In this document: positions 1 to 64,000 of the stretch, piece by piece
How positions within the stretch are numbered: position 1 is the stretch's first letter
How the letters are laid out: each line of letters starts with the position of its first letter
NCBI GenBank assembly: GCA_913056235.1
Contig: CAJXMW010000004.1
Location: forward strand, 248,001-312,000
DNA: 64,000 nt
Direction of reading: 5' to 3'
Origin: an uncultured Fodinibius sp.
Lineage (GTDB): Bacteria; Bacteroidota; Rhodothermia; Balneolales; Balneolaceae
Program-made: the position numbers and the translations under genes
The notes under the pieces: model-generated
Database searches by the model: none
What the model was told of the DNA's origin: nothing
The model's input: the letters and a program-made list of their open reading frames with translations, nothing else

Positions 1-549
1 GATGCCGATGGCACGCTGATGGGAAAATACCGAAAGAAGCATATTCCGGATGATCCCAGCTTTCATGAAAAATATTATTTTACGCCCGGTGAAGATAGTT
101 ACCAGGTTTTTGATACCCAATTTGGCAAAATTGGTCCACTCATCTGCTGGGACCAGTGGTATCCGGAGGCGGCGCGTATAACGGCCTTGCAGGGAGCTGA
201 ATTGCTGGTGTATCCAACAGCAATTGGCACGTTGCCGGATGAAGACGAACACCAGGGCCAGGAATTTTTAGATGCTTGGCAGACCATTCAGCGAAGCCAT
301 GCGATTGCCAACGGATGCTTTGTGGCCAGCATCAATAGAGTGGGACAGGAAGGGGGGATTTCCTTTTGGGGGCATTCTTTTGTAGCCGGGCCATTTGGAC
401 AGATGCAGGCAGAGGCGGGAACAGATGAACAGGTGCTGATCCAGGAAATTGATTTGTCAAAAATTGAAAAACAACGACAGGTCTGGCCTTTCTTTCGCGA
501 TCGCCGCATCGATACCTACGAGCCTATTTTAGAGCGCTTTATTGACTAG
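1..549 (+). CDS. aguB: N-carbamoylputrescine amidase, 3' part only
   Basis: Nitrilase-superfamily hydrolase that converts N-carbamoylputrescine to putrescine, CO2 and ammonia, the last step of the agmatine route. The reading frame is open from base 1, so the start and the first part of the protein (with the catalytic Glu) lie outside the window. Visible are the catalytic Lys region (GKYRKKHIPDDP) and the nucleophile Cys in GPLICWDQWYPEAAR, followed by the HSFVAGPFG strand of the family. The assignment to AguB rather than another carbon-nitrogen hydrolase rests on this motif set and on an agmatine deiminase gene 3.5 kb downstream on the same strand. The last 11 bases overlap the end of the convergent kinase gene. 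Confidence 0.85.
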   Translation, partial: DADGTLMGKYRKKHIPDDPSFHEKYYFTPGEDSYQVFDTQFGKIGPLICWDQWYPEAARITALQGAELLVYPTAIGTLPDEDEHQGQEFLDAWQTIQRSHAIANGCFVASINRVGQEGGISFWGHSFVAGPFGQMQAEAGTDEQVLIQEIDLSKIEKQRQVWPFFRDRRIDTYEPILERFID

Positions 550-3109
550 CCTCGTTTTGAATATACTGCGAAAGGGAATCTGCTTCAGCTTCTTGCCCGG
601 ATGCTTGCAGTAGATCTGTTAACGGTCTTAAGATTTCTTGTACCGGTTTTTCTGATAACCCATATCGCTGTTGGCGTACTTTGAGCGCTTCCCGATATAG
701 TGCTTTAGCAGTTGAAAGATCTCCTTGCTGACGTTCGACTTTTGCTTTGCTTATTTTCCAGTCAACAAGCTCGGGATGATTAGGATTAAATTTATCTTCC
801 AGAATAGCCTTACTCTTATTCAGCATTGTATTTGTTCGTGAGAATTGGTCCAAACGGACATATACTTTAGCGCCGTTATCTAAGATGTTTGCCATCTGTT
901 TTGAGTCGGGATCAACTTGTTCTTGTATTTCTCGGGCCTTTTTGAAGTGAAAAATAGCTGAGTCTAACTTGCCTTCGTAGAGATATCCACTGCTCAAGCT
1001 ACTATGGATATTTGCTAAACTTCGGTGCGTATCACCGTGAAGTTTTTTATTCATGACAAGTCCTTGCTGATAATACTTGCGTGCTTTTTGAATCTTTTGC
1101 TGATGATCATAAAGATTGGCCAGGTTTACTAAGTTATTGGCTATGCCGGGATGAGGTTTATTAGTTATTGTTTGTACCATATCCAGCGACTGCTTTTGTA
1201 CCTTGATGGCTTCTTCAAACTTATCCTGAAATCGCAAGATTGAAGCTAATACGTACAACGTTTCGGCAATGCGAACGTCAGGAGCCTCATACAGTTTCCG
1301 TTCTATATTCAAGGCCTCACGGACCAGTGAAGAAGCGTGATTGTAATTGTTTTGGATGCGCTCTACATAGGCCAAATCACGCAGAGCCTTGGAATATGAT
1401 CCGGTATTTTCTTGATCATTTGAACGGTAAAGTTGAACGGATTTTTGCAGGGCCGTTCGAGCCGAGTCATAATGGCCAAGATCTCGTTGTACAATGCCGT
1501 AAATATTATACGATCGGGCCATTTCAACACTACTTTGTTCTTTCTTCTCTAGGATAGTCAGTGCTTGTTTGAGAAGGGTTGATGCTTTCTGGGGATCGCT
1601 GAGGGAGCGAAAGGTATGCCCCATTGTATTAAGTAATTCTGCTTTTAACAGCGGGTTTTTTTCAAGTTTTTGAACTTCGGTAAAGCCTTGATTTAAGAAC
1701 TCTCTCACCGTCACCGTATCGCCCTGCGCATTACTGGGGGCACTGGCTTCAATAAGATCAGTGAGGAAAGTAGTTACGGCTTCGGCTTTTTGGGCTTCCA
1801 GCTGGGCTTTATCACGCTCCTGCGATATCTGATAGGTGTAGAAGGCGGTAAAGCCGGTCGTTAACGCTATGAGCACAACAGCCCCGGCAATGGGCCATTT
1901 ATTTCGTTTCACAAATTTTGAAAAGTGATAGCTGATGGCACCTGAACGAGCAACGACCGCTTCGGATTTTTGGGACCGGCGGATATCTTCTTTTAACTGG
2001 GCAGGCGATTCATACCGTTCTTCCGGTTCTTTGCGGAGAGCTTTCATGATGATAGCATCAAGATCGCCACTGAGTGCGTCAATCAGCTTTTTGGGAGTCG
2101 TCTTTCGTTGTTCCGCAATTTCTTGCAGCTTCCTGTTATCAAGTTGCTTCAGTCGGCGGGAGGGAGGAGTAGGAGACTGTTTGGTTACGATTTGTTCTAT
2201 TTGGGTGCGGTTTTTTTCATCCAGGTCAAAAACGGTAATCCCGGCCAGCAGTTTATACAGCAGCGCCCCCATGGCGTAGTTGTCGATAGCGGTGGTGATG
2301 GATTGGTAGGTTATTTGCTCGGGTGCGGCATAGGCTGGAGTCAGCATCTGTTGGGTTGCCTGTGTTTGAGTAGCCGTGCTATCGTCATCTTGCATCAGTT
2401 TGGCAATACCAAAGTCCAGGATTTTAACATTGTCGTTATCTGTGACCATGATATTGGCCGGCTTCAGATCGCGATGAATTACAAGGTTTTTATGAGCATG
2501 TTGCATAGCCTTGCAAATATCTTTGAATAAAGCCAGGCGCTCCTGAAGATCGAGCTTGTTGTTATCACAATAGGTATCGATAGGAGTACCGTCGATATAT
2601 TCCATTATTAGGTAGGGCAGTCCATCGTCGGTCACGCCGCCGTCATACAACTGGGCAATGTGGGGATGACTGAGTTCGGCCAGAATCTCTCGCTCAAGCT
2701 GAAAACGAGAAATGTTTTTTGGGGTGTCCATACCGCGACGCAGCACTTTCAGGGCTACCCGGTGATCAAATTCGTCGTCAGCGCGCTTCGCCAGAAACAC
2801 TGTTCCCAATCCGCCGTAACCAAGCATTTCAGTAATTTGATAGTTGCCAATATTTTGGCCAATCAGGCTGGTTCCCGGAACCTTGGGATCATCTAGAAAG
2901 TCGTCGATGAGCAGTTTCTTTTGGATTTGCTCTTCTTCCTCCAGGTAGCCTTTGGACTCTTCAATTGCCTTAAGGTATTTTGCTACCTTTTTCTTGAGTT
3001 CTGGATCCCCCTCACACTTATAGTTTATATATTCTTGTCGCTTTTGATCTTGATAATTCAATGCCTCATCGACGATCTCCTCGATTTGATTCCATTCTCT
3101 CTTGTCCAT
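539..3109 (-). CDS. Membrane-anchored Ser/Thr protein kinase with TPR repeats
   Basis: Hanks-type kinase of 856 residues. An N-terminal helical stretch of about 85 residues precedes the kinase domain. The Gly loop is GYGGLG (about 97-102), the ATP Lys is in VALK (K121), the catalytic loop is HRDLKPAN (D214), the metal motif is DFG (D232) and APE lies near 262-264, so it should be active. One transmembrane helix follows at about 405-427, then a C-terminal region of about 400 residues rich in TPR repeats (for example SYNIYGIVQRDLGHYDSA), presumably periplasmic. It lies 15 bp downstream of the ECF sigma gene and is probably co-transcribed. Sigma-kinase pairs of this type (TIGR02999/ECF43-like) are known, with the kinase phosphorylating the sigma factor. 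The substrate here is inferred. Confidence 0.93.
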   Translation of the reverse strand: MDKREWNQIEEIVDEALNYQDQKRQEYINYKCEGDPELKKKVAKYLKAIEESKGYLEEEEQIQKKLLIDDFLDDPKVPGTSLIGQNIGNYQITEMLGYGGLGTVFLAKRADDEFDHRVALKVLRRGMDTPKNISRFQLEREILAELSHPHIAQLYDGGVTDDGLPYLIMEYIDGTPIDTYCDNNKLDLQERLALFKDICKAMQHAHKNLVIHRDLKPANIMVTDNDNVKILDFGIAKLMQDDDSTATQTQATQQMLTPAYAAPEQITYQSITTAIDNYAMGALLYKLLAGITVFDLDEKNRTQIEQIVTKQSPTPPSRRLKQLDNRKLQEIAEQRKTTPKKLIDALSGDLDAIIMKALRKEPEERYESPAQLKEDIRRSQKSEAVVARSGAISYHFSKFVKRNKWPIAGAVVLIALTTGFTAFYTYQISQERDKAQLEAQKAEAVTTFLTDLIEASAPSNAQGDTVTVREFLNQGFTEVQKLEKNPLLKAELLNTMGHTFRSLSDPQKASTLLKQALTILEKKEQSSVEMARSYNIYGIVQRDLGHYDSARTALQKSVQLYRSNDQENTGSYSKALRDLAYVERIQNNYNHASSLVREALNIERKLYEAPDVRIAETLYVLASILRFQDKFEEAIKVQKQSLDMVQTITNKPHPGIANNLVNLANLYDHQQKIQKARKYYQQGLVMNKKLHGDTHRSLANIHSSLSSGYLYEGKLDSAIFHFKKAREIQEQVDPDSKQMANILDNGAKVYVRLDQFSRTNTMLNKSKAILEDKFNPNHPELVDWKISKAKVERQQGDLSTAKALYREALKVRQQRYGLSEKPVQEILRPLTDLLQASGQEAEADSLSQYIQNEASQ

Positions 3110-3124
3110 AATGTAAATTCTGTA

Positions 3125-3694
3125 TTACATTTTTAATTCTTTATATAGCCACCCTCGTGCTTTTGCCCAGTCTCGTTTTACTGTTCGTTCTGAAACATCT
3201 AAAACATCTGCGATTGCGTTCATAGTCATCTCTCCGAAAAAACGCATCTCTACAATTTTTGAAAGCCGTTCATTCAGTTCAGCCAGCTCATCTATCTTTT
3301 TATCAATTTCAGTGAATTTTTTGGCTTGTTCTTTAACCTTGAAAAGCTCATCAATATAGGTCAGCTCTTCTTTTTCTCCCCCTCTCTTTTCAGCTTGACG
3401 CTTGCGGGCATGATCAATTAAAATTTGTCGCATGCACCGCGAGGAAATAGCCATAAAGTGATTACGATTCTCAAATTCAACCTTGTCCTGCTTTATCATT
3501 TTTAAATAAACTTCGTGGACAAGTTCTGTTTTCGAGATTGTAAGGTCATCCCGTTCTTGTTGCAGCCGTGAAAAGGCCATCTTTTTGAGTTCTTCATATA
3601 TCAAAGGGAAGAGTTCGTTGTAGGCCTCTTCCGATCCTTCCTGAACTTCCAGCAAAAGCTGGGTTACCCTGGATTGCTCTTTATGGGAAGACAT
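3125..3694 (-). CDS. ECF-type RNA polymerase sigma factor (TIGR02999/ECF43-like)
   Basis: 189-residue sigma factor. Region 2 includes the segment around ELVHEVYLKM and AISSRCMRQILIDHARKR, and region 4 ends in a helix-turn-helix (MTMNAIADVLDVSERTVKRDW). Length, the LIDHARKR signature and the kinase gene directly downstream fit the ECF group that is paired with Ser/Thr kinases rather than with an anti-sigma factor. No anti-sigma gene is adjacent, which agrees with control by phosphorylation. It is divergent from the possible RNA gene and aguA. Regulon unknown. Confidence 0.93.
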   Translation of the reverse strand: MSSHKEQSRVTQLLLEVQEGSEEAYNELFPLIYEELKKMAFSRLQQERDDLTISKTELVHEVYLKMIKQDKVEFENRNHFMAISSRCMRQILIDHARKRQAEKRGGEKEELTYIDELFKVKEQAKKFTEIDKKIDELAELNERLSKIVEMRFFGEMTMNAIADVLDVSERTVKRDWAKARGWLYKELKM

Positions 3695-3824
3695 TTAATC
3701 AAGATTAAAAATTGAGCTCCTAGTTAATTTATACCCAAAAAAGCATCTATAGGGGAAAAATGAAACTTTTTGAAAATAATTTGTCACCTTTTCCATTTGG
3801 CTTACGCAATATTATAAAGTGAAG

Positions 3825-4010
3825 ATGGTAAAACATCTCAAGAGAGATAACGAGAGACGAAAACGGCATCAAGAGGAGTGACAATGTGATGTTTTCAAAT
3901 TAGGAAAGCGACTGCTGTTATGCAGTTACTTCCGGGTCTAGAGAGATGCGTCAGTTATGCGCAGTGATCCAGGGACAGTAGGTTCTTAACCTGCTGTCCT
4001 TTCTTTTTTT
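3825..4010 (+). ncRNA. Candidate structured RNA or attenuator leader upstream of aguA
   Basis: A terminator at 3973-4010 follows no plus-strand gene, so a transcript starting in the intergenic region must end there. Upstream are a long-range pairing (AAAACATC at 3830-3837 with GATGTTTT at 3888-3895), a small hairpin (ACTGC 3911-3915 with GCAGT 3922-3926) and a second one (TGCG 3947-3950 with CGCA 3960-3963). Two stretches beginning GTTATGC and ending in GGG (about 3917-3936 and 3954-3974) resemble each other. It could be a free small RNA or a leader attenuating aguA. I could not match it to a known riboswitch or to 6S RNA. Confidence 0.4.
3973..4010 (+). terminator. Rho-independent terminator
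   Basis: A 12-bp stem (GGACAGTAGGTT with AACCTGCTGTCC, one G-T wobble) with a CTT loop is followed by a T-rich tail. It lies 73 bp before the likely aguA start. Confidence 0.8.
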
Positions 4011-4082
4011 AGATAACCTTTCTTGATATACTTGTTTATTGCTTTCAATCGAGGTGATATTTCAAGACATAACTATTGCTCA

Positions 4083-5156
4083 ATGGATCCAAATAAATCA
4101 CACCCTGCAAACTTTTCGATGCCCCCCGAATGGGCCACGCACGCCGCCACACAGTTGCACTGGCCATCGAATCGAGAAACATGGCCGGGCGAACGGCTGC
4201 AGCGCGTAGAAAACGTTTACTTAGATATTATCGAGGCATTGTCGGTTCATGAACATATCCATCTGTTAGTGGAAAACGAGCGTACCCAAAAGCGTGCTTT
4301 TACATTGATACAGGATCGCAGCATTGACTTGGCCAACATCACCTTTCACCTGCAGTCCATCAACGACGTCTGGGCACGGGATTGCGGTCCTATTTTTATC
4401 CGCAACCGCGAAAATGGTGTTGAAGAGTTTGCTATTACAGACTGGGAGTACAATGCCTGGGGCGAAAAATATCCTCCTTTTGATGCAGATAATCGCTTGC
4501 CCAAATATTTTGCCTCCAAGTATAACATAAGACGATTTGAGCCTGACATGGTTCTCGAGGGGGGATCCATTGACGTCAATGGTGATGGCGTTCTGATGAC
4601 GACCGAGTCGGTATTATTGAACCAAAACCGAAATCCGGAGTTATCGAAAGAGGAGATCGAGCATCGGTTGATGGAGTACTTGGGCGTTGAAAAGATTATC
4701 TGGCTTAAGGAGGGATTAGCTGGCGACGACACCGATGGACATATTGATGATATTGCTCGTTTCTTGAATAAAGGTACCATTTTGGCCATGGTTTCTGACG
4801 ATCCCGAGGATGTGAACTACGAGACCCTGAATCAGAACCTAGACCTATTGCTGGAGGCCACCGACCAGCACGGCCAATCATTCACCATAGAACCTTTGCC
4901 TGTACCAGAAACCAAAATCGAGGGAACTACCGTGGATGGGTCGGAATATGTGCCGGCTAGCTATGCCAATTTTTATGTGGCAAATGGCGTGGTGCTTGTT
5001 CCGCTGTATGATGAGCGTTTCGATGATAGAGCCCTGCACCTGTTTGAGCAATATTATCCCGACAGAGAGGTGGTCGGCATTCCTTGTGCCGATCTTGTTT
5101 GGGGACAGGGATCAATACATTGCATAACCCAGCAGTTATATAGTATCGAGGAATAG
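4083..5156 (+). CDS. aguA: Agmatine deiminase
   Basis: Converts agmatine to N-carbamoylputrescine plus ammonia, the step before AguB. It belongs to the peptidyl-arginine-deiminase (PAD_porph) family: an early MPPEWATH segment, ARDCGPIF, GGSIDVNGDG, a GDDTDGHIDD segment holding catalytic Asp/His residues, and the nucleophile Cys in WGQGSIHCITQQ near the C-terminus. I chose the ATG at 4083 (357 residues, usual for the family) because the longer frame from 4023 adds 20 residues unlike the family. No signal peptide, so cytoplasmic. Together with AguB it gives a complete agmatine-to-putrescine branch. Confidence 0.93.
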   Translation: MDPNKSHPANFSMPPEWATHAATQLHWPSNRETWPGERLQRVENVYLDIIEALSVHEHIHLLVENERTQKRAFTLIQDRSIDLANITFHLQSINDVWARDCGPIFIRNRENGVEEFAITDWEYNAWGEKYPPFDADNRLPKYFASKYNIRRFEPDMVLEGGSIDVNGDGVLMTTESVLLNQNRNPELSKEEIEHRLMEYLGVEKIIWLKEGLAGDDTDGHIDDIARFLNKGTILAMVSDDPEDVNYETLNQNLDLLLEATDQHGQSFTIEPLPVPETKIEGTTVDGSEYVPASYANFYVANGVVLVPLYDERFDDRALHLFEQYYPDREVVGIPCADLVWGQGSIHCITQQLYSIEE

Positions 5157-5196
5157 TTATATTAGTCGATATTATTTTAATTAAACCGGCAGCAAT

Positions 5197-5719
5197 ATGC
5201 GGATTATTATTTTGGGATTCTTATTTATGGGATGCACGGCTAATCAATCGATAAACCCGACTAAGCACATCGAAGCGATCATCAGCTCTACCGAAATTTT
5301 GAGCTGGCCTATGACAGCCTGGATGTAGTTATGGTTGGGGATTTATATGCGCAGGATGCTCACTATCTGTTGCCGAATCCCCAGGCGCCGGTGCTGGAAG
5401 GGAAGGAGCGAATCAAAAAGTCGTTCGCTGGATTTATGCATCGCATCAAAGAAAATAGGCGAAATGTCGATATCTCCTTTGCATTGTTCATCGACAGATT
5501 ACGGATAGCCTTTCCTATGACGTTGGTTATTATCGCACGTGTTCCAAATCGGATTCGGTGGCTGCTTTCCCGGATGGGGGCAGTGTGGGTAAGTTCGTGA
5601 CGGATATAGGTTTGCAACCAGATGGGAAGTGGAGGTTCCTGGTCGATGGTTACAGCCCCGCGCCCAACGATGCTTTTAGCAGTGCCGATCGTTCGGGATT
5701 TAATCCCGCCTCAGAGTAG
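5197..5719 (+). pseudogene. Frameshifted small secreted protein (SnoaL/DUF4440-like)
   Basis: The start at 5197 gives a signal peptide with a lipobox-like LFMGC and then stops after about 43 codons. A shift near 5295-5300 opens a second frame (FELAYDSLDVVMVGDLYAQDA), and another near 5480-5495 opens a third (QITDSLSYDVGYYRTC) that runs to a TAG at 5717-5719. Joined, the three pieces read as one protein of about 170 residues, with the early AQDAHYLLP and late PDGKWRFLVDGYSP segments seen in SnoaL-like/DUF4440 ketosteroid-isomerase-fold proteins. Two separate shifts argue for real decay, but sequencing error is possible. The fold assignment is by eye. Confidence 0.7.
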
Positions 5720-5725
5720 ATCAAT

Positions 5726-6274
5726 CTATTGCAGGTTAAAATAGCTAGCTTGCTCTCGGGGAATGATCACTTCAGGGTTACGTTCCTTGATGAATCGCAT
5801 GATATCGGCAATGTCATCAACTTTTAAGGTGATCGCGGTTGATTCAAGTCCCAGTAGCTTCTTAAAGTTCGGATTAGTTCGTGTTTTATATAGAAGATGA
5901 TAGTTCGTGGCAAAATCGAACAAAGCCTCATCGGAAGAACGGGCATTGTGAGGGGCAAATTTAAGCTCTTCAATATCGGCAACAGGAATCTGCATTGTGT
6001 CGGTTTTTACTTGACCTTTTTTGATGTCAATCATCAACAGGTCGTTTTCGAAGTATAGAATAAGATGGTAGAGTGGTTCCGAAAGCTTGATGATTCCTGT
6101 AAAACTGATGACAAATAAACCGAGCGCCAATAGCTGATCCAGCTTAAAAGGATCAAAGCTCATAGAAACGAAAGAGCCGGCCAGCAGGTAGGTGCCTCCG
6201 GCCGTGCATACGAGGATTGTTAATCCCCAAAACAGGTGGGTACTTTTTTCAAAGACGTGCAGTTCATCATGCAT
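5726..6274 (-). CDS. Hypothetical membrane protein with two N-terminal helices
   Basis: 182 residues. Two hydrophobic segments lie near residues 13-34 and 46-64, followed by a soluble C-terminal part of about 110 residues with mixed charge. I do not recognise a family. The layout (paired helices, then a small globular domain) resembles PH-like membrane proteins of unknown role. It is convergent with the pseudogene and divergent from gatB. Confidence 0.75.
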   Translation of the reverse strand: MHDELHVFEKSTHLFWGLTILVCTAGGTYLLAGSFVSMSFDPFKLDQLLALGLFVISFTGIIKLSEPLYHLILYFENDLLMIDIKKGQVKTDTMQIPVADIEELKFAPHNARSSDEALFDFATNYHLLYKTRTNPNFKKLLGLESTAITLKVDDIADIMRFIKERNPEVIIPREQASYFNLQ

Positions 6275-6413
6275 CAGCTTGGGTGTTTTTAATCAGGACG
6301 GATATTATTACTCTTTCTGGAAAATGGGAATATTTATGTCATAATGATTAATAAAAGTGCCAGACGTTTAATATCTTTCGCCATCAAAACGCAAAAATAA
6401 CAAATTGTTGTAC

Positions 6414-7862
6414 ATGAGCAGTTCGGTAAAAGATAATTACGAAGCAGTCATTGGGCTCGAAGTGCATGCCCAGCTTTTAACAGAAAGTAAGGCTTTTGCC
6501 CCGGTTTCCACAGAGTTCGGGGGATCGCCTAATACGCAAGTCACACCGTTGTGCCTGGGACATCCCGGTACGTTGCCTGTGCTTAATGAAAACCTGGTTC
6601 GTTATATCATTAAGATGGGGTTGGCGACCAACTGTGAGATCTCCCGGAAGTCGATTTTTGCCCGTAAGAATTATTTCTATCCGGATCTGCCCAAGGGGTA
6701 TCAAATTTCGCAGTACGAGACTCCGATCTGTCACGATGGCCATATCGGAATTACCGCCGATGGTTATGACAAAGAGATCGGGATCACGCGTATCCATATG
6801 GAGGAAGATGCTGGAAAGTCCATTCATGATCAGGATCCCTTTAACACGCTGATTGACTTGAATCGGGCTGGCGTTCCGCTGATTGAGATTGTCTCTGAGC
6901 CGGATATCCGCACGCCCAAAGAGGCATACGAATATTTAAAGCGGATCAAACAGATTGTGCAGTACCTCGAAATCTGCGATGGCAACATGGAAGAAGGTAG
7001 TCTCCGCTGCGATGCCAATGTTTCGGTTCGTCCCAAGGGACGAGAGAAGTTTGGGACGCGTACCGAGCTCAAAAACATGAACTCCTTTCGCAATGTAGAG
7101 CGCGCTATTCAGTACGAAATTGATCGGCAAATTGAGCTGATTGAATCTGGCGGAAAAGTAGTACAGCAGACCCTGTTGTGGGATGCTGACAAGATGAAGA
7201 CGCGCCTGATGCGTACCAAAGAGGAGGCGCATGACTACCGCTATTTTCCCGAACCGGATATTCCGCCGGTAGTGGTAACCGATGAGATGCTGGAAGATAT
7301 TAAGGCCGACCTGCCGGAGATGCCGGATGTGCGCAAACAGCGTTTTGTGGAAGAGTTTAACATGAGTAGTGATGATGCGCAGACACTGACTGAAGATCGC
7401 TACCTGGCGGACTACTATGAAGAGGTGCTGGCTCATACCGACAGTCCTAAGACGGTAGCAAATCTTATTCTCACTGAAGTGCTCCGTACCTTGAACGACC
7501 GGAGCATTTCTATTGGCGAATTTCCCATCTCGGCCGATCGCTTGGCAGGCTTGGTTGAATTGCGTGAAAATGACAAGATCAACTCGTCTGCAATGACCGA
7601 GATTTTTAACGCTATGCTTGAAAATGATAAATCAGCAGAAGATCTGGCTGAAGAGATGAATCTTGTTCAGGTTTCGGATACCGGTTTTCTGGAGCCTATT
7701 GTTGACGAAGTAATTGAGGATCATCCCGATGAAGTTGAGCGGTACAGAGACGGCAAAAAAGGACTCCTTGGCTTTTTTATTGGTCAGGTGATGCAGCGCT
7801 CGCAGGGTAAGGCTAATCCCGAGCTCGTACGGGAGATGATTAGCGAGCGATTGGAAGCATAG
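6414..7862 (+). CDS. gatB: Asp-tRNA(Asn)/Glu-tRNA(Gln) amidotransferase subunit B
   Basis: Subunit of GatCAB, which amidates mischarged Glu-tRNA(Gln) and Asp-tRNA(Asn). Signatures are EAVIGLEVHAQL at the N-terminus, YPDLPKGYQISQ, HMEEDAGKS, DLNRAGVPLIEIVSEPD, GSLRCDANVSVRP and the C-terminal YqeY-like helical tail ending in GKANPELVREMI. The 482-residue length is normal. The start is the ATG at 6414; an in-frame TTG nine bases upstream is less likely. gatA and gatC are not in the window. Confidence 0.97.
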   Translation: MSSSVKDNYEAVIGLEVHAQLLTESKAFAPVSTEFGGSPNTQVTPLCLGHPGTLPVLNENLVRYIIKMGLATNCEISRKSIFARKNYFYPDLPKGYQISQYETPICHDGHIGITADGYDKEIGITRIHMEEDAGKSIHDQDPFNTLIDLNRAGVPLIEIVSEPDIRTPKEAYEYLKRIKQIVQYLEICDGNMEEGSLRCDANVSVRPKGREKFGTRTELKNMNSFRNVERAIQYEIDRQIELIESGGKVVQQTLLWDADKMKTRLMRTKEEAHDYRYFPEPDIPPVVVTDEMLEDIKADLPEMPDVRKQRFVEEFNMSSDDAQTLTEDRYLADYYEEVLAHTDSPKTVANLILTEVLRTLNDRSISIGEFPISADRLAGLVELRENDKINSSAMTEIFNAMLENDKSAEDLAEEMNLVQVSDTGFLEPIVDEVIEDHPDEVERYRDGKKGLLGFFIGQVMQRSQGKANPELVREMISERLEA

Positions 7863-7898
7863 GAAAATAGGCTCAGTTTTAATTCTATCTCAGAAAGT

Positions 7899-9269
7899 AT
7901 GTTCACGAACGCAAAATGGTTACTCGTTGCAATTCTAATTGGAGTTGTGGGATGGGGATGCTCATCGGGCACCGACCAAAAACAGACCTATATATCGGGC
8001 AATCTTACCGTTGCCGATTCGGTGGATGCTACCCGCGACTTTTCTAATATTGGTTTTACCATTATTAGCCGTGATTCGGCCAATGCGGATGCGGACACGC
8101 TTTTTCATACGCTTACTGATACCTCCGGACGTTTTTCTGGGAAGGTGACGTTTGAACGAAAGCGTCAATATCCGGCGATTATCAGCCGTAATAAACAGAA
8201 TCTGGCCCGCGTGGGTGTTATTCTGGCTGATGGTGATTCGGTGCAGATCACGGGAGAGTTGCCCGACCTGAACAAAACGCTGAGCATCTCATCACGCGAG
8301 CATGATGCCATGACACAGTATCAGCGTATTGGGAAGAGCTTTCAAAGGGTGATGCGATTTGCACGGGCTGGCCGGTTGAGCGGTGATACGCTGCGACAAG
8401 AACTGAATAAGTGGAGTAATCTCTATTGGGAGGTCCACCAAAATAATCCAGGCACTATTGCATCGCAGCTTTCGGCACGAGAGTCGATCCGTATTTTACA
8501 AGGACTGGACAATCAGAAAATGATGCAACGCATCCGGGCGGTGCAAGAGAACGATAGCCTGAGCGACCTGGGCGCTACATATGGGAAAAATTATATTGCA
8601 AAAAATCAGGGCCTGGAATCAGCACTTGCCTATCTGGATACGTTATCGTCAATTACAGAGTCAAAAGATAAGGGCATGCGTATTGGCATGGAACGTATCA
8701 AGTTGTTGTACGACAGCGCTCGGGTGGAGAAAGCTAAAGAAAAACTGGCGACATTTACTAACGAATATCAGAAAGACCAAATGCCGCAGCAGTGGGTAGA
8801 ATCGATGCGGTACGATCTCAACTATCTTTCACCGGGTGACTCCATTCCGAATTTCTCGTTCAAGGATAATGGTAAAACGATAAGTCGAGATTCGCTGCTG
8901 GGAAACCCCTATATTATTGAAATTACGCGACTTTCTAACAGGTTATATCAGGAACAATTTGATCGCACAGTTGTTATTCACAGCATCTACAAGAATTATG
9001 GCTTGCAAGTAGTTACGATCCCGCTTGATGATAGCCAGGTCACCGTGGATGCCTTTTTTGAAGAACGTTTGAAACCATGGCCCGTGGCAAGTGCTGGGGC
9101 ATTTGACGAAGAACAGCTACGTAAAGAATTTAATATACAGTTTATTCCTACTCGCTTTTTGATTGACCGCGAGGGGAATATTGTACGTAAGTACGTCGGC
9201 AACGAGTACGACGACGTTATTCAAGGAATACAAACTATCATCCAAAAAGATAAGGAACCTGCATCATGA
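7899..9269 (+). CDS. Thioredoxin-fold lipoprotein without a CXXC motif
   Basis: 456 residues. The signal peptide ends in a lipobox (VGWGCSSG), so it is probably anchored to a membrane facing the periplasm or outside. Residues of about 25-120 resemble the DUF4369-like beta domain common in Bacteroidota TlpA proteins. The middle is helical. The last 145 residues form a TlpA/AhpC-like fold (GDSIPNFSF... FIPTRFLIDREGNIVRKYVG). Where WCxxC is expected the sequence reads ITRLSNRLY, so it cannot act as a classical disulphide oxidoreductase. It overlaps tpiA by four bases (ATGA), suggesting co-translation. Confidence 0.87.
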   Translation: MFTNAKWLLVAILIGVVGWGCSSGTDQKQTYISGNLTVADSVDATRDFSNIGFTIISRDSANADADTLFHTLTDTSGRFSGKVTFERKRQYPAIISRNKQNLARVGVILADGDSVQITGELPDLNKTLSISSREHDAMTQYQRIGKSFQRVMRFARAGRLSGDTLRQELNKWSNLYWEVHQNNPGTIASQLSARESIRILQGLDNQKMMQRIRAVQENDSLSDLGATYGKNYIAKNQGLESALAYLDTLSSITESKDKGMRIGMERIKLLYDSARVEKAKEKLATFTNEYQKDQMPQQWVESMRYDLNYLSPGDSIPNFSFKDNGKTISRDSLLGNPYIIEITRLSNRLYQEQFDRTVVIHSIYKNYGLQVVTIPLDDSQVTVDAFFEERLKPWPVASAGAFDEEQLRKEFNIQFIPTRFLIDREGNIVRKYVGNEYDDVIQGIQTIIQKDKEPAS

Positions 9270-10036
9270 GACGATTCTTAATCGCCGGAAATTGGAAAAT
9301 GAATTGTGGTCCCAAAGACACATCTACGCTTTTGCAGGGCATAGGTAATAAAATGGAGACAATGCCAGAAGATGTTGATGGACTAGTATGTCCGCCGACA
9401 ATATCGCTCACGACGGCATCTGTTGAGCTACAGGATATCGAGGGTATTGCTCTCGGTGCACAGAACGTCCATTACGAAGATAATGGCTCTTATACAGGAG
9501 AAGTAAGTACCCAAATGCTTAACGAGGTAAACTGTGAGTACGTCATAGTTGGGCACTCTGAGCGCCGGCAGTATTTCGGGGAAACCGACAAGACGGTGGA
9601 AGCCAAAGTTAATAAAGCGCTTCAGGATGATCTTAAACCCGTTGTTTGTGTTGGAGAATCGCTTGAACAGCGCAAAGACAATGAGCATATGCTGCGCGTT
9701 CGCAAACAGGTTGAGGCAGCCCTTGTCAGTGTGGATAAGGACCAGGCTGAGGATGTTGTTATTGCTTATGAGCCGATCTGGGCTATTGGTACCGGCGAAT
9801 CGGCGACTCCTGACCAGGCCCAGGAGATGCACAAGATGATTCGTGATGTGTTGAGCGATTTGTTTTCCGAGGACAAGGCCGATGAAATGCGCATTCTCTA
9901 TGGCGGCAGCATGAAACCGCACAACGCTGAAGAACTGCTGGCTCAGCCCGATGTAGATGGTGGATTGATTGGTGGGGCATCGCTAAAGGCAGATAGCTTT
10001 ACTGAGATCATCGAAATTGCTGACGAGCTTTCCTAA
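9266..10036 (+). CDS. tpiA: Triosephosphate isomerase
   Basis: Interconverts dihydroxyacetone phosphate and glyceraldehyde-3-phosphate in glycolysis. Classic motifs: AGNWKMN (catalytic Lys), IVGHSERR (catalytic His), AYEPIWAIGTG (catalytic Glu in the YEPIWAIGTG loop) and ILYGGSMKP. 256 residues, normal for the family. The ATG overlaps the stop of the upstream lipoprotein gene. Confidence 0.98.
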   Translation: MRRFLIAGNWKMNCGPKDTSTLLQGIGNKMETMPEDVDGLVCPPTISLTTASVELQDIEGIALGAQNVHYEDNGSYTGEVSTQMLNEVNCEYVIVGHSERRQYFGETDKTVEAKVNKALQDDLKPVVCVGESLEQRKDNEHMLRVRKQVEAALVSVDKDQAEDVVIAYEPIWAIGTGESATPDQAQEMHKMIRDVLSDLFSEDKADEMRILYGGSMKPHNAEELLAQPDVDGGLIGGASLKADSFTEIIEIADELS

Positions 10037-10155
10037 CCCTAACGTGTTTAAGTGCCCAAGTGTTGAGTAAACAGGCTTTTAAACTTTAACACTTATAACT
10101 CTGTAGTTGAAGAGACTCTTAAAGTTAAATCATCTTTTAAGTTACTTAAGTATTC

Positions 10156-11436
10156 ATGAACGTATTACTATTAGGAAGCGGTGGACGAGAACATGCCATG
10201 GCGTGGAGCATTGCCAAATCCGACAAGCTGGACAAGCTCTACATAGCGCCGGGTAATCCCGGAACGGCACAGCATGGTACGAATGTGGACCTGTCACTTT
10301 CTGACTTCGATGCCATTCTTGATTTTATCGAGGGTAATGACATTGAGCTGACCGTTGTTGGTCCTGAGCAACCGCTTGTGGACGGTATTACCGATTTTTT
10401 AGAGGAAAAAGGACACAAAGTATTTGGCCCGTCGAGATTAGCGGCTCAGCTCGAGGGTAGTAAGAAATTTGCCAATGAGTTCATGAAAGAAAATCGTATT
10501 CCCACGGCTGAATTTGAGAGCTACTCCCGCGGTGAATTTGACAAGGCGCTGAAAGTAATTAAAAGCAAAGATGAATATCCCGTGGTGCTCAAGGCCGATG
10601 GACTGGCTGGTGGAAAAGGTGTTTTTATTTGTGAGACCGAAGAAGAAGTTGAAAACCGACTGAACGAACTGAAAGAAAGCAAGCAGTTTAAAGAAGCTGC
10701 CCAAAAGTTGGTCGTTGAGGAATTCCTCGAAGGTAAAGAAGCCTCGGTGTTTGTGATCTCTGATGGTAAGACAGCCCGGATTTTGCACTATGCCCAAGAC
10801 CACAAGCGCATTGGCGAAGGCGATACCGGTCTGAATACCGGCGGCATGGGGGCTTACTGTCCGACCCCCGTGATCGGAAATCGTATGCTGCAGCGGGTAG
10901 AAAAAGAGATTATCCTGCCCACCATTTCTGCCATGCTGCTGGATGAAAATCCGTATAAGGGAATTTTATATTGCGGCCTGATGATTACTAAAGAAGGGCC
11001 CAAGGTTGTGGAATTTAATTGCCGACTTGGAGATCCCGAAGCACAGGCCATTCTGCCATCTATTGAGTCAGACTTTCTTGAACTTATGGATGCGGCCGCC
11101 AGCGAAGAACTGGATCAAAAAGAAGTACGGATTGATGACAAGTATCGCTGCTGTGTAGTCTTGGCCTCGGAGGGCTATCCGGTTGAGTACGAGAAGGGTA
11201 AAGAAATTACCGGCTTTGGAGATATTTCTGGGGATGCGTTGGTCTTCCATGCGGGAACAAAATCGCAGGATGGGAAGATTCTTACCGATGGTGGACGCGT
11301 GCTCAGCGTTGTCGGGGCTGGCGATACGCTCGAAGATTCTATCCGTAATACCTACCAAGAAGTGGATAAGATTTCTTTTGCCAACAAATACTACCGCTCT
11401 GATATTGGAGCGAAAGGACTGAAACACGTAAGTTGA
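10156..11436 (+). CDS. purD: Phosphoribosylamine-glycine ligase (GAR synthetase)
   Basis: Second step of de novo purine synthesis: phosphoribosylamine + glycine + ATP to GAR. ATP-grasp enzyme of 426 residues with MNVLLLGSGGREHAMAW at the N-terminus, VVGPEQPLVDG, KADGLAGGKGV, the metal-binding EFNCRLGDPEAQ, and GGRVLSVVGAG in the C-terminal domain. No other pur genes nearby. The 119-bp gap from tpiA suggests its own promoter. Confidence 0.97.
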   Translation: MNVLLLGSGGREHAMAWSIAKSDKLDKLYIAPGNPGTAQHGTNVDLSLSDFDAILDFIEGNDIELTVVGPEQPLVDGITDFLEEKGHKVFGPSRLAAQLEGSKKFANEFMKENRIPTAEFESYSRGEFDKALKVIKSKDEYPVVLKADGLAGGKGVFICETEEEVENRLNELKESKQFKEAAQKLVVEEFLEGKEASVFVISDGKTARILHYAQDHKRIGEGDTGLNTGGMGAYCPTPVIGNRMLQRVEKEIILPTISAMLLDENPYKGILYCGLMITKEGPKVVEFNCRLGDPEAQAILPSIESDFLELMDAAASEELDQKEVRIDDKYRCCVVLASEGYPVEYEKGKEITGFGDISGDALVFHAGTKSQDGKILTDGGRVLSVVGAGDTLEDSIRNTYQEVDKISFANKYYRSDIGAKGLKHVS

Positions 11437-11566
11437 TATTAAAATAAGTGTAGTCAACTCGCTTATGTTGTTTTTTATATTGCATGGAGGGTAGGTTCAT
11501 AATTCCGTGCAGTTAAGCTACACCTTTAAAATCGGCATGTTAGCTACTCATGTTTCACTAGCTAAT

Positions 11567-13060
11567 TTATTCTTTGCCATTAAATAGCTTGGGAAGCTCA
11601 TCCCGTACAATCTTGCCGGTTCGCGTTCTGGGAAGGGAATCGGTCTGAATAATTTGTTTAGGGATTTTAAAAGCGGTAATCCGTTTTCTAAGCTCCTTCT
11701 GGATTTTGTCGGAATCGATCGATTGTTTGGTTTTGGCCACAACCACGGCCACTACTTTCTCTCCCCACTCTTTATCCGGCAGACCAATAACGGCCGCTTC
11801 TGAAATGGGATCGATTTTTTCGAGTTCTGATTCCACTTCAAAGGGCGACACGTTTTCACCGCCTGTAACAATGAGATCCGAACGGCGCGATTCAATAAAA
11901 AGCTGATTATTAGCATTTAGGTAACCAAAGTCCCCCGTTCTGAACCAGTCTTCATCATCAAAGAAATTGGCATTATCGCGATTTAGATAGCCGTCAAACA
12001 CCTGGGGACCTTTGAGCCAAATTTCACCGGGATTATTGACGCTTTGTACCTCGTTATCTTCATTACGGATTTGAATCTGGTTTGGCTCAAAGACAAAGCC
12101 TACACTTTTAGAGGGAATATATGTGCCGCTGGGTTTAAGGAGCGGATTAGCAGTGATCTGAGCACAGGTCTCGGTCATCCCGTAGCTCGAAACGAGCGGA
12201 ATACCCTGGTTTCGGCACTTTTTGATCAGACCAGGATCAATAGGTCCACCACCGAGCAAAATAGCTTTGAAATTGTTGTGCACATGAAAGCCGGGTTTTT
12301 CGAGCAGTCGTTTCAACATGGTGGGGACCAGTGATGCCGCCTGAAATAGCTCATTTTCCTTCAGAAAAGTGGTAATCATTTTAGGATGAAAGCTTTTCAT
12401 CCTGAAAATTGCTGAGCCATAAAGTAACGAGCGCAGAATAATGGATACCGCCCCAATATGATTCAACGGTAGACAGAGCAGCCAAAAGTGGTTGGCTCGT
12501 GGCTTGAAGTTCTCAGCCGAGGCTTGGGCTGCATAATGTATCTGCCTGCGCTTGAGGGGCACAATTTTGGGATCGCCCGAAGTACCGGAGGTAAAGAAAT
12601 AGCCAAAAACACTGTCCGATTCAGTGGAGGGTTCAAAATTTTTGGATCGGTAGCCGAGCTCAACATCAATATTGAGAGCACGTGAGATATCCAGCTGGCG
12701 AATATCAATCTGATCGTGATAGTCAATCTTTGATTGTAACTCTTGATCCGAAAAAATGATGCCCGGATCAATGGCCTTGATCTGCGTGTTTAGTTCTTGC
12801 GAAGGAGCTTTGGAATCAAAGATCACAAACGGAATTCCGAGTTGCCAACAGGCCGCAATAGAAAAAATAAGAGTGTCGGTAGAAGGGGCAAGAAACCCCA
12901 CCGGCTTGTCGAAGTTATGATCAAAATCATACAAAAACTGCAGAAAAAAGCGCTGAAACTGCTTCAGATCCTTATAAGAGTGCAACCCAAAACTTGATCC
13001 CAAAAAGAGATCATCCAAATTGGGAGTCTCAAATGCAGGTATATTGTCAGTTTCAATCAC
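11567..13060 (-). CDS. menE: o-Succinylbenzoate-CoA ligase
   Basis: Adenylate-forming enzyme that activates o-succinylbenzoate with CoA in menaquinone synthesis. Motifs are the ATP loop FTSGTSGDPKIVP, SSYGMTETCAQI, the WFRTGDFGY hinge segment and the C-terminal catalytic Lys in LPRTRTGKIVRDE. 497 residues. It is the last gene of the menA-menC-menE unit, 6 bp after menC. Context supports MenE rather than another acyl-CoA ligase. Confidence 0.93.
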   Translation of the reverse strand: MIETDNIPAFETPNLDDLFLGSSFGLHSYKDLKQFQRFFLQFLYDFDHNFDKPVGFLAPSTDTLIFSIAACWQLGIPFVIFDSKAPSQELNTQIKAIDPGIIFSDQELQSKIDYHDQIDIRQLDISRALNIDVELGYRSKNFEPSTESDSVFGYFFTSGTSGDPKIVPLKRRQIHYAAQASAENFKPRANHFWLLCLPLNHIGAVSIILRSLLYGSAIFRMKSFHPKMITTFLKENELFQAASLVPTMLKRLLEKPGFHVHNNFKAILLGGGPIDPGLIKKCRNQGIPLVSSYGMTETCAQITANPLLKPSGTYIPSKSVGFVFEPNQIQIRNEDNEVQSVNNPGEIWLKGPQVFDGYLNRDNANFFDDEDWFRTGDFGYLNANNQLFIESRRSDLIVTGGENVSPFEVESELEKIDPISEAAVIGLPDKEWGEKVVAVVVAKTKQSIDSDKIQKELRKRITAFKIPKQIIQTDSLPRTRTGKIVRDELPKLFNGKE

Positions 13061-13066
13061 TGTTGT

Positions 13067-14146
13067 CTAGAATAACCTTGTGGAAAGATGTTGTAGTTGG
13101 TTTAGATCGATCTGTAATCGATATTTTAGGGGACGAACATTGTATGTGCCACCCGAAATATAAGCCTTGTCAGAATAAACATCTTTGGTAAAAAGCCGAC
13201 CTGTGGTGAGTCCATGAGCAGTTGAGGAGTTTTCTGATCCCGAGGCCAACAGGGCCGTCATCTGTCGACCAATACCACTTTCAAGGCTGGTCGTGTACAC
13301 CACTTTGTTATTATGAGTGTTAGCAAGTGCTTTTGTTTCAAGATTTTTTGTAAAACTTCCTAACAGCATTGGTTTTAGAATAGCAAATGAGCTGTACGGC
13401 AGTAAATTGGGCCAGTACGAGACTTGCCGAATAGACTCATCCAGTGCTAGAGGAAGGGTGGTTTGGGTGGCTAACTTCTCAAATTTTTCGGGAGACGGCT
13501 CGCCCAGCGGTTCCTCGCAATATTCAATGTCGAGTTCTTCCAGTAGCTTACAGTGGGAAATGGCTTCATCAATTGTCCAAGCCTGATTGGCATCCAACCG
13601 AATCGTTAAATCGGGATAGCGGGATCTTAGCTGCTGTAATTGTTGTAGCTCCCTTCTAAAATTGAGACCTATCTTAAATTTGATGGTTGCAAAACCTTCT
13701 AATCGGAATTGGTTTATTTGTTGGAACAGATCATCGGCAAGCAGGTTGCCAAGCGCATTTATGGGTACTCCATCCTGGTATTTGGAAAAGAATTGTTCCT
13801 GCAAAGTTGAACCGTTGTGATAGGCTGTAAGCTGAAGGCCAAGGGTATCCAGCCCAAACTGCAGGGCGGGAGGTATTTCTTCTGTTTGGTAGATTTTAGT
13901 TAATGCATCGATGGGATGGTTCGAAGTCAGCACCTCATTGAACTGTTCTTTATATTCTGTAAGTGAGGTTTCAATATCTGCAAGTGATTCATCCGAAAAG
14001 CCGGGCAGGGGAGCGGCTTCTCCATAAAAAGACTCCCCATCGGTTATAAATTCTAAGATAAGTCCTTCCCGTTCGTCAAAAGTGCCTTTGGTGGTCTCCA
14101 ACGGATTATTGAAGGGCAGGTGGTATTTATAACAGTTCAGGCTCAT
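13067..14146 (-). CDS. menC: o-Succinylbenzoate synthase
   Basis: Enolase-superfamily enzyme that dehydrates SHCHC to o-succinylbenzoate. Seen are KFKIGLNF (general-base Lys region), the metal ligands IRLDANQAWT, CEEPL and LALDESI, and a late AILKPMLLG Lys. 359 residues. Its ATG overlaps the menA stop (ATGA), so translation is probably coupled. Confidence 0.95.
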   Translation of the reverse strand: MSLNCYKYHLPFNNPLETTKGTFDEREGLILEFITDGESFYGEAAPLPGFSDESLADIETSLTEYKEQFNEVLTSNHPIDALTKIYQTEEIPPALQFGLDTLGLQLTAYHNGSTLQEQFFSKYQDGVPINALGNLLADDLFQQINQFRLEGFATIKFKIGLNFRRELQQLQQLRSRYPDLTIRLDANQAWTIDEAISHCKLLEELDIEYCEEPLGEPSPEKFEKLATQTTLPLALDESIRQVSYWPNLLPYSSFAILKPMLLGSFTKNLETKALANTHNNKVVYTTSLESGIGRQMTALLASGSENSSTAHGLTTGRLFTKDVYSDKAYISGGTYNVRPLKYRLQIDLNQLQHLSTRLF

Positions 14147-15039
14147 AAAAGATCAGCGACGATGCCAAGGCTAAAGAGTATTCCATAAGCGGTCATAAAT
14201 TGAGCAGTTTGTTCAAGGGTGTTGTTTAAACTGCGTTTATCTTCCACAACCCAAATTTTTCGCAATAACAGTACTGCCCAGGGCAGGGAAAGAAATGGTA
14301 AAAAAACTATCCAACTATATTGCAGCCGATAGTAGAAATGGGGCGGAATGGCCAGTGCCAGCAAAAGCATCAGCAGGTATTCCCAGCGAAGCACGTGTTC
14401 TCCGAACAGAACGCCCAAGGTATTTTTACCAACGACACGGTCTTGCTCGACATCACGAAGGTTGTTGACGACCAGAATATTTGTTGACAGAGCACCTATG
14501 GCTAGTGACGCCCAAAATGAGGCCGTACTCCACTCCAGCGCATTAACGTAATAAGTACCCATGACGGCTACAATCCCGAAAAAAATAAATACAAAAATAT
14601 CTCCGAGGCCATTATATCCCAGGGGAAAGGGACCGCCGGTATAGAGTACACCAAACAGCAGGGAAGCAAGGCCGATCCACAAGATAACCAAACCGGCATG
14701 CCAGACAAGATAGAGACCGAACAGAAACGCAAGTCCCATGGTAAAGATGGTGGCATTGCGCATGGCTATTGCTGATATCTGTCCCGTTGCCGTGGCTCGT
14801 TCAAAGCCGATGCGGTCATCAGTGTCAGCCCCTTTTTTAAAATCAAAATAGTCGTTGGCAAAATTGGTACCGATCTGTATGAGGAAAGCGCAAAGCAGAG
14901 CCACTAGGCTGGGTAGCCAATCGAATTGTTGGTTGCGAAAAGCAATAGCCGCACCTACACAAACCGGAACAAATGCGGCGGGGAGTGTTTGAGGACGCGC
15001 GGCCTGTAGCCAAATGCGCAGTTTAGAAGATCTTGACAT
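14143..15039 (-). CDS. menA: 1,4-dihydroxy-2-naphthoate polyprenyltransferase
   Basis: UbiA-family integral membrane enzyme that attaches the polyprenyl chain in menaquinone synthesis. It has about eight hydrophobic helices, the first Asp-rich motif NFANDYFDFKKGADTDDR and the second NNLRDVEQDR. I place the start at 15039 (MSRSSKLRIW), which gives the usual short N-terminus before ARPQTLPAA; the frame extends upstream to an ATG at 15081. First gene of menA-menC-menE. The remaining men genes are not in the window. Confidence 0.94.
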   Translation of the reverse strand: MSRSSKLRIWLQAARPQTLPAAFVPVCVGAAIAFRNQQFDWLPSLVALLCAFLIQIGTNFANDYFDFKKGADTDDRIGFERATATGQISAIAMRNATIFTMGLAFLFGLYLVWHAGLVILWIGLASLLFGVLYTGGPFPLGYNGLGDIFVFIFFGIVAVMGTYYVNALEWSTASFWASLAIGALSTNILVVNNLRDVEQDRVVGKNTLGVLFGEHVLRWEYLLMLLLALAIPPHFYYRLQYSWIVFLPFLSLPWAVLLLRKIWVVEDKRSLNNTLEQTAQFMTAYGILFSLGIVADLL

Positions 15040-15320
15040 CGGAACTATGTGGACAATTATGTGGAAAAAGTTTAGCCCCAATTATAGCATTTATCGAATG
15101 CTTAAAAAAACAAACCAGAATCAAATATTTGCCGAACTATATTAGTCTAATGTTGGTAAAATGAAATATTTTATTAAAAAATTTAGAAATATTTAATTTT
15201 ATACCTTCATAAGTAATATGTTAATAAAAAAAATATTAAATAATTTGTGTTAATGCTTTTCTTCTAACTATTTTAAAAGCACTTTAAAATTAACAATCAA
15301 ACTAGTACTCATTTACTCCA
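15040..15320. other. AT-rich divergent spacer between menA and glutamine synthetase
   Basis: Very AT-rich with long A/T runs at about 15150-15240, as expected for two divergent promoters. I see no clear operator, riboswitch or short gene. Confidence 0.5.
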
Positions 15321-17504
15321 ATGACTAAAGGAATCAGACGTTACGACACTTTGGCTGCTGCACGAAACTGGGCTCCTGATCATAATGGTGAGCCTGCCAA
15401 ATCGATGAACATCACAGAAATATTTGGGCAAAACACGCTTCAGCAGGAAGATCTCAAAGAGCGGCTACCTAAGGCAATCTGGAAAGATCTGCAAAAAACG
15501 ATTCAAGAAGGCGAACAGCTTAATCCCGAGGTTGCTGATGCGGTTGCTGTAACAATGAAAGATTGGGCTACCGAAAAGGGAGCGACCCACTTTACGCATT
15601 GGTTCCAACCGTTGACCGGACTTACTGCAGAAAAACACGACAGTTTTATAACCCCTAATCAAGGTGGCGGTGCTATTGCAGAGTTTTCCGGAACAGATCT
15701 TATTCAGGGAGAGCCGGATGCTTCAAGTTTTCCGAATGGCGGCTTGCGACAGACCTTTGAAGCCCGGGGATACACAGCATGGGACCCCACATCGCCGGCC
15801 TTTATCATGGAAAATCAGAACGGATCTTATCTCTGTATTCCTACAGCTTTTGCATCGTGGACGGGTGAGGCGCTGGATCACAAAACGCCACTGCTGCGAT
15901 CTAACGAGGCGTTGGATAAACAAGCGAAACGCGCACTCAACTTATTTGATGTCGATACCAAGCGGGTAACCTCAACCGTGGGATGTGAGCAGGAGTATTT
16001 CCTGATCGATCAGGAATTTTACTATCGTCGCCCTGATCTGATGACGGCAGGTCGCACATTAGTGGGTGCTAAACCGCCACGCGGCCAAGAGATGGATGAT
16101 CATTACTTTGGTTCTATCCAGGAACGCGTGCTTTCGTTTATGTTAGAGGCCGAGAAAGAGCTTTACAAGTTGGGTATTCCGGTTAAAACGCGTCACAATG
16201 AGGTGGCACCGGGACAATTTGAAATTGCACCCATCTTTGAGAACTGTAATATAGCGGCCGACCATCAACAGCTTATGATGATTACGCTGAAGCGAGTGGC
16301 GCGCAACTATGGGATGGAGTGTCTGCTCCATGAAAAACCTTTTGACGGACTCAATGGTAGTGGTAAGCACTTGAACTGGTCGTTGAGCACAAGTGAGGGT
16401 ATGAACCTGCTTGAGCCGGGTGATAATCCCCATGACAACATGCAGTTTCTGTTTTTCTTTACGGCTATTCTAAAAGCGGTGTATGAATACCAGGATCTGC
16501 TGCGTATCAGTATTGCTCATGCCGGCAACGATCACCGACTTGGTGCCAACGAAGCCCCGCCGGCAATTATCTCGGCCTACATTGGCGATCAGCTGGCTGA
16601 TGTAATTAACCAACTGATGGATGGTGCGGCCAAGGAATCCAAACAGGGCGGCTTGCTGGGACTTGGAAGTCCGGTCTTGCCATCACTGCCAAAACATGCC
16701 GGCGACCGAAACCGTACGTCGCCATTTGCTTTCACGGGCAACAAGTTTGAGTTCCGTGCAGTGGGATCAAGCCAATCAATCTCCTTCCCGATTGTGGTGC
16801 TTAATACCATCGTAGCAGAGGCTATTGATGATCTTTGCACTGATCTGGAAGAGAAAGTTGATGACGGCAAGTCTTTTGAGGATGCCCTTGGAACAGTGCT
16901 CAGTACTTCTCTGAAAGAGACCAATGATATCATCTTTAATGGCGATGGATACTCCAAGGAATGGGAAGAGGAAGCAGATAAACGTGGATTGCTCAACCTT
17001 CCCACCACGATGGATGCGTTGCCTCATCTTACGGATCAAAAGAACATTGACTTGTTTGAGAAGCACAATGTTTTGAATGAGCGAGAGATCCATTCACGAC
17101 AGGAAATCTGGGCTGAACAGTATCTTACAACCCGGAATATTGAGGCCGACACGACTGAAGCCATAGCCAAAACAATGATTTATCCTGCGGCTGTACGTTA
17201 TATGAATGAACTGGCTGAAAATGTGGAGCGCATTGATCGCCTGGGGCTTAATAACAAAGGCTCACAGGATATGCTCCATAAAGTTAACGACGGGTTGAAT
17301 GATCTCAACGATGCTCTGGAAGAGCTGCGCGAAGTGGTCTTGGCCGGTAATGGTGATTCGGTTATCGAAAGTGCCACTTATGTAAAAGATGAAGTGATTC
17401 CGGTAATGAATAAGATCCGGGATTCTGTTGACTTCCTCGAACGGTATGTCGCTGATGATTACTGGCCGCTGCCAATTTATCGCGAAATGCTGTTTGTGAA
17501 GTAA
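15321..17504 (+). CDS. glnN: Glutamine synthetase, type III
   Basis: Makes glutamine from glutamate, ammonia and ATP. At 727 residues it is the long GSIII form typical of Bacteroidota and cyanobacteria. Motifs: [13 protein letters not shown], the Glu-rich [38 protein letters not shown] and [10 protein letters not shown]. No GSI-type adenylylation region is expected in this class. It stands alone with its own terminator. Confidence 0.97.
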
Positions 17505-17527
17505 ACATCTGGAACTATTCAATTCAG

Positions 17528-17562
17528 GCCCTCGGGAGTTCCAAACTCCCGAGGGCTTTTTT
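17528..17562 (+). terminator. Rho-independent terminator after glutamine synthetase
   Basis: Perfect 13-bp stem (GCCCTCGGGAGTT with its complement), CCA loop, then six Ts; 24 bp after the stop codon. Confidence 0.95.
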
Positions 17563-17611
17563 ATTTGCGGGCGGGAACCCATGACGTGCTTTATCATGTT
17601 GGTAGCACATT

Positions 17612-19102
17612 GTGAATAAACAAGAAACATATGATGCTATCATTGCCGGGTCTGGTATGGGCGGGATGACCGCCGCAGCCTTGTTGGCAAATGACGGATA
17701 CAAGGTGTTAGTGCTTGAGGCGGCACATGCCCTTGGCGGATGCAGTTCATCCTATTATCGGCAGGGCTACTGGTTCGAGAGCGGTGCTACAACCCTTATT
17801 GGTTTCGATGAACATCAACCGCTCCAGTATCTTGAGCAGCAGACCGGCATTCAGATTCCACGAATTGAGCTGCAGCCTAGCATGCAGGTCCGTCAAAATG
17901 GGAATGTTATTACTCGCTACAAAGGGACTGACCGGTGGATTGGTGAAGCCGGACGCACATTTGGCAACCAGCAGGCTCAATGTGATTTTTGGGAACTTGC
18001 TTTTGCAGTCTCCAACGTGGTTTGGAAAGTATCGCTCAAAAATAATTTTTTTCCTCCAATCTCGGGTCGAGATCTACTGGATCTTGCTACCGGCAACAAT
18101 CCTAGAGACATGTGGGTTTTGCCATATGCCTTACAGTCGGTAGCTGATGTGATGCAGCAATACCAGGTGGATACCCCTGCTTTTAGACAGTTTGTTGACG
18201 AGCAGTTGATGATTACGGCGCAGTCGAGGGCCGAGGATACCCCGTTTCTGTTCGGTGCACCGGCACTTACCTACACCAATTACTCTAATTTTTATGTGCC
18301 GGGCGGACTGATCAATATGGTGCACGAAATTCGTGATTTTATTCAGCAAAAAGATGGGACTGTCAAAACGAAAACACCGGTCGAGTTAATTGCTCAAGAT
18401 GGAGATGGATATGAAGTGTTTACCTCCTCAGGGAGTTACTCAGGTTCGGTAGTAGTATCGAACATTCCGGTCTGGAATATGACTGATATCACTGAGCGTG
18501 AAATTAAATCATACTTTGAGGAACAAGCCAAAGATTACGAGCAGGCCTGGGGTGCCTTCACCATGGGCATTGTTACTGATGACCACTATCCGAATGATCT
18601 CCCGCTTCATCATCAGCTTCATCTTAATGATGATTCACCAATAGAAAATACCCACTCGGGTTCGGTGTTTGTTTCCATGTCGCATTCCAATGATACCAAG
18701 CGGGCTGAAAAGGGTAGCCGGGTGTTAAATGTGTCCATGCACACAACTCCGGATCAGTGGTATCTGGATGAACAGTACGATTATGAACAGCAGCGATCGC
18801 AGCTTGCTGAAGCAGTAGTTGACCATCTGCAGAAGACGTTACCGGGATTTCAAAAAAGGTATATCAAAGAACAATTCTCGGCTACGCCCTATACCTGGGA
18901 GAACTGGGTGTATCGCAAGAACGGGCGCGTAGGGGGCATTCCGCAGAGTATGTCGCGCTCGCTCTGGGATTGGATGCCGGCAGCCACTCCGTTTAAGGGA
19001 CTTTTTCTCTGTGGAGACACGGTGTTCCCGGGTCAGGGGATCCCGGGCGTAACGTTGAGTGGAATCAATGCCTATCATCGCATCAAAAGATATAACAGCT
19101 AA
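17612..19102 (+). CDS. FAD-dependent oxidoreductase, phytoene desaturase/CrtISO-like
   Basis: 496 residues. The N-terminal Rossmann motif is AGSGMGGMTAAALLA with the following LVLEA strand, then GGCSSSYYRQGYWFESGATT. The C-terminal FAD segment is FLCGDTVFPGQGIPGV, as in carotenoid desaturases and isomerases. The start is a GTG at 17612, because no ATG lies between the upstream terminator and the FAD motif. No other carotenoid genes are adjacent, so the substrate is open: carotenoid desaturation, isomerisation or another polyisoprenoid reaction. Confidence 0.85.
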   Translation: MNKQETYDAIIAGSGMGGMTAAALLANDGYKVLVLEAAHALGGCSSSYYRQGYWFESGATTLIGFDEHQPLQYLEQQTGIQIPRIELQPSMQVRQNGNVITRYKGTDRWIGEAGRTFGNQQAQCDFWELAFAVSNVVWKVSLKNNFFPPISGRDLLDLATGNNPRDMWVLPYALQSVADVMQQYQVDTPAFRQFVDEQLMITAQSRAEDTPFLFGAPALTYTNYSNFYVPGGLINMVHEIRDFIQQKDGTVKTKTPVELIAQDGDGYEVFTSSGSYSGSVVVSNIPVWNMTDITEREIKSYFEEQAKDYEQAWGAFTMGIVTDDHYPNDLPLHHQLHLNDDSPIENTHSGSVFVSMSHSNDTKRAEKGSRVLNVSMHTTPDQWYLDEQYDYEQQRSQLAEAVVDHLQKTLPGFQKRYIKEQFSATPYTWENWVYRKNGRVGGIPQSMSRSLWDWMPAATPFKGLFLCGDTVFPGQGIPGVTLSGINAYHRIKRYNS

Positions 19103-19261
19103 TAAAAAATGATCGCCAACATTTCTGTGTTTTAAGCGTATAGAAAAAGTTGAAGCGGCATGGTGCTACTTGCTTAGCACAGACATTGACCGTTGTTAGA
19201 TTTAACGAGCAGGAACCGTATATTCCGTTGAAAAGAAAATGATAATTAACTTCGTTTATTC

Positions 19262-19888
19262 TTGAATTACCAATCCAAGCAATATAGTCCTAATACACAA
19301 TTTTCGATATTTCCGCCGGCAGTTAAGCACCTGCTGATTGTCAACGTGCTTGCATTTGTAGCGCTTAATACTCCAATTATTGGTAAAGCGCTATTCCAGT
19401 ATGGTGCGTTGTGGCCTCTCGGATCAGGATATTTTAGCCTCTGGCAACTTGTATCCTATATGTTTTTGCACGCTAGTCTGGGGCATATCTTCTTTAACCT
19501 GTTTGCACTATGGATGTTTGGTCAGGCGATTGAAAATTTCTGGGGAACAGAGCGCTTTGTAGTATATTATTTTTTAACAGGCATTGGTGCGGCATTGCTG
19601 CATATGTTCATTGGCGGTGGTGGGGCTCCCACGCTTGGTGCCTCTGGTGCTGTGTACGGTATCTTGCTGGCTTTTGGGATGATGTTTCCCGAACGGCGAA
19701 TTATGCTGCTGTTTCCACCCATCCCGATAAAAGCAAAATATTTTGTAGCTATTTTTGGGGCTATTGAGCTTATCAGCGGTTTTACACGAACGAACTCCGG
19801 TGTTGCACACTTCGCACACCTGGGGGGTATGCTCGTTGGCTTTATCCTGATAAAATACTGGGGACTTAAAAGCCAAGAGTCTTACTAG
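19262..19888 (+). CDS. Rhomboid-family intramembrane serine protease
   Basis: 208 residues, six predicted membrane helices. The active-site elements are present: HASLGHIFFN in the second helix, the Ser in GASGAVYG and the His in VAHFAHLGGM. No ATG precedes the first helix, so a TTG at 19262 is the probable start. It is followed 65 bp later by a second rhomboid gene. Confidence 0.88.
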   Translation: MNYQSKQYSPNTQFSIFPPAVKHLLIVNVLAFVALNTPIIGKALFQYGALWPLGSGYFSLWQLVSYMFLHASLGHIFFNLFALWMFGQAIENFWGTERFVVYYFLTGIGAALLHMFIGGGGAPTLGASGAVYGILLAFGMMFPERRIMLLFPPIPIKAKYFVAIFGAIELISGFTRTNSGVAHFAHLGGMLVGFILIKYWGLKSQESY

Positions 19889-19953
19889 TAGCAGCAAAAT
19901 AATTTTTAATTTTATATCTTGATAGAAGAGATTAACTGACTTTAGTGCAAGGT

Positions 19954-20820
19954 ATGTATAACGATTCATTCGGTAACTCAGTAAAACGTGGATATTGGGG
20001 ATTGCCAGTCGCAATCCGGGCTATTATTACGCTTAATGTTGCCGTTTTTATTGTACAGACGATCCTTTCAATCATTAGTCCAGCCTATAGCAGCGGACTT
20101 ATCCAAGCTTTTGCGTTCTTTCCTGATTGGCAAACTGCTCTTTTTCAGCCGTGGCGCGCCTTTACCTACATGTTTCTACACGGAGGTACATTTCACTTGG
20201 TTTTCAATATGCTATGGCTCTGGTGGATGGGACGTGCTGTAGAAGAGTCGTTGGGTCCCCGCACATTTTCAGTCATTTATCTTGGAGCAGGATTAGGCGG
20301 CGCCCTTTTTGATGTTGTGGCAGCGCCTCTTCTCGGTTTTAATCCCGTCATTGGGGCCTCGGGCGCTGTATATGGCATTATGGTAGCATTTGCGATGCTG
20401 TATCCCACGATGCCTATTATGCTGATTCTATTGCCACCGATTCAGGCTCGTTATGTAGTGGCTGGATTAATTGGATTAGATGTACTACTGCTGGGATCAG
20501 CCGACGGCACGGCTCGAATTGTCCACCTTGCAGGTGCTGGAGTGGGATACTTGCTAATGAAGGTACAGCTGCGGGGCCAGGACTTGAGCCAGTGGGTGCT
20601 GCCTATCGAGCAGTTTTGGTATCGCCTGAAAGGTATTTATCAAAAGAAGGACTCACGTCCCCGCAATGAGAATATGTACTCTGTTTCGGACGTTGAAATT
20701 ATTGATGAAACGGACCAGTCTGAACTTGATGAAATCCTCGAAAAGATTTCTAAGAAGGGATATGATGGTCTCACCAAAGAGGAAAAGAAAAAGCTATTTG
20801 AGCTTAGCAAGAAAAATTAA
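19954..20820 (+). CDS. Rhomboid-family intramembrane protease with cytoplasmic tail
   Basis: About 288 residues. Six-helix rhomboid core with HGGTFHLVFN, IGASGAVYG (catalytic Ser) and RIVHLAGAG (catalytic His). A tail of about 80 residues ends in a charged helical module (DEILEKISKKGYDGLTKEEK) often seen at the end of Bacteroidota rhomboids. I use the ATG at 19954; a GTG at 19945 is also possible. Probably co-transcribed with the preceding rhomboid. Substrates unknown. Confidence 0.88.
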   Translation: MYNDSFGNSVKRGYWGLPVAIRAIITLNVAVFIVQTILSIISPAYSSGLIQAFAFFPDWQTALFQPWRAFTYMFLHGGTFHLVFNMLWLWWMGRAVEESLGPRTFSVIYLGAGLGGALFDVVAAPLLGFNPVIGASGAVYGIMVAFAMLYPTMPIMLILLPPIQARYVVAGLIGLDVLLLGSADGTARIVHLAGAGVGYLLMKVQLRGQDLSQWVLPIEQFWYRLKGIYQKKDSRPRNENMYSVSDVEIIDETDQSELDEILEKISKKGYDGLTKEEKKKLFELSKKN

Positions 20821-20899
20821 TCATACGAATTTGAATGATTTAGGTCGTACTATTGGTTTGCAAACAGTATGATCCTAATAAAGAAATGGATATGTAAGT

Positions 20900-22156
20900 A
20901 TGTCTGACATAAAGCGACGAGATTCAATTCAGGTGATGGTTGGCGATGTACCCGTTGGGGGCAAAGCTCCCATTGTGGTACAGTCGATGACCAATACCGA
21001 CACTTCTGACGTTGATGCTACGGTTGAACAGATTAAGCACCTGCATAATGCAGGATCAGAAATCGTGCGCATCACAGTTAACAATGATGACGCCGCTCAA
21101 GCGGTGCCTAAGATCAAAGAAAAGTTGTTGGCTGATGATGTAACGGTGCCTTTGGTGGGCGACTTTCACTATAACGGTCATAAGCTGTTGGTGGATTACC
21201 CGGAGGCTGCCCAGGCGCTCTCCAAGTTTCGGATTAATCCCGGGAACACTGGTACGAAGACCCGCGATGAGAATTTTTGCACTATTGTTGAACAGGCTAT
21301 CAAGCACGAAAAGCCGGTACGCATTGGCGTAAACTGGGGGTCGCTAGATCAAAAGCTGTTGGCCAAAAAGATGGATGAGAACAGCGAGCTGGAAAATCCT
21401 AAATCATCCAAACAGGTAATGTTGGATACGATGGTCGAGAGTGCTCGTCGCTCGGCTGAGCTGGCCGAAAGTGTGGGACTGGCATCTAATAAGATTATCA
21501 TTAGTTGCAAGATGTCGCACGTACAGGACGTTGTGCACGTCTATGAACGTATTGCCGAATTGTTGGATTATCCGCTTCATGTGGGACTGACCGAAGCCGG
21601 TATGGGCATGAAAGGAACGGTGTCGAGTACGGCCGCATTGTCGGTCTTGCTGCAGCAAGGGATTGGTGATACCATTCGGGTATCGCTTACGCCCAAGCCG
21701 GGCGGAGACCGTGCCAAAGAAGTGCGGATTTGTCAACAAATTCTGCAGTCGCTCGGTATTCGAAACTTTGTTCCACAGGTGACGGCTTGCCCCGGTTGTG
21801 GACGAACCAACAGCACGTACTTCCAAGAACTTGCTGATGAAATACAGGATTATCTGCGCGATATGATGCCCATCTGGCGCGACGTGTATCCCGGTGTTGA
21901 AGAGATGAACGTGGCCGTTATGGGGTGTGTGGTGAATGGACCCGGCGAATCGCGGAATGCCAATATTGGTATTTCACTGCCCGGTACATTCGAAGAGCCA
22001 AAAGCACCGGTCTATATGGATGGCGAACACTATACTACATTACGTGGCGATGGCATAGGCGAAGAATTCCGAAATATTCTGGATGAATACGTGATGCGCA
22101 ATTATGGCCAATCCAATGGACAGGAAGAGCAGGAAACTGTTGAAGAAACCGGGTAA
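20900..22156 (+). CDS. ispG: 4-hydroxy-3-methylbut-2-enyl diphosphate synthase
   Basis: Iron-sulphur enzyme of the MEP isoprenoid pathway, converting MEcPP to HMBPP. N-terminal TIM-barrel segment ([13 protein letters not shown]) and the C-terminal [4Fe-4S] ligands in [14 protein letters not shown] and [13 protein letters not shown]. 418 residues, the short two-domain form rather than the three-domain form of some Bacteroidota. Isoprenoids would feed the menaquinone tail made by MenA. Confidence 0.97.
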
Positions 22157-22176
22157 ATGTTGGCGAACTCAAAACA

Positions 22177-22201
22177 CAATCTCTAGCCTATTAAGAGATT
22201 G
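22177..22201 (+). promoter_or_regulatory. Inverted repeat just before a lipoprotein start
   Basis: CAATCTCT and AGAGATTG form a perfect 8-bp stem with a 9-base loop, ending one base before the ATG at 22202. There is no T-run, so it is not a terminator. It could influence translation of the lipoprotein gene, or be chance. Confidence 0.3.
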
Positions 22202-22849
22202 ATGATGAACAATAGTTTGTCCTTATTATTAGCGCTGGCGATCGTTGTTTCGATTGCGGCATGTTCTGAACAAAAATCGGTGGACAAGCAATACCTGCAT
22301 TCGGAGCAGTACAATAAGTTCAAAAAACGCACCGTACTCGAGTCCCAACAGAAAGCCCAGAAGGCATTGTCATTAAAATCATTTCTACAGCAATTTAGAA
22401 ATTGTGCAGAGTTGCCCCTCGAACCATTACCAGCCTACTTTGATGCCGAGAAAATTAATCAGTTATCGCAATCGGCTCCTGATACCTGTAGTATCAACAT
22501 GGATTTGCAGGGTTTTAAAATGTTGGCAGAAACGTTTACATCAGATCATGTGCTACGGTGGATTCTCCTGGACCGCAAAACGGCTTATCGCGACCAGGAA
22601 CTGATCGTATCTACTTTTCGAGATGATCAGTTACGCAGTTTTAAGACCGTGGGTATTTATAAGAAAAACCCATCCGAAAACGTTACCTCAGAAGTTCGTG
22701 TTCGACCAGCCAACGGACATGTACGAATCAAGACGCATACAACACGCAACATTTTGTATCCCATTGAACAGACGAATAATATAGAGTCTATGTACGCAAT
22801 TGATGAACTGGGCGATATCTCGGAACGGCAGGAATCGACAATTGAGTAG
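22202..22849 (+). CDS. Hypothetical lipoprotein
   Basis: About 215 residues. Signal peptide with lipobox SIAACSEQ. The mature part has no family I recognise. It contains several Cys residues (near 66 and 99 and the lipidated one) and a beta-rich C-terminal half. It lies between ispG and another small lipoprotein gene on the same strand. Confidence 0.8.
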   Translation: MMNNSLSLLLALAIVVSIAACSEQKSVDKQYLHSEQYNKFKKRTVLESQQKAQKALSLKSFLQQFRNCAELPLEPLPAYFDAEKINQLSQSAPDTCSINMDLQGFKMLAETFTSDHVLRWILLDRKTAYRDQELIVSTFRDDQLRSFKTVGIYKKNPSENVTSEVRVRPANGHVRIKTHTTRNILYPIEQTNNIESMYAIDELGDISERQESTIE

Positions 22850-22934
22850 TGCAAGGCAGGAATCTATCTTTCAAAGCAATAAAAAAATGAATGGTTCTTT
22901 TTTACATTAAGCTCATTCAAAATTCAGAATAAAT

Positions 22935-23396
22935 ATGCGAATATCCTTAATAGCATTCATTTTAACTGGCTTTTTGATTGGTTGTGCAGGTTCCAAATTA
23001 CCACCTTCACAACCTTCCAAGCGTATGATGGATAAAGCAAATACCATTTTGCTCCGGGTAAACTCCTCGGCGGAGGATGCTTTTAACGGCTTCTCGAAAC
23101 ACTTGTCTGATCGCGGATTCAGCTTTGAGAGCAGAGATACTTCCCGCAACGAACTATCAACAAACATGACGGAAAGTCGATATTTTGATTTCCAGTTTGG
23201 AATGGACGTCTCGGTAGTTGATACCGATTCCGCTACGGTAATTAAGGTGAAGGGCAAAGCGCAAAACTTCGATTTTGGAGAGATAGAGCCGGAATACTGG
23301 GGCATGGATCAATCAGTGAATATGCAGGCCTGGACACAGCTCAGGCAAATTGTGGAATCCTATCCCCATGAAGAGTTATTTTACCAGCGTAATTAA
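22935..23396 (+). CDS. Small hypothetical lipoprotein
   Basis: 153 residues with lipobox LIGCAGSK. The mature domain has the pattern VNSSAEDAFNGFSKHLSDRGF, then a beta-rich end (DSATVIKVKGKAQNF). This is a small alpha-beta fold of unknown role, and I cannot name the family. Confidence 0.8.
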   Translation: MRISLIAFILTGFLIGCAGSKLPPSQPSKRMMDKANTILLRVNSSAEDAFNGFSKHLSDRGFSFESRDTSRNELSTNMTESRYFDFQFGMDVSVVDTDSATVIKVKGKAQNFDFGEIEPEYWGMDQSVNMQAWTQLRQIVESYPHEELFYQRN

Positions 23397-23493
23397 ATCT
23401 GGCAATTAATAATTGTATTACTTTCGATTAGTATCCTAAAAAGCCGTATCATATGCGGTTCATTTGGATTGAGGCAAACAAAATTGAACATAG

Positions 23494-24264
23494 ATGACCA
23501 TCTTCAACAAAAGATTTTTTATTACAGCGGCAATTTTTGCTATTCCTTTTTTAGCTCTTGCCCAGACTGGCAGTTCTTCACTTCAACAGCGTGCTGATTC
23601 TCTTTACGATGCTTACGCAGAAAAGCAGGCGCTGGACCTGTATCAACAGATATTGGACGAACAGTCAGGCAACTACAAAGCCCTGTGGCGGACAAGCTTT
23701 TTGTATTCCCGAATCGGGAACCGGCTCGAGAGCAAAGATCGCCAAAAAGAGTATTATAACCAGGCCATTAATTATGCCGAGCGTGCGTTAACAGTGGATT
23801 CAACTGATACGCAATCGAATTTTGTGATGGCTGTGGCTATGGGACGTAAAGCACTCATTTCCGGCGCACGGGAGCGTGTGGCGGCATCCCGAGCGATCAA
23901 GAAATATGCCGATCGCGCCATTAAGTTTGACAGCACAAATGCTGGGGCTTGGCATGTGTTAGGGCGATGGAACTTCAAGATCGCCAACTTGAGCTGGATT
24001 GAACGAGCAGCAGCCAATACGTTATTTGGCGGTATCCCGGGCAATGCAACCAATGCTAAAGCAGAAGAATACATCCAGAAGGCGATAAGCTATAACGACA
24101 ATTATGTGCTCTACTATTACGATTTAGCCACAGTGTATGAGAAAATGGGGCAGGATAAACAAGCTATTTCGGCTTGTAAGAAAGCGCTTACGTTACCTAA
24201 CTTAACGCCCGATGACGACGATCTTAAGCAGGATTGCCGAGATCTTATGGAAGATTTACAATAG
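23494..24264 (+). CDS. Exported TPR-repeat protein
   Basis: 256 residues with a cleavable signal peptide (LALAQTGSS) followed by TPR-like helical pairs: a DSLYDAYAEKQALDLY repeat near the start and the YYDLATVYEKMGQDKQAIS repeat near the end. It probably acts as a periplasmic scaffold, with no enzymatic motif. Resembles the RMDN/regulator-of-microtubule-dynamics-like TPR proteins found in Bacteroidota. Confidence 0.83.
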   Translation: MTIFNKRFFITAAIFAIPFLALAQTGSSSLQQRADSLYDAYAEKQALDLYQQILDEQSGNYKALWRTSFLYSRIGNRLESKDRQKEYYNQAINYAERALTVDSTDTQSNFVMAVAMGRKALISGARERVAASRAIKKYADRAIKFDSTNAGAWHVLGRWNFKIANLSWIERAAANTLFGGIPGNATNAKAEEYIQKAISYNDNYVLYYYDLATVYEKMGQDKQAISACKKALTLPNLTPDDDDLKQDCRDLMEDLQ

Positions 24265-24350
24265 GAAAATATTGGTTTTATATAGAACTCATAGTTTACT
24301 TTCCTGACGGCGTATTCCTATCATTCTATATTTATAATTAATACTCAGTC

Positions 24351-25346
24351 ATGTCTACGAAGCAAAACGATATTAAGAATATTGGTGTGCTCACTTCCGG
24401 CGGAGATGCCCCCGGAATGAATGCTGCCATACGGGCAGTTGTACGAACCTGCGTATATTACGAGTTGACCCCATATGGTATCTATCAGGGTTATGAAGGC
24501 CTGATAGATAATGAGATTCAAAAGATGGATGCCGGATCGGTTAAGCATATCATCCATCAGGGTGGGACTATACTGAAATCAGCCCGGAGCCAGGCATTTA
24601 AAACCGAAGAGGGGATGGAAAAAGCATGGCGCAATGTTCAAGATAACGATTTGGATGCCATGGTTGTTATTGGCGGTGATGGTACCTTTACCGGGGCCAT
24701 GAAATTCGGACAAAAGTATGATTTCCCGATCGTGGGAATTCCCGGTACCATTGACAACGATATTTACGGCACGGACTTTACGGTTGGATTTGATACGGCA
24801 GTCAACACGGTTGTGGAAGCGGTGGATAAAATCAGGGATACTGCCACATCGCATAATCGTCTCTTCTTTATTGAAGTGATGGGACGCGATGCAGGATTTA
24901 TTGCCGTTTACTCCGGTATTGCAGCGGGATCTGAAGAGGTGCTTATTCCCGAGAAGGATCGTGGCATTGAAAAGCTGTTTGAATCCTTACAGCGAACGTC
25001 TCAGCGACAGAAAACATCTCGTTTAGTGATAGTGGCTGAAGGCGATAAAAATGGAAGTGTTTATGATTTGGAAGACAAAGTGAAGGAGCGGTTTGGTGAT
25101 CGCTACGAAACAAAGGTTACAATTTTGGGACATGTCCAGCGAGGCGGCCGGCCCAGTTGTACCGATCGCGTGCTGGCCAGTCAGCTTGGCGTCAAATCGG
25201 TAGAAGCCCTTCTGGATGGGCGCCGAAATGTGATGATTGGTGTTCGGGATCGCAAAGTACGTTACACTGATTTTGAAAAAGCCACTAAACAAAATCCCAA
25301 GATGGATGAAGAGCTGCTTCGTATTGCTGATATCATTTCTATTTAA
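24351..25346 (+). CDS. pfkA: ATP-dependent 6-phosphofructokinase
   Basis: Phosphorylates fructose-6-phosphate in glycolysis. Motifs: TSGGDAPGMNAAIR, GGDGTFTGA and PGTIDNDI. Gly at the GGDGT position and PGTIDND (not PKTIDND) mark the ATP-using rather than the pyrophosphate-using form. MGRDAGFIA and HVQRGGRPS complete the sugar site. 331 residues. Next to a cytoplasmic GH13 gene. Confidence 0.96.
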   Translation: MSTKQNDIKNIGVLTSGGDAPGMNAAIRAVVRTCVYYELTPYGIYQGYEGLIDNEIQKMDAGSVKHIIHQGGTILKSARSQAFKTEEGMEKAWRNVQDNDLDAMVVIGGDGTFTGAMKFGQKYDFPIVGIPGTIDNDIYGTDFTVGFDTAVNTVVEAVDKIRDTATSHNRLFFIEVMGRDAGFIAVYSGIAAGSEEVLIPEKDRGIEKLFESLQRTSQRQKTSRLVIVAEGDKNGSVYDLEDKVKERFGDRYETKVTILGHVQRGGRPSCTDRVLASQLGVKSVEALLDGRRNVMIGVRDRKVRYTDFEKATKQNPKMDEELLRIADIISI

Positions 25347-25380
25347 TTTGTTTTCAAAGAATTTACAGAGCTAACTATCA

Positions 25381-27153
25381 ATGGATAAATCAGCAGAAGA
25401 GCAGGATATGACAGGCGACCAGGAATACCAAGCACCGGAGTGGGCAAAGCACGTTATCTGGTATCAAATTTTTCCCGAGCGTTTTCGTAATGGGGATCTC
25501 ACTAACGATCCTACACGGGAACGCGTTGGCGGCCCTGAAGGATGGCATATATCACCGTGGACGGGGGATTGGTATCAACAGTCTGAGTGGGAGCAGTCAC
25601 TGGGGGAATCATTTAGGGATGGCGTATTCAAGCGTCGTTACGGTGGTGACCTGCAAGGCATTATCGATAAGCTGGATTACCTGCAGAACCTCGGGATTGG
25701 AGCACTGTATTTGAATCCCGTCTTTGATGCCGTGTCTCTTCACAAGTACGACACGAGTTATTACCACCATGTGGATCGTTTTTTTGGTCCTGATCCCGAG
25801 GGTGATGTAGCCATTATGGAACAGGAAGATCCAAATGATCCGTCTACTTGGCAATGGACCTCGGCCGACAAATTATTGCTGGAGCTTATTTCTGAAGTCC
25901 ATCGACGGGACATGAGAATTATCATTGATGGGGTGTTTAATCATACCGGCACCGACTTCTGGGCGTTTCAAGATCTGGAGGAGAAACAGGAGGATTCAGA
26001 ATATAAAGATTGGTATGACGTCAACTCTTTTCGGGATCCTGAGAACGGAACCGAGTTCGATTATAATGGCTGGTGGGGTGTAAAGAGCTTGCCCGAACTT
26101 AAAGAGGTGGATGGTACGTTGGTGAAACCGGTACGCGAGCATATTTTTTCGATTACGCGTCGCTGGATGGATCCCGACGGTGATGGCGATCCCTCCGATG
26201 GCGTTGACGGCTGGCGACTCGACGTGCCCGAAGAGATTGGGCAGCCGTTTTGGAAAGAATGGAATGTTCTGGTACGGGATATCAATCCCAATGCATATAC
26301 GGTTGGTGAGATTTGGACCAACAAGTCTAGAGAATGGATTAATGGGGAACTGTTTTCGGCGGCCATGAATTACCCATTTACCGAGGCCATCCAAAATTAT
26401 ATGATTGATCAGGCGATGTCAGCATCGGATTTCTTCACCAATTTGCGTCATCTGCGAAATGATTTACCCGGGGAGGCAGCATTAGTCCAACAGAACCTGA
26501 TGGACAGCCATGACACGCCCCGTCTAGCGTCAATGATTGTAAATCCGGGTCGTGATTTTGATACTGATACCAAGCCGGAAGAGGGCTTTAACGTTCGCAA
26601 GCCGAACAGCGAAGAACGGCTTATTCAAAAACTTATCGCCCTGTTCCAGTTTACCTACGTTGGTGCGCCTATGATCTTTTATGGTACTGAATCCGGCATG
26701 TGGGGCGCTGATGACCCCGATGACCGCAAACCAATGGTCTGGAAAGAGTTTAAGTACGAACCCGAGGCGAGCCATCCGCTGGGTGGTGACCGACCTGTTG
26801 ACGATAATTATTTTGATCAGCAGCTCTTTGATTGGTATAAAAAGTTGGCCCATATTCGGAACCAACACCAGGCACTGCAGGTAGGTCAATTCCAGGAATT
26901 AGTGGTTGATAATCACAAAAATACCTGGGCCTTTGCCCGCGTCCTCAATGAACAGATGTTTGTGATTGTAGCCGGCAATCGCTCCCGGGAGTCGCAGACA
27001 ATTGAGATTTCATTGGATGATTTTGATGTCAGTAGCGATAAGCATCTTGAAGATTTGCTTACCGGCAGCAAGGTGACAGTTAACGGGCACCAAAATATTG
27101 AGTTGGAGTTGCCTGCGTTGTCTGGGGCTATTTTATCACCAGAAGACAACTGA
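25381..27153 (+). CDS. Cytoplasmic GH13 alpha-glucan hydrolase (neopullulanase/cyclomaltodextrinase-like)
   Basis: 590 residues without signal peptide. The GH13 barrel begins almost at once (HVIWYQIFPERFRNGD). Region I is IIDGVFNHTG, region II DGWRLDVPE (nucleophile Asp), region III TVGEIWTN (acid/base Glu) and region IV MDSHDTPR. There is no N-terminal CBM34 domain, unlike classic neopullulanases. A short C-terminal beta domain closes the protein. It should cleave maltodextrins in the cytoplasm. No LacI-type palindrome is visible upstream, so it may be outside that regulon. It lies 34 bp after pfkA and may be co-transcribed. Confidence 0.92.
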   Translation: MDKSAEEQDMTGDQEYQAPEWAKHVIWYQIFPERFRNGDLTNDPTRERVGGPEGWHISPWTGDWYQQSEWEQSLGESFRDGVFKRRYGGDLQGIIDKLDYLQNLGIGALYLNPVFDAVSLHKYDTSYYHHVDRFFGPDPEGDVAIMEQEDPNDPSTWQWTSADKLLLELISEVHRRDMRIIIDGVFNHTGTDFWAFQDLEEKQEDSEYKDWYDVNSFRDPENGTEFDYNGWWGVKSLPELKEVDGTLVKPVREHIFSITRRWMDPDGDGDPSDGVDGWRLDVPEEIGQPFWKEWNVLVRDINPNAYTVGEIWTNKSREWINGELFSAAMNYPFTEAIQNYMIDQAMSASDFFTNLRHLRNDLPGEAALVQQNLMDSHDTPRLASMIVNPGRDFDTDTKPEEGFNVRKPNSEERLIQKLIALFQFTYVGAPMIFYGTESGMWGADDPDDRKPMVWKEFKYEPEASHPLGGDRPVDDNYFDQQLFDWYKKLAHIRNQHQALQVGQFQELVVDNHKNTWAFARVLNEQMFVIVAGNRSRESQTIEISLDDFDVSSDKHLEDLLTGSKVTVNGHQNIELELPALSGAILSPEDN

Positions 27154-27154
27154 A

Positions 27155-27703
27155 ATGCGTATTGATCCCAAACATTTTAACGCTTTCCTGCTTATAACAG
27201 CCCTCATAGCAGCGGTATTGATTGCTGTATTTACCCTTCAAAATAGGGACAATGAAAAGTCAGCATTCAAGAAAAAGATATTTGGCCAAGATTCCCTGCA
27301 AACGCTCTGGTGGTCGAACGTGCAGGATGGTGACAGCCTGCGTATTTCTGATTTTAGAGGCCAGTTTGTGGTGCTCGACTTTTGGTCAAACTGGTCAGAT
27401 GCGTCGTTGGGTTCACATAAACAGCTGGTTGATTTCAAACAACAGTATTCCGATACGCTGGAGGTAATTGCTGCCTCCGTAAGTCTGGATAGCACAGAAG
27501 TTATAAGCTACATCCAGAAGCATCGGTTCCCGTTTCATTTTGTGGCTGGATCGCGCTATTTTTCCAAGTTACATATTCCCGGATTGCCTGCTCAGATGAT
27601 ATATAATCCCGAAGGGGAGCTGGAGCATGTATTTCTCGGATATCCGGGCCCAAGTCAATACGACAGCTTACGAGCGCTCATCACCAATGGAAAAGAACAA
27701 TAA
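27155..27703 (+). CDS. TlpA-like thioredoxin-fold protein with both catalytic Cys replaced by Ser
   Basis: 182 residues, start at the ATG at 27155, one base after the stop of the GH13 gene. An N-terminal membrane anchor at about 10-28 is followed by a TlpA/ResA fold (SLRISDFRGQFVVLDFW). At the position of WCxxC the sequence is WSDAS (S81 and S84). The cis-Pro region is IPGLPAQMIYNPEGE, as in active TlpA. The change suggests a binding or scaffold role rather than redox catalysis. It overlaps pabC by 17 bases. Confidence 0.88.
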   Translation: MRIDPKHFNAFLLITALIAAVLIAVFTLQNRDNEKSAFKKKIFGQDSLQTLWWSNVQDGDSLRISDFRGQFVVLDFWSNWSDASLGSHKQLVDFKQQYSDTLEVIAASVSLDSTEVISYIQKHRFPFHFVAGSRYFSKLHIPGLPAQMIYNPEGELEHVFLGYPGPSQYDSLRALITNGKEQ

Positions 27704-28565
27704 CTGTATTGTTTTTGATGGCGAAATCATCGCCGATGATCAGCCGGTGGTGCCGGCCGTTTCACGTGGTTTAATGTACGGGGATGGTATTTTTGAGACC
27801 TTCCGTACTTATTCGGGTCAGACATTTTTGCTGGATGAACACCTGCGGCGGTTGTCTGAAGGACTGGAATTATTAGGTATTCGAAATGAATATATCTCTT
27901 CTTTCAGCAGCATCCGATCCATAGTGGCAAAATTACTCAACAAAAATGGCCTGAGTACTTCTGACGCAATCCTCCGCCTACAGGTATGGCGTGACGGTGC
28001 GCGTGGATATAAACCTGACGAGGATGCTGAAACACACTTTTCGATGACTGCATCCACTTGCCCGGACCAATTTGCTCATCCCTCGCTGGCAACGGTAAGC
28101 CGTCGAAGGATTCCCTCCGAGTCGCTGCCATCTACCGCCAAGTTTACCAATGGCATCAACTATATTCTGGCGGCCAGAGAAGCATCTCATAAGGGTGCGG
28201 ATGATGCCCTGATGCAGACTATAGACGGCTGGGTTTCGGAGACGACAATTGCAAATGTTTTCTGGGCTCATGGATCTACGATTTGCACCCCTTCAGTCAA
28301 TTGTGACCTGATTCCCGGTATCACCCGAAACGTGATTGTGAAGCTGATTAAAGAACATAGCAGCTACGATCTTGAGATCGGCCAATTTGAGCTGGATCAC
28401 CTGTTAGGGGCCGACGTGGTCTGGATCTGTAATTCGGTGCGCGAAGTACTGCCGGTTCAACAGGTGGATTCTCACTCTTTTGTAAAAAAAAGTGAGTTAC
28501 TTACGGCTTTGCAGCAGGTGTTTAGCAGCTATCGTAAGGCCAACCTCAAACCACTGGATGGCTGA
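27687..28565 (+). CDS. pabC: Class IV aminotransferase, probably aminodeoxychorismate lyase
   Basis: 292 residues, fold-type IV PLP enzyme with SRGLMYGDGIFETFR at the start, the likely PLP Lys in STAKFTNGINY and the late VSETTIANVFW. Family members include PabC, branched-chain and D-amino acid aminotransferases. Placement next to pabB (the TGA and ATG share a base) supports 4-amino-4-deoxychorismate lyase, giving p-aminobenzoate for folate. The start at 27687 overlaps the previous gene. Confidence 0.87.
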   Translation: MEKNNNCIVFDGEIIADDQPVVPAVSRGLMYGDGIFETFRTYSGQTFLLDEHLRRLSEGLELLGIRNEYISSFSSIRSIVAKLLNKNGLSTSDAILRLQVWRDGARGYKPDEDAETHFSMTASTCPDQFAHPSLATVSRRRIPSESLPSTAKFTNGINYILAAREASHKGADDALMQTIDGWVSETTIANVFWAHGSTICTPSVNCDLIPGITRNVIVKLIKEHSSYDLEIGQFELDHLLGADVVWICNSVREVLPVQQVDSHSFVKKSELLTALQQVFSSYRKANLKPLDG

Positions 28566-29842
28566 TGGAGATCAATGTAGAACAGCTTGTAGAGTTTCTA
28601 GGGCAGCAGGAAGCAGTAATGTTGCTGGAGTCTCAATCGGCCGATCATCCCTGGTCGCAAAAAACGTATTTGGCGGGGCTGCCCAAAGCTATCATAAAAG
28701 CACGGGGCAATCGTATTACAACTAGGAAAAATGGCACTGAGCGACAACATATTGGCAATCCTTGGCAGGCGTTGCAGACCTTTCGTCAGCAACATAGTGA
28801 TTGGCTTTTTGGGTATTTGGGATACGACCTCAAAAACCATTTGGAGGATTTAAGTTCAGATAATTGGGATTCTGTCCAGGCGCCCGATATGTATTTTATG
28901 GTTCCCGGTTTTCTGCTTGAATATGATCACCAGACAGGCCGTTCAAAACTTCTGAAAGGTGATATGCCTGCTGGTGTGGAATCTGCCAATGATAAACAAT
29001 CTGACTTTTCTATTGGTCGGGTGGAATACCGGACATCGAGGGCGCGCTACCTGGATATAATCAGGAACGCCCAGCGGCACATCACTGAAGGAGACTTTTA
29101 CGAGATTAATCTTTCCCATCAGATGAGTGCCGGTTTCAAGGGAGCGCCGCTGCAACTTTATCATCAGATGAAAAGAGTGGGGCCAGTACCGTTTGGCGGG
29201 TACTTGCAATTAGATGATATCACGATTTGCAGCCAGTCCCCAGAGCGTTTTCTGCGCAAGGAGGGGAGTACTGTTATTTCACAACCTATCAAAGGAACAT
29301 CTGAGCGGGGAAGTGATGTGGGAGAAGATGAGAAGCTCAAACGTAGGTTGTTGTCCAATCCCAAAGAACGTGCCGAGAACCTGATGATTGTCGATTTGGT
29401 CCGTAATGATTTGAGTCGCATTGCCCGGGAGGGTACTGTAAACGTGCCGGAGCTGTTCGGCATCCAATCGTTTGGTACGGTGCACCAAATGGTATCGACA
29501 GTCACTGCTGAGGCATCAGAGACTGATCCGATAAATATACTAGAAGCGTGTTTCCCAATGGGATCGATGACAGGAGCCCCCAAGATAAGCGCTATGCGGA
29601 CAATAGAGGAACTTGAAGATTATCGTCGCGGTATTTATTCGGGAGCTATTGGATATATTACACCGGCTGGAGATTTTGATTTTAATGTCGTTATCCGAAC
29701 TGCGATTATCCGTAGTGACCGGCTGTATTATTCAGTAGGTGGGGCGATAACGAGCGACTCTGATCCAGAAAAAGAGTGGGATGAAACACAGGTGAAAGCC
29801 AAGGCGCTTTTAAATGTTGACCACCGGTTGCAAAACATTTAA
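28565..29842 (+). CDS. pabB: Aminodeoxychorismate synthase component I
   Basis: Chorismate-binding enzyme of 425 residues. The PIKGTSERG motif carries the Lys that marks PabB (anthranilate synthase has PIAGT there). Other signatures are GSMTGAPKISAM and YSGAIGYITPAGDFDF. The glutamine amidotransferase partner (PabA/TrpG) is not in the window. Start codon overlaps the pabC stop by one base. Confidence 0.94.
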   Translation: MEINVEQLVEFLGQQEAVMLLESQSADHPWSQKTYLAGLPKAIIKARGNRITTRKNGTERQHIGNPWQALQTFRQQHSDWLFGYLGYDLKNHLEDLSSDNWDSVQAPDMYFMVPGFLLEYDHQTGRSKLLKGDMPAGVESANDKQSDFSIGRVEYRTSRARYLDIIRNAQRHITEGDFYEINLSHQMSAGFKGAPLQLYHQMKRVGPVPFGGYLQLDDITICSQSPERFLRKEGSTVISQPIKGTSERGSDVGEDEKLKRRLLSNPKERAENLMIVDLVRNDLSRIAREGTVNVPELFGIQSFGTVHQMVSTVTAEASETDPINILEACFPMGSMTGAPKISAMRTIEELEDYRRGIYSGAIGYITPAGDFDFNVVIRTAIIRSDRLYYSVGGAITSDSDPEKEWDETQVKAKALLNVDHRLQNI

Positions 29843-30022
29843 AATCAATTGGTAAGCGCACGATTTTTCATATTTTTTGGGAAAGTGGCTTTTGGCTTTC
29901 CTAATATGGAAATCTTTAGTTGCGAAAAGCTTTAAATTAGTTATTATTAGAAATGTAAGCCCTTACATTGGGTCAAGAGCTTTTAAACACACTTATCATT
30001 AAACCACTAGAGGTTCAAACTA
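29843..30022 (+). promoter_or_regulatory. Promoter region of the LacI-led maltose operon
   Basis: AT-rich upstream region holding an operator-like palindrome at 29954-29967. TACATTGG at about 29964-29971 resembles the Bacteroidota -7 box (TAnnTTTG) and overlaps it. I found no good -33 TTTG. AGAGG at 30009-30013 sits nine bases before the TTG start and may act as a ribosome binding site. Confidence 0.5.
29954..29967. promoter_or_regulatory. LacI-type operator palindrome upstream of the regulator gene
   Basis: TGTAAGCCCTTACA is a palindrome except at its centre. It matches the two sites before susC (TGTAAGCGCTTTCA type) at the outer bases, suggesting autoregulation. Confidence 0.7.
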
Positions 30023-31042
30023 TTGGCTGGTAGCACAATTTATGACATTGCAAAAAAGGCGGGCGTTAGCATTGCCACCGTGTCACGCGTAGTAAATAAA
30101 AGTGAAGGGATTTCAGAAGAGACCCGGGAAAAAGTTTTGAAGGTGGCTGATGAACTGGGATACTATCCACAGGCTTATGCCCAGGGGCTGGCTCGGAAAA
30201 AGAAAAATATTATTATGGTCGTGGTGCCTGTGCTTTCCAACTATTTTTTTATGGAGGTGCTGGAGGGCATTCAGGATGAAATTTCAAATCACAATTATGA
30301 TTTGAATATTTTCAATATTCAGGGCAAGAGTGATATGTTCTCACAGGTCGAGAATATTATCAAGCGGCAGTGGGCCGACGGCTACCTGTTTATTTCCACT
30401 CATCTACGCACTGAACAGCTAAACAAGTTAAAGAGCTATGACATGCCCATAACGCTCATTGACGAAGCCTACGAGGACATGGATTCGGTGCTGGTGGATA
30501 ATGAGAAAGGAATTGAACAGGCAATGCATTATTTCTTGGCAAACGACCTGAATCGCATCGGAATGATTAGCGCGCTTAAGTCATCAAAGCCAGGTCAACA
30601 ACGTATTCAGGGATACAGAAAAGCGCTGGCTGAAGCGGGTGTAGAGATCGATGATAAGCTGATTGTTACCGGTGACTCTATGGATCGGGATGGGTTTTCT
30701 GAGAAGAATGGCTATGAGGGGATGAATAAACTGCTTGATCTGGAGAATCCGCCGGAAGCCTGCTTTTGTGCCTCCGACATACAGGCGGTAGGCGCTCTTA
30801 AGGCTATGGAGGAGCGAAATGTTAAGATCCCGATTATCGGCTATGATGATATCACGATATCGAATTACATTGGACTTTCGACCATCAGGCAGCCCATGCA
30901 CGAAATGGGTAGCATTGCTACACAGATGTTGGTTCAACGTATGCAGGATCAAGAATTATCCCCGAAGCAGAAAGTCTTTTCGCCTGAGCTTATACTGCGT
31001 TCTTCTACTCAACTTAAGGCGCTGGCAAAAGGAGAATCTTGA
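30023..31042 (+). CDS. LacI-family transcriptional regulator of alpha-glucan use
   Basis: 339 residues, start TTG at 30023. The N-terminal helix-turn-helix is IYDIAKKAGVSIATVSRVVN, with the hinge helix near YAQGLARKKKN. The periplasmic-binding-like effector domain follows (IIMVVVPVLSNYFFMEVLEG). First gene of an operon with pgmB, maltose phosphorylase, a GH13 gene and a transporter. Its likely operators lie upstream of itself and of susC. The effector is probably maltose, a maltodextrin or a phosphorylated product, but this is inference. Confidence 0.92.
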   Translation: MAGSTIYDIAKKAGVSIATVSRVVNKSEGISEETREKVLKVADELGYYPQAYAQGLARKKKNIIMVVVPVLSNYFFMEVLEGIQDEISNHNYDLNIFNIQGKSDMFSQVENIIKRQWADGYLFISTHLRTEQLNKLKSYDMPITLIDEAYEDMDSVLVDNEKGIEQAMHYFLANDLNRIGMISALKSSKPGQQRIQGYRKALAEAGVEIDDKLIVTGDSMDRDGFSEKNGYEGMNKLLDLENPPEACFCASDIQAVGALKAMEERNVKIPIIGYDDITISNYIGLSTIRQPMHEMGSIATQMLVQRMQDQELSPKQKVFSPELILRSSTQLKALAKGES

Positions 31043-31089
31043 GCATTTTTTAAAAATAACCGATAATAACAAGTACTGAATTTATCTAT

Positions 31090-31755
31090 ATGGATACGCC
31101 CAAAGCATGGCTTTTTGATTTGGATGGGGTGATTGTAGAAACAGCTGACTTACATTTCAAATCTTGGAAACGGCTGGCTGATTCGCTGGATATTCCTTTT
31201 GGTGAAGAAGAGAATCAAGCTTTAAAAGGAGTGAGCCGTCGCAAATCAATCGAAGAAATTCTGGCTCTCGATAACCGTACGTTGCCTGAGGAGGAGATCC
31301 AGCAGCTTATGGACAAAAAGAATGGCTGGTATCAGGATTCTATTGCCGAATTGACGCCTGATGATATTCTTGAGGGTATTCCGGAATTCCTGGAAGAACT
31401 GCAACAAATGGGGGTCAAGCTGGGCATTGGATCGTCCAGTAAAAATGCGCAGTTCATCATGGACTATCTTAAGATTAACGACATATTTGAAGTGGTTATT
31501 GATGGCACAAAGGTGGAAAAGACCAAACCCAATCCAGAAGTTTTTTTGAAAGGAGCCAACGCACTGGGAGCCAAGCCCTCTGAAACATTGGTTTTTGAAG
31601 ATGCGGCTTCTGGTGTAGAGGCTGCGTTGGCCGGCGGTATGACCTGTGTTGGCGTTGGATCCGAGGAGCATCTGGGCGATGCCGATCTTGTAATTTCAAC
31701 CTTTGAAGGATTAACGCCTCAAGCGCTGCTGGAAAAATTGGAGCATAAACAATAA
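31090..31755 (+). CDS. pgmB: Beta-phosphoglucomutase
   Basis: HAD-superfamily enzyme of 221 residues converting beta-glucose-1-phosphate to glucose-6-phosphate. The nucleophile motif is FDLDGVIVETADLHF, with GIGSSSKN, TKPNPEVFL and VFEDAASGVEAA following. It sits 17 bp before the GH65 gene, the usual pairing, because maltose phosphorylase releases the beta anomer. Confidence 0.95.
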   Translation: MDTPKAWLFDLDGVIVETADLHFKSWKRLADSLDIPFGEEENQALKGVSRRKSIEEILALDNRTLPEEEIQQLMDKKNGWYQDSIAELTPDDILEGIPEFLEELQQMGVKLGIGSSSKNAQFIMDYLKINDIFEVVIDGTKVEKTKPNPEVFLKGANALGAKPSETLVFEDAASGVEAALAGGMTCVGVGSEEHLGDADLVISTFEGLTPQALLEKLEHKQ

Positions 31756-31772
31756 TTGTATATCACAAAAGA

Positions 31773-34094
31773 ATGGAACAGTATTTAGAAATTGATCCCT
31801 GGAAAATTGTAGAAGAAGGGTTTGATCCCAACCGCCAACGCTCTTCCGAAAGTATTTTTAGCATTGGGAATGGGCACATGGGACAGCGTGCCAATTTTGA
31901 AGAGCATTATAGCGGAAGTACGCTGCAGGGAAGTTACATAGGTGGTATCTACTATCCCGATAAGACCAAAGTAGGGTGGTGGAAGAATGGATATCCCGAA
32001 TATTTTGCCAAGGTACTAAATTCGGTAAACTGGATTGGCATTGAAATAGAGGTGAACGGGCATCGCCTGGATTTGGCGGAATGTGAGGTTTCGGATTTCA
32101 CCCGTACGCTGGATATGAAGCAAGGCTTGCTCAAGCGTTCGTTTGTAGCTGAAATGCCGACGGGGGATAAAATTGAGGTACAGGCTTGTCGATTTGTGAG
32201 CATGGAGCGTCCCGAAGTGGGAGCCATTGAGTACAAAGTAAAGGCTCTCAACTTTGACGGAACCGTCACCTTTACGCCCTATGTGAATGGAGAGGTAACC
32301 AATGAAGACGCCAATTACGACGAAATATTTTGGGACGAGGTTGAACAAGGGTTAGTTCCAGGTGGAGGATTGGTGACGACCAAAACCAAAAAACTCGATT
32401 TTTATGTCTGTGCCGGCATGAAGTGCAGTCTCCAGAAAAATGATTCCGCTCTGGACATAGAGTCTGATTCAGAATGCTCTTCGATGAAAATCTCACAGTC
32501 ATATGAGGTTTCGGTGTCTGAGGGCGACGAACTGTGTTTTCATAAATATGCCATCGTTGCTTCTTCGTTGAACCATGAACGAAAGCGCTTACATTCCCAT
32601 GTCAAAGAACAGCTCAGTGACGTGCTTTCTGTAGGATACCAAACCCTTTTGCAAGAGCAGGTTGACCGCTGGGATACGATTTGGGATGGCAGTGACGTGC
32701 AAATTGAGGGGGACGATGAAGCCCAGCAGGGCATTCGGTTTAATATTTTCCAGCTTTATCAGACGTATACCGGCGAAGATGAACGCCTGAATATCGGTCC
32801 CAAGGGTTTTACCGGCGAAAAGTACGGCGGTTGTACCTACTGGGATACCGAGGCTTACTGCCTGCCGTTTTATCTCAATACGGCGCGTGATGAGGTGGCC
32901 CGCAACCTGTTGCTGTATCGTTATCGACACCTGCCTAAAGCCATCGAGAATGCGGAAAAGCTGGGCTTTACTGATGGGGCGGCGCTTTACCCCATGGTGA
33001 CAATGAACGGGGAAGAGTGTCATAATGAATGGGAGATCACTTTTGAGGAAATTCATCGCAATGGTGCCATTGCGTATGCGATTTACAACTATATTCAGCA
33101 TACCGGCGATACAGATTATCTGCATGAGGCAGGGCTGGAGGTATTGATTGCCATTTCTCGGTTTTGGAGCCAGCGCTTTAACTTCTCCGAAAAGCGTCAG
33201 CAATATGTAATGTTGGGTGTTACCGGTCCCAATGAGTACGAAAATAACATTAATAACAACTGGTATACCTCATACATTGGTTGCTGGACGATGCGCTACA
33301 CGATGCAATGTATCGAGAACGTGCGCGGCGAGTCGCCAGATCGTTTTAAGGAGATTTGCGACAAAGTTGAATTCGAAGATGCTGAAACCGAGCGATGGAA
33401 AGACATTCTTGATCGCGTATATTTGCCCGAAGACGAAAATCTAGGCATTATCCTTCAACAGGATAACTACCTGGACAAAGTGCAGCGCTCGACCAGCGAT
33501 TTGGACAAAAGTGAACGTCCGTTAAACCAAAACTGGTCCTGGGATCGCATCCTGCGTTCCTGCTTTATCAAACAGGGCGATGTGGTACAGGGATTGTATT
33601 TCTTTGAAGATCATTTTGACGAAGAGACTATTCGTCGCAACTTTGACTTTTACGAGCCTCGCACAGTGCACGAATCTTCGTTGTCGCCTTGTATTCACGC
33701 CATACTGGCCTCGAAGCTCGGGTATAATGACAAGGCCTATCAGCTTTATTTGCGCACGGCACGCCTCGATATTGACGACTACAACCAAGAAGTACATCAG
33801 GGACTGCACATCACAAGTATGGCCGGTACCTGGATGTCAATCGTCGAAGGGTTCGCTGGAAAACGGGCCAAGGAGGGCACGCTGCATTTTGCGCCAACGC
33901 TGCCTGATCAATGGGATGCCTATTCCTTCAAAATTTTACACAAGGGCAGTCTGCTTAAGGTTCGCGTGGATACAGATGAAATCGAGGTGCAATGCGAGCG
34001 TGGTGATGCGGTAGAGTGTTATCTATACGGTGAAAAGTATAAAGCATCACCAGATCAGCCCCTGACAGTTCCTGCCAAAGCGGTCAGTGCATAA
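31773..34094 (+). CDS. mapA: GH65 maltose phosphorylase
   Basis: 773 residues, intracellular. Maltose plus phosphate gives glucose and beta-glucose-1-phosphate. N-terminal super-sandwich domain, then the (alpha/alpha)6 catalytic domain. The active-site region HNEWEITFEEIHRNGA (about 417-432) carries the catalytic Glu, and the phosphate-site region is HESSLSPCIHA. Kojibiose and trehalose phosphorylases are relatives; the amylase and starch context favours maltose. Third gene of the LacI-led operon. Confidence 0.93.
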   Translation: MEQYLEIDPWKIVEEGFDPNRQRSSESIFSIGNGHMGQRANFEEHYSGSTLQGSYIGGIYYPDKTKVGWWKNGYPEYFAKVLNSVNWIGIEIEVNGHRLDLAECEVSDFTRTLDMKQGLLKRSFVAEMPTGDKIEVQACRFVSMERPEVGAIEYKVKALNFDGTVTFTPYVNGEVTNEDANYDEIFWDEVEQGLVPGGGLVTTKTKKLDFYVCAGMKCSLQKNDSALDIESDSECSSMKISQSYEVSVSEGDELCFHKYAIVASSLNHERKRLHSHVKEQLSDVLSVGYQTLLQEQVDRWDTIWDGSDVQIEGDDEAQQGIRFNIFQLYQTYTGEDERLNIGPKGFTGEKYGGCTYWDTEAYCLPFYLNTARDEVARNLLLYRYRHLPKAIENAEKLGFTDGAALYPMVTMNGEECHNEWEITFEEIHRNGAIAYAIYNYIQHTGDTDYLHEAGLEVLIAISRFWSQRFNFSEKRQQYVMLGVTGPNEYENNINNNWYTSYIGCWTMRYTMQCIENVRGESPDRFKEICDKVEFEDAETERWKDILDRVYLPEDENLGIILQQDNYLDKVQRSTSDLDKSERPLNQNWSWDRILRSCFIKQGDVVQGLYFFEDHFDEETIRRNFDFYEPRTVHESSLSPCIHAILASKLGYNDKAYQLYLRTARLDIDDYNQEVHQGLHITSMAGTWMSIVEGFAGKRAKEGTLHFAPTLPDQWDAYSFKILHKGSLLKVRVDTDEIEVQCERGDAVECYLYGEKYKASPDQPLTVPAKAVSA

Positions 34095-34123
34095 ATAGTT
34101 AATAATATTAAAATCAAAGGATC

Positions 34124-35503
34124 ATGAAGTTCAAACAATCATTTTCGAGAAAATTCGGTTTCCTGGCGCTTTTCCTCTCATTAGTGATGGCAGGGTGGAG
34201 CTGTACCCAGTCATCCGAGCAGGCGCCGGATCCCAGTGCACATATTGATCATCCGGAGTGGAGCAAGAGTGCGAATATGTATGAGGTCAATATTCGTCAA
34301 TATACGCCTGACGGCACATTCAAGGCCTTTCAGGAAGAACTGCCCCGGCTTAAAGAGATGGGCGTTGATATCCTTTGGCTGATGCCCATTCATCCCATCG
34401 GCGAAAAAAATCGCAAGGGTAAACTGGGCAGCTATTATTCTATTCAGGATTATACGGCCGTGAATACCAATTTCGGGACCAAGCAAGATTTTATTGACTT
34501 GGTTGACGCAGCCCATGAACAAGGCATGAAACTGATTATCGACTGGGTACCCAATCACACAGCATGGGATCATCCGTGGATAACAGAGCATCCGGAGTAT
34601 TACATGAAAGATTCAACCGGAAGTATTACATACGAAGCCGATTGGACCGATACAGCGATGCTCAATTACGAGAACAAAGAGCTGTGGGATAAGATGATCG
34701 AGAATATGAAGTACTGGATTGAGGAGGCCAATATCGATGGGTTTCGCGTTGACCACGCTGGCCATGATATTCCACTGGCGTTTTGGAAAAAAGCGATTCC
34801 TGAGGTTAATAAAGCCAAGGAGGATTTCTTCTGGCTGGCCGAATGGAATACGCCAGAAATGCATCCCTGGTTCGATGCTACCTACACTTGGGAATATTTT
34901 CATCTGACAACCAGTATTGCCAGCGGAGATACCTCGTTGAGTGCCCTGACAACATATATGGAAGAGCAGGAATCCAAGTTTCCCGATCACGCATACCGCC
35001 TGTATTTCACCTCCAATCACGACGAAAATTCTTGGAATGGTACTGATGAAGAGCTCTTTGGCGACAACTTCGAGAACTTTGCCGTGATGGCTGCGACTAT
35101 TGATGGTATGCCACTGGTGTACAGCGGACAGGAGACAGGCTTAGATAAGCGGCTGGAGTTCTTCCGGAAGGATACCATTGACTGGGATGGATATGAGTAC
35201 GAAGATTTCTATAAGACCCTTTTCGAACTCAAGGATAACCACGAGGCGCTTTGGAACGGTCAGTATGGTGGAGATTTTGAGCATATATCCACCTCACCCT
35301 CTGAGCAAACTTATGCCTATAAGCGGGTCAAAGGGAACAGCGAAGTGCTGGTTGTGCTGAACTTCAGCGATAGCGAGCAGCAAATAACGCTCGAGGGCGT
35401 GCCGGAGACGGGATACACCGATGCATTTACCGGCGAAACGATGACGGTGGGAGCAGGGTCGGTAATGCTTGAAGCACATGGTTACCTGGTCTTGGAGAAA
35501 TAA
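34124..35503 (+). CDS. Lipoprotein GH13 alpha-amylase-family enzyme
   Basis: 459 residues. The signal peptide ends in VMAGWSCTQSS, so it is probably a lipoprotein. The barrel starts at NMYEVNIRQYTPDGTF. Region I is IIDWVPNHTAWDH, region II GFRVDHAGHD (Asp nucleophile), region III LAEWNTPEM (Glu) and region IV TSNHDENSW. No carbohydrate-binding domain is obvious. It could release maltose or short dextrins from imported or surface-bound glucan. Co-transcribed with pgmB, mapA and the transporter, 29 bp after mapA. Confidence 0.9.
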   Translation: MKFKQSFSRKFGFLALFLSLVMAGWSCTQSSEQAPDPSAHIDHPEWSKSANMYEVNIRQYTPDGTFKAFQEELPRLKEMGVDILWLMPIHPIGEKNRKGKLGSYYSIQDYTAVNTNFGTKQDFIDLVDAAHEQGMKLIIDWVPNHTAWDHPWITEHPEYYMKDSTGSITYEADWTDTAMLNYENKELWDKMIENMKYWIEEANIDGFRVDHAGHDIPLAFWKKAIPEVNKAKEDFFWLAEWNTPEMHPWFDATYTWEYFHLTTSIASGDTSLSALTTYMEEQESKFPDHAYRLYFTSNHDENSWNGTDEELFGDNFENFAVMAATIDGMPLVYSGQETGLDKRLEFFRKDTIDWDGYEYEDFYKTLFELKDNHEALWNGQYGGDFEHISTSPSEQTYAYKRVKGNSEVLVVLNFSDSEQQITLEGVPETGYTDAFTGETMTVGAGSVMLEAHGYLVLEK

Positions 35504-35553
35504 TTTATCGGACAAATATCCCAATTGTGATTTCTAAGTAATGGACAACTCTT

Positions 35554-37107
35554 ATGAATAAACAGACGGAGAAACCGAAGTTAACGTTTTGGGAAATCTG
35601 GAACATGAGTTTCGGGTTTTTGGGAATCCAGTTTGGATTTGCCCTGCAGAATGCCAACGTAAGCCGCATTTTTGAGACGCTGGGAGCCAGTGTGGATAAT
35701 ATCCCTATCCTCTGGATCGCGGCACCGGTTACCGGATTGGTGGTGCAGCCCATTATTGGGCATATGAGTGACAAAACCTGGAATAGTTGGGGACGCCGAC
35801 GCCCGTATTTTTTGACGGGGGCACTGTTTGCTTCGGCGGCCTTGCTTATCATGCCCAATTCACCCGTCTTGTGGGTGGCCGCCGGTATGCTCTGGATCAT
35901 GGACGCCTCTATCAATATTTCTATGGAGCCGTTTCGCGCCTTTGTGGGTGATATGTTGCCTGCCGAACAGCATACCAAGGGCTTTGCCATGCAGACCTTC
36001 TTTATTGGCACAGGGGCCGTCATTGCGTCGGCACTGCCATACATTATGACCAACTGGATCGGCTTGTCGAATACCGCTGCAGCCGGAGAAATTCCGCCGG
36101 CGGTTAAATGGTCGTTTTATGTTGGTGGTGTTACATTTTTGGGATCCGTGTTGTGGACGGTATTTAAAACAGAAGAATATCCGCCTGAAGAATTTGAGCA
36201 GTATTCACAGGATGAGCCTGGCAGTGATTCGATTATTGATGCAGCTAAGAAAGAAGAGGCCAGAGGTAGTGTAAAGCGAAAGTTTTCGGTTGCCTCATTG
36301 CTTATTACGGTAGGCCTGGCGCTAACTTACTATGTGTATGGTGCAAATTATGAGCAGGAGCTCTATATTTTTACCGTAGGTATTGCAGTATTTGGCTTGG
36401 TCATGGCTATTGCTGGACTTATGCAACAGGCAGGCAAGAAAGAGCATGGCTTAGTTGTAGTGGTCTCCGACTTCCTGAGCATGCCTAAAACCATGGTACA
36501 GCTCTCGTTCGTGCAGTTCTTTTCGTGGTTTGCGCTTTTTGCCATGTGGATTTACACGACTGCTGCCGTAACCTCACATATCTATGGTACCAGCGATACG
36601 ACCTCGGTACTCTATAACGAGGGAGCCGACTGGGTGGGCATCTGCTTTGCCATCTATAACGGATTTGCAGCAATTATTGCTTTTGCGCTGCCAGTCTTGG
36701 CTAAATGGAGCAGCCGTAAGATTGTTCACGCCGTTTCGTTACTTATTGGTGGGGCTAGCCTAGTAGGTATCTATTTTATTAATGATCCGATGATGTTGGT
36801 GCTGCCAATGTTGGGTATTGGCGTGGCCTGGGGCAGTATTCTGGCCATGCCCTACGCGATCTTGTCAGGGGCTATTCCATCCTCAAAGATGGGTGTGTAT
36901 ATGGGACTCTTTAATTTCTTTATCGTGATACCACAGATTGTAGCGGCAAGTATTCTTGGGGCCATGCTCCGCAACTTCTTTGCCGGCGAAGCTATCTATG
37001 CCCTGATTGCCGGTGGCATCTCTATGGGGATTGCAGCCCTGACGATGGTGTTTGTGGATGACAAGGCTGCTGAGGAAATGAATGAGCCCGTTGATGCCGT
37101 GGGATAA
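35554..37107 (+). CDS. MFS sugar transporter, SLC45/GPH type
   Basis: 517 residues with about 12 membrane helices and a polar loop of about 70 residues in the middle (EDEPGSDS-like acid-rich stretch and KKEEARGS). The conserved loop between helices 2 and 3 is IGHMSDKTWNSWGRRRPY, typical of proton-coupled sucrose/maltose carriers. Its place at the end of the maltose phosphorylase operon indicates uptake of maltose or maltodextrin across the inner membrane. Followed by a terminator. Confidence 0.9.
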   Translation: MNKQTEKPKLTFWEIWNMSFGFLGIQFGFALQNANVSRIFETLGASVDNIPILWIAAPVTGLVVQPIIGHMSDKTWNSWGRRRPYFLTGALFASAALLIMPNSPVLWVAAGMLWIMDASINISMEPFRAFVGDMLPAEQHTKGFAMQTFFIGTGAVIASALPYIMTNWIGLSNTAAAGEIPPAVKWSFYVGGVTFLGSVLWTVFKTEEYPPEEFEQYSQDEPGSDSIIDAAKKEEARGSVKRKFSVASLLITVGLALTYYVYGANYEQELYIFTVGIAVFGLVMAIAGLMQQAGKKEHGLVVVVSDFLSMPKTMVQLSFVQFFSWFALFAMWIYTTAAVTSHIYGTSDTTSVLYNEGADWVGICFAIYNGFAAIIAFALPVLAKWSSRKIVHAVSLLIGGASLVGIYFINDPMMLVLPMLGIGVAWGSILAMPYAILSGAIPSSKMGVYMGLFNFFIVIPQIVAASILGAMLRNFFAGEAIYALIAGGISMGIAALTMVFVDDKAAEEMNEPVDAVG

Positions 37108-37152
37108 CCTCGTTTATTGACTTGAAAGCTTAAGGTTCTGAGTATATACTTT

Positions 37153-37189
37153 AACCCTGAAAGGGTTCTGAACCCTTTCAGGGTTTTTT
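37153..37189 (+). terminator. Rho-independent terminator of the maltose operon
   Basis: Perfect 15-bp stem (AACCCTGAAAGGGTT with its complement), CTG loop, then a short T-run. Lies between the two convergent glucan operons. Confidence 0.9.
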
Positions 37190-37265
37190 AATTGCTCCTT
37201 TATCTGATTTCGATACTCAGCGTCTAAACCAGAAACTAATTTTCAATATGTCGAATTTTTAAGGA

Positions 37266-39128
37266 CTACTTCAGCTCAAGAATGAGCGCTGATCGTCCCG
37301 GCACGGTCATTTCATCCAGCGAATAGGTTTTGCCCGTAATCACATCGGTACCTTCAGTAAAACCTTGCGTGCGTTCGTAGAAACGATCGGTGTCAAGCTC
37401 AGTAGCGTTCTCATTTTTATTGAGGATGACCATCACTGTTTTGTCCTTGTTGTAGCGAAAATAGACATAGAATCCCTCGTGCTTGGGCGCATAATGCATC
37501 AGCTTTCCGTCGTGAATAATTGGGTTATCTTTGCGCCAATTGAGGAGCTTTTTCACAAAGTCTTGTGCCTGTTGTTTTTTATCCGAAAGCCCGTTTCCGC
37601 TAAAGGCATTTTTGGTATCGGATGACCACCCGCCGGGAAAATCTTCCCGGATTTGCCCGTGGTCGTGATGTTTTTCATTACTCATCAGGATTTCAGTGCC
37701 GTAATAGAATTGCGGAATGCCCCGCATCGTCATTATATAGGTCATACCCATCTTAAAGAGATCATAGTCTTGATTGACTTGGCGGTAAAAACGATCCATG
37801 TCGTGGTTGTCGGCAAATATCACAAGATCCTTGGGATTAGGATAGACATAATCGAAGCTGAGTGTCTCATACAGATTTACAAAGCCCGTTCCCCAGCTTT
37901 CTTCTTTCGTGAGAGCATTAACCAGCGATGTTTGTATAGGAAAATCCATCAGGCTGGGCAGGCATGAGCCGTAATCGGTGGGAAGTTTGCTGCCGCGTTG
38001 CCATTTGGCCAGCACCAGTGGATCAACGCTCCATTCTTCGCCCACAATATTGAAGTCGGGATACTCCTCCATGATGCGGCAGGTCCACTCTTGCATAAAC
38101 TTTTTGCCGGCATAGGGATGGGTATCGTGACGGATACCGCGCAGACCGGCATATTCAATCCACCAGAGGCTGTTGTAGATCATGTAATCGGCCAGCAGGG
38201 GGTTACTCTGATTTAAGTCTGGCATTGATCGTACAAACCAGCCGTTGGTAAATTTCTTCGTGTCGCTGTCCGAGGCGTAGGGATCGTGCAGCGTAGTGCG
38301 CCGGTGGTTGGTTTGTTGATACTCACCGGGATAATGTACCCAGTCGGAGGTGGGGGGATCCTGCAGCCACCAGTGATTGGAACCCGCATGGTTCATAATC
38401 ATATCCATGATGAGCTTGATGCCACGCTCTTCGGCTTTCTCGCTAAGCTCCTTGTAGAGCTCATTACTGCCAAAGCGGGGATCTACTTTATAGTAGTCGG
38501 TAGTGGCGTAACCGTGATAAGAGGCTTCTTTCATAGCATTTTCAAGCACGGGATTTAGCCAAATCGCCGTAAAGCCCATCTTGTCGATGTAGTCCAGGTG
38601 ATTGATAATGCCTTGAATATCGCCGCCATGCCGGCCGTAATCATCATCCATGTCTAGCGAGTCAGCATAACCGGCTACTTCATCATTATCGGGATTGCCA
38701 TTGGCAAAGCGATCAGGGGTAATCAGGTAAATGACATCGGAGGAGTTAAAGCCTTCGCGGCTGGCAGAGCCGTCTTCTCGCTCTTTAAGTTCATAGGTAT
38801 AGGATAGTTCTTGCTGCTCGTTGTTCATCAGCGAAATATCCATTGTGCCGGCCACGGTCGTATGATCAATATGTAGATATACAAACAAGTAATTATCGTT
38901 ATCCACCCGCTCTACGCGCTCGATATCTACACCGTCATAGTCTATTTTGGGGGACAGCTCACCGATATTGTCGCCATACATCATGACCTGCAGTTCGGGG
39001 TTTTCCATCCCAATCCACCAGTTGAGCGGTTCTACTCGCTCAATGGCGTACTCTTGGGCACTAATAGATCCAAAAAGAAAAAAGATGAAGACAAATGAGA
39101 GAAATAAAGAACGAAAAAAGTATTTCAT
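37266..39128 (-). CDS. Periplasmic GH13 cyclomaltodextrinase/neopullulanase-like (SusA type)
   Basis: 620 residues with signal peptide (SISAQEYAIE). An N-terminal beta domain (about 22-120) of the Cyc-maltodext_N type is followed by the barrel (DVIYLITPDRFANGN). Region I is MIMNHAGSNHWW, region II GIRHDTHPY (Asp nucleophile), region III IVGEEWSVD (Glu) and region IV ADNHDMDRF. It lacks a lipobox, so it probably works free in the periplasm, like SusA. Last gene of the reverse sus operon, 12 bp after the FnIII lipoprotein gene. Confidence 0.93.
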   Translation of the reverse strand: MKYFFRSLFLSFVFIFFLFGSISAQEYAIERVEPLNWWIGMENPELQVMMYGDNIGELSPKIDYDGVDIERVERVDNDNYLFVYLHIDHTTVAGTMDISLMNNEQQELSYTYELKEREDGSASREGFNSSDVIYLITPDRFANGNPDNDEVAGYADSLDMDDDYGRHGGDIQGIINHLDYIDKMGFTAIWLNPVLENAMKEASYHGYATTDYYKVDPRFGSNELYKELSEKAEERGIKLIMDMIMNHAGSNHWWLQDPPTSDWVHYPGEYQQTNHRRTTLHDPYASDSDTKKFTNGWFVRSMPDLNQSNPLLADYMIYNSLWWIEYAGLRGIRHDTHPYAGKKFMQEWTCRIMEEYPDFNIVGEEWSVDPLVLAKWQRGSKLPTDYGSCLPSLMDFPIQTSLVNALTKEESWGTGFVNLYETLSFDYVYPNPKDLVIFADNHDMDRFYRQVNQDYDLFKMGMTYIMTMRGIPQFYYGTEILMSNEKHHDHGQIREDFPGGWSSDTKNAFSGNGLSDKKQQAQDFVKKLLNWRKDNPIIHDGKLMHYAPKHEGFYVYFRYNKDKTVMVILNKNENATELDTDRFYERTQGFTEGTDVITGKTYSLDEMTVPGRSALILELK

Positions 39129-39140
39129 AGTATGGTTTAT

Positions 39141-39575
39141 TTATTCAGGGCGGTCTGGCGGATCCGAAAAAGGCGTGATCTCCAGCTGGTTAGAGGTTCC
39201 GCTTTCGTTATCGTTTTCGTCCACAGCCGTAAGCCGATAGTAGTAAGTGGTTCCGTTTTCCAGGCCGCTATCTGTTAAGTTTGTTTCTTGAATGAGGTCG
39301 GAGGCATTAACAGGAGTCATATCTGATATGTCCGAAAAACTACTGGTTGATCGGTATAGATTATAACCGCTCAGGTCATTCTCACTATTGGCATCCCAGC
39401 TTAGATCAATTTTCTGATCTCCGGAATTTCCATGCAGATTCGCCGGAGATGAAGGGGCTTCGTCAGTACCGTTTCCGCCGTTCCCGGAACCGGTAGATGA
39501 CCCTCCGCAGGAAGTAATTACAAAGATACTACAGAGTATTAAGACTATTGAGGGGATTAAAAAACTGCGTTTCAT
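39141..39575 (-). CDS. Small lipoprotein with one fibronectin type III domain
   Basis: 144 residues. Lipobox FVITSCGGS, a Gly/Ser/Asn linker, then a single FnIII domain (KIDLSWDANSENDLSGYNLYR, GTTYYYRLTAVDENDNES). No enzymatic or carbohydrate-binding signature beyond FnIII. Between two GH13 genes in the sus operon, it may be a surface spacer or glycan-binding lipoprotein. Function unknown. Confidence 0.83.
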   Translation of the reverse strand: MKRSFLIPSIVLILCSIFVITSCGGSSTGSGNGGNGTDEAPSSPANLHGNSGDQKIDLSWDANSENDLSGYNLYRSTSSFSDISDMTPVNASDLIQETNLTDSGLENGTTYYYRLTAVDENDNESGTSNQLEITPFSDPPDRPE

Positions 39576-39586
39576 AAAACTCTTGG

Positions 39587-42500
39587 CTATTTGATTAAGG
39601 TCATTTTTTGGGTAAATCGCTGATCTCCAATCTTGAAAACAGCAAAATACATCCCACTTGCCCGCTGACTCCCATCAAAGGTAATAGTATGGGTACCGGC
39701 TTGTCGAACTTCATTGTTGATGAGCGTGCTTACTCGCTGTCCAAGTATGTCATATATTTCAACACGTACTTCGGTTTGTTCCGGCAGCGAAAATCGCAGG
39801 GTCGTGGATGGATTAAAGGGATTAGGATAGTTTGGTTGTATCTTTATTTCTTTGGGAAGAAATTCTTCCTGCTGCTGGTTGATATATCGCGTATCGCCCA
39901 TTACCAGCATCATCGAAGTTTTCCCTTTTTCAGGGATGATTTGAACTTCTTTTTTCTTGCTCAGATTGTATTTGCGACCGGATTCCTTATCTAACAGTGC
40001 CAGTTGAATATCGGGATTATTGTCCCATCCTTCAGTGCTTATGGTCACCGGTTGTTTGGGAGTAGCCGACAGAATCACTTCTAATTGGTGCCCATCGCTG
40101 TTTTGATGTTGGTAAACATGTGCTAAGGAGCTGGTTCGCGAGGATTGTTGCTCGTTATCGGCTGAAAATCGCAGTGATGCCCCTTCAAACTTCGCAGGAG
40201 GTGCTACTATATTATTAGGTATTTCGCTAGTGCTAACCAGCGTCAGACTGCTTGATGATGTTTTTTCGCCATCAACGCGGGTAATAAGCCGGATTTGGTT
40301 CTGATTCTCTTTTGTTTGCTTTTTGGATGCAGACGACTCGTAAGGAATCTGCAAATTGTCTAATCCCTGGTCATTTAAAAAGTAAACAGCTTCACCGGAA
40401 CGGGCAGAGGCAAATGTTTGGGCTTCACTAAAGGATCCATTAAAGCTCCAGATGGATTGGAGATTACCGCCGTTAGCCTCCGAAACTTTGCTCCAGCTTA
40501 CATCGGTGTGCAATGGATTCGAAATTATATTCCACCCGTCGTGCAGTGGTATGGAAGCCTGATTATTGTCATTGAGTTCTACGGTAGGGACGGTCTGGTC
40601 GTAAGTGAAATCTTCTTTGCTGGTAACCCAGAAACCGTTGCCGGCATTCATGGTAAAGGTCGAACTGCCATCGTATTTTACCATATAGTCATCGTCTTCT
40701 CCATTATCCCAATATGCTTGCCAGTCAACACTTGGATCTCCATTTAAAACATCGGCAAGTGGTTCTTCTGTCTGGCCGGGCAGGGCAACCAATCGGTAAT
40801 CCTGCGGTGTAGAGGCCCCATCAAATTTCTTTGCAATATCCACGTTTATCTGCGTGGGGACAAAATCGAGAAGTCCTTTTTCAGGGGTTTCAAACTTTTT
40901 GGTGGTGTAGATATGAAATTCACCGGCACTCATTGCAATCGTCGTATCGGTATTGCTTACCGACAGGGTATCACCGGAAAAGAAATCGTACCAGTCGCCG
41001 GATTGCGTAAACTGCGGCTGCATATCGGTGTCCGTAACCCCAAAATTACCGGCAATGGTAACATCCAAATCGGGATGGGTGATGGTAATATGCTTATTGG
41101 TGCTATTTACGTTCATAGAAACATTGGAGCTTTCTGATGTAAAGGCCTCGTGAGAATTGCGCAGCCGGATGAGTGCTTTATAAGTATCATAGAGTTTTTT
41201 TCTATTCTCCTCCTGATAATACTCCCACCGGATTGGCTTTTCGCCCGTACGCCCGTTTTGATTGATATCAACCTCATAACCAAGCTCTCCAAATTGCCAC
41301 AGCATTTTGGGTCCGGGCACAGTGAAAAAGAAAGCAGAAGAGAGCTTCATACGATTCAACGCGGTGTTTAGCTCCGTGATATCATAAGAACCGCTGTTGT
41401 TACTGTTTCCAAAATTGAGGTTTTCGTACATGAGACGCTGTTCGTCGTGGCTCTCCATATAACCCACTAAATTCGGGTTACTCCAGTTTCTGTTTTTATA
41501 GTAAATTCCAGCGAAATTACTTTCATTCTCGTATCCCATGGAGGCTTGTTTGTAATTGTGGTGCATATTGCCCCAGAGTAGCATTCCGGAATTGGAAAGT
41601 TCTTGTTCTTCGCTATTTGCAGTTAAGTGCTCAAGGATCACATACGAAGAGTCATCCACCGCCCACTGCTGGTCGGCCATGCGTTTTAGGATCCGTATCC
41701 GGTCCTCATCACGAGCCCATCCATCTCCGGCATTTTGCGTAAAGCCTTTTGTAAAATCGAAGCGGAATCCGTCGGTATTAAATTCCTGTAGCCAGTAGCG
41801 TGTTACGCGGTCAACATAGTATTGTGTGGCAGCCGCTTCGTGATTAAAATCATATCCCCAGGAATATTCTTGATTTGGTGAACTTACATTAAGGTACGGG
41901 TTTTCGGTTGTAGGCTGACCGTAATCACCTTCGTTCCACAGTCGCACCAGGGGTGATTGTCCATAGACGTGATTGAGCACAATGTCTAAAATCACAGCCA
42001 TTCCCCGTGAATGAGCTTCATCGATGAATCTTTTGAGATCATCGGCAGGCCCGTAATACTTGTCAGGAGCCAATAGAAAAGCTGAATTATATCCCCAGCT
42101 GACATTCCCTTCAAACTCCATGACCGGCATTAATTCGATCGCATTCACGCCCAATCGGTCGAGGTAGTCGAGGGTATCGGTTAATGTTTTATAATCATGA
42201 TTTTCAACAAAGTCCCGAACCAGCAGCTCATAGACCACCAGGTTTTCCTTATCCGGTCGATCATAATTTTGGTACTGCCATTGGTAATCCGTTTTTCCGG
42301 GCTGTAGAACACTTACAGAAAAATCTGTTTGATCGCCTGGATACGGTTTTAAATCCGGATAAGTTTGTTCGCTAATATACTGGTCATCGGGTTGCAGGAC
42401 TTTTTCGGAGTAGGGGTCAGCCACGCGAATTTCGCCATCTACCAAATATTGAAACCCATATTCCTGACCTTGATTCAGCCCGTCGATTTCGATCCAGTAG

Positions 42501-43423
42501 TAGCTGCTGTCGGCATTGACGGTTTCTTTGTTCATAAAATACTCGGGCTGCGGGGTCCAGTCGTTAAAATCCCCGAGCACGTAAACAAACTCTTTGTTGG
42601 GGGCGAAGAGCGACAGGCGAACGGTGTTATTATTCACATAGGTGATACCGTCTTGCAAGTTAGCCGGTCGGGCTTGTTCATTGACATCGGGATTCACGAC
42701 CATTCTCTTAGATTGCTCGTCGCTGTTGGTCCCGTCGCTGCCGGTTAGCCGAAGAGTAAAATTCCCTGCATTTTGGGCGCTGTAGGTATATTCCAGAGTG
42801 TCATTATTGACTTGTTGTACCTGCTGATTATCGATATAGAGCGTCAATGTTACGTTATTTTCTGTGGAGGCAATGCCTTGTATATCGACCGATACGTTAT
42901 TCTCATAAAAGGAGAGGGTATCCTGTGGTTCAGTGATTTTTACGTTGAACTGGTTTTGATAGACATCAGCATAAATATCAGATTCGTCCACGGTTTTTCC
43001 CTCTTTGGAGCCGTCGCTGTTGCGAAAAACAAAAGCCATCTGCTCAATGGTTTCACTTTCGGAAGCCCCGTAGTATTCCCGGATCGAAGGTGAGATTTCC
43101 AGTTTATACATATTTGGTTCGCCCTGAACCTGCTCCAACCTGTTTTTATCCGTGTTGGCCTGGGATTGATTACTGCCGTCGGGCCAAGGAGTGATGACAT
43201 GCTGCCAGTCGGATCCGTCGCTGCTTGCTGCAGTGATAAGCCCGGTATGGGCATACACATCGCCATTGTGATCTTCGAGACCTCTGTTCCCCTCAGTAGC
43301 ATCAAAATAAATTGTGACGGATTCATCCGCCGTATAAAAATCGGGTTCGGTTGTTATAACTTGGCTATAGGAAAGGGAAGTAGTGGAAAAGAAGAAGAGG
43401 AGTATAGCTATTAGGCGTTTCAT
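39587..43423 (-). CDS. Secreted GH13 alpha-amylase with type IX secretion tail
   Basis: 1278 residues from the ATG at 43423 (a start 13 codons upstream is less likely). Order: signal peptide; two N-terminal beta domains; a CBM48-like module (about 245-335, YVLGDFNDWTPQPEYF); GH13 barrel (about 395-780) with region I DIVLNHVYG, region II GFRFDF (Asp near 556), region III ILEHLT (Glu near 598) and region IV MESHDEQR; further beta domains (GWNIISNPL); and an end of about 85 residues with YPNPFNPSTT and IYDILGQRV, the type IX sorting signal. It is the probable surface starch degrader of this locus, replacing lipoprotein SusG. Confidence 0.94.
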   Translation of the reverse strand: MKRLIAILLFFFSTTSLSYSQVITTEPDFYTADESVTIYFDATEGNRGLEDHNGDVYAHTGLITAASSDGSDWQHVITPWPDGSNQSQANTDKNRLEQVQGEPNMYKLEISPSIREYYGASESETIEQMAFVFRNSDGSKEGKTVDESDIYADVYQNQFNVKITEPQDTLSFYENNVSVDIQGIASTENNVTLTLYIDNQQVQQVNNDTLEYTYSAQNAGNFTLRLTGSDGTNSDEQSKRMVVNPDVNEQARPANLQDGITYVNNNTVRLSLFAPNKEFVYVLGDFNDWTPQPEYFMNKETVNADSSYYWIEIDGLNQGQEYGFQYLVDGEIRVADPYSEKVLQPDDQYISEQTYPDLKPYPGDQTDFSVSVLQPGKTDYQWQYQNYDRPDKENLVVYELLVRDFVENHDYKTLTDTLDYLDRLGVNAIELMPVMEFEGNVSWGYNSAFLLAPDKYYGPADDLKRFIDEAHSRGMAVILDIVLNHVYGQSPLVRLWNEGDYGQPTTENPYLNVSSPNQEYSWGYDFNHEAAATQYYVDRVTRYWLQEFNTDGFRFDFTKGFTQNAGDGWARDEDRIRILKRMADQQWAVDDSSYVILEHLTANSEEQELSNSGMLLWGNMHHNYKQASMGYENESNFAGIYYKNRNWSNPNLVGYMESHDEQRLMYENLNFGNSNNSGSYDITELNTALNRMKLSSAFFFTVPGPKMLWQFGELGYEVDINQNGRTGEKPIRWEYYQEENRKKLYDTYKALIRLRNSHEAFTSESSNVSMNVNSTNKHITITHPDLDVTIAGNFGVTDTDMQPQFTQSGDWYDFFSGDTLSVSNTDTTIAMSAGEFHIYTTKKFETPEKGLLDFVPTQINVDIAKKFDGASTPQDYRLVALPGQTEEPLADVLNGDPSVDWQAYWDNGEDDDYMVKYDGSSTFTMNAGNGFWVTSKEDFTYDQTVPTVELNDNNQASIPLHDGWNIISNPLHTDVSWSKVSEANGGNLQSIWSFNGSFSEAQTFASARSGEAVYFLNDQGLDNLQIPYESSASKKQTKENQNQIRLITRVDGEKTSSSSLTLVSTSEIPNNIVAPPAKFEGASLRFSADNEQQSSRTSSLAHVYQHQNSDGHQLEVILSATPKQPVTISTEGWDNNPDIQLALLDKESGRKYNLSKKKEVQIIPEKGKTSMMLVMGDTRYINQQQEEFLPKEIKIQPNYPNPFNPSTTLRFSLPEQTEVRVEIYDILGQRVSTLINNEVRQAGTHTITFDGSQRASGMYFAVFKIGDQRFTQKMTLIK

Positions 43424-43450
43424 AGCGATGAATTCAGTAGCAGGTTGTAA

Positions 43451-43484
43451 ATAAAAGCCCACCCATCACAACGATGAGTGGGCT
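43451..43484 (-). terminator. Terminator inside the sus operon, after susE
   Basis: Read on the minus strand: AGCCCACTCATC, 5-base loop, GATGGGTGGGCT (one G-T wobble), then TTTTAT. It lies between susE and the large amylase gene and could lower expression of the downstream enzymes relative to susCDE. Confidence 0.75.
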
Positions 43485-43521
43485 GGTGATTTATGAGTGC
43501 CTTGGAAACAGAAACTAAATC

Positions 43522-44646
43522 TTAGTTTGCAGCCTCCATTTCGACGACGTAGTCATTAATATTTACTTTGATGTAATAACTGCCAGCACTTCCGGTGAAT
43601 TGGAAGTTGCTATCGCCATCGTTGGCATTTTCAAGCAGCTCATCAATGGTGCCGCCGTTATTTGCAAAGTACGGATAGTTGTAGCTATCTGGTGCCCAAC
43701 CGGCCTGTCCAAAGAATCTGAATGCCCCGTCTTGGAAATCAGTAGTTGCTTCAAAGACACCGGGTTGGACAAAAGTCATTTTGACACTTTCGCCACTTCC
43801 AGGAGTGTCCCATGCACCTGTACCCGAGCCAGTCATATACATTACGGGTTCATCAACGGCTTCCATCTCAACATTGTAGGTATCAAAGTTAACTGTAATT
43901 CGATACCAACCCGTTGAGCCGGTAAAACGGAAATTGAGGTCACCGTCATTGGCATTTTCAAGCATTGGATCAATAGTACCGCCGTTATCAGCAAAGTATG
44001 GATAATTCCAGTTTTCAGCACTCCAGTCGGCTTCTTTAAAGAACCTAAAGGCTTCACCGTTGGTAAATTCAGCCATTGTTGAGTACACATTAGGTTCTGT
44101 GCTGGGAGTAATTACGGCCTGATCCAGCGACCATCCCTTGAGTGCAGAACCTATCATATAAATAGGAGGGAAAGAGGTCTGGAACGGAGTGACCGATATT
44201 GTTACCGGCGATGAAACGACATTTTTTGTCGAATCAGTGTTAATAGAGGCGGTAACACGAAGATGTACATTGTGCGACTTTCCCCCAGCCAGTGCCATTG
44301 TCAGCAGCATTTGGTTAAGGCTGCCAACTGTAACGCCCACAGAAGTCTTCTGTGTAGAAGCAATTTGTTGAGCGTTGGAAAAATCACTGGAGGCTCCCAG
44401 CTCCACATTGTATGTGGGAGCTGAGTTAAATCCATAGTCAGGTTCTGACCATTGGATGGTCATTACCGTATCGCCTGCCTGATCACGGTTAAGCTCATAG
44501 CTTTGACCGTCTTCAGGAGAATTGATAGCCGGGGCTCCCGGGTCGCTGGTATTGGCGACGGGCCCCATCTCTGCTTTATCGCAGGAGCTAAGTGCTGCGA
44601 TACTAACAATCGATAATAGAATTAGAGCTAGTTTCTTCATAGTCAT
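43522..44646 (-). CDS. susE: SusE/SusF-type starch-binding outer-membrane lipoprotein
   Basis: 374 residues (a start two codons later, MKK, is equally possible). Lipobox AALSSCDKA, a SusE N-terminal Ig-like domain (about 35-150), then two tandem starch-binding modules of about 100 residues that are close copies: FRFFKEADWSAENWNYPYF and FRFFGQAGWAPDSYNYPYF, each followed by NGGTID and LENANDGD. Works on the cell surface with SusC and SusD. Two modules, as in SusE, against three in SusF. Confidence 0.92.
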   Translation of the reverse strand: MTMKKLALILLSIVSIAALSSCDKAEMGPVANTSDPGAPAINSPEDGQSYELNRDQAGDTVMTIQWSEPDYGFNSAPTYNVELGASSDFSNAQQIASTQKTSVGVTVGSLNQMLLTMALAGGKSHNVHLRVTASINTDSTKNVVSSPVTISVTPFQTSFPPIYMIGSALKGWSLDQAVITPSTEPNVYSTMAEFTNGEAFRFFKEADWSAENWNYPYFADNGGTIDPMLENANDGDLNFRFTGSTGWYRITVNFDTYNVEMEAVDEPVMYMTGSGTGAWDTPGSGESVKMTFVQPGVFEATTDFQDGAFRFFGQAGWAPDSYNYPYFANNGGTIDELLENANDGDSNFQFTGSAGSYYIKVNINDYVVEMEAAN

Positions 44647-44670
44647 GCTGTTTTGAAATTCGAAAATTGA

Positions 44671-46575
44671 TTAATAACCCGGGTTCTGAGTCAAGTTGGG
44701 GTTCGAGTTAATGTCAGACACGGGAATAGGGAACACATTGTACGTATCATTTGTGCTGTTTCCGTTTTGACTGTTGCCTTTCCAGGCCCAGGTATAATCA
44801 GAACCGGTAAACATGCCGAATCTTCTGAGATCTGTTCGACGGTGGCCTTCCCAGTACAGTTCGCGGCCCCGCTCGTCGATGAGGAAGTCGAGCGTCAGCT
44901 CAGAAGAGCTGATGTTTTGGTCTTGACCATTATACGCTCGTTCTCGCAGGTCATTAACCAACCGAACGGCTTTGTTCATGTCCCCGCCATCTCCTCCGCG
45001 AACGACTGCTTCAGCATACATCAAGTAAACATCCGCCAGTCGAAACATCGGGAAGTCGATATCCACAAATTCCAGATCGGAACCGGGTTGACCATTTGTG
45101 GTGATATTTTTCCACTTGGAGATAGCATAGCCATTGGTAAATTCGGCTAAGCTTGGGATATCTTTGTTTTGACCGCTGATATACAGGGTATTACGTTCGT
45201 TGGTCTGTTCGATAGTATACGTGTTGTTATTGGTGTTCACCATGAACGTATGGCGTCCTGATTTCGGAATCACAATATTGGATCCCCCAGCTTCGTAGGT
45301 TCCATCGCCTTCGTTATCACCCCAGCTTTCATCCCAGTCACGTTCCGGTGTGAGTTGTATTTCAGCACCGGCTGAACCTACATATACAGTTCCGCGGTAG
45401 ATACCGTCATTATTGTCATCAACGAGGGGAGGAGCATTCCCCGGTGTCCAGTTGGAACCGTAACCACTCCCTGACTGGTAACTGCCCGGTACATAAATTT
45501 CAGGGTCACCATCGGGATTGCTGGTTGTTTCGCCCGGCGATCCGAGGGGCACAAACTTATCCGCAAATTGCGGGGTCACTCGGTGACCGGCCCAGGCTGA
45601 GTTCAGCCCGAAGTCAGTAATGTCCATATCACCGCCAACGGCTGCATGAGCAATAAAGGTAGTGCCGCCGTAGGTTTGCGTATTTCGTCCGTCAAAGGCG
45701 ATTGGGAAGATGACCCCATTGGCAATGTGATTATCTGCCAGGAAGAGATTCCCGTAATCACTTTCAAGCGTGTAACCGCCTTGCTCAATAACTTTGTCAG
45801 CATACGTAATGGCTTCAGTGTAGTGTGGTTCGCCAGTGTAAACTTCCGCATTCAGGTACAACTTGGTGAGCAGTGTCCAGACTGCTGCTTGATCGGCTCG
45901 AGCATACTCGTTTTGCTGAGGAGCCGGGAGTTCGCTCTCAATAGCTTTGAGCTCGCTTTCTATGTAATTAAAGAGCTCTTGATCACCAACCGGTTCCGGT
46001 TGGTACGCTCCTACGCCGTTTTCTTCCGTCACAAACGGTACACCACCGCCGTAGAAATCGAGTGCATGCCAATAGCTGAGTGCCCGAAGAAATCGAGCTT
46101 CGGCCATGTATCCCTGAACAGTGGAGTTGCTGTTGCCTTTGGCATTACGAATAAATTCATTTGCCATGGAAATTTCGTAAAAGACGCGGCTGTACATCCC
46201 CATAACAAAATCATTGGAAGCACCCCACGACTGAAAATTAAATTCTGGAAGACCGGGGTCATTCCAGCCGACAACTGCTTCGTCTGTGGGTATCTCTTGC
46301 GAGACCCACATTTGGCGAATGTAACTTGAGAATCCCTCATCAATACCTTGAATATCGGGATTACCAGCGGGACCTTGCTGTCCCGTGGTAGCAAAACCGG
46401 CATATAATTTAGCAAGTACCTGCTGATAGTCTTGTTCATTCTCATACAGCGAGGCCGAGGTCACTACGTCGTCGTCAATAGGTGTGGTATTCAAACTGTC
46501 CACACAGGACGTAACTGTGGCCACCATCAACACCATTAGTGCGATCGCAACTATTGAATATTTGTTGTTAAACAT
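44671..46575 (-). CDS. susD: SusD/RagB outer-membrane lipoprotein with inserted SusE-like module
   Basis: 634 residues. Lipobox TVTSCVDSL, TPR-rich SusD core (MAEARFLRALSYWHALDFYGG, then the C-terminal LIDERGRELYWEGHRRTDLRRFG). Typical SusD proteins are about 500-550 residues. Here residues of about 361-457 read like a SusE/SusF starch-binding module (YVPGSYQSG, DGIYRGTVYVG, LTPERDWDESWGD, GGSNIVIPKSG), inserted between SusD core segments. It forms the lid on the SusC channel and binds alpha-glucan; the insert probably adds a binding site. 95 bp after susE in operon order (susD precedes susE). Confidence 0.93.
   Translation of the reverse strand: MFNNKYSIVAIALMVLMVATVTSCVDSLNTTPIDDDVVTSASLYENEQDYQQVLAKLYAGFATTGQQGPAGNPDIQGIDEGFSSYIRQMWVSQEIPTDEAVVGWNDPGLPEFNFQSWGASNDFVMGMYSRVFYEISMANEFIRNAKGNSNSTVQGYMAEARFLRALSYWHALDFYGGGVPFVTEENGVGAYQPEPVGDQELFNYIESELKAIESELPAPQQNEYARADQAAVWTLLTKLYLNAEVYTGEPHYTEAITYADKVIEQGGYTLESDYGNLFLADNHIANGVIFPIAFDGRNTQTYGGTTFIAHAAVGGDMDITDFGLNSAWAGHRVTPQFADKFVPLGSPGETTSNPDGDPEIYVPGSYQSGSGYGSNWTPGNAPPLVDDNNDGIYRGTVYVGSAGAEIQLTPERDWDESWGDNEGDGTYEAGGSNIVIPKSGRHTFMVNTNNNTYTIEQTNERNTLYISGQNKDIPSLAEFTNGYAISKWKNITTNGQPGSDLEFVDIDFPMFRLADVYLMYAEAVVRGGDGGDMNKAVRLVNDLRERAYNGQDQNISSSELTLDFLIDERGRELYWEGHRRTDLRRFGMFTGSDYTWAWKGNSQNGNSTNDTYNVFPIPVSDINSNPNLTQNPGY
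45205..45495 (-). other. Inserted SusE/SusF-like starch-binding module within susD
   Basis: About 97 codons. The order PGSYQ, WTPGNAPPL, DGIYRGTVYV, LTPERDWDESWGD, GGSNIVIPKSG, FMVNTNNNTYTIE is that of a SusE/SusF CBM. The flanks return to SusD sequence on both sides without frameshift. Boundaries are by eye, within about 10 residues. Confidence 0.75.
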
Positions 46576-46600
46576 AATCTTCAGTTTTAAAAAGTTTCAA

Positions 46601-49576
46601 TTAAAAGTTCAGGCTCAGTCCAAGAATGAACGTACGAGGTCGTGGGTAGACATTGTTGTCTATACCTCCAAAAACCTCCGGATCAAGCCCGCTGTAATTG
46701 CTTATTACAAAAGCGTTTTGGACGGTCGAGGATATCCGCAACGATTTAACCTGGTTAAACAGGTTATTGAAAGTGTATCCAACCGTGATATTATCCATTC
46801 GCAAAAACGATGCATTTTCAACGTAGTGGTCAGAGTGATATTGGGCCGTACTAAACTGCACATCTTGAATGTCTGTGATCGCATTATTTAGATAACCCTG
46901 AGAGTTGTACATGAAATTGTAGACCGTATGATTCGATGCTACGTTGTTGTACACATAATTACCGATGTTAGCCCGTGCTGAGAAAGATGCATCCCAGTTT
47001 TTGTATTCCAGTCGGGATGAAAGGCCAAACGTCATATCTGGTGACGGGCTTTCATATCGGTACTTGTCATCTGCCGTAATTTGTCCGTCGTCATTTCTAT
47101 CAACATAGACGCCGTCCAAAGGATTTCCATTCTCATCGTAAACCTGCTCATAGACGTAGAATGAACTTCTTGGATAGCCTACACTGTGAATTTGGATGGT
47201 GTTGCCAACACCGCCGGAAATCCCACCCGTTTCAACGCCAATATAATCTTCGGCGTCAACATTGGTCAGCTTCGTAATCTCATCCTGGTTGTGCGAAGCA
47301 TTCAAACCAATTTCCAGGTATGCATCTTCGGTAGATATAACACGTCCTGTGACGCTGAATTCTACGCCTCGAACTTCAAGAGTACCGATGTTCGACAGAA
47401 TGCGATTTGTGAAGTTCGTTCCTGCCGGTACCGGAATTACGTTTAATAGGTCATTTGTTTCTCGATAGTATGCTTCAAGAGAACCGACCAATCGATCGTT
47501 AAAAAATCCGTAGTCAAGTCCTACGTTATACGTAGTGGTTTCTTCCCACTTGAGGTTCTCATTGTAACCTTCCGGTCGGAGAGTGGTAATGTACTGATCT
47601 CCAAATCGGTATCGGGCCGTTGGTTCACTATATGTATATTGCGGCAAGTACGGATAGTTACCTTCGTTGATACGCTGCTGACCGGTTACACCATATCCGA
47701 GTCGAAGTTTTAACTGAGTAATTGCATCAACATCTTGCAAGAACGACTCTTCGTGCATTTTCCATGCCAGCGCTGCAGAAGGGAAGAGGCCCCAGCGATT
47801 TTCTTCCGAAAAGCGGGAAGTTCCATCCTGTCGTAAAGTAGCTGTCAGCAGGTACTTATTCTTATATGTATAATTGGCGCGTCCAAAGAAGGATACAATG
47901 TAATGTTCGGTTTCGTAGTCTGTATCCTCATCAACTGCTAAGGTATCTGAAGTATTGTAGTTGGTTACATAGTTGGACCCTTGCTCGTAATGATGCTCCC
48001 AGGAATAACCGCCGGTAACATCAATTTTACTGTCAATAGAAGATAACTCTTTCTTATAATTCAGGTAGAAGTCCAGCAGTTCATTTTCTTTCCGTTGTTC
48101 GTAACTGGTGCGTTCGCCATTGGGTTGACCTTCACCCGTATAAGCAAAGGCTGCCTGGTCCGTAATTTTGATACTCCCGTTGCTAACGTCAGAATAGTCA
48201 TATCCCATGTTAAGCGTGGCCGAAAGATTAGAAACAAACGGCATGGTATATTCGAATTTGGCATTACCGATTGAACGATAGACCGTAGATTCGTCCACCT
48301 CTTGCTCTAGCAATGCCAGTGGGTTGGCCGGGGCAATGTCGATTGGGTTATCGTTTTGATCTGTCCAGGCGAAATAATCACCAAAGTCTTCACCTACTGG
48401 ATCTTGAACCGGTTGGGTAGGATCAAAGGAGATAGCAGATCCAATAGCACCTGTATTGGCAAATCGGTTGTCAACCCGCATGCCTTTCAGGTTAAGATCC
48501 ACCTTCAGATCATTGTCTAAAAAGGATGGATTTACAGCAATGTTACCAGTCAGCCGGTCCATTTGAGATGTTTTAAGAATACCTCCATTACCGACGAATC
48601 CTAAAGACACACGGTAGGGCAGATTTCCAGCTGAACCTGTAAAGCTCAAACTGTGGTCCTGACTAAAAGCATTTTTAAAAATCTGATCTTGCCAGTGAGT
48701 GCTTTTATCACCCAGATATTGTGTTCCTGATTGTCCAAACTGTTCATCAATTACTGTTCTGAACTCACCGGCTGAAAGTACATCCAGCTCGTCAGCTCGT
48801 GTTTGGTAGGAGGCTTTACCCGTATAATTAACAGATAAGTCTTGTCCTTCCGAACCGCGCTTGGTGGTAATGATAACAACACCGTTAGAGGCACGTGATC
48901 CATAAATGGCAGTTGCAGAAGCATCCTTAAGGATAGAGATAGACTCAATATCATTAGGATTGATCGAATTCAGGGGATCCCTCATGCCTGAAACGCCGCC
49001 GCCATCCAGAGGCACGCCGTCTACAACATACAACGGATCATTACTTGCCGACAGGGAAGATCCACCGCGAATACGGATGGTAGCTCCACTACCGGGGGCG
49101 CCGCCGCCAGAAGTTACAGTCACTCCCGCTGCTTTACCCTGAAACAGTTCCTGAGGAGAGGTGATGGCTCCCTCGTTAAAATCACTAGAACTTACCGAGG
49201 TAACTGACCCCGTATTGTCGTCTTGTTGCTGCGTGCCGTACCCGATTACAACAACATCTTCGAGTTGTTGTACATCAGGCGACATTTCAATATTGATGGT
49301 AGACCGACCCTGAACTGGGACTTCTTGTTTTACATATCCGATATACGAAAACACCAGCGTATCTTGGGCTGATGGGACTCGGAGACTGTATTGTCCGTCT
49401 GTACCAGCAGAAGTTCCTCGGGTGGGCATCCCTTTTACAGTAATGTTAACCCCCGGTAGTACTTCTCCTGTTTCAGCATCGGTTACCGTTCCTGAAACGT
49501 TTGTCTGTGCCAGTCCGGGTAGTGTAAGACCCAGTACCAGGCATGACGTAATAAGTAGCTTTTTTATAGGTATCAT
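46601..49576 (-). CDS. susC: SusC-type TonB-dependent outer-membrane transporter
   Basis: 991 residues. Signal peptide (GLALPGLAQ-like end), carboxypeptidase-regulatory-like domain (about 25-100), TonB-box region LEDVVVIGYGT, plug domain (LQGKAAGV-like LFQGKAAGVTVTSGG, IRIRGGSSLSASNDPLYVVDG, AIYGSRASNGVVIITTKRG), then a 22-strand barrel ending in FILGLSLNF. Imports bound maltodextrins together with SusD. First gene of the reverse operon, controlled by the two palindromes upstream. Confidence 0.96.
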   Translation of the reverse strand: MIPIKKLLITSCLVLGLTLPGLAQTNVSGTVTDAETGEVLPGVNITVKGMPTRGTSAGTDGQYSLRVPSAQDTLVFSYIGYVKQEVPVQGRSTINIEMSPDVQQLEDVVVIGYGTQQQDDNTGSVTSVSSSDFNEGAITSPQELFQGKAAGVTVTSGGGAPGSGATIRIRGGSSLSASNDPLYVVDGVPLDGGGVSGMRDPLNSINPNDIESISILKDASATAIYGSRASNGVVIITTKRGSEGQDLSVNYTGKASYQTRADELDVLSAGEFRTVIDEQFGQSGTQYLGDKSTHWQDQIFKNAFSQDHSLSFTGSAGNLPYRVSLGFVGNGGILKTSQMDRLTGNIAVNPSFLDNDLKVDLNLKGMRVDNRFANTGAIGSAISFDPTQPVQDPVGEDFGDYFAWTDQNDNPIDIAPANPLALLEQEVDESTVYRSIGNAKFEYTMPFVSNLSATLNMGYDYSDVSNGSIKITDQAAFAYTGEGQPNGERTSYEQRKENELLDFYLNYKKELSSIDSKIDVTGGYSWEHHYEQGSNYVTNYNTSDTLAVDEDTDYETEHYIVSFFGRANYTYKNKYLLTATLRQDGTSRFSEENRWGLFPSAALAWKMHEESFLQDVDAITQLKLRLGYGVTGQQRINEGNYPYLPQYTYSEPTARYRFGDQYITTLRPEGYNENLKWEETTTYNVGLDYGFFNDRLVGSLEAYYRETNDLLNVIPVPAGTNFTNRILSNIGTLEVRGVEFSVTGRVISTEDAYLEIGLNASHNQDEITKLTNVDAEDYIGVETGGISGGVGNTIQIHSVGYPRSSFYVYEQVYDENGNPLDGVYVDRNDDGQITADDKYRYESPSPDMTFGLSSRLEYKNWDASFSARANIGNYVYNNVASNHTVYNFMYNSQGYLNNAITDIQDVQFSTAQYHSDHYVENASFLRMDNITVGYTFNNLFNQVKSLRISSTVQNAFVISNYSGLDPEVFGGIDNNVYPRPRTFILGLSLNF

Positions 49577-49672
49577 AGAATTTAGTTTAGGATTTAAATG
49601 GAAACTTTACATTTGTTCCTGGGTGCTAGTTGACAGCGATTGATCTGTTTTAGCGTTATTTACCCTGTTAAG

Positions 49673-49686
49673 TGAAAGCGCTTACA
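49673..49686. promoter_or_regulatory. LacI-type operator, susC-proximal
   Basis: TGAAAGCGCTTACA, the exact reverse complement of the site at 49729-49742, whose centre is 56 bp away. About 97 bp before the susC start, so probably in the 5' leader. Confidence 0.8.
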
Positions 49687-49724
49687 TAAGTTAGAAAAAA
49701 AAATACGATCCGCTAAGTATACCC

Positions 49725-49732
49725 CAAATGTA
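49725..49732 (-). promoter_or_regulatory. Candidate susC promoter -7 box
   Basis: TACATTTG on the minus strand fits TAnnTTTG, the Bacteroidota sigma-A element, and overlaps the distal operator. No clear -33 TTTG at the expected distance. Binding of a repressor there would block polymerase. Confidence 0.5.
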
Positions 49733-49742
49733 AGCGCTTTCA
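49729..49742. promoter_or_regulatory. LacI-type operator, susC-distal
   Basis: TGTAAGCGCTTTCA, near-perfect palindrome with central GCGC, the classic core of LacI/CcpA-family operators. Confidence 0.8.
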
Positions 49743-49922
49743 TCTACGTAGTATCTAAGAATTTCTTAGCAGATATTCAAGCACCTTCGCAAATTATCCT
49801 CACAAAAACTTCGAATACAAATATTTAATCTTTTTGAAAGCTGGATTTTAAAAAATGAAATGATTGTCGATGTTAATGGGTTACCAAAAAGTACATATCA
49901 ATATAAATGAAGGCTGGAGTAC

Positions 49923-51425
49923 ATGAGTCAACTCAAGGACAACGTTCAGACGCTTGGAGAGCTTAAAGATACCCAATGGAAATCCGTGTCGGTGAAGGAA
50001 GAAATCCGAAAAAATCTGATACAAAAAATAAGGGCCGACGAAAAGCTTTTTCCTGACATCGTGGGTTATGATAAGTCCGTGATTCCTCAACTGCAGCATG
50101 CGTTGCTGGCCAAGCACGATATTATTTTACTGGGACTTCGTGGACAAGCAAAGACGAAAATCTTGCGTCAACTCGTTTCACTTCTGGATGAATATATGCC
50201 GGTTATTGAAGGCTCGGAGATTAACGACGATCCCTTCAATCCTATTTCCAAGAAAGCTCGAGAGCTGGTGGCCGAACACGGTGATGATACGCCCATCCGG
50301 TGGGTGCACCGCAGCGAACGATACGGCGAAAAGCTGGCAACACCAGACACAGCTGTGGCAGATCTGATAGGAGATATTGATCCCATCAAAGCTGCTGCCG
50401 AAAAATTGACGCTGGCCGACGAGAATGTGATTAACTTTGGACTGGTACCGCGAACGAACCGCGGCATTTTTGCTATTAATGAACTTCCAGACTTGCAAAC
50501 ACGCATCCAGGTGGCGCTCCTTAATATTATGCAGGAACGTGATATCCAGATTCGTGGCTTTAATGTGCGAATTCCGCTGGATGTGGCGATGGTGTTTTCG
50601 GCCAATCCCGAGGATTATACCAACCGCGGCAGTATCATTACACCGCTGAAAGACCGTATCGACTCGCAGATTCTCACGCACTATCCCCGGGAAATCGAGA
50701 CAGGCATGAAAATTACCCAGCAAGAGGCCTGGATTGCCCGCGATGGAGAAGTGGAAGTAACAGTGCCGGCTATTATCAAGGAACTGCTCGAACAGATAGC
50801 ATTCGAAGCACGAGAGTCGGAGTATATCGATCAGAAGAGCGGAGTCTCCACACGTTTGACCATCACAGCGATGGAGCAACTTATTTCTGCGGCCGAGCGG
50901 CGAGCCTTGGTTAATGGGGAAGATAAGACGACAGCCCGCATTACGGATGTTTTTCATATCGTGCCTGCGCTCACCGGGAAACTGGAGCTGGTCTATGAGG
51001 GCGAACAAGAGGGAGTGCTCAATGTGGCAAAGCATATCATTGGCAAGGCGCTGAAGAAAATATTTGAAAAGCACTTTCTGGATCCCGAGAAACAGAAGAA
51101 AAGCGATGATGATAGTATCTACAAGCCGGTGCTGGACTGGTTTGCAAACGGCAATACACTGGATTTGACGGATTACTTAAGTAAAAAAGAGTATGAGCAG
51201 GCGTTGGACAGTGTGGCAGGTCTGTCCAAAGTTGTTGAAGAACAAGCCGAAGCTGCCAACGGGCAGACCAAATACGTCCTAATGGATTTTGTGATCGAGG
51301 CACTGCACCAGAATTCCATGGTGGGTAAAGAGGATATGGACGATTCCCGAAGCTATTCTGATATGCTGGGCAGTATGTTGGACTCGATGGATGACTTGGA
51401 TGATTTTGAAGATTTTGACCGCTGA
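49923..51425 (+). CDS. MoxR/ChlI-like AAA+ ATPase
   Basis: 500 residues. Walker A GLRGQAKTKI, Walker B region FAINELPDL, sensor FSANPEDYTNRG. The IMQERDIQIRG and PLKDRIDSQI segments match magnesium-chelatase ChlI/MoxR proteins. An acidic C-terminal tail ends in a DSMDDLDDFEDFD stretch. The usual partner, a von Willebrand-A protein, is not next to it. Role unknown: such ATPases act as metal-insertion or folding chaperones. Confidence 0.88.
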   Translation: MSQLKDNVQTLGELKDTQWKSVSVKEEIRKNLIQKIRADEKLFPDIVGYDKSVIPQLQHALLAKHDIILLGLRGQAKTKILRQLVSLLDEYMPVIEGSEINDDPFNPISKKARELVAEHGDDTPIRWVHRSERYGEKLATPDTAVADLIGDIDPIKAAAEKLTLADENVINFGLVPRTNRGIFAINELPDLQTRIQVALLNIMQERDIQIRGFNVRIPLDVAMVFSANPEDYTNRGSIITPLKDRIDSQILTHYPREIETGMKITQQEAWIARDGEVEVTVPAIIKELLEQIAFEARESEYIDQKSGVSTRLTITAMEQLISAAERRALVNGEDKTTARITDVFHIVPALTGKLELVYEGEQEGVLNVAKHIIGKALKKIFEKHFLDPEKQKKSDDDSIYKPVLDWFANGNTLDLTDYLSKKEYEQALDSVAGLSKVVEEQAEAANGQTKYVLMDFVIEALHQNSMVGKEDMDDSRSYSDMLGSMLDSMDDLDDFEDFDR

Positions 51426-51500
51426 TTATCATTGCAACTAGAGTGATAAAGCGTTATCTTAGTCGACTGAAATAAGCTCATAAAGAAACTTACTGAACTA

Positions 51501-51713
51501 ATGAAAGACGGAATTCATCCAGAATACGACGAAATCACGGTTGTCATGAGTGATGGTACCGAATTTAAAACCCGCAGCACCATGGATACCAAAGATGGTG
51601 AGTATCACAGCGAGGTTGATTCAAAGAACCATCCGTTTTACACAGGCAACATGAACTTTCAGAAGAAAGCTGGTCGTATCGATCGCTTTAAGAAGCGTTA
51701 CGGCAAAGACTAA
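51501..51713 (+). CDS. rpmE: 50S ribosomal protein L31
   Basis: 70 residues: GIHPEYDEITVVMSDG, EVDSKNHPFYTG, GRIDRFKKRYG. It has no zinc-binding cysteines, so it is the zinc-independent form. Followed by a terminator. Confidence 0.96.
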   Translation: MKDGIHPEYDEITVVMSDGTEFKTRSTMDTKDGEYHSEVDSKNHPFYTGNMNFQKKAGRIDRFKKRYGKD

Positions 51714-51738
51714 CTTCTGGAGTTATCGGAATTTTCAG

Positions 51739-51773
51739 AGGATGCATTTCACTATAGAGATGCATCCTTTTTT
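51739..51773 (+). terminator. Rho-independent terminator after rpmE
   Basis: 11-bp stem (GGATGCATTTC with GAGATGCATCC, one G-T wobble), 6-base loop, then a T-run; 26 bp after the L31 stop. Confidence 0.9.
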
Positions 51774-51814
51774 ATTTGCTTACATTATTAGGGCCCTGAT
51801 TGCAATGGCTCTAT

Positions 51815-51930
51815 GTCATTCTGAATTTATTCCAGGATCTATTTTTAAAATTCTTGGTTACAGATTCTGAAACAAGCCTGCCTGTGCGAAGTCGAAGTTT
51901 CGCTTCGGCGAAGGCAGGTCCAGAATGATA
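51815..51930. repeat. Dispersed repeat bounded by TCATTCTG/CAGAATGA
   Basis: Outer inverted ends TCATTCTG (51816-51823) and CAGAATGA (51921-51928). Inner arms CCTGCCT (51877-51883) and AGGCAGG (51912-51918). The left end (GTCATTCTGAATTTATTCC) resembles the element at 62109-62134 in the opposite orientation. This is a non-coding interspersed repeat of the kind common in Bacteroidota. Confidence 0.65.
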
Positions 51931-51995
51931 CTTTTTTTAACTACCGGCCAGTCATTCGTAAGGGTTGTTAAGTTTTATTTTTTAAATAGTTATTT

Positions 51996-52634
51996 ATGCA
52001 AATTACTCGATTTACTGTTGGACCCTTTGGTGAAAATACCTATCTCTTAACCGAAGGAGACGAGGCACTGATTATTGATCCCGGTTTTGTGGAGGCATCT
52101 GAGTTGAGTAGGGTACAGTCGCATATCGATGAGAACGAATTGAACGTACTGGCCGTCATACTTACCCATGCTCATGTGGATCATGTGCTTGGTCTCGATA
52201 AAGTACTGGATGAATATGAGATACCGGTTTATCTGAATAACAAGGATCGCTATCTCTGGAATAACTTCGGGTCTCAGGCTGCGATGTTTGGCTTACAAGC
52301 TAGTGGTTTTTCGTTTGATCCAGAGCCTCTACAGGTACAGCCGGAGTGGAAGATCGGAAACTTTTCCTTCGACGTTAGATATACACCGGGGCATTCCCCT
52401 GACCATGTGTCGCTGTACAGCGAGGCTGACGGAGCAGTTATTGCTGGTGATGCGCTTTTCAAGGAGGGGATAGGTCGGACAGATCTGTATAAAGGCGATT
52501 TCAAGTTGCTGGAGCAGTCTATCCGGGAGCAGTTGTACACTTTGCCTGATGAAACCATCGTGTATCCCGGCCATGGTCCAGAGACGACTATTGCTCACGA
52601 AAAGCAATCAAATCCCTTTGTGAAGAGGCAGTAA
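51996..52634 (+). CDS. Metallo-beta-lactamase-fold hydrolase (glyoxalase II-like)
   Basis: 212 residues. Metal site THAHVDHVLG, then the VRYTPGHSPDHVSLY segment, GDALFKEGIGRTDL and the final PGHGPETTIAHEK. Matches the small hydroxyacylglutathione-hydrolase-like thiolesterases. Cytoplasmic. The substrate cannot be told from sequence. Confidence 0.92.
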   Translation: MQITRFTVGPFGENTYLLTEGDEALIIDPGFVEASELSRVQSHIDENELNVLAVILTHAHVDHVLGLDKVLDEYEIPVYLNNKDRYLWNNFGSQAAMFGLQASGFSFDPEPLQVQPEWKIGNFSFDVRYTPGHSPDHVSLYSEADGAVIAGDALFKEGIGRTDLYKGDFKLLEQSIREQLYTLPDETIVYPGHGPETTIAHEKQSNPFVKRQ

Positions 52635-52641
52635 AAATATC

Positions 52642-53280
52642 TTATTGCTCTTCGTTCTTTTCTGCCTGGATTTTTTTCAGCCTGTTGATCTCATCAGTGT
52701 AATGCTGCGCTTTATCTTTTCTGATGTTTTTCAAGTGTTGGTAGGTCTGGATGGCCGCTTCATAGTTGCCCTGTTTTTCATGAATATCTGCAAGTGTTTC
52801 AGTAACGATGTCGTCGACGTTGTCTGATGAATGATCGTCCTTCTCTTCTTTTTCTTTCTTAGTGGGTTCTGCAGGACGAATACGCTTGGATTCTACCGAC
52901 GACAGCCGTTGGATAAGTGAATCTAGGTCCAGGACGGGGCCGGACTCTTCTTTCAGTGTGGTCGAGTCCCGATTTGCAGTGGACAGATCACGATCGGGTG
53001 TCCATGCTTCAAAGGCTTTGGGATGACTCAAATAATAATGCAGTTTTTGAAAGAAAGGACTGCCGGGTGCAAAGATCCGAGCTTTCAATGCTTCATCAAC
53101 AGCTTGCTCATCCATTCCTTTCAAATGATAAAACCAAGCCAGCAAAAAATGGCCCACGGCATCAGGGCCCCGTTTTTTAAGCTGCTTTTTTAGTCGTGTT
53201 GTGGCTTTAATCGGGTCATCTTCGAAATGCTCGGCATAAGAAGACAGTGATTTTGGGATATCAAAAGGTAATTGAGGCAT
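52642..53280 (-). CDS. Tetratricopeptide-like protein
   Basis: 212 residues, soluble, without signal peptide. A helical C-terminal segment has TPR character (ADIHEKQGNYEAAIQTYQHL), and the middle is charged and low-complexity (KKEKEEKDDHSSD). It follows lptE on the same strand. Function unknown; conserved position after lptE in related clusters is my recollection. Confidence 0.8.
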   Translation of the reverse strand: MPQLPFDIPKSLSSYAEHFEDDPIKATTRLKKQLKKRGPDAVGHFLLAWFYHLKGMDEQAVDEALKARIFAPGSPFFQKLHYYLSHPKAFEAWTPDRDLSTANRDSTTLKEESGPVLDLDSLIQRLSSVESKRIRPAEPTKKEKEEKDDHSSDNVDDIVTETLADIHEKQGNYEAAIQTYQHLKNIRKDKAQHYTDEINRLKKIQAEKNEEQ

Positions 53281-53364
53281 GGTCTCTGATTAATGAGTTC
53301 CCGGCACAACGTCGATGCTATTATACAAATACATAGCGATGACAATCAATTTAAAATTATGGTA

Positions 53365-53880
53365 TCACCAGCCGCTTACGGCGTCGTTAAACATGTTGTT
53401 GGCAATTCGGCTGAGGGCTTCATCGGCGGCATTTTCTTCGCCCTCTATGGGATTTTCGTTGGTATCAAAAGTGCCGGATCCGCTGAAAGATTTACTCCAC
53501 TCGGCTTGTTCCTTGTTCGTATACTGAAAGGTTGCCCGCACGTTGATTGTTACTTCATTTTGGCTGGTTTGTTGTTCGCCGGTAATGCTAAACGGTTTGT
53601 TGGTGTAACGGACGATAGACCCTTCGAGCACCGCGTCAGCCTGGGCTCTGGAGTTAGCTAGCTGCAGGCGTGTTTGATTAATAAATCGATCCAAAAGCGC
53701 CTGATTGAGCCGGTCGCTCAGGTTACCAATGCCGCTGGATGATTGATTCGCAAAAAATGGAATATAAATTGAGTTGACATCGTCGGGGATGGAGGTGCCC
53801 GTGAAGCTGTATCTAAAACATCCCGAAAGAAAAAAAGTAACAAGTAGTAGAAATAGCAGTGATTTTTTATTGCAGGCCAT
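53365..53880 (-). CDS. lptE: LPS-assembly lipoprotein LptE
   Basis: 171 residues from the ATG at 53880, which overlaps the upstream sigma-54 activator by 14 bases; the frame upstream of that is not lptE-like. Lipobox FFLSGCFRY, then the LptE domain (YSFTGTSIPDDVNSIYIPFF, LNQALLDRFINQTRL, ADAVLEGSIVRY). It partners LptD in placing LPS in the outer membrane. Confidence 0.92.
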   Translation of the reverse strand: MACNKKSLLFLLLVTFFLSGCFRYSFTGTSIPDDVNSIYIPFFANQSSSGIGNLSDRLNQALLDRFINQTRLQLANSRAQADAVLEGSIVRYTNKPFSITGEQQTSQNEVTINVRATFQYTNKEQAEWSKSFSGSGTFDTNENPIEGEENAADEALSRIANNMFNDAVSGW

Positions 53881-55156
53881 ACTGATCAAGCTTACGATAA
53901 AGAGTACGTTCGCTAATGCCGAGTGCTTCGGATGCTTTACGTCGGTTGCCTTCGAACTTCTGGAGTGCCTGCTCAATAAGAAACTGCTCAGTCTTTTCTA
54001 TGGATGGGATGTCGTCAGCATTGAAAAATTGGGTAAAGGCATCTTCCTCGGTTTCTTCTGAGATATCTGCTTCGGCATACGGTTCAACGCCTATATCTTC
54101 ATCTGCTGCGTTACCTACATTTACATCAATATCCGACATGTCGCCCTGGTTAAATTCATCCTGGATATTTTGTGGAAGAGCCTTCATATTTTTCTGCGAA
54201 AAGGTGGAATACAAAAAGGAGCCGAGCATTTTCTTAAGATCACTGATGTCACTTTGCAGCTCAACCAGTGCCCGGTAGATCAGCTTTTGATCCTCTTCAC
54301 CGAGGGAACCGTTTGAACTGCTCTGTTCTTGCTGGTCTGCCAGCACCGGCAGATTGTCGGCCGAGCCAGTATGCTGACGTCCTTTGAGATACTTTTGCAG
54401 TTTTTCTTTGTCGATAAACTCTGATTTTTCGAGCACCACCAGCTGCTCGGCTACATTGCGTAGCTCACGAACGTTGCCCGGCCAGCGGTAAGAAATAAGC
54501 AGTTCTTTAGCTTCATCCGAAAACCCTTTAAAGACAGAATCATATTTGGCCGAGAATTCGGTAACAAATTTTCGAAATATGGGGATGATATCATCGGGTC
54601 GCTCGCGGAGAGGAGGCAGCTTTACTTTTACTGTATCAAGGCGGTAGTAAAGATCTTCGCGAAATTCTTCGTCCTGAACCAGCTGCCACAGATCTTTGTT
54701 GGTAGCTGCAATCACGCGGACATCAGTAGTACGAGCCTTGCTCGAGCCCACCCGGAAATATTCTCCTGATTCCAGCACGCGCAACAATTTTACTTGCACG
54801 TTAGCCGGCATATCGCCAATCTCATCCAGGAAAATGGTCCCGCCGTTGGCTTTCTCAAAATATCCTTCACGTGCTTCATGGGCTCCGGTAAAAGCTCCCT
54901 TCTCGTGGCCAAAAAGTTCACTTTCGATGATGCCTTCAGGGATGGCCCCACAGTTTACAATTACTAGGTCGTTATGCTTGCGGTGGCTAATCTCGTGGAT
55001 GGCCTTGGCGGTTACATCTTTGCCAACTCCGCTTTCACCTTCTAAAAGCACGGTGATATCAGTATCGGCTACTTGTATAACCTTGTCGATAACCTGTTTT
55101 AGAGCAACAGATTCACCGATCAACCCAAAACGTTCTTGAAATGCTTCGCGGTCCAT
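53867..55156 (-). CDS. Sigma-54-dependent transcriptional activator without receiver domain
   Basis: 429 residues. The AAA+ domain begins at residue ~10 (GESGVGKDVTAKAIHE Walker A, ELFGHEKGAFTGAHE with the GAFTGA loop, GGTIFLDEIGDMP Walker B). A variable acidic linker (about 270-375) precedes the Fis-type helix-turn-helix (NRRKASEALGISERTLYRKL). With no N-terminal sensor domain it may be constitutive or regulated by a partner. It is the first gene of the lptE cluster, translationally coupled to lptE. Target genes unknown. Confidence 0.93.
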   Translation of the reverse strand: MDREAFQERFGLIGESVALKQVIDKVIQVADTDITVLLEGESGVGKDVTAKAIHEISHRKHNDLVIVNCGAIPEGIIESELFGHEKGAFTGAHEAREGYFEKANGGTIFLDEIGDMPANVQVKLLRVLESGEYFRVGSSKARTTDVRVIAATNKDLWQLVQDEEFREDLYYRLDTVKVKLPPLRERPDDIIPIFRKFVTEFSAKYDSVFKGFSDEAKELLISYRWPGNVRELRNVAEQLVVLEKSEFIDKEKLQKYLKGRQHTGSADNLPVLADQQEQSSSNGSLGEEDQKLIYRALVELQSDISDLKKMLGSFLYSTFSQKNMKALPQNIQDEFNQGDMSDIDVNVGNAADEDIGVEPYAEADISEETEEDAFTQFFNADDIPSIEKTEQFLIEQALQKFEGNRRKASEALGISERTLYRKLDQYGLQ

Positions 55157-55441
55157 AAGAGGAGAAGCTTGTTTCTACCTGATTATTAGCATTGTTTTAT
55201 ATGTAACCCATAAGGTAAGAATTACACATTTAGATACATAAAGATAATACGTCAAAATTACTGTTAGAAAAACGATATTAAAGGCCATACAATTCACATT
55301 TAAAAATTCAGCCACTTGATAGTTCAAAGAAAAACAGTAACCATTTAGAAAGTTAATCGTCATATAATTGAACGCGACAAATTCTGTATAGCTTGTGAGT
55401 CTGCGTTATATTCGGAGAAGGTTTTTACTTAACAAATAGGA
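55157..55441. other. 285-bp divergent spacer between two regulators
   Basis: AT-rich, especially at 55170-55370; no gene. TATATTCG at about 55408-55415, 34 bp before the sigma start, resembles a -7 box but is unsupported by a matching -33. Nothing else recognised. Confidence 0.5.
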
Positions 55442-56002
55442 ATGGAGCGACGGGAAGAAGAGCTACAAATTGTAGAAGAGATTTTGGATGGTAAACGAGA
55501 TCGATATCGAATCCTCGTGGACCGCTATGCTCCTATGGTATTCAGTGTAGTCAACGAGTTTGTTGATGCGGAATCCGAAGCCGAAGAGCTGGCGCAGGAA
55601 ATATTTGTGAAGACCTATGAGCGATTGTCATCGTTTAAGGGGCAATCAAAGTTTTCTTCGTGGCTTTATATGATAGCTAAAAATCACTGCAGAGATTATG
55701 CTAAAAATGTAAGAAGAAAGAACAAGAGGCTCGGTGACATCAATGGAAAAGAGCTTGACCGGCAGCTGGAACATAGCGAATCTCCTGATCAGGAAGTTGA
55801 AAGAAAAGAGTGGCTTGAAATTCTCAAAGAAGGATTAAAATCTATAAATCCGGATTATGCTGAAGCCTTTATGATGAAATACGATAGTGATATGAGTTAT
55901 AAGGCAATGTCAAAACGGCTGGATGTATCTGTAAGTGCGCTTAAAGTACGCGTTTATCGTGCCAAGAAGGAGTTAAAGACGTTTTTTGAATCTCAAGGTT
56001 GA
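55442..56002 (+). CDS. ECF sigma factor of the CBM48 cassette
   Basis: 186 residues. Region 2 (RYAPMVFSVVNEFV, AEELAQEIFVKTYERLSSFKG, FSSWLYMIAKNHCRDYAK) and region 4 helix-turn-helix (MSYKAMSKRLDVSVSALKVRVYRAKKEL). Different in length and sequence from the kinase-linked sigma factor at 3125-3694. Its stop overlaps the following gene's possible TTG start and lies 5 bp before the ATG, so the pair is translationally linked and the next gene is the natural anti-sigma partner. Confidence 0.94.
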   Translation: MERREEELQIVEEILDGKRDRYRILVDRYAPMVFSVVNEFVDAESEAEELAQEIFVKTYERLSSFKGQSKFSSWLYMIAKNHCRDYAKNVRRKNKRLGDINGKELDRQLEHSESPDQEVERKEWLEILKEGLKSINPDYAEAFMMKYDSDMSYKAMSKRLDVSVSALKVRVYRAKKELKTFFESQG

Positions 56003-56007
56003 ATGTT

Positions 56008-56733
56008 ATGGATAAGGATAAACTGCTACGCCAATATTTGGACGGTGAACTGTCACCGGATGAAGAGCAGCAAGCGTTGCATGTGATTGCAGATGACCCT
56101 GAAATGCGATCGATGCTTCGGTTTGAACAACAGTTGGCTGACTCTCTGTCTGCAGATACATCGCTGCAAACAGGGTTTGAAGTGCCCGAAGGATTTGCCG
56201 ACAGGGTAATGCACAGGATTGAACAAAAGGAGCAGAGTTCTGCATCTGAAAGCATAATCCAAAAGCTAAAATCCTGGTATCAAAAATTGTGGATTCCTCA
56301 ACAAGTGCAATGGCGACCGGCTTACGGCTTTGTGATGGCACTGCTGGTGTTGTTTTCACTCTCGTATCCATTAGTGCTAACCCAAGTTGAAATAGGTGCA
56401 GAAGAAACTACCGAAACACAACAAGTGCAAAATCTGAACGATTCTGTGCAGCAGGTATCAACTGGGTCGGAAGAAGTGATGCTTCGTTTTGTCTATATCG
56501 ATGAACAGGCTAATTCTGTGGCTGTTGCAGGTGATTTTAACAACTGGGAACCAACGGAACTCACCAAACAGAATGTCAACGGTAAAACAGTTTGGACGGG
56601 CTTGGTTTCTATGAGCCGTGGTGAACATAATTACATGTTTGTGAAAAACGGTGAGAAGTGGATTACAGATCCTCTTGCACCGGTACAACGGGATGACGGC
56701 TTCGGGAATAAAAATGCGGTTATTTACATATGA
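56008..56733 (+). CDS. Putative anti-sigma factor with periplasmic glycogen-binding (AMPK/CBM48-like) domain
   Basis: 241 residues from the ATG at 56008. N-terminal segment LLRQYLDGELSPDEEQ is typical of anti-sigma domains but lacks zinc-binding Cys. One transmembrane helix lies at about 109-129. After a linker, the C-terminal 85 residues form an AMPK-beta/CBM48-type module (VAVAGDFNNWEPTEL, GEHNYMFVKNGEKWITDP) with the Trp and Lys positions of the glycogen-binding site preserved. The topology puts the sugar module outside the inner membrane. The sensor role is inference. Confidence 0.85.
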   Translation: MDKDKLLRQYLDGELSPDEEQQALHVIADDPEMRSMLRFEQQLADSLSADTSLQTGFEVPEGFADRVMHRIEQKEQSSASESIIQKLKSWYQKLWIPQQVQWRPAYGFVMALLVLFSLSYPLVLTQVEIGAEETTETQQVQNLNDSVQQVSTGSEEVMLRFVYIDEQANSVAVAGDFNNWEPTELTKQNVNGKTVWTGLVSMSRGEHNYMFVKNGEKWITDPLAPVQRDDGFGNKNAVIYI

Positions 56734-57986
56734 GATCTATTGTACTATTTATGCTCATACTATCTATCACAACAACCAATGCGCAGGCGCAGCGGTGGCA
56801 AGGTGTTGTGTCACTGGACTCTCGTGTGGGATATTCCACGAACACTTATCTGAACCCTTTTTTGTCTGAATGGGATTCTAGTATTGAGTCTGGTTACAAC
56901 CTAACCTCGGCGGTTATGCAGGCATACTGGAATAAGAATGCACATAACATATCTTTGACGGGCGGATTGCTTTTTGAGCCACTATTTGACCAGGCAACAA
57001 GCTGGAAAGGTGGATTGGGAATTGCGGGGTATAACTATCGATTCTCAAATAGCATAAGTGCAGGTATCGAAGTCGGAGGAAGTTATTTTACCTCTAATTA
57101 CAGCCGAACGGTAGCATGGTTTCAGCCAAAGGTAACATGGTTTATTACGCCTTTTACCTTACTTCGGATCAAAGGGGGATCGAACTTTCGAAACTACCAG
57201 AATTATCTCGAAGAGCAGTCAACAGGGAACCGATATGATTTCTTCGGGATTGAGTTTGAAACCTGGCCTTCCTATCGTTGGCAGCTGAAAGCAGGTTTGT
57301 ATGGATCTCTCACCAACTTGACTTCCCTGCAAAAAGGTTTTAGTACTAGTTCGACACTTACCTATCATTTTAATAACAGCACGCAGATTGGATTGAATAT
57401 CAGCGTTGAACAGTATCAATCAGAAGTAACGCAGCAGCAAAACGGGGGAAATGGCGGGCCGCCGATAGGAGATCCGGTTAACCAGCCGACGGTTACAAGT
57501 CTTGCCACTGATCGAATTTTTAAAGTAGGGTTGGAAGGGACATTGCCAATCAGTCAGCGGTTTTCAGTATTCGGAGCGGCAGATGTGCTTCGTTACCGTT
57601 CAGAAGCTTCAGATTTGAGCACTAATGACTATGAATTATCTGCAGGAGTACGGTATAGCTTTTCTCCAAAATTTGGAGGATCTGGCAGCAAGATTAATCC
57701 AGACTGGGAAGTGAGTGGTAGTAAGCAAGAAATACACGTACAGTATTCAGCAGATGGAAGGTTATATCTTGTTGGAGAATTTAACAATTGGAACAAGAGT
57801 GGTATTCCGCTCCGCAAACAGTCGGATAACACCTATGTTGCCCAGCTTGAGTTATCTCCCGGAGCCTATGAATATAAAATTCTTCAAAAACGTGGAGATA
57901 CTGAAACATGGCTCATGTTTTCAAACGAAACATATACCGTAAGTGATGGATACGGAAGTGAGAATGCAATTTTATTGGTTGAATAA
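56730..57986 (+). CDS. Outer-membrane beta-barrel protein with C-terminal glycogen-binding domain
   Basis: 418 residues. Signal peptide (ITTTNAQAQRW). A barrel-like region of about 300 residues has alternating aromatic strands (WFQPKVTWFITPFTLLRIKGG, YRWQLKAGLYGSL), then an AMPK/CBM48-like module (LYLVGEFNNWNKSGIP, PGAYEYKILQKRGDTETW). ATG overlaps the stop of the anti-sigma gene. The domain pairing with the upstream protein is the notable feature. Function unknown; could be a glucan-binding porin or scaffold. Confidence 0.82.
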   Translation: MRSIVLFMLILSITTTNAQAQRWQGVVSLDSRVGYSTNTYLNPFLSEWDSSIESGYNLTSAVMQAYWNKNAHNISLTGGLLFEPLFDQATSWKGGLGIAGYNYRFSNSISAGIEVGGSYFTSNYSRTVAWFQPKVTWFITPFTLLRIKGGSNFRNYQNYLEEQSTGNRYDFFGIEFETWPSYRWQLKAGLYGSLTNLTSLQKGFSTSSTLTYHFNNSTQIGLNISVEQYQSEVTQQQNGGNGGPPIGDPVNQPTVTSLATDRIFKVGLEGTLPISQRFSVFGAADVLRYRSEASDLSTNDYELSAGVRYSFSPKFGGSGSKINPDWEVSGSKQEIHVQYSADGRLYLVGEFNNWNKSGIPLRKQSDNTYVAQLELSPGAYEYKILQKRGDTETWLMFSNETYTVSDGYGSENAILLVE

Positions 57987-58001
57987 AACAGAGAAAGCAC
58001 T

Positions 58002-58901
58002 ATGAAACTTTATAAAGAGATATTTACAATCCTGTTTTTTGGAATTTTCTTTTTTGGGATATCCAGTGATATACAGGCTCAACAAAACGCAACAGGCAAC
58101 TGGATGCAGAAAGCACGAGAGGCTGGAATAGAGCAGTCTGTGTTATCAGATTTCCAGGAGCATGTCGATAACCAAAAAGTTACCGAGGAACAGCTTTCCT
58201 CGATTTTGAGGTCTGCTGTTTCAATGTCTGACCGGAATTTGCCGACGGATATTATTGTACAGAAAGCCCTTGAAGGATTCTCTAAGGGAGTATCTGGTGA
58301 CCGGATTGTATCTGTTGTTGGGCAGGTGCAGCAGAGCGTAGCTAAAGCTGCTACCATTATTGATTCCTGGATGGAAAAGCCGGAAGTCCGGGAAATGATG
58401 AGCAAATCAGGGGCAGGAATGCCGAAAGAAAAATTCAGGAATGAACTTGCCAAAGCTGCTTCTAAGTCTATCAGGCAGAATATTCCTTCCGAATCTCTGG
58501 ACAAGGTCTTCAGTGAACTTGGAAATAAGTCGGTATTGTCGAAGACTGGTCCCAGCGAAATAGTAGCGGCCGTGGGTATCTTGCCGGATATTTCATCATC
58601 GGCAAAAAATCCTCAGGCTGCAGGAGAGTTTGTTGTACGTGCCTTAAAAGGTGGATTTAAAGCTAATGAACTTCAAAAGCTGCCAACTGCAATGAAAATG
58701 GCACAACAGCGTAGCCAGTTGCCGGCTGCTTCAGTCATCGAGGGGGTAGCAGGACAGATGAAGGGTAATGTGCCTGCCAAGAAAATTTTACAAAACTTAT
58801 TCAATGGTAAAGTAGGAGGAGGACCTCCAGGTGATATTCCCAGGGGAATAGAAAAGAACAAGGGTAAAGGAAACGGCAACGGAAATGCCAATGGCAACTA
58901 A
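58002..58901 (+). CDS. Exported helical-repeat protein with Gly/Asn tail
   Basis: 299 residues. Signal peptide (SSDIQAQQNATG). The mature protein is mostly helical with loosely repeated units (LPTDIIVQKALEGFSKGVSG, GEFVVRALKGGFKANELQKL, LPAASVIEGVAGQMKGNV). It ends in a low-complexity Gly/Asn/Lys tail (GKGNGNGNANGN). No family recognised. 15 bp after the barrel gene, so in the same operon, and followed by a terminator. Confidence 0.8.
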   Translation: MKLYKEIFTILFFGIFFFGISSDIQAQQNATGNWMQKAREAGIEQSVLSDFQEHVDNQKVTEEQLSSILRSAVSMSDRNLPTDIIVQKALEGFSKGVSGDRIVSVVGQVQQSVAKAATIIDSWMEKPEVREMMSKSGAGMPKEKFRNELAKAASKSIRQNIPSESLDKVFSELGNKSVLSKTGPSEIVAAVGILPDISSSAKNPQAAGEFVVRALKGGFKANELQKLPTAMKMAQQRSQLPAASVIEGVAGQMKGNVPAKKILQNLFNGKVGGGPPGDIPRGIEKNKGKGNGNGNANGN

Positions 58902-58929
58902 ATCTTAAATACAATATTCACAACTAGAG

Positions 58930-58955
58930 GCCGCCTGGGAAGGCGGCTTTTTTTT
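58930..58955 (+). terminator. Rho-independent terminator of the CBM48 cassette
   Basis: GCCGCCT, GGGA loop, AGGCGGC, then eight Ts; 29 bp after the exported protein gene. It separates that operon from the DUF4382 gene. Confidence 0.93.
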
Positions 58956-59067
58956 ATGTGAAAAATTATAAAAAAAGTTGTAACCCTCTTGGAGTTCAGT
59001 CGTCATATGGACAGAAAAAGAAATCTATAGGCATTAATAGTTAATTAATCACCAAAAAGAGGAATAT

Positions 59068-59868
59068 ATGTTACGTAATAAGTTACTATCATTACCATTT
59101 GCAATAGTTGTTGCCTTTTCAGTTTTATTTACGGGCTGTGGAACTGGTTCCGATACAGGGGCCGGAACAATGACCGTGGAGATGACTGATGCACCTATTG
59201 ATTCGGCAGATGCTGTTAATGTGTTTATTGAACGTGTCGAAGTTCAATCACAGGATGGCTCCGGATGGATAACACTTAACGAGCCACAGCAAGAATACAA
59301 TCTGCTGGAGCTCGTCAACGGGGCAACAGAAGTCATCGGCTCAGCAGAACTGGAAGAAGGCACTTACAATCAGATCCGGCTGATTTTAAGTCAGGATGGC
59401 CATAGTGTCGTTGTTGATGGTATGGAGTATTCGATGAAAGTTCCAAGCGGAGCTCAAACGGGTGTTAAGCTCAATATAAATGCTGAGATAGAGCCTGATA
59501 TTGAATACGTATTATTACTGGACTTTGAAGCCAGCAGATCAGTTGTAAAAGCTGGAGAAAGTGGGAAGTATCTGTTGAAACCAGTGATTCGAGCTCATGA
59601 AAAAGCGATTACTGGAAATATTGCCGGTACGGTTAATCCCGTGGATGCACAACCAGTTGTTTACGCAATTGCTGATTCCGACACTCTTTCATCGACTATA
59701 GCTGATACTACCAGTGGCGAATTTAAACTTATTGGCCTGGAAGAGGGGACATATAGCGTATCTGTTGATCCTCGAAATGATGATTATCAGTCGAAGACGG
59801 TCGATAATGTAGATGTGACAGCTGAAGAAACCACTGATCTAGGTACGGTTGAAGTGTCAAGCAATTAA
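59068..59868 (+). CDS. DUF4382 lipoprotein with carboxypeptidase-regulatory-like end
   Basis: 266 residues. Lipobox LFTGCGTGS, then a DUF4382 domain (TVEMTDAPIDSADAVNVFIERVEV, a beta-sandwich of unknown function) to about residue 175, and a C-terminal domain of about 80 residues like the carboxypeptidase-regulatory fold (FKLIGLEEGTYSVSVDP). Probably on the outer membrane. Own promoter likely, after the terminator at 58930. Confidence 0.87.
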   Translation: MLRNKLLSLPFAIVVAFSVLFTGCGTGSDTGAGTMTVEMTDAPIDSADAVNVFIERVEVQSQDGSGWITLNEPQQEYNLLELVNGATEVIGSAELEEGTYNQIRLILSQDGHSVVVDGMEYSMKVPSGAQTGVKLNINAEIEPDIEYVLLLDFEASRSVVKAGESGKYLLKPVIRAHEKAITGNIAGTVNPVDAQPVVYAIADSDTLSSTIADTTSGEFKLIGLEEGTYSVSVDPRNDDYQSKTVDNVDVTAEETTDLGTVEVSSN

Positions 59869-59893
59869 CGGATGGCTTTTGTTTCCGAAGCCC

Positions 59894-59928
59894 AAGGCTC
59901 GCATCCCGTTAAGAGATGCGGGCCTTTT
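59894..59928 (+). terminator. Terminator after the DUF4382 gene
   Basis: AAGGCTCGCATC with GATGCGGGCCTT (one G-T wobble), nine-base loop, then T-rich; 26 bp after the stop. Confidence 0.8.
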
Positions 59929-59951
59929 CTATTTTTAGGAAGTGGCAAAAT

Positions 59952-59982
59952 AAAAAGCCCACCATGAAAAGCGGGCTTTTTT
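59952..59982. terminator. Bidirectional terminator between DUF4382 gene and miaB
   Basis: AAAAAGCCC at 59952-59960 with GGGCTTTTT at 59973-59981, 12-base loop. Mainly serves miaB on the minus strand; the T-run exists in both directions. Confidence 0.75.
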
Positions 59983-60008
59983 AATAAACATATAATTAGA
60001 CAGCTTCG

Positions 60009-61373
60009 TTAAGCAGCAACCGTTTCTTGCTCAAACTCCTCGATGCTACTCTTCTTTATAGGATCACCCATGAGCGTAGCTGATGTACAGTCAGTAATGG
60101 TAACTTCAACGTAATCACCCTTTTCATAATCCTCCCGATCGAAAACAACCATCTTATTGGTGTCGGTACGTCCGCAGAGCTGTTCATCAGAACGCTTACT
60201 GGTGCCTTCAACAAGTACCAGATGGCGACGGCCAATTTCTTTCTTGTTCCGCTTCTCCTGAATATCCATCTGCTGCTCGATAATCTCGGACAGGCGACGT
60301 TTTTTAACATCTTCGGGTACGTCGTCTTCGTATTTGCGCTGAGCTAATGTACGTCCGCGTTCAGAGTATGCAAACATATAGGCCAAGTCATATTCGACTT
60401 CGGCCATCAGCGACATGGTGTCTTCGTGCTCTTCTTCGGTCTCACCACAGAAACCGGTAATAATATCGGTAGAGAGCGTCACGCCGGGAATAATGTTGCG
60501 CATCTTTTCAACAAGCTCCATGTACTGCTCACGCGTATAAGGGCGTCGCATGCGCTCGAGCACATCGTTGTTGCCCGATTGCGCCGGAATGTGGATATAG
60601 TTGCAGAGATTTGGTTGTTCAGCAATTATCTCAAGCAGTTCTTCCGGGAAATCTTTGGGATGAGGGGATGAGAATCGAATCCGCATTTCGGGATCCACCT
60701 GGCTGGCCTTGTACATCAGGTCAGCGAATGAATTGTCCCCGTCGTCGTAGGAGTTTACGTTTTGTCCCAGCAGGGTTACTTCCTTATATCCCTGATCGCT
60801 GAGCTGCTGCAGCTCTTCTAAAATACTTTCGGCATCACGGCTGCGTTCGCGGCCACGGGTGAATGGCACCACGCAAAAGGCACACATATTGTCGCAGCCT
60901 CGCATAATAGTAACAAAAGCGCTGACATCGTTATCATTACGCCGCACTGGCTTGATATCGGCATAGGTTTCTTCCAGCGACAGCAACGTATTAGCTGCTT
61001 TTTGGCCATCACTTACATCAGCAAGCAGTTTGGGCAGATCACGATAGGCATCAGGACCTACAACAAGGTCAACCAGCTCCTCTTTTTCCATGATTTTGTC
61101 ACGAATACGCTCAGCCATACAGCCAAGAACGCCGACCGTCATATTCTGATTGTCGCGTTCCCGTTTCATGGCCTTAAATTCTTTCAGCCGATTCCATACG
61201 CGTTCCTCAGCGTTTTCACGGATAGAGCAGGTATTAACAAAAATAACCTCGGCGTCCTCCGGTTCATCCACTGGTTGCATGCCATCTTCCATCAAAATGG
61301 AGTTCACGATCTCGGTATCCGAGACGTTCATTTGGCAGCCGTATGTTTCGATGTAAAAATTTCTTTGATCCAC
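60009..61373 (-). CDS. miaB: tRNA-2-methylthio-N6-dimethylallyladenosine synthase
   Basis: Radical-SAM methylthiotransferase adding the 2-methylthio group to i6A37 of tRNA. N-terminal domain with the first cluster ([10 protein letters not shown], Cys in [20 protein letters not shown]), the radical-SAM motif [20 protein letters not shown] (CxxxCxxC) and a C-terminal TRAM domain ([13 protein letters not shown]). 454 residues, normal. Transcribed away from the CBM48 cassette. Confidence 0.97.
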
Positions 61374-61634
61374 TGCAGAGCTGTTTTTATTGCTGATAAT
61401 TTAGACTGCTAAATATAACGATTGATTCGCTCTTTTTGAAAGTGAGTTTCGCAGGTTGGAAGTTTGATGCCTGAGATCAGTTGGCAGATGTCGGATTTTA
61501 CCAGTTAATCTCGTTCCGTTGCTCTGCCGCGGGACGAGAGTTGGTAATTGCGCTTGGAGTTTTGAAGCGTTCACGCTTAAAAAATACATATACAAACGCT
61601 GCACCAAGCTCAGTGTTCAGTGTGATGAGAGTGA
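61374..61634. other. 261-bp intergenic region between miaB and DUF488 gene
   Basis: No gene or RNA recognised. It should include the miaB promoter. Confidence 0.5.
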
Positions 61635-61985
61635 TCAGTTTAGCTGCTGTTCCAGATACTCCTTCAGCGCAACAGCATTATTATGATCCCGATCTTCAGC
61701 AGCGTACACGAACGTGACGATATCATGTTTTTGGCAGATGGTGATAAGTTTATCAACCTGGTTATTGGTTTTCAATTCTTGATGATAGCGTTGACGGAAT
61801 CCATCAAACTTCTTCGGATCGTGGTCAAACCATTGCCGAAGCTTGTCAGAAGGAGCTAACTCTTTAAGCCAGTAATCATGGTTGAGTTCTTCTTTGCTGA
61901 CACCGCGAGGCCAAAGACGATCGACCAGAACTCGACAGCCGTCATCTTCTTCAACGGAATCATATGCTCTCTTGAGTTGGATCAT
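61635..61985 (-). CDS. DUF488 family protein (YeaO-like)
   Basis: 116 residues, with VLVDRLWPRGVSKEEL, ELAPSDKLRQWFDHDPKKF and TFVYAAEDRDHNNA. These are the DUF488 hallmarks. The biochemical role of the family is not settled. No partners nearby. Confidence 0.93.
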   Translation of the reverse strand: MIQLKRAYDSVEEDDGCRVLVDRLWPRGVSKEELNHDYWLKELAPSDKLRQWFDHDPKKFDGFRQRYHQELKTNNQVDKLITICQKHDIVTFVYAAEDRDHNNAVALKEYLEQQLN

Positions 61986-62108
61986 GGTCTTTAACCTTTT
62001 TTTAAGGTTGTTTGAAGTGATTACCCTTCAAACAATTTCGTGAATGGAGTTATCGCTTAAGCTGATGCTTGGACGATGCAAAGAAGTATATACCTCCACA
62101 AATCATAT

Positions 62109-62134
62109 AGATCCTGAACAAGTTCAGAATGACA
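62109..62134. repeat. Copy of the TCATTCTGA interspersed repeat
   Basis: The segment contains CTGAAC-AA-GTTCAG at 62114-62127, a perfect 6-bp inverted repeat. Its reverse complement begins TGTCATTCTGAACTTG, matching the left end of the repeat at 51815. Lies in the gap between pyrE and the DUF488 gene. Confidence 0.65.
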
Positions 62135-62208
62135 CAATTTAGAATTTAGCGAGCGTAGAGACTTCGCTGAGTCCAAGATGCATCTTTGTAACCTGCATCC
62201 TGAAATCA

Positions 62209-62850
62209 CTAATTTGGCCAGGTTTCCGGTGTTTGTCGCCATTCTGAAAGCGTTTCGAGCTGGTTTTCATCCACATAGCCATGCTCGATGGCAACATCAA
62301 TCAAAGTGGCATAATTGGTAAGAGTGTGCATAGGAACGCCGACTTCTTCGAAGCGGTTGACAGCTTTGTCAAATCCGTAAGTAAAGATGCTGAGCACGGC
62401 TTGTACCGGCACATCCACAAACTGCAAGGCTTCAATCACCGAGATGGCCGATCCACCGGTGGAAATGAGGTCTTCAATCACGACCGTTTTTTCGCCTTTC
62501 TGGATGCCGCCCTCAATTTGATTGCCGAGGCCGTAGGCCTTGGCTTTGGCACGGACATATGACATCGGCAGATCCATATTTTCTGCAACAAATGCAGCAT
62601 GTGGTATACCAGCGGTGGCCGTGCCGGTGATCACTTCCACATCAGGAAACTTATCGGAAATGAATTCGACAAATTTCTGAGCGATTTTTTTGCGTATCTT
62701 GGGATAGCGCAGCGTCAGCCGGTTATCACAGTAAATGGGCGAATTCCATCCCGACGACCAGGTAAATGGATCATCTGGCCGCAGGATAACGGCATTAATT
62801 TCCAATAAGTCGAGTGCTACTTCTTTTGCAAATTGTTGATCAATAATCAT
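62209..62850 (-). CDS. pyrE: Orotate phosphoribosyltransferase
   Basis: Fifth step of pyrimidine synthesis, orotate to OMP. 213 residues with ILRPDDPFTWSSGWNSPIY, GTATAGIPHAA, YVRAKAKAYG and the PRPP-binding VVIEDLISTGGSA. Alone in its region; other pyr genes absent. Confidence 0.96.
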   Translation of the reverse strand: MIIDQQFAKEVALDLLEINAVILRPDDPFTWSSGWNSPIYCDNRLTLRYPKIRKKIAQKFVEFISDKFPDVEVITGTATAGIPHAAFVAENMDLPMSYVRAKAKAYGLGNQIEGGIQKGEKTVVIEDLISTGGSAISVIEALQFVDVPVQAVLSIFTYGFDKAVNRFEEVGVPMHTLTNYATLIDVAIEHGYVDENQLETLSEWRQTPETWPN

Positions 62851-62931
62851 ATAAAAAACATTTCTTTGTTCTTTTTGCCGATCACTTCTTCAATGGTAAT
62901 CAATGTATGTTACGAAGGTATAAACGGTGTA

Positions 62932-63405
62932 TTATATTACGCCCAAAATGTACACAACTGCACGCAGGCTTAAAAAAGCATAAAATCCTGCCAGCAGGTC
63001 ATCCACCAGAATGCCCCAGCCTCCAGGTAGTTGTTGCAGCTTGTCGACCCCGAATGGTTTCTGTATGTCGAAAAAGCGGAAGAAGATGAATCCCCCCAAC
63101 AAAAGCAGGAGGTCATAGTTCAAAATACCGGTAAATGAAATGGCGATAAAAGTCATCCCTTGTCCTGCAAATTCATCCATTACGAGGGGAGAAGGGTCAC
63201 CGCCCCAAACGCGTTCGCATTCTTCTGAGACCCAGACGGTTAAAAACGAACACAGGGCCGTTAGTAGAGCCATGCCATACCAAGGGGTATAAACGCCCAC
63301 AAAATAAATAGGAAACAGTGCGAAAAGGCTACCCCATGTTCCTGGGGCGTTAGGTAAAAAGCCGGCATTAAAAAAACTGCCGATAATAGGTTTAAGTTTT
63401 TGCAT
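62932..63405 (-). CDS. pgpA: Phosphatidylglycerophosphatase A
   Basis: 157 residues, membrane protein with about four helices. Family motifs NAPGTWGSLFAL, VMDEFAGQGMTF and GGWGILVDDLLAG. It dephosphorylates PGP to phosphatidylglycerol, the step after PgsA. Its start overlaps the end of pgsA by 14 bases. Confidence 0.93.
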   Translation of the reverse strand: MQKLKPIIGSFFNAGFLPNAPGTWGSLFALFPIYFVGVYTPWYGMALLTALCSFLTVWVSEECERVWGGDPSPLVMDEFAGQGMTFIAISFTGILNYDLLLLLGGFIFFRFFDIQKPFGVDKLQQLPGGWGILVDDLLAGFYAFLSLRAVVYILGVI

Positions 63406-63988
63406 TCTCTGTAATTGAAAAAATATTCTTATTTATGTAAATGTATTCAACGCCGGAATAGAGGGTGAGCACCACGATAGCGATCATCATCCATCCCAAT
63501 ATTCCCGATTGCAATAGTCGGCTACAATATTCGCTAAGCCATACATCCGTTTCTACGAAAACGCCCACCATGAGCGCCAGGTACAGAAAAAACATCTGTC
63601 CCAGCGTTTTTACTTTTGCCGTAAAACGAGTATCCATGCTTAAGTTGCGGTAGTCGGCCAGAATACGCATCCCCGTTACGATAACATCCCGAAAAACAAT
63701 GATGCCGACGGCCCACCACGGAAATTGGCTGGCATTAATAAAGGGTAAACAGATAAAACCTGCAAAAGTTAGGAATTTGTCGGCCAGGGGATCCAAAAAG
63801 ACGCCGTAGTCGGTTTGGGCATGATATAGTCGCGCAATGTAACCATCAAAAAAGTCTGTGACCACCGCTACGGCAAAAATTCCAACACTTAATGCACGCC
63901 AAACGACCTCATCCTGGACATACAGCATGAGGAAAATCGGAGCCAGAATAATCCGTATGGAGCTCAGTATGTTAGGTAGTTGACGCAC
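63392..63988 (-). CDS. pgsA: CDP-diacylglycerol-glycerol-3-phosphate 3-phosphatidyltransferase
   Basis: 198 residues, inner-membrane enzyme producing PGP. The CDP-alcohol phosphotransferase motif is complete: DGYIARLYHAQTDYG then VFLDPLADK (D-G-x2-A-R, x8, G-x3-D-x3-D). The start is a GTG at 63988, preceded in frame by a stop two codons upstream, so it is complete in the window. Coupled to pgpA. Confidence 0.96.
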   Translation of the reverse strand: MRQLPNILSSIRIILAPIFLMLYVQDEVVWRALSVGIFAVAVVTDFFDGYIARLYHAQTDYGVFLDPLADKFLTFAGFICLPFINASQFPWWAVGIIVFRDVIVTGMRILADYRNLSMDTRFTAKVKTLGQMFFLYLALMVGVFVETDVWLSEYCSRLLQSGILGWMMIAIVVLTLYSGVEYIYINKNIFSITENAKT

Positions 63989-64000
63989 GGGTCAAAGATA

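What the first reader, a model, noticed from the sequence alone, without database searches (positions are those of the whole stretch)
3825..4010. Orphan terminator and structured region upstream of aguA
A strong terminator with no preceding gene marks the end of some transcript. The upstream 150 bases contain a long-range pairing, two hairpins and two similar stretches (about 3917-3936, 3954-3974). It may be an attenuator controlling agmatine use or a new small RNA.
Basis: seen in the sequence. Interest (0 to 1): 0.5.

Follow-up and report, generated by a model that had tools for sequence, protein, structure and literature searches.

The report
Sigma-factor-driven small RNA beside aguA
The "orphan terminator" ends a roughly 190-base structured RNA that looks as if it is switched on by the alternative sigma factor encoded next to it, so it is most likely a new small regulatory RNA and not a switch for the neighbouring agmatine gene.

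Summary
The terminator and structured region are real. A covariance model built without the window finds it (E 1.7e-4), and six base pairs show two-sided changes. Upstream, at 3780-3808, is TTTGTCAC-N14-TTACGCA. It fits a promoter class that I found around TIGR02999 ECF sigma genes in eight other genomes, mostly before lipoprotein genes; the fit is better than anything in 3.84 Mb of shuffled sequence. Here the site is divergent to this genome's only TIGR02999 sigma gene, which is followed by a Ser/Thr kinase gene, and no second convincing site was found in the genome. The three RNA-linked sigma proteins form one supported clade. In most relatives aguB directly precedes aguA; here the sigma+RNA cassette separates them. 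I found no leader peptide conserved in frame, no shared antiterminator and no Rfam match. Best reading: an ECF-dependent, terminator-ended small RNA, output of a kinase/ECF module, comparable to sigmaE sRNAs (MicA/RybB, FoxI/FoxJ). Only three sequences are known, targets are unknown, and nothing has been shown in cells. The attenuator idea is weak but not excluded.

The parts
3780..3808 (+). ECF-type promoter: TTTGTCAC (3780-3787), 14 nt, TTACGCA (3802-3808)
   Evidence: Same two blocks and spacing in G004 and G010; best site in the 64 kb for a matrix trained on other ECF loci only, 19.8 bits, next 7.3, null maximum 16.2 in 3.84 Mb.
3817..4010 (+). small RNA gene, about 190 nt; 5' end inferred (somewhere in 3815-3820), 3' end at the T-run
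   Evidence: Model R1 (window not included) matches 3848-4006 at E 1.7e-4; covariation. No transcript data.
3821..3840 (+). 5' hairpin SL0 (GATG/CATC); a hairpin in a similar place by eye in G004 and G010
   Evidence: Fold of the window; relatives by eye; not counted in the covariation test.
3866..3892 (+). SL1: GCATCA paired with TGATGT, GGAG in the loop
   Evidence: 100% of cells paired in three sequences, one-sided changes only; in the window alone these pairs have probability 0.5-0.6.
3903..3933 (+). SL2: long hairpin
   Evidence: Fold. The window's SL2 is not aligned to the relatives' SL2 in A4, so its counts rest on two rows, with one two-sided change and one broken cell.
3947..3963 (+). 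SL3: small hairpin after the second GAGAG motif
   Evidence: Three pairs with two-sided changes.
3852..3859 (+). unpaired GAGAGACG motif, first copy
   Evidence: GAGAGGCG in G004 and G010.
3941..3948 (+). unpaired GAGAGATG motif, second copy
   Evidence: GAGAGGCG in G004, GAGAGATG in G010.
3971..4009 (+). SL4, intrinsic terminator and T-run
   Evidence: 12 aligned pairs, two with two-sided changes.
3125..3694 (-). TIGR02999 ECF sigma factor, divergent to the RNA
   Evidence: 197.9 bits against a cut-off of 126.15; clade with the G004 and G010 proteins, support 97/96.
539..3109 (-). Ser/Thr protein kinase with TPR repeats, behind the ECF gene
   Evidence: Pkinase and TPR_12. Not next to the ECF gene in G004 and G010.
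4083..5156 (+). aguA, agmatine deiminase: neighbour, probably not part of the RNA unit
   Evidence: PAD_porph 387 bits; 289.7 bits for TIGR03380, under its cut-off of 381.8.

Best explanation
3817-4010 is a small noncoding RNA gene. The TIGR02999 ECF sigma factor made by the divergent gene recognises TTTGTCAC-N14-TTACGCA and transcribes about 190 nt that fold into four or five hairpins and stop at the intrinsic terminator. The TPR kinase encoded behind the sigma gene probably activates the sigma factor by phosphorylating a Thr in region 2.2, as described for group ECF43. The RNA then most likely acts in trans by base pairing through its unpaired GAGAG motifs and the SL1 loop, plausibly on surface-protein mRNAs. 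Shown by computation: promoter match, conserved structure in three species, descent with the ECF gene. Inferred: transcription, sigma dependence, kinase control. Speculative: targets.
For: Model R1, built without the window, finds 3848-4006 at E 1.7e-4. Six pairs with two-sided changes against a shuffled mean of 2.5; slid structures collapse. A matrix grown only from promoters at other ECF loci puts 3780 first in the window, 19.8 bits against a null maximum of 16.2, and scores G010's site 26.3. Of 30 such sites, 23 precede an ORF within 300 nt, 19 with a lipobox-like start. A consensus pattern of this class gives 19 sites in 12 genus genomes with no control hit; 16 are in the loci it came from, and of the other three, two lie 3.6 and 10.6 kb from another TIGR02999 gene. 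This genome has one TIGR02999 gene over the cut-off, the window's. The three RNA-linked ECF proteins form a clade, 97/96. Thr at the third DAED position in 32 of 32 matched ECFs.
Against: Only three sequences, from one genus; 10 other genomes of the order gave only weak model hits. G004's promoter scores 13.3, under the null maximum. The loose promoter pattern (up to 3 mismatches) has as many reversed-control hits (10, two of them in this genome) as real ones (10); only the exact hits carry weight. The fold of the 5' part is not unusual in window and G010. The ECF proteins of G004 and G010 are fast-evolving and have no kinase gene directly behind them. No expression data, no target.
Confidence: 0.66

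Rival explanations
1. The RNA is the 5' leader of aguA: the ECF promoter drives aguA, and a regulated terminator (attenuator or undescribed riboswitch) decides on read-through, for example in response to arginine or agmatine.
For: aguA starts 75-110 nt after the terminator in all three genomes. Short K/R-rich reading frames start near the RNA's 5' end in all three. In G010 the terminator's 5' arm can pair with upstream sequence at moderate probability (0.45).
Against: The frames are broken by indels between G004 and G010. With the terminator's 3' arm blocked, SL2 stays intact in window and G004. 19 of 30 aguA loci follow aguB directly, and the RNA was found in 3 of 128 genomes of the order. 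No Rfam match.
Confidence: 0.15
2. Remnant leader: the ECF promoter once drove a lipoprotein gene that was lost, and the transcript is what is left, with no function of its own.
For: Sites of this promoter class mostly precede lipoprotein genes, and no such gene follows here.
Against: Compensated changes in hairpins and near-identical GAGAG and terminator segments in G004 and G010 suggest selection; the lipoprotein leaders are short, often about 35 nt, unlike a 190-nt structured stretch.
Confidence: 0.1
3. A chance terminator and hairpins in an AT-rich intergenic region.
For: Without the terminator the window's fold is ordinary; blastn finds no relative in 97 genomes.
Against: Cross-species model hit, covariation and promoter match.
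Confidence: 0.04

Closest known systems
RpoE (sigmaE)-dependent sRNAs MicA, RybB, MicL of E. coli (PMC8103513, passages)
   Same: Small terminator-ended RNA from an ECF-type promoter; would be the noncoding arm of an ECF response.
   Different: No sequence relation is claimed and none was tested. The sigma factor here is kinase-linked TIGR02999, divergent to the RNA, and no Hfq was found in 12 genus genomes. Targets unknown.
FoxI and FoxJ, sigmaE-dependent sRNAs of Fusobacterium nucleatum (PMC11005410, passages)
   Same: ECF-driven sRNAs in a bacterium said to lack Hfq; they act on envelope-associated proteins.
   Different: Different phylum; F. nucleatum targets were found by experiment, here none is known.
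ECF43 sigma factors EcfP/PknT and EcfK/PknS (PMC8999054 and PMC13147305, passages)
   Same: ECF gene next to a Ser/Thr kinase gene; Thr in the region that is DAED in ordinary ECFs.
   Different: Membership in ECF43 was not tested; the window's SKTE keeps a negative charge. In the passages seen the outputs are protein genes (T6SS, polymyxin resistance), not an sRNA.
Leader-peptide attenuators of amino-acid genes (recalled)
   Same: Hairpins and a terminator ahead of a metabolic gene; short K/R-rich frames.
   Different: No leader peptide conserved in frame, no shared antiterminator.

Membership tests
ECF-sigma-dependent small RNA | promoter of an ECF sigma factor directly upstream | tested here: met
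   19.8 bits against a null maximum of 16.2 in 3.84 Mb; G010 26.3; G004 only 13.3.
ECF-sigma-dependent small RNA | discrete noncoding transcript with its own terminator | tested here: inconclusive
   Terminator present; short frames not conserved; transcript not observed.
ECF-sigma-dependent small RNA | expression depends on the sigma factor | not testable with these tools
   Needs RNA-seq in an ECF mutant.
ECF-sigma-dependent small RNA | pairs with target mRNAs | not tested
   The whole genome was not available as a file; no target prediction was run.
ECF-sigma-dependent small RNA | Hfq in the host (usual, not required: F. nucleatum is said to lack it) | tested here: not met
   0 of 12 genus genomes; controls rang in E. 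coli and four others.
Transcription attenuator of aguA | leader peptide conserved in frame | tested here: not met
   Indels between G004 and G010; frames of different length and sequence.
Transcription attenuator of aguA | mutually exclusive antiterminator | tested here: not met
   No pairing shared by the three when the terminator is blocked; only G010 shows an alternative.
Transcription attenuator of aguA | travels with aguA across relatives | tested here: not met
   aguA in 46 of 58 genomes, the RNA in 3 of 128; within the genus in 3 of the 4 genomes with aguA.
Any described Rfam family or riboswitch | reaches a family's gathering score | tested here: not met
   None in 64 kb; at E up to 10 two unrelated weak hits.
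Kinase-controlled ECF (ECF43-like mechanism) | Ser/Thr kinase gene next to the ECF gene | tested here: met
   Window. Not directly next to the RNA-linked ECF genes of G004 and G010.
Kinase-controlled ECF (ECF43-like mechanism) | phosphorylatable Thr in the DAED region | tested here: met
   SKTE; Thr at the third position in 32 of 32 matched of 33 distinct ECFs. Phosphorylation not testable.
CsrA-titrating RNA (CsrB/RsmY type) | host encodes CsrA | tested here: not met
   0 of 12 genus genomes.

The most novel reading that the evidence does not exclude
A self-contained module of kinase, ECF sigma factor and small RNA in which the RNA is the sigma factor's main or only output: a surface-protein sigma switch whose lipoprotein target was replaced by a regulatory RNA, working without Hfq, in a genus for which my searches found no described small RNA.
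Probability: 0.3. Interest if true: 0.7.

Novelty: new variant of a known kind. Interest (0 to 1): 0.55.

Why it matters
The ECF-driven sRNAs that I know of hang on RpoE-type sigma factors; here the sigma factor belongs to a kinase-linked family, TIGR02999, for which a search of the held library by that name found no paper. The work also yields a predicted promoter class for this family in the genus (core TTTGTCC, 15 nt, TTACGCAT, 2 nt, TACTATG), sharp enough to list candidate targets: collagen-like, beta-propeller and other lipoproteins, with TonB-dependent receptor genes beside some sites. And it leaves a small testable system in this genome: one TIGR02999 sigma factor, one convincing promoter, one RNA.

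Tried and rejected
Blastn with the window RNA in 97 genomes found only itself. Rfam gave nothing. Weak model hits elsewhere: R1 gave G041 (terminator part only, not inspected further) and G017 (inside a gene). R2 in 12 genus genomes gave G005 (a terminator behind a thioredoxin-like gene), G007, G002, G008 and G001; three of these five loci (L127, L128, L130) were inspected. R2 in 128 genomes of the order gave 10 further genomes at E 4.7e-4 to 0.1; six loci (L143-L147, L149) were inspected, no ECF or kinase gene lies in them and the four alignments printed rest mainly on the terminator; the rest were not looked at. All are taken as chance.

A pattern scan of 84,980 species gave 14 stretches; model R1 kept only G004's. 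The short promoter pattern at up to 1 mismatch in 92 family genomes gave 33 sites, not far above its reversed control; of its 7 exact sites two, in G022, have no ECF gene within 1.5 kb. The motif is not at every TIGR02999 gene: with 1.5-kb flanks, only the window's own locus and L066 of the 30 loci L052-L081 show it with 14-nt spacing at up to 2 mismatches. ECFs whose loci bear the motif are not one clade (5 changes; 38 of 500 shuffles as low). The matrix was partly circular, because its sites had been picked with a matrix that included the RNA promoters; one search repeats it without them.

CsrA sponge: no CsrA. Target prediction was not attempted. The G010 ECF was not matched by the regex; its SNTDLV is read by eye.

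Full report
WHAT IS THERE. The window (45.5% GC) lies in a genome of the same genus as G004. A contig of G004 has the length (420963) of a Fodinibius halophilus 2W32 contig, and that contig carries the same RNA. From 1 to 5156 the window holds the end of an aguB-like gene (19-549, +; named by its place and from memory, not by a family search), a Ser/Thr kinase with TPR repeats (539-3109, -), an ECF sigma factor of TIGR02999 (3125-3694, -), the reported region, and aguA (4083-5156, +). The terminator is at 3971-4001 with a T-run. The region folds better than 200 of 200 shuffles, z -3.63, but most of that is the terminator: the 5' part alone has z -0.78 in the window, -1.07 in G010 and -4.51 in G004.

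HOMOLOGUES. Plain DNA search found no relative in 97 genomes. Reading upstream of aguA in 30 loci showed two same-genus genomes, G010 and G004, with the same order: ECF gene on the minus strand, a conserved block, a structured stretch with a terminator, then aguA. A covariance model from these two (R1) finds the window region at E 1.7e-4 in 84 kb, a confirmation independent of the window. On the three-row alignment 98.9% of cells pair (slid controls 28-54%), and six pairs have changes on both sides against a shuffled mean of 2.5. That alignment was fitted to the model's structure, and its SL2 rests on two rows. With the three-row model R2 the RNA is found in 3 of 128 genomes of the order (E 1.4e-18 or better); 10 more genomes have hits at E 4.7e-4 to 0.1, and the six loci of these that I inspected look like chance terminators.

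PROMOTER. In all three genomes the RNA is preceded by TTTGTCAC-N14-TTACGCA. A long form of it, searched at up to 3 mismatches in 12 genus genomes, matches exactly only at these three places. At that looseness the reversed control scores as often (10 against 10 hits), so only the exact hits count, but the search also turned up three copies in G009, each before a lipoprotein gene 5-9 kb from a TIGR02999 ECF/kinase pair. I fetched eight stretches of 16-20 kb around related ECF genes in seven other genomes. Starting from the three G009 sites only, an iterated matrix reached 30 sites in 9 loci of 8 genomes. A consensus of 26 such sites is TTTGTCCCCATTTCGCTTGCCGTTACGCATGTTACT. 23 of the 30 have an ORF of 80 codons or more within 300 nt, 22 with a signal-like and 19 with a lipobox-like start; 7 have none. 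With the matrix, which has seen no RNA promoter, 3780 is the best site in the 64-kb window: 19.8 bits, next 7.3, null maximum 16.2 in 3.84 Mb of shuffled window. G010's site scores 26.3; G004's only 13.3, the best in its 10 kb but under the null maximum. A consensus pattern at up to 3 mismatches gave 19 sites in 7 of 12 genus genomes and no control hit; 16 of them are in the loci the pattern came from; of the other three, two (G004) lie 3.6 and 10.6 kb from another TIGR02999 gene and one is at a contig end. G000 has no hit of this pattern and one exact hit of the other, the RNA's. G000 has a single TIGR02999 gene over the cut-off, the one in the window. A matrix scan of the whole genome was not possible, so further sites are not ruled out.

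UNIT. The ECF proteins next to the RNA in window, G004 and G010 form one clade (97/96), although the two relatives' share a long branch. aguB ends within 300 nt of aguA in 19 of 30 loci; in G010 and G004 it is about 980 nt away with ECF gene and RNA between, and in the window farther, with the kinase gene as well. The cassette thus looks inserted into the agu operon, and closeness to aguA is more likely a matter of place than of function.

MECHANISM. ECF43 sigma factors are described as activated by phosphorylation of a Thr in the region that is DAED in other ECFs; for EcfK further sites seem to matter (PMC8999054 and PMC13147305, passages). The window ECF has SKTE there, and 32 of 32 genus ECFs matched by my regex (of 33 distinct) have Thr at the third position. 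I infer: signal, kinase, phosphorylated sigma factor, RNA. What the RNA does next is open. A GAGAG motif occurs twice unpaired and GGAG lies in or near the SL1 loop; base pairing with mRNAs is the usual mode. Other outputs of this promoter class are mostly lipoproteins, and a TonB-dependent receptor gene lies beside the G009 sites. RpoE sRNAs and FoxI/FoxJ act on envelope proteins (PMC8103513 and PMC11005410, passages). Surface proteins are therefore my first guess for targets. No Hfq or CsrA match was found in 12 genus genomes.

ATTENUATOR. Against it: indels break the frame between G004 and G010; with the terminator's 3' arm blocked, SL2 stays intact in window and G004; the RNA is absent from most genomes with aguA. 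Read-through in cells could still exist.

IN PRINT. Searches for small RNA with Fodinibius (0 papers), TIGR02999 (0), Balneola with RNA terms (none of the 12 papers listed holds Balneola) and ECF sigma with threonine kinase, small RNA and divergently transcribed (25 papers, 12 listed, none with such a system in title or abstract start) found nothing on this RNA or promoter. The library holds open-licence papers only.

VERDICT. Observation partly confirmed; the small-RNA reading is supported, the attenuator reading is not. A new RNA family of a known kind (ECF-dependent sRNA) in an unusual, kinase-linked setting.

Noticed in passing
L048 (G009:C4:68000-84000), L135-L140: TIGR02999 ECF/kinase loci of the genus are flanked by several lipoprotein genes (collagen-like, WD40-like propeller), most preceded by its own copy of TTTGTCC-N15-TTACGCAT-N2-TACTATG: a predicted promoter for this sigma family.
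   Followed up: yes
L048 about 5628-6183 (-); similar minus/plus pairs in L135 (7928), L136 (1416), L138 (13353): The same promoter class also occurs as close divergent pairs; in G009 one of the pair points at a TonB-dependent receptor gene about 550 nt away, so that gene may have a long leader.
   Followed up: no
L049 5092-5664 and L050 4627-5199: The RNA-linked ECF proteins of G004 and G010 are on long branches and have no kinase gene directly behind them, while another TIGR02999 ECF gene beside a lipoprotein gene lies about 3 kb away.
   Followed up: partly
window 5197-5719: Behind aguA are short overlapping frames in different reading frames that by eye look like one broken lipoprotein or DUF4440-like gene; not searched.
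   Followed up: no
L115 (G022:C147) 1501: An exact TTTGTCAC-N14-TTACGCA upstream of what by eye looks like a DUF4440-like fragment, without an ECF gene within 1.5 kb.
   Followed up: partly
window 4011-4050; L005 and L006 spacers before aguA: By eye a TATAYTWG box 12-16 nt after the terminator's T-run in all three genomes, a possible promoter for aguA itself; not tested.
   Followed up: no
genomes G000-G011: TIGR02999 gene number over the cut-off varies from one (G000, G009) to nine (G004) in the genus; 36 in 12 genomes.
   Followed up: no

Follow-up and report, generated by a model that had tools for sequence, protein, structure and literature searches.

Bacteroidota import glycans mainly through SusCD transporters, with glucan capture normally left to the separate SusE/SusF lipoproteins. 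The window, by which we mean the whole 64,000-nucleotide stretch of Fodinibius DNA analysed here, contains a susC-susD-susE-GH13 operon whose SusD is 634 residues long (Table 1). This locus raises the question of whether a SusD can carry a capture module of its own, where such a module came from and what it does on the lid of SusC. A sequence-only reading had proposed that the SusD core is interrupted by a SusE/SusF-type carbohydrate-binding module (CBM), and the 634-residue open reading frame and the motifs quoted for it are indeed present in the sequence.

Table 1. Features of the operon and of its SusD, in window coordinates.
Feature	Position	Strand	Description
susC	46601..49576	-	TonB-dependent SusC/RagA transporter, 991 aa; TIGR04056 784 bits
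susD	44671..46575	-	634 aa starch-type SusD lipoprotein with inserted module
SusD core part 1	45550..46575	-	residues 1-342; phmmer alignments to 3ck7 and 3jys
flexible linker into insert	45505..45549	-	residues 343-357; pLDDT <60 around 341-350; missing from insert-free orthologues
inserted A-type SusE/SusF (X25-like) module	45202..45504	-	residues 358-458
SusD core part 2	44671..45201	-	residues 459-634 and stop codon
susE	43522..44646	-	374 aa; SusE N-terminal domain (PF14292 3.9e-19) and two modules, sub-type differs from insert
GH13 alpha-amylase family enzyme	39587..43462	-	CBM48 and C-terminal sorting domain; PF00128, PF02922, PF18962
small fibronectin-like (Fn3-like) lipoprotein	39141..39575	-	conserved in operon; orthologues in G010, G005, G004, G009, 60-70% identity
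second GH13-like glycosidase	37266..39128	-	homologue of first GH13; sister-operon orthologues 72-77%

The protein is a member of the SusD/RagB family. It scored 138.4 bits against the SusD_RagB C-terminal domain (PF07980, gathering score 23.1), and its fold, the susC directly upstream and a lipobox-like VTSC motif at C24 agree with this. Against NF033071, the exception-level NCBIfam model of starch SusD, it scored 435.4 bits, below the curated cut-off of 725, and thus it is a starch-type SusD only by homology and by its site residues, outside that model. Using an alignment to B. thetaiotaomicron SusD (3ck7; the chain number plus 24 gives the B. theta number) we found that D73, R81, W98, Y296 and W320 correspond to D79, R87, W104, Y302 and W328 of the window protein, while N101 is changed to aspartate (D106). 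We take these positions, from established knowledge, to be the starch-site residues of B. theta SusD. With the confidence that we place in our explanation as a whole, which is good, we assign the operon, from a Fodinibius/Aliifodinibius-type member of the Balneolaceae, to starch/glycogen utilisation and regard the window SusD as its alpha-glucan lid. Close relatives among named records were Aliifodinibius, Fodinibius, Rhodohalobacter and Gracilimonas. Across the sister operons the length of the operon GH13 varies from ~950 to ~1290 aa (L040:7100-9967 versus window 39587-43462), and not every operon encodes the stretch that separates its catalytic part from the C-terminal sorting part.

Both structural references align to the window SusD in two pieces, 3jys to residues 44-338 and 452-634 and 3ck7 to residues 48-311 and 473-634, with the middle skipped by phmmer, so the core is interrupted and then resumes as had been proposed. 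Comparison with orthologues that lack the insert puts its limits at residues ~343-459 (window ~45199-45549), of which the module itself occupies ~358-458 (45202-45504); residues 361-457, named earlier, are the core of the module. Pfam family PF16411 (SusF_SusE) covers residues 369-474 with an E-value of 1.2e-6 and 29.3 bits (a second figure is 8.6e-7 and 29.8 bits), in both cases above the cut-off of 27.5, and a profile built from SusE modules only gave the insert 91.8 bits versus 11.2 for the best of 1000 shuffles. The pullulanase X25 family PF22058 scored 25.8 bits on the insert alone (1.2e-5), just below its cut-off of 27. Since a phmmer search of the PDB with the lone insert returned antibody noise only, the search called for a profile built from both inserts and SusE modules, which, against all PDB sequences, matched pullulanase 2wan (2.6e-4) and SusF 4fe9 (0.0074). 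A Pfam scan of the SusD frame found no SusE N-terminal domain (PF14292), which indicates that only the module was taken from SusE, and PHROGs gave no match. These results confirm that a module of the SusE/SusF type (X25-like), ~100 residues long, lies inside a starch-type SusD. By alignment the insert starts ~15 residues past W328, the equivalent of B. theta W320, which would place it on the rim of the SusD glucan site.

An AlphaFold2 model of the window SusD (55-sequence alignment) had a mean pLDDT of 90.2, with the blocks of the insert mostly at 87-97 and an entry linker of low confidence at about 341-350. Strands were predicted within the insert at 359-361, 383-385, 392-399, 404-406, 434-436, 440-447 and 452-457. 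When superposed on 3jys, the SusD core of the model matched 458 residues with an rmsd of 1.6 A (Z 51.9). The model thus predicts a separate beta domain beside an intact SusD fold, and not the refuting outcome that the sequence-only reading had named, in which residues 361-457 belong to the ordinary SusD fold. Foldseek and VIA-align, run with the whole model, listed SusDs only and so are silent on the fold of the insert itself. In a model of a two-module SusD from Neolewinella (mean pLDDT 81) extra strands were seen in both modules, parts of which are of low confidence.

The insert was found in 7 genomes, including the window, among 58 relatives, and an insert-free orthologue, 60-74% identical, was found in 6. 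Several of the insert-free orthologues come from the same genus and stand in the same operon as the window SusD; judged from their sequences, those of the same genus are a natural empty site. Insert-free proteins have a short loop of DN type at the slot, for example KFDTDNDGRAMF. A survey of homologues had been suggested, and the insert proved to be absent from most SusDs: 12 of 40 starch-SusD genomes in a class sample carry it, all within one family, and in an even sample of the phylum (394 genomes, 101 with a starch SusD) 13 of the 101 carry an A, B or A-B insert, where A denotes a module matching a YVPGxYQ-type profile and B one matching a WGxIGxAT-type profile. Other lineages use the same site for A, B, A-B or A-B-B arrays. 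Among the SusDs of 80 named contigs and further genomes the slot held no module in 59, A in 13 plus the window (14), B in 9, A-B in 41 and A-B-B in 1, counts that are not frequencies because the contig search puts long matches first. The median gap at the slot was about 9, 120, 109, 211 and 329 residues for none, A, B, A-B and A-B-B respectively, and the position of the slot is identical in all insert forms. The content of the slot is therefore quantised across Bacteroidota. A-only inserts occur in Balneolaceae, B-only inserts in Flavobacteriaceae (Aureibaculum, Lutibacter, Polaribacter) and A-B inserts in Saprospiraceae, Lewinellaceae, Prolixibacteraceae, Lentimicrobiaceae and others.

SusE proteins mostly have the arrangement N-A-B, with N-B-B-B in flavobacteria. 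We considered the insert as a replacement for SusE and rejected this, since SusE still adjoins SusD in nearly all insert carriers; the insert instead adds to SusE. The window SusE does have two repeats after its N-terminal domain, as had been noted, but they are of another sub-type than the insert and did not match the A or B module profiles. Both the window SusE (43522-44646) and the SusE of relative G010 carry two modules of a MYMTGSG.../NYPYF sub-type where other Balneolaceae SusEs have A-B modules, a pattern that looks like an exchange of SusE modules in the window/G010 sub-lineage.

In a tree of SusD cores the Balneolales form one clade in which inserts are both present and absent, with 3 changes. 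In the A-module tree a single clade (100/97) unites the Balneolaceae inserts; it lies in a starred set (96/95) whose other members are all SusE A modules, and the A modules of A-B SusDs fall apart from them. The Balneolaceae insert may thus be a copy of an A module from a SusE of that lineage. This agrees with the earlier claim that the module was taken from a SusE/SusF gene, although the present operon SusE was rejected as donor: it has the other module type, and the sole A module detected in the window genome is the one in SusD. An earlier or another SusE of the lineage would then have been the donor. The B-only inserts of flavobacteria have moderate support (SH-aLRT 90-93, no star) for a place among the SusE B modules of the same group. 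Taken together, repeated capture of modules from SusE appears to be the best reading of these trees; the modules offer ~100 columns, too few to settle one versus several captures.

Under a single origin, an ancestral Bacteroidota SusD would instead have received an A-B pair at the slot in one event, leaving A-only and B-only forms as remnants and the insert-free SusDs within insert-bearing clades as full losses. Constraining all SusD A modules to one clade was not rejected (AU p = 0.149), and the shared slot position in every form fits a single filling as well. We nevertheless regard this account, which concerns origin only, as rather unlikely, since the Balneolaceae inserts group with SusE A modules away from those of A-B SusDs, the flavobacterial inserts sit among B modules of their own lineage's SusEs, and insert-free sequences are numerous. 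Returning to repeated capture, a more general proposal is that alpha-glucan SusDs preferentially accept starch-binding modules of the neighbouring SusE in the loop after their conserved starch-site tryptophan, and that such insertions took place on at least three independent occasions (Balneolaceae, A; Flavobacteriaceae, B; Saprospiria/Bacteroidia, A-B or A-B-B), which produced lids with their own glucan tether that couple capture to lid movement. We put this forward tentatively, as a proposal that could almost as well be right as wrong.

The most likely role of the insert would be that of a glucan tether on the SusC lid. One SusE/SusF-type module in the short loop behind the conserved starch-site tryptophan (B. 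theta W320) would bind alpha-glucan from the rim of the lid and keep the glucan chain near the SusD/SusC opening as the lid opens and closes, so that glucan capture would be physically coupled to the transporter. This explanation as a whole, an alpha-glucan SusD lid with an inserted module that tethers glucan, we consider probable. Carbohydrate binding by the insert is suggested by its family membership and by its conserved aromatics, among them the tryptophans W376 and W414 of the window SusD; inserts and SusE A modules have both retained the conserved aromatics and glycines. Purifying selection on the insert is seen in the pairs for which dS can be estimated (dN/dS 0.05-0.25), many other pairs being saturated. 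Identity to relatives G010 and G002 is 54-58% for the insert and 67-80% for the SusD core, which shows that the insert evolves faster. The widely conserved FKFT motif reads IQLT in the window insert (IQIT in G002), so a possible ligand lysine is missing. This FKF lysine is kept in most relatives, and its absence here leaves room for weak or altered binding; it is also hard to see what a further module would gain where SusE is kept alongside.

These last points bear on a different role, in which the SusE-derived insert is a protein-contact or spacing element, for example one that docks SusE or the surface GH13 to the lid, and starch binding has been lost or reduced. The change of FKF to IQL, the faster evolution of the insert relative to the core and the retention of SusE beside the insert-bearing SusD would all suit such a role, as would the finding, as given by the title of Foley et al. 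2018 (cited in PMC10316084), that B. theta SusE aids uptake independently of starch binding. However, the module keeps its aromatics and glycines, FKF is intact in other inserts, and the A-B and A-B-B arrays resemble added avidity, and thus we judge a contact or spacing role improbable. That the 634-residue length reflects an ordinary long SusD loop with no domain, as B. theta SusD with its own longer loop of about 36 residues (chain 313-348 of 3ck7) might suggest, is hardly credible, as it is refuted by the profile matches, the separate predicted beta domain and the empty-site orthologues. The tether remains our preferred role.

Compared with known systems, the B. thetaiotaomicron SusD (3ck7, 551 aa) and the B. 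vulgatus protein 3jys have the fold of the window SusD (Z 48-52) and, like it, belong to a susC-susD pair, and 3ck7 also shares its starch-site residues, but neither has an inserted CBM; the loop at the insert site is ~36 residues long in B. theta SusD and ~10 in 3jys. SusE and SusF (PF14292 and PF16411; SusF 4fe9) are separate surface lipoproteins in which the same CBM type follows an N-terminal SusE domain, whereas in the window the module is embedded in SusD. The X25-type module of pullulanases (PF22058, 2wan), a weak profile match to the insert, is attached to an enzyme. The alpha-glucan SusDs of marine Flavobacteriia share the ligand residues of B. theta and occur in looped and open forms that differ by ~17 residues near the site (PMC11093988); the variation described there is in a loop, which may or may not correspond to that of the window slot, and not in an inserted CBM. 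In levan and dextran utilisomes an SGBP, a GH and the SusD lid act together at the SusC mouth (PMC7618045), but in these the SGBP, a separate protein, bears the glycan-binding module, and the SusD lid is plain. Our search of the open-access literature turned up no SusD that had been described with an inserted CBM. For the hand-over of glucan from SusE/F to SusD, models of stable and of transient assembly are in competition (PMC7618045), and nature offers a test of this capture-to-lid hand-over in a SusD with a built-in SusE module whose sisters within the genus are insert-free. The repeated use of one loop also marks a SusD site that tolerates whole domains.

Several other arrangements were seen in the survey. 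Two Flavobacterium-like starch SusDs (L166:1317-3188 and L167:1753-3624) have an insert of ~88 residues at the same slot which matched no Pfam family and neither the A nor the B profile, and is thus another insert type. In L126:3031-4863 an unrelated insertion of ~80 aa (79-aa gap), TVTDVAEGTVQVGQYLSGTGI..., was rejected as a slot insert because it lies at a different SusD site. A 1425-aa frame (L165:5479-9753, G180) was likewise rejected as a SusC-SusD fusion, being an overlapping read-through in high-GC DNA with SusC in another frame. Where a locus has an A-B SusD but no N-A-B SusE, there is a protein of ~600 aa made up of five B modules, usually encoded on the opposite strand, upstream of susC (L169:727-2505, L170:10308-11999, L090, L092, L101, L109, L111, L112, L116 and L120). 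The one from L169, which was scanned against Pfam, has a Por_Secre_tail sorting domain, suggesting that the five-B-module protein is probably a secreted multi-CBM counterpart of SusE/F.

Follow-up and report, generated by a model that had tools for sequence, protein, structure and literature searches.

The 64-kb stretch of DNA analyzed here (the window) harbors a cassette of five genes encoding an ECF sigma factor, an anti-sigma factor, an outer membrane (OM) barrel protein, a helical exported protein and a DUF4382 lipoprotein; all coordinates given below refer to the plus strand. The first four genes, at 55.4-58.9 kb, had been recognized as a tightly spaced set in the initial annotation, and were indeed found to lie on the same strand with gaps of 0-18 nt. 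The unit, however, turned out to be larger than claimed in that it also includes the DUF4382 lipoprotein gene, two promoters (from 55337 and 58980) and a terminator (58926-58951).

The first gene (55442-56002) encodes a 186-residue protein made of the sigma2 and sigma4 regions alone (Pfam Sigma70_r2, 1.8e-16; Sigma70_r4_2, 4.7e-11), with no match to a sigma3 domain, that matches TIGR02937 at 8e-29 and is of the size expected of ECF factors (~190 residues). The second gene (56008-56733) encodes a protein in which Pfam searches, profiles and hydropathy delineate a zinc-less N-terminal anti-sigma domain, one transmembrane (TM) helix (residues 110-128; 56326-56382; hydropathy 2.06), a linker of about 30 residues and a C-terminal CBM48 domain. 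Alignment of its own sequence with orthologues makes the ATG codon at 56008 a more likely start than the TTG at 55999. Upon comparison of the family profile with the PDB, residues 7-79 matched RsiW (5wuq_C, E 9.8e-4) and residues 162-224 the AMPK-beta CBMs (E ~2e-6), while the matches to RseA (0.15) and MucA (0.47) were not significant. None of the 82 sequences inspected displayed the HxxxCxxC zinc motif, which places the protein in the zinc-less subset of anti-sigma factors, like RseA. A single TM helix was present in all 81 homologues and in the window protein, so that the family shows the layout of Class I (ASD) anti-sigma factors, with an RsiW-like N-terminal domain and one TM segment between the ASD and an extracytoplasmic domain. 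The sigma domains, the RsiW profile match and the pairing of the two genes thus uphold the proposed sigma/anti-sigma relationship. The extracytoplasmic half is, as had also been proposed, a CBM48/AMPK-beta-type domain (residues 158-244; 56470-56730; periplasmic), on the evidence of an AMPK1_CBM match spanning residues 169-243 (1.5e-8) and of the profile matches to AMPK-beta CBMs in the PDB. The linker separating this domain from the TM helix ranges from 6 to 33 residues across the family, with some members having only 6-8.

The same type of domain recurs on the OM protein, in agreement with the initial annotation. This 418-residue protein (56730-57986; AlphaFold2 pLDDT 82) consists of a signal peptide, a predicted 14-strand barrel (residues 23-311) and a C-terminal CBM48/AMPK-beta-type domain predicted to be periplasmic (residues 325-418; 57702-57983), the latter with an AMPK1_CBM match over residues 339-417 (2e-6) and a family profile matching the AMPK beta1 CBM (1z0n) at E 1.8e-12. 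The best PDB matches of the barrel model were CymA (Z 20.7; rmsd 3.5 over 258 residues) and OmpG (Z 19.0), the next fold scoring 16.1. Both are 14-strand monomeric sugar porins, CymA being a cyclodextrin porin, and the predicted model shares their monomeric barrel fold. The likeness is nevertheless one of architecture, at ~8-10% identity and with no sequence relation detected, and may reflect strand number only; furthermore, CymA and OmpG lack a CBM domain. In Nitrospirota, the CBM domain forms a small exported protein or lipoprotein of its own and the barrel is encoded by another gene in the vicinity, an arrangement that we read as a split version of the barrel-CBM fusion.

The fourth gene (58002-58901) encodes an exported protein of 299 residues modeled as all-helical from 66 homologues (AlphaFold2 pLDDT 91.1), with the expected Gly/Asn-rich tail, which is of low confidence. 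No Pfam or NCBIfam family matched it, and no fold in the PDB and viral libraries rose above background (best Foldseek E 0.014-0.015). Its best Z score, 7.9, was to designed repeat proteins; absence of a fold match does not establish a new fold. An intrinsic terminator with an 11-bp stem and a T run follows (58926-58951), and then the gene for a 266-residue lipoprotein (59068-59868) with a lipobox ending in LFTGC and a DUF4382 domain (Pfam, 1.8e-38), whose sole PDB match was an engineered protein (7e-4). The DUF4382 gene comes after the helical protein gene in most Balneolales loci and, given its position and upstream sequence, is probably both the fifth member of the cassette and a target of the sigma factor.

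A candidate ECF-type promoter, GTAAC-N16-CGTC-ATAT, precedes the sigma operon at 55337-55365, and a second copy precedes the DUF4382 gene at 58980-59008; these are the only two copies of GTAAC-N16-CGTC in the window. The motif, which includes the AAC and CGTC elements of autoregulated ECF promoters, was found upstream of the sigma gene in 28/28 Balneolales loci with a fixed spacing of 16 nt (17 in one), and before 22 of the 27 Balneolales DUF4382 genes, compared to a match rate of 0.15% in shuffled sequences. Additional sites lie ahead of genes for DUF4382 paralogues, for other lipoproteins and for exported proteins rich in Gly. Beyond Balneolales, the motif was found before the sigma gene in 6 of 50 loci (0.12 expected), all from Nitrospirota and Krumholzibacteria; it was not found in the Gemmatimonadota and Myxococcota loci, nor was any common motif found there in its stead. 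Genome-wide counts obtained with a loose pattern mean little, since a reversed-pattern control returned more matches than the pattern itself, and the argument is thus one of position and spacing. Other matches in the genome of origin (with a spacing of 15 or 17, or devoid of CGTCnTA) had no suitably placed downstream gene and look like chance occurrences. Regulation of the cassette by its own sigma factor is well supported by these conserved sites.

The initial annotation had suggested searching for the same gene order in other genomes. Far from being unique to this genome, it recurs widely: it was identical in all nine other genomes of a phylum-wide sample holding the genes, and the cassette was present in 60 of the 245 genomes of the host's class. 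Altogether, 80 loci from at least 8 phyla were collected, 74 with the sigma gene alongside and 72 with a homologue of the helical protein; those outside the class belong to Nitrospirota (including Nitrospira/Thermodesulfovibrio-type genomes), Gemmatimonadota, Myxococcota, Krumholzibacteria and others. The cassette was absent from the plasmids searched, and no glycan-degrading gene was a constant neighbor across loci.

The binding residues of the two CBM48 domains were compared to those of the glycogen-binding CBM of the AMPK beta subunit (1z0n), a member of the same domain family. The equivalents of Trp100 and Trp133, which are W183 and W221 in the window anti-sigma factor when counted from the TTG at 55999, occur in 81 and 79 of the 81 anti-sigma homologues, respectively, and, although one homologue scan used a pattern containing Trp100, ten sequences found by whole-protein similarity retain both Trp residues too. 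In the barrel protein, the corresponding figures are 54/54 and 47/54. The earlier claim that the Trp and Lys positions of the anti-sigma factor are preserved accordingly holds for both Trp only: the position of AMPK Lys126 is occupied by Met in the window protein and, among the 81 homologues, by Met in 68, Ala in 11, Gln in one and Ile in one, but never by Lys, whereas Lys or Arg is found in 28 of 54 barrel protein domains. Owing to this replacement, and with other AMPK contact positions not clearly conserved, the affinity or ligand of the anti-sigma domain, which is moreover exported and membrane-tethered, may differ from that of AMPK. A carbohydrate ligand is nonetheless plausible because the two Trp equivalents are kept and the barrel model resembles sugar porins.

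We favor, with a probability of about 0.5, a reading in which the cassette is a positive-feedback envelope ECF circuit whose gate is an anti-sigma factor that binds carbohydrate in the periplasm. Without a signal, the anti-sigma factor would, as expected from its family, keep the sigma factor at the inner membrane. Its periplasmic CBM48 domain would serve as the sensor by gaining or losing a carbohydrate, most likely a maltodextrin- or cyclodextrin-like alpha-glucan or a related envelope glycan, and this change would alter the susceptibility of the anti-sigma factor to release or proteolysis. The freed sigma factor would then fire the GTAAC-N16-CGTC promoters of its own operon, of the DUF4382 gene and of other exported protein and lipoprotein genes, the products of the cassette (a predicted sugar-porin-like 14-strand channel with a periplasmic CBM48, the helical protein and the lipoprotein) importing the ligand so as to complete the loop.

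The same self-regulated circuit could alternatively operate with CBM48 domains that are protein-protein modules devoid of sugar binding, the anti-sigma factor sensing what the circuit itself produces, be it the barrel, the helical protein or the lipoprotein, as an envelope-assembly check. The self-contained envelope-protein regulon with no constant glycan gene, the changes at Lys126 and other AMPK contact positions, and the fact that both partners carry a domain of the same type are all consistent with this explanation, which we regard as rather unlikely in view of the near-invariance of the two stacking Trp in two separate domain families from many phyla, and of the 6-8-residue linkers of some anti-sigma factors, which would make contact with an OM-tethered domain hard. 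Linker length also bears on a trans-envelope bridge in which the anti-sigma and barrel domains would dock across the periplasm and join the membranes non-covalently. With two ~4-nm domains and a linker of 6-33 residues, such a bridge would span about 15-23 nm when fully extended, which falls short of, or barely equals, the typical thickness of the periplasm. Thus, direct contact between the two domains is unlikely in members with a 6-8-residue linker, and the bridge as a whole is improbable, despite both halves carrying the same domain and the precedent of the Bacteroides Dma anti-sigma factors, in which a single polypeptide comprises both the anti-sigma domain and the OM barrel (PMC13088901).

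To our knowledge, carbohydrate-binding anti-sigma factors are limited to the Gram-positive RsgI proteins. These and Bacteroides Dma are the closest precedents of the cassette. Like it, the RsgI anti-sigmaI factors of Clostridium thermocellum bear CBMs and their sigma factors drive their own operons, but these Gram-positive systems control cellulosome enzymes, have no OM partner, carry CBM3, PA14 or GH10 rather than CBM48 domains, differ in the N-terminal domain of the anti-sigma factor, and sigmaI is not a minimal ECF (PMC4711584). The dual-membrane Dma/Das (ECF21) system shares with the cassette an ECF sigma factor, an anti-sigma factor with an N-terminal domain and TM helix, an OM beta-barrel and regulation mainly of its own operon; the barrel of Dma, however, lies in the same polypeptide past a long disordered tether, and the system has been reported only from Bacteroidota (PMC13088901), whereas the cassette has a separate barrel gene and spans phyla. 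Since no RsgI N-terminal domain was detected in the cassette (no Pfam or NCBIfam match at E<=1) and its anti-sigma factor ends in a CBM48 domain instead of an OM beta-barrel, membership of either group is excluded. FecA-FecR-FecI signaling likewise co-encodes an OM protein, a single-TM anti-sigma factor and an ECF sigma factor, but relies on a FecR domain and a TonB plug/receptor (PMC11637429), in contrast to a 14-strand porin-like barrel with a periplasmic CBM48; the cassette proteins yielded no Pfam match to FecR, Plug or TonB_dep_Rec. The combination found here was not described in any paper retrieved by our literature search, and the domain shared by the anti-sigma factor and its OM channel partner suggests an undescribed form of surface carbohydrate sensing. 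More tentatively, the cassette might represent a widespread, hitherto undescribed diderm route in which the periplasmic CBM48 of an OM sugar channel would capture an alpha-glucan-like ligand and that of the inner membrane anti-sigma factor would read its periplasmic level and switch the ECF sigma factor, the route also featuring a promoter shared by three or more phyla and a new helical exported family. A CBM-bearing anti-sigma factor with an OM sugar-porin-like partner, self-contained and present in multiple phyla, would amount to a general glycan- or envelope-sensing device of diderms, and the helical protein to a conserved family with no Pfam or NCBIfam entry. The reading is directly testable, the promoter, both binding domains and their Trp residues having been identified.

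The window also contains a starch Sus locus (31.8-49.6 kb), which the initial annotation had taken for a physiological link. Neither synteny nor promoters support this, and on both counts the Sus locus was rejected as part of the cassette system: Sus genes do not adjoin the cassette in other loci, except for one SusC piece in locus L084, with short SusC-like matches near the cassette in three Gemmatimonadota loci, and the sigma promoter motif is missing from the Sus genes of the window, where it is confined to the cassette. That the cassette governs starch uptake jointly with the nearby Sus locus is thus very doubtful, the more so as Nitrospira-type genomes hold the cassette and 33 of the 60 cassette genomes of the class lack this starch-type SusD. 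Co-occurrence, on the other hand, was partly positive. While SusD of any type, being near-universal in the class (197/245), is of little use as a control, starch-type SusD was found in 27 of 60 genomes with the cassette versus 13 of 185 without it (p 0.009 when stratified by genus, which controls for phylogeny only crudely), making an indirect link between the cassette and starch Sus systems possible.

The cassette opens with the gene of a minimal ECF sigma factor (55442-56002), which the anti-sigma gene overlaps or abuts; since anti-sigma orthologues begin at the MDK/MNK position, the ATG at 56008 is the likely start of the latter. A profile of the anti-sigma family matched RsiW over its N-terminal 79 residues and AMPK-beta carbohydrate-binding modules (CBMs) over its C-terminal third, with one transmembrane helix between the two parts; the zinc motif known from other anti-sigma factors was absent from the protein. 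In the third product, a signal peptide is followed by a predicted barrel of 14 strands and then a CBM48 domain. The product of the fourth gene is exported and modelled as all-helical (pLDDT 91) with a Gly/Asn tail of low confidence, the tails of its homologues being also Gly-, Pro-, Asn- or charge-rich. A strong terminator lies 3′ of the helical gene, and the fifth gene, encoding a DUF4382 lipoprotein, has a promoter of its own. Two AMPK1_CBM matches exceeded the curated cut-off in this Balneolaceae genome, both inside the cassette. Same-genus cassettes were found in Fodinibius/Aliifodinibius (for comparison, loci L074/L085 and L075/L086). Divergent to the cassette, 53867-55156 encodes a sigma-54-type AAA+ regulator with a Fis HTH and devoid of a receiver domain.

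A search of 247 genomes of the phylum for the anti-sigma, barrel and helical proteins found all three in nine others, where their genes are adjacent, in the same order and headed by the sigma gene. The helical-protein profile matched 60 of 245 genomes of the class (22 of 89 genera). The anti-sigma alignment was further scanned against 85,000 species genomes, the best 80 loci belonging to Balneolales, then Gemmatimonadota, Nitrospirota, Myxococcota, other Deltaproteobacteria, Krumholzibacteria, Rokubacteria, Acidobacteria and others. A sigma gene stood beside the anti-sigma gene in 74 of these best 80 loci and a helical homologue was present in 72, many absences being contig ends. In most Nitrospirota, the second CBM48 stood alone as a small exported protein, in several cases bearing a lipobox, and a separate barrel gene (Phenol_MetA_deg, BBP2_2-like) was found nearby. 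Apart from DUF4382, all-against-all comparison of neighbours revealed no other gene family broadly common across phyla. The sigma/anti-sigma cassette with two CBM48-type domains proposed in the initial annotation is real and widely conserved, and proved larger and more self-contained than described there. In eight Gemmatimonadota loci (L135, L149, L152, L154, L157-L160), a divergent exported protein of ~350 residues with a C-terminal CBM48 was encoded near the sigma/anti-sigma pair, outside the operon.

Binding-site residues were numbered on the AMPK-beta1 CBM core sequence, with which PDB alignments agree. Equivalents of Trp100 and Trp133 were nearly invariant in the anti-sigma, barrel and stand-alone domains, the count for Trp100 being partly selected because one of the two patterns used for scanning includes this residue; no such selection applies to Trp133 or to the barrel domains. 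Most members of the anti-sigma family carry Met in place of Lys126. Retention of the two stacking aromatics favours a carbohydrate as the ligand, and the changed third position argues that this ligand need not be glycogen. CymA and OmpG are monomeric 14-strand sugar channels, the former taking cyclodextrins. Structural alignment of the barrel (VIA-align) yielded Z-scores of 18-21 for these two and of 16 and lower for others, a likeness that fits an alpha-glucan ligand, albeit strand number alone could put both first. The longest barrel loops connect strands 1-2, 9-10 and 11-12; their lengths fit with both barrel termini being periplasmic, and the CBM48 domain of this protein is thus probably on the periplasmic side.

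Gene order, domains, the transmembrane helix, the conserved promoter pair and the spread of the cassette are shown by the sequence analysis; as to mechanism, we infer that the anti-sigma factor would sequester the sigma factor, that its periplasmic CBM48 may sense a ligand supplied through the barrel channel, and that the sigma factor would drive positive feedback. A direct bridge between the CBMs of the anti-sigma and barrel proteins is disfavoured because the linkers between transmembrane helix and CBM are short (median 20-26, minimum 6 residues). Control by carbohydrate, as initially suggested, is a reasonable hypothesis. RsgI anti-sigma factors sense polysaccharides via extracellular CBMs (PMC4711584), and in Dma anti-sigma factors the anti-sigma domain is joined to an outer-membrane barrel, their own operon being the main target (PMC13088901). 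In its proposed workings the cassette resembles a cross between these systems, yet it lacks the defining domain features of either. No paper on this combination was found in the literature searched, most subscription journals and preprints being outside its scope.

Reading the sequences upstream of sigma revealed the motif GTAAC-N16-CGTC in 28 of 31 such regions, comprising all 28 from Balneolales, where it lies 31-134 nt ahead of the start codon (shuffled-sequence control, 0.15%). The same motif preceded 22 of 27 Balneolales DUF4382 genes, and one more after start correction. It occurs exactly twice in the 64-kb window, at 55337 and 58980, the only positions at which the CGTCnTA form with spacing 16 was found in a search of the genome. 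Outside the cassette, relatives have such sites before DUF4382 paralogues (twice in L228, also in L230), before genes of another lipoprotein family that matches MbnP weakly (L226, L229, L234) and before the gene of an IPT-like lipoprotein (L231). Nitrospirota sites preceded sigma and Gly/Met-rich exported proteins (L117:3-305 and 9619-9957, L127:2688-3386, L150:5043-5864), and those of one Krumholzibacteria locus preceded sigma and the helical gene. The genes behind these sites point to envelope and exported proteins as the regulon output, rather than to enzymes acting on starch. Small proteins with the motif NYPNPFNP, which resembles a secretion tail, were also encoded between cassette genes behind such sites (L092:6843-7286, L097:5330-5764, L105:6777-7199, L107:3355-3708), some of these loci harboring a second copy of the helical protein too.

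The window contains a full starch-type Sus locus (31773-49576), encoding GH65 and GH13 enzymes (one with CBM48 and a Por secretion tail), an MFS transporter, SusE, SusD and SusC, which had been put forward as a physiological link. Evidence from synteny, from the promoter and from the spread across taxa goes against a dedicated connection between Sus locus and cassette, and we regard the link as weak. A starch-type SusD of the window's kind was associated with the cassette (27/60 vs 13/185 class genomes, Fisher 2e-10; genus level, 7e-5; stratified within four genera, p 0.009), an association that is suggestive only, as close relatives are not independent. Absent from the corresponding place in the window, a divergent upstream block of M20 peptidase, GT2, HAD hydrolase and GH13 genes adjoins the cassette in several Balneolales (L073:10196-14952; also L083, L090 and L094) and could be compatible-solute genes of the glucosylglycerate type.
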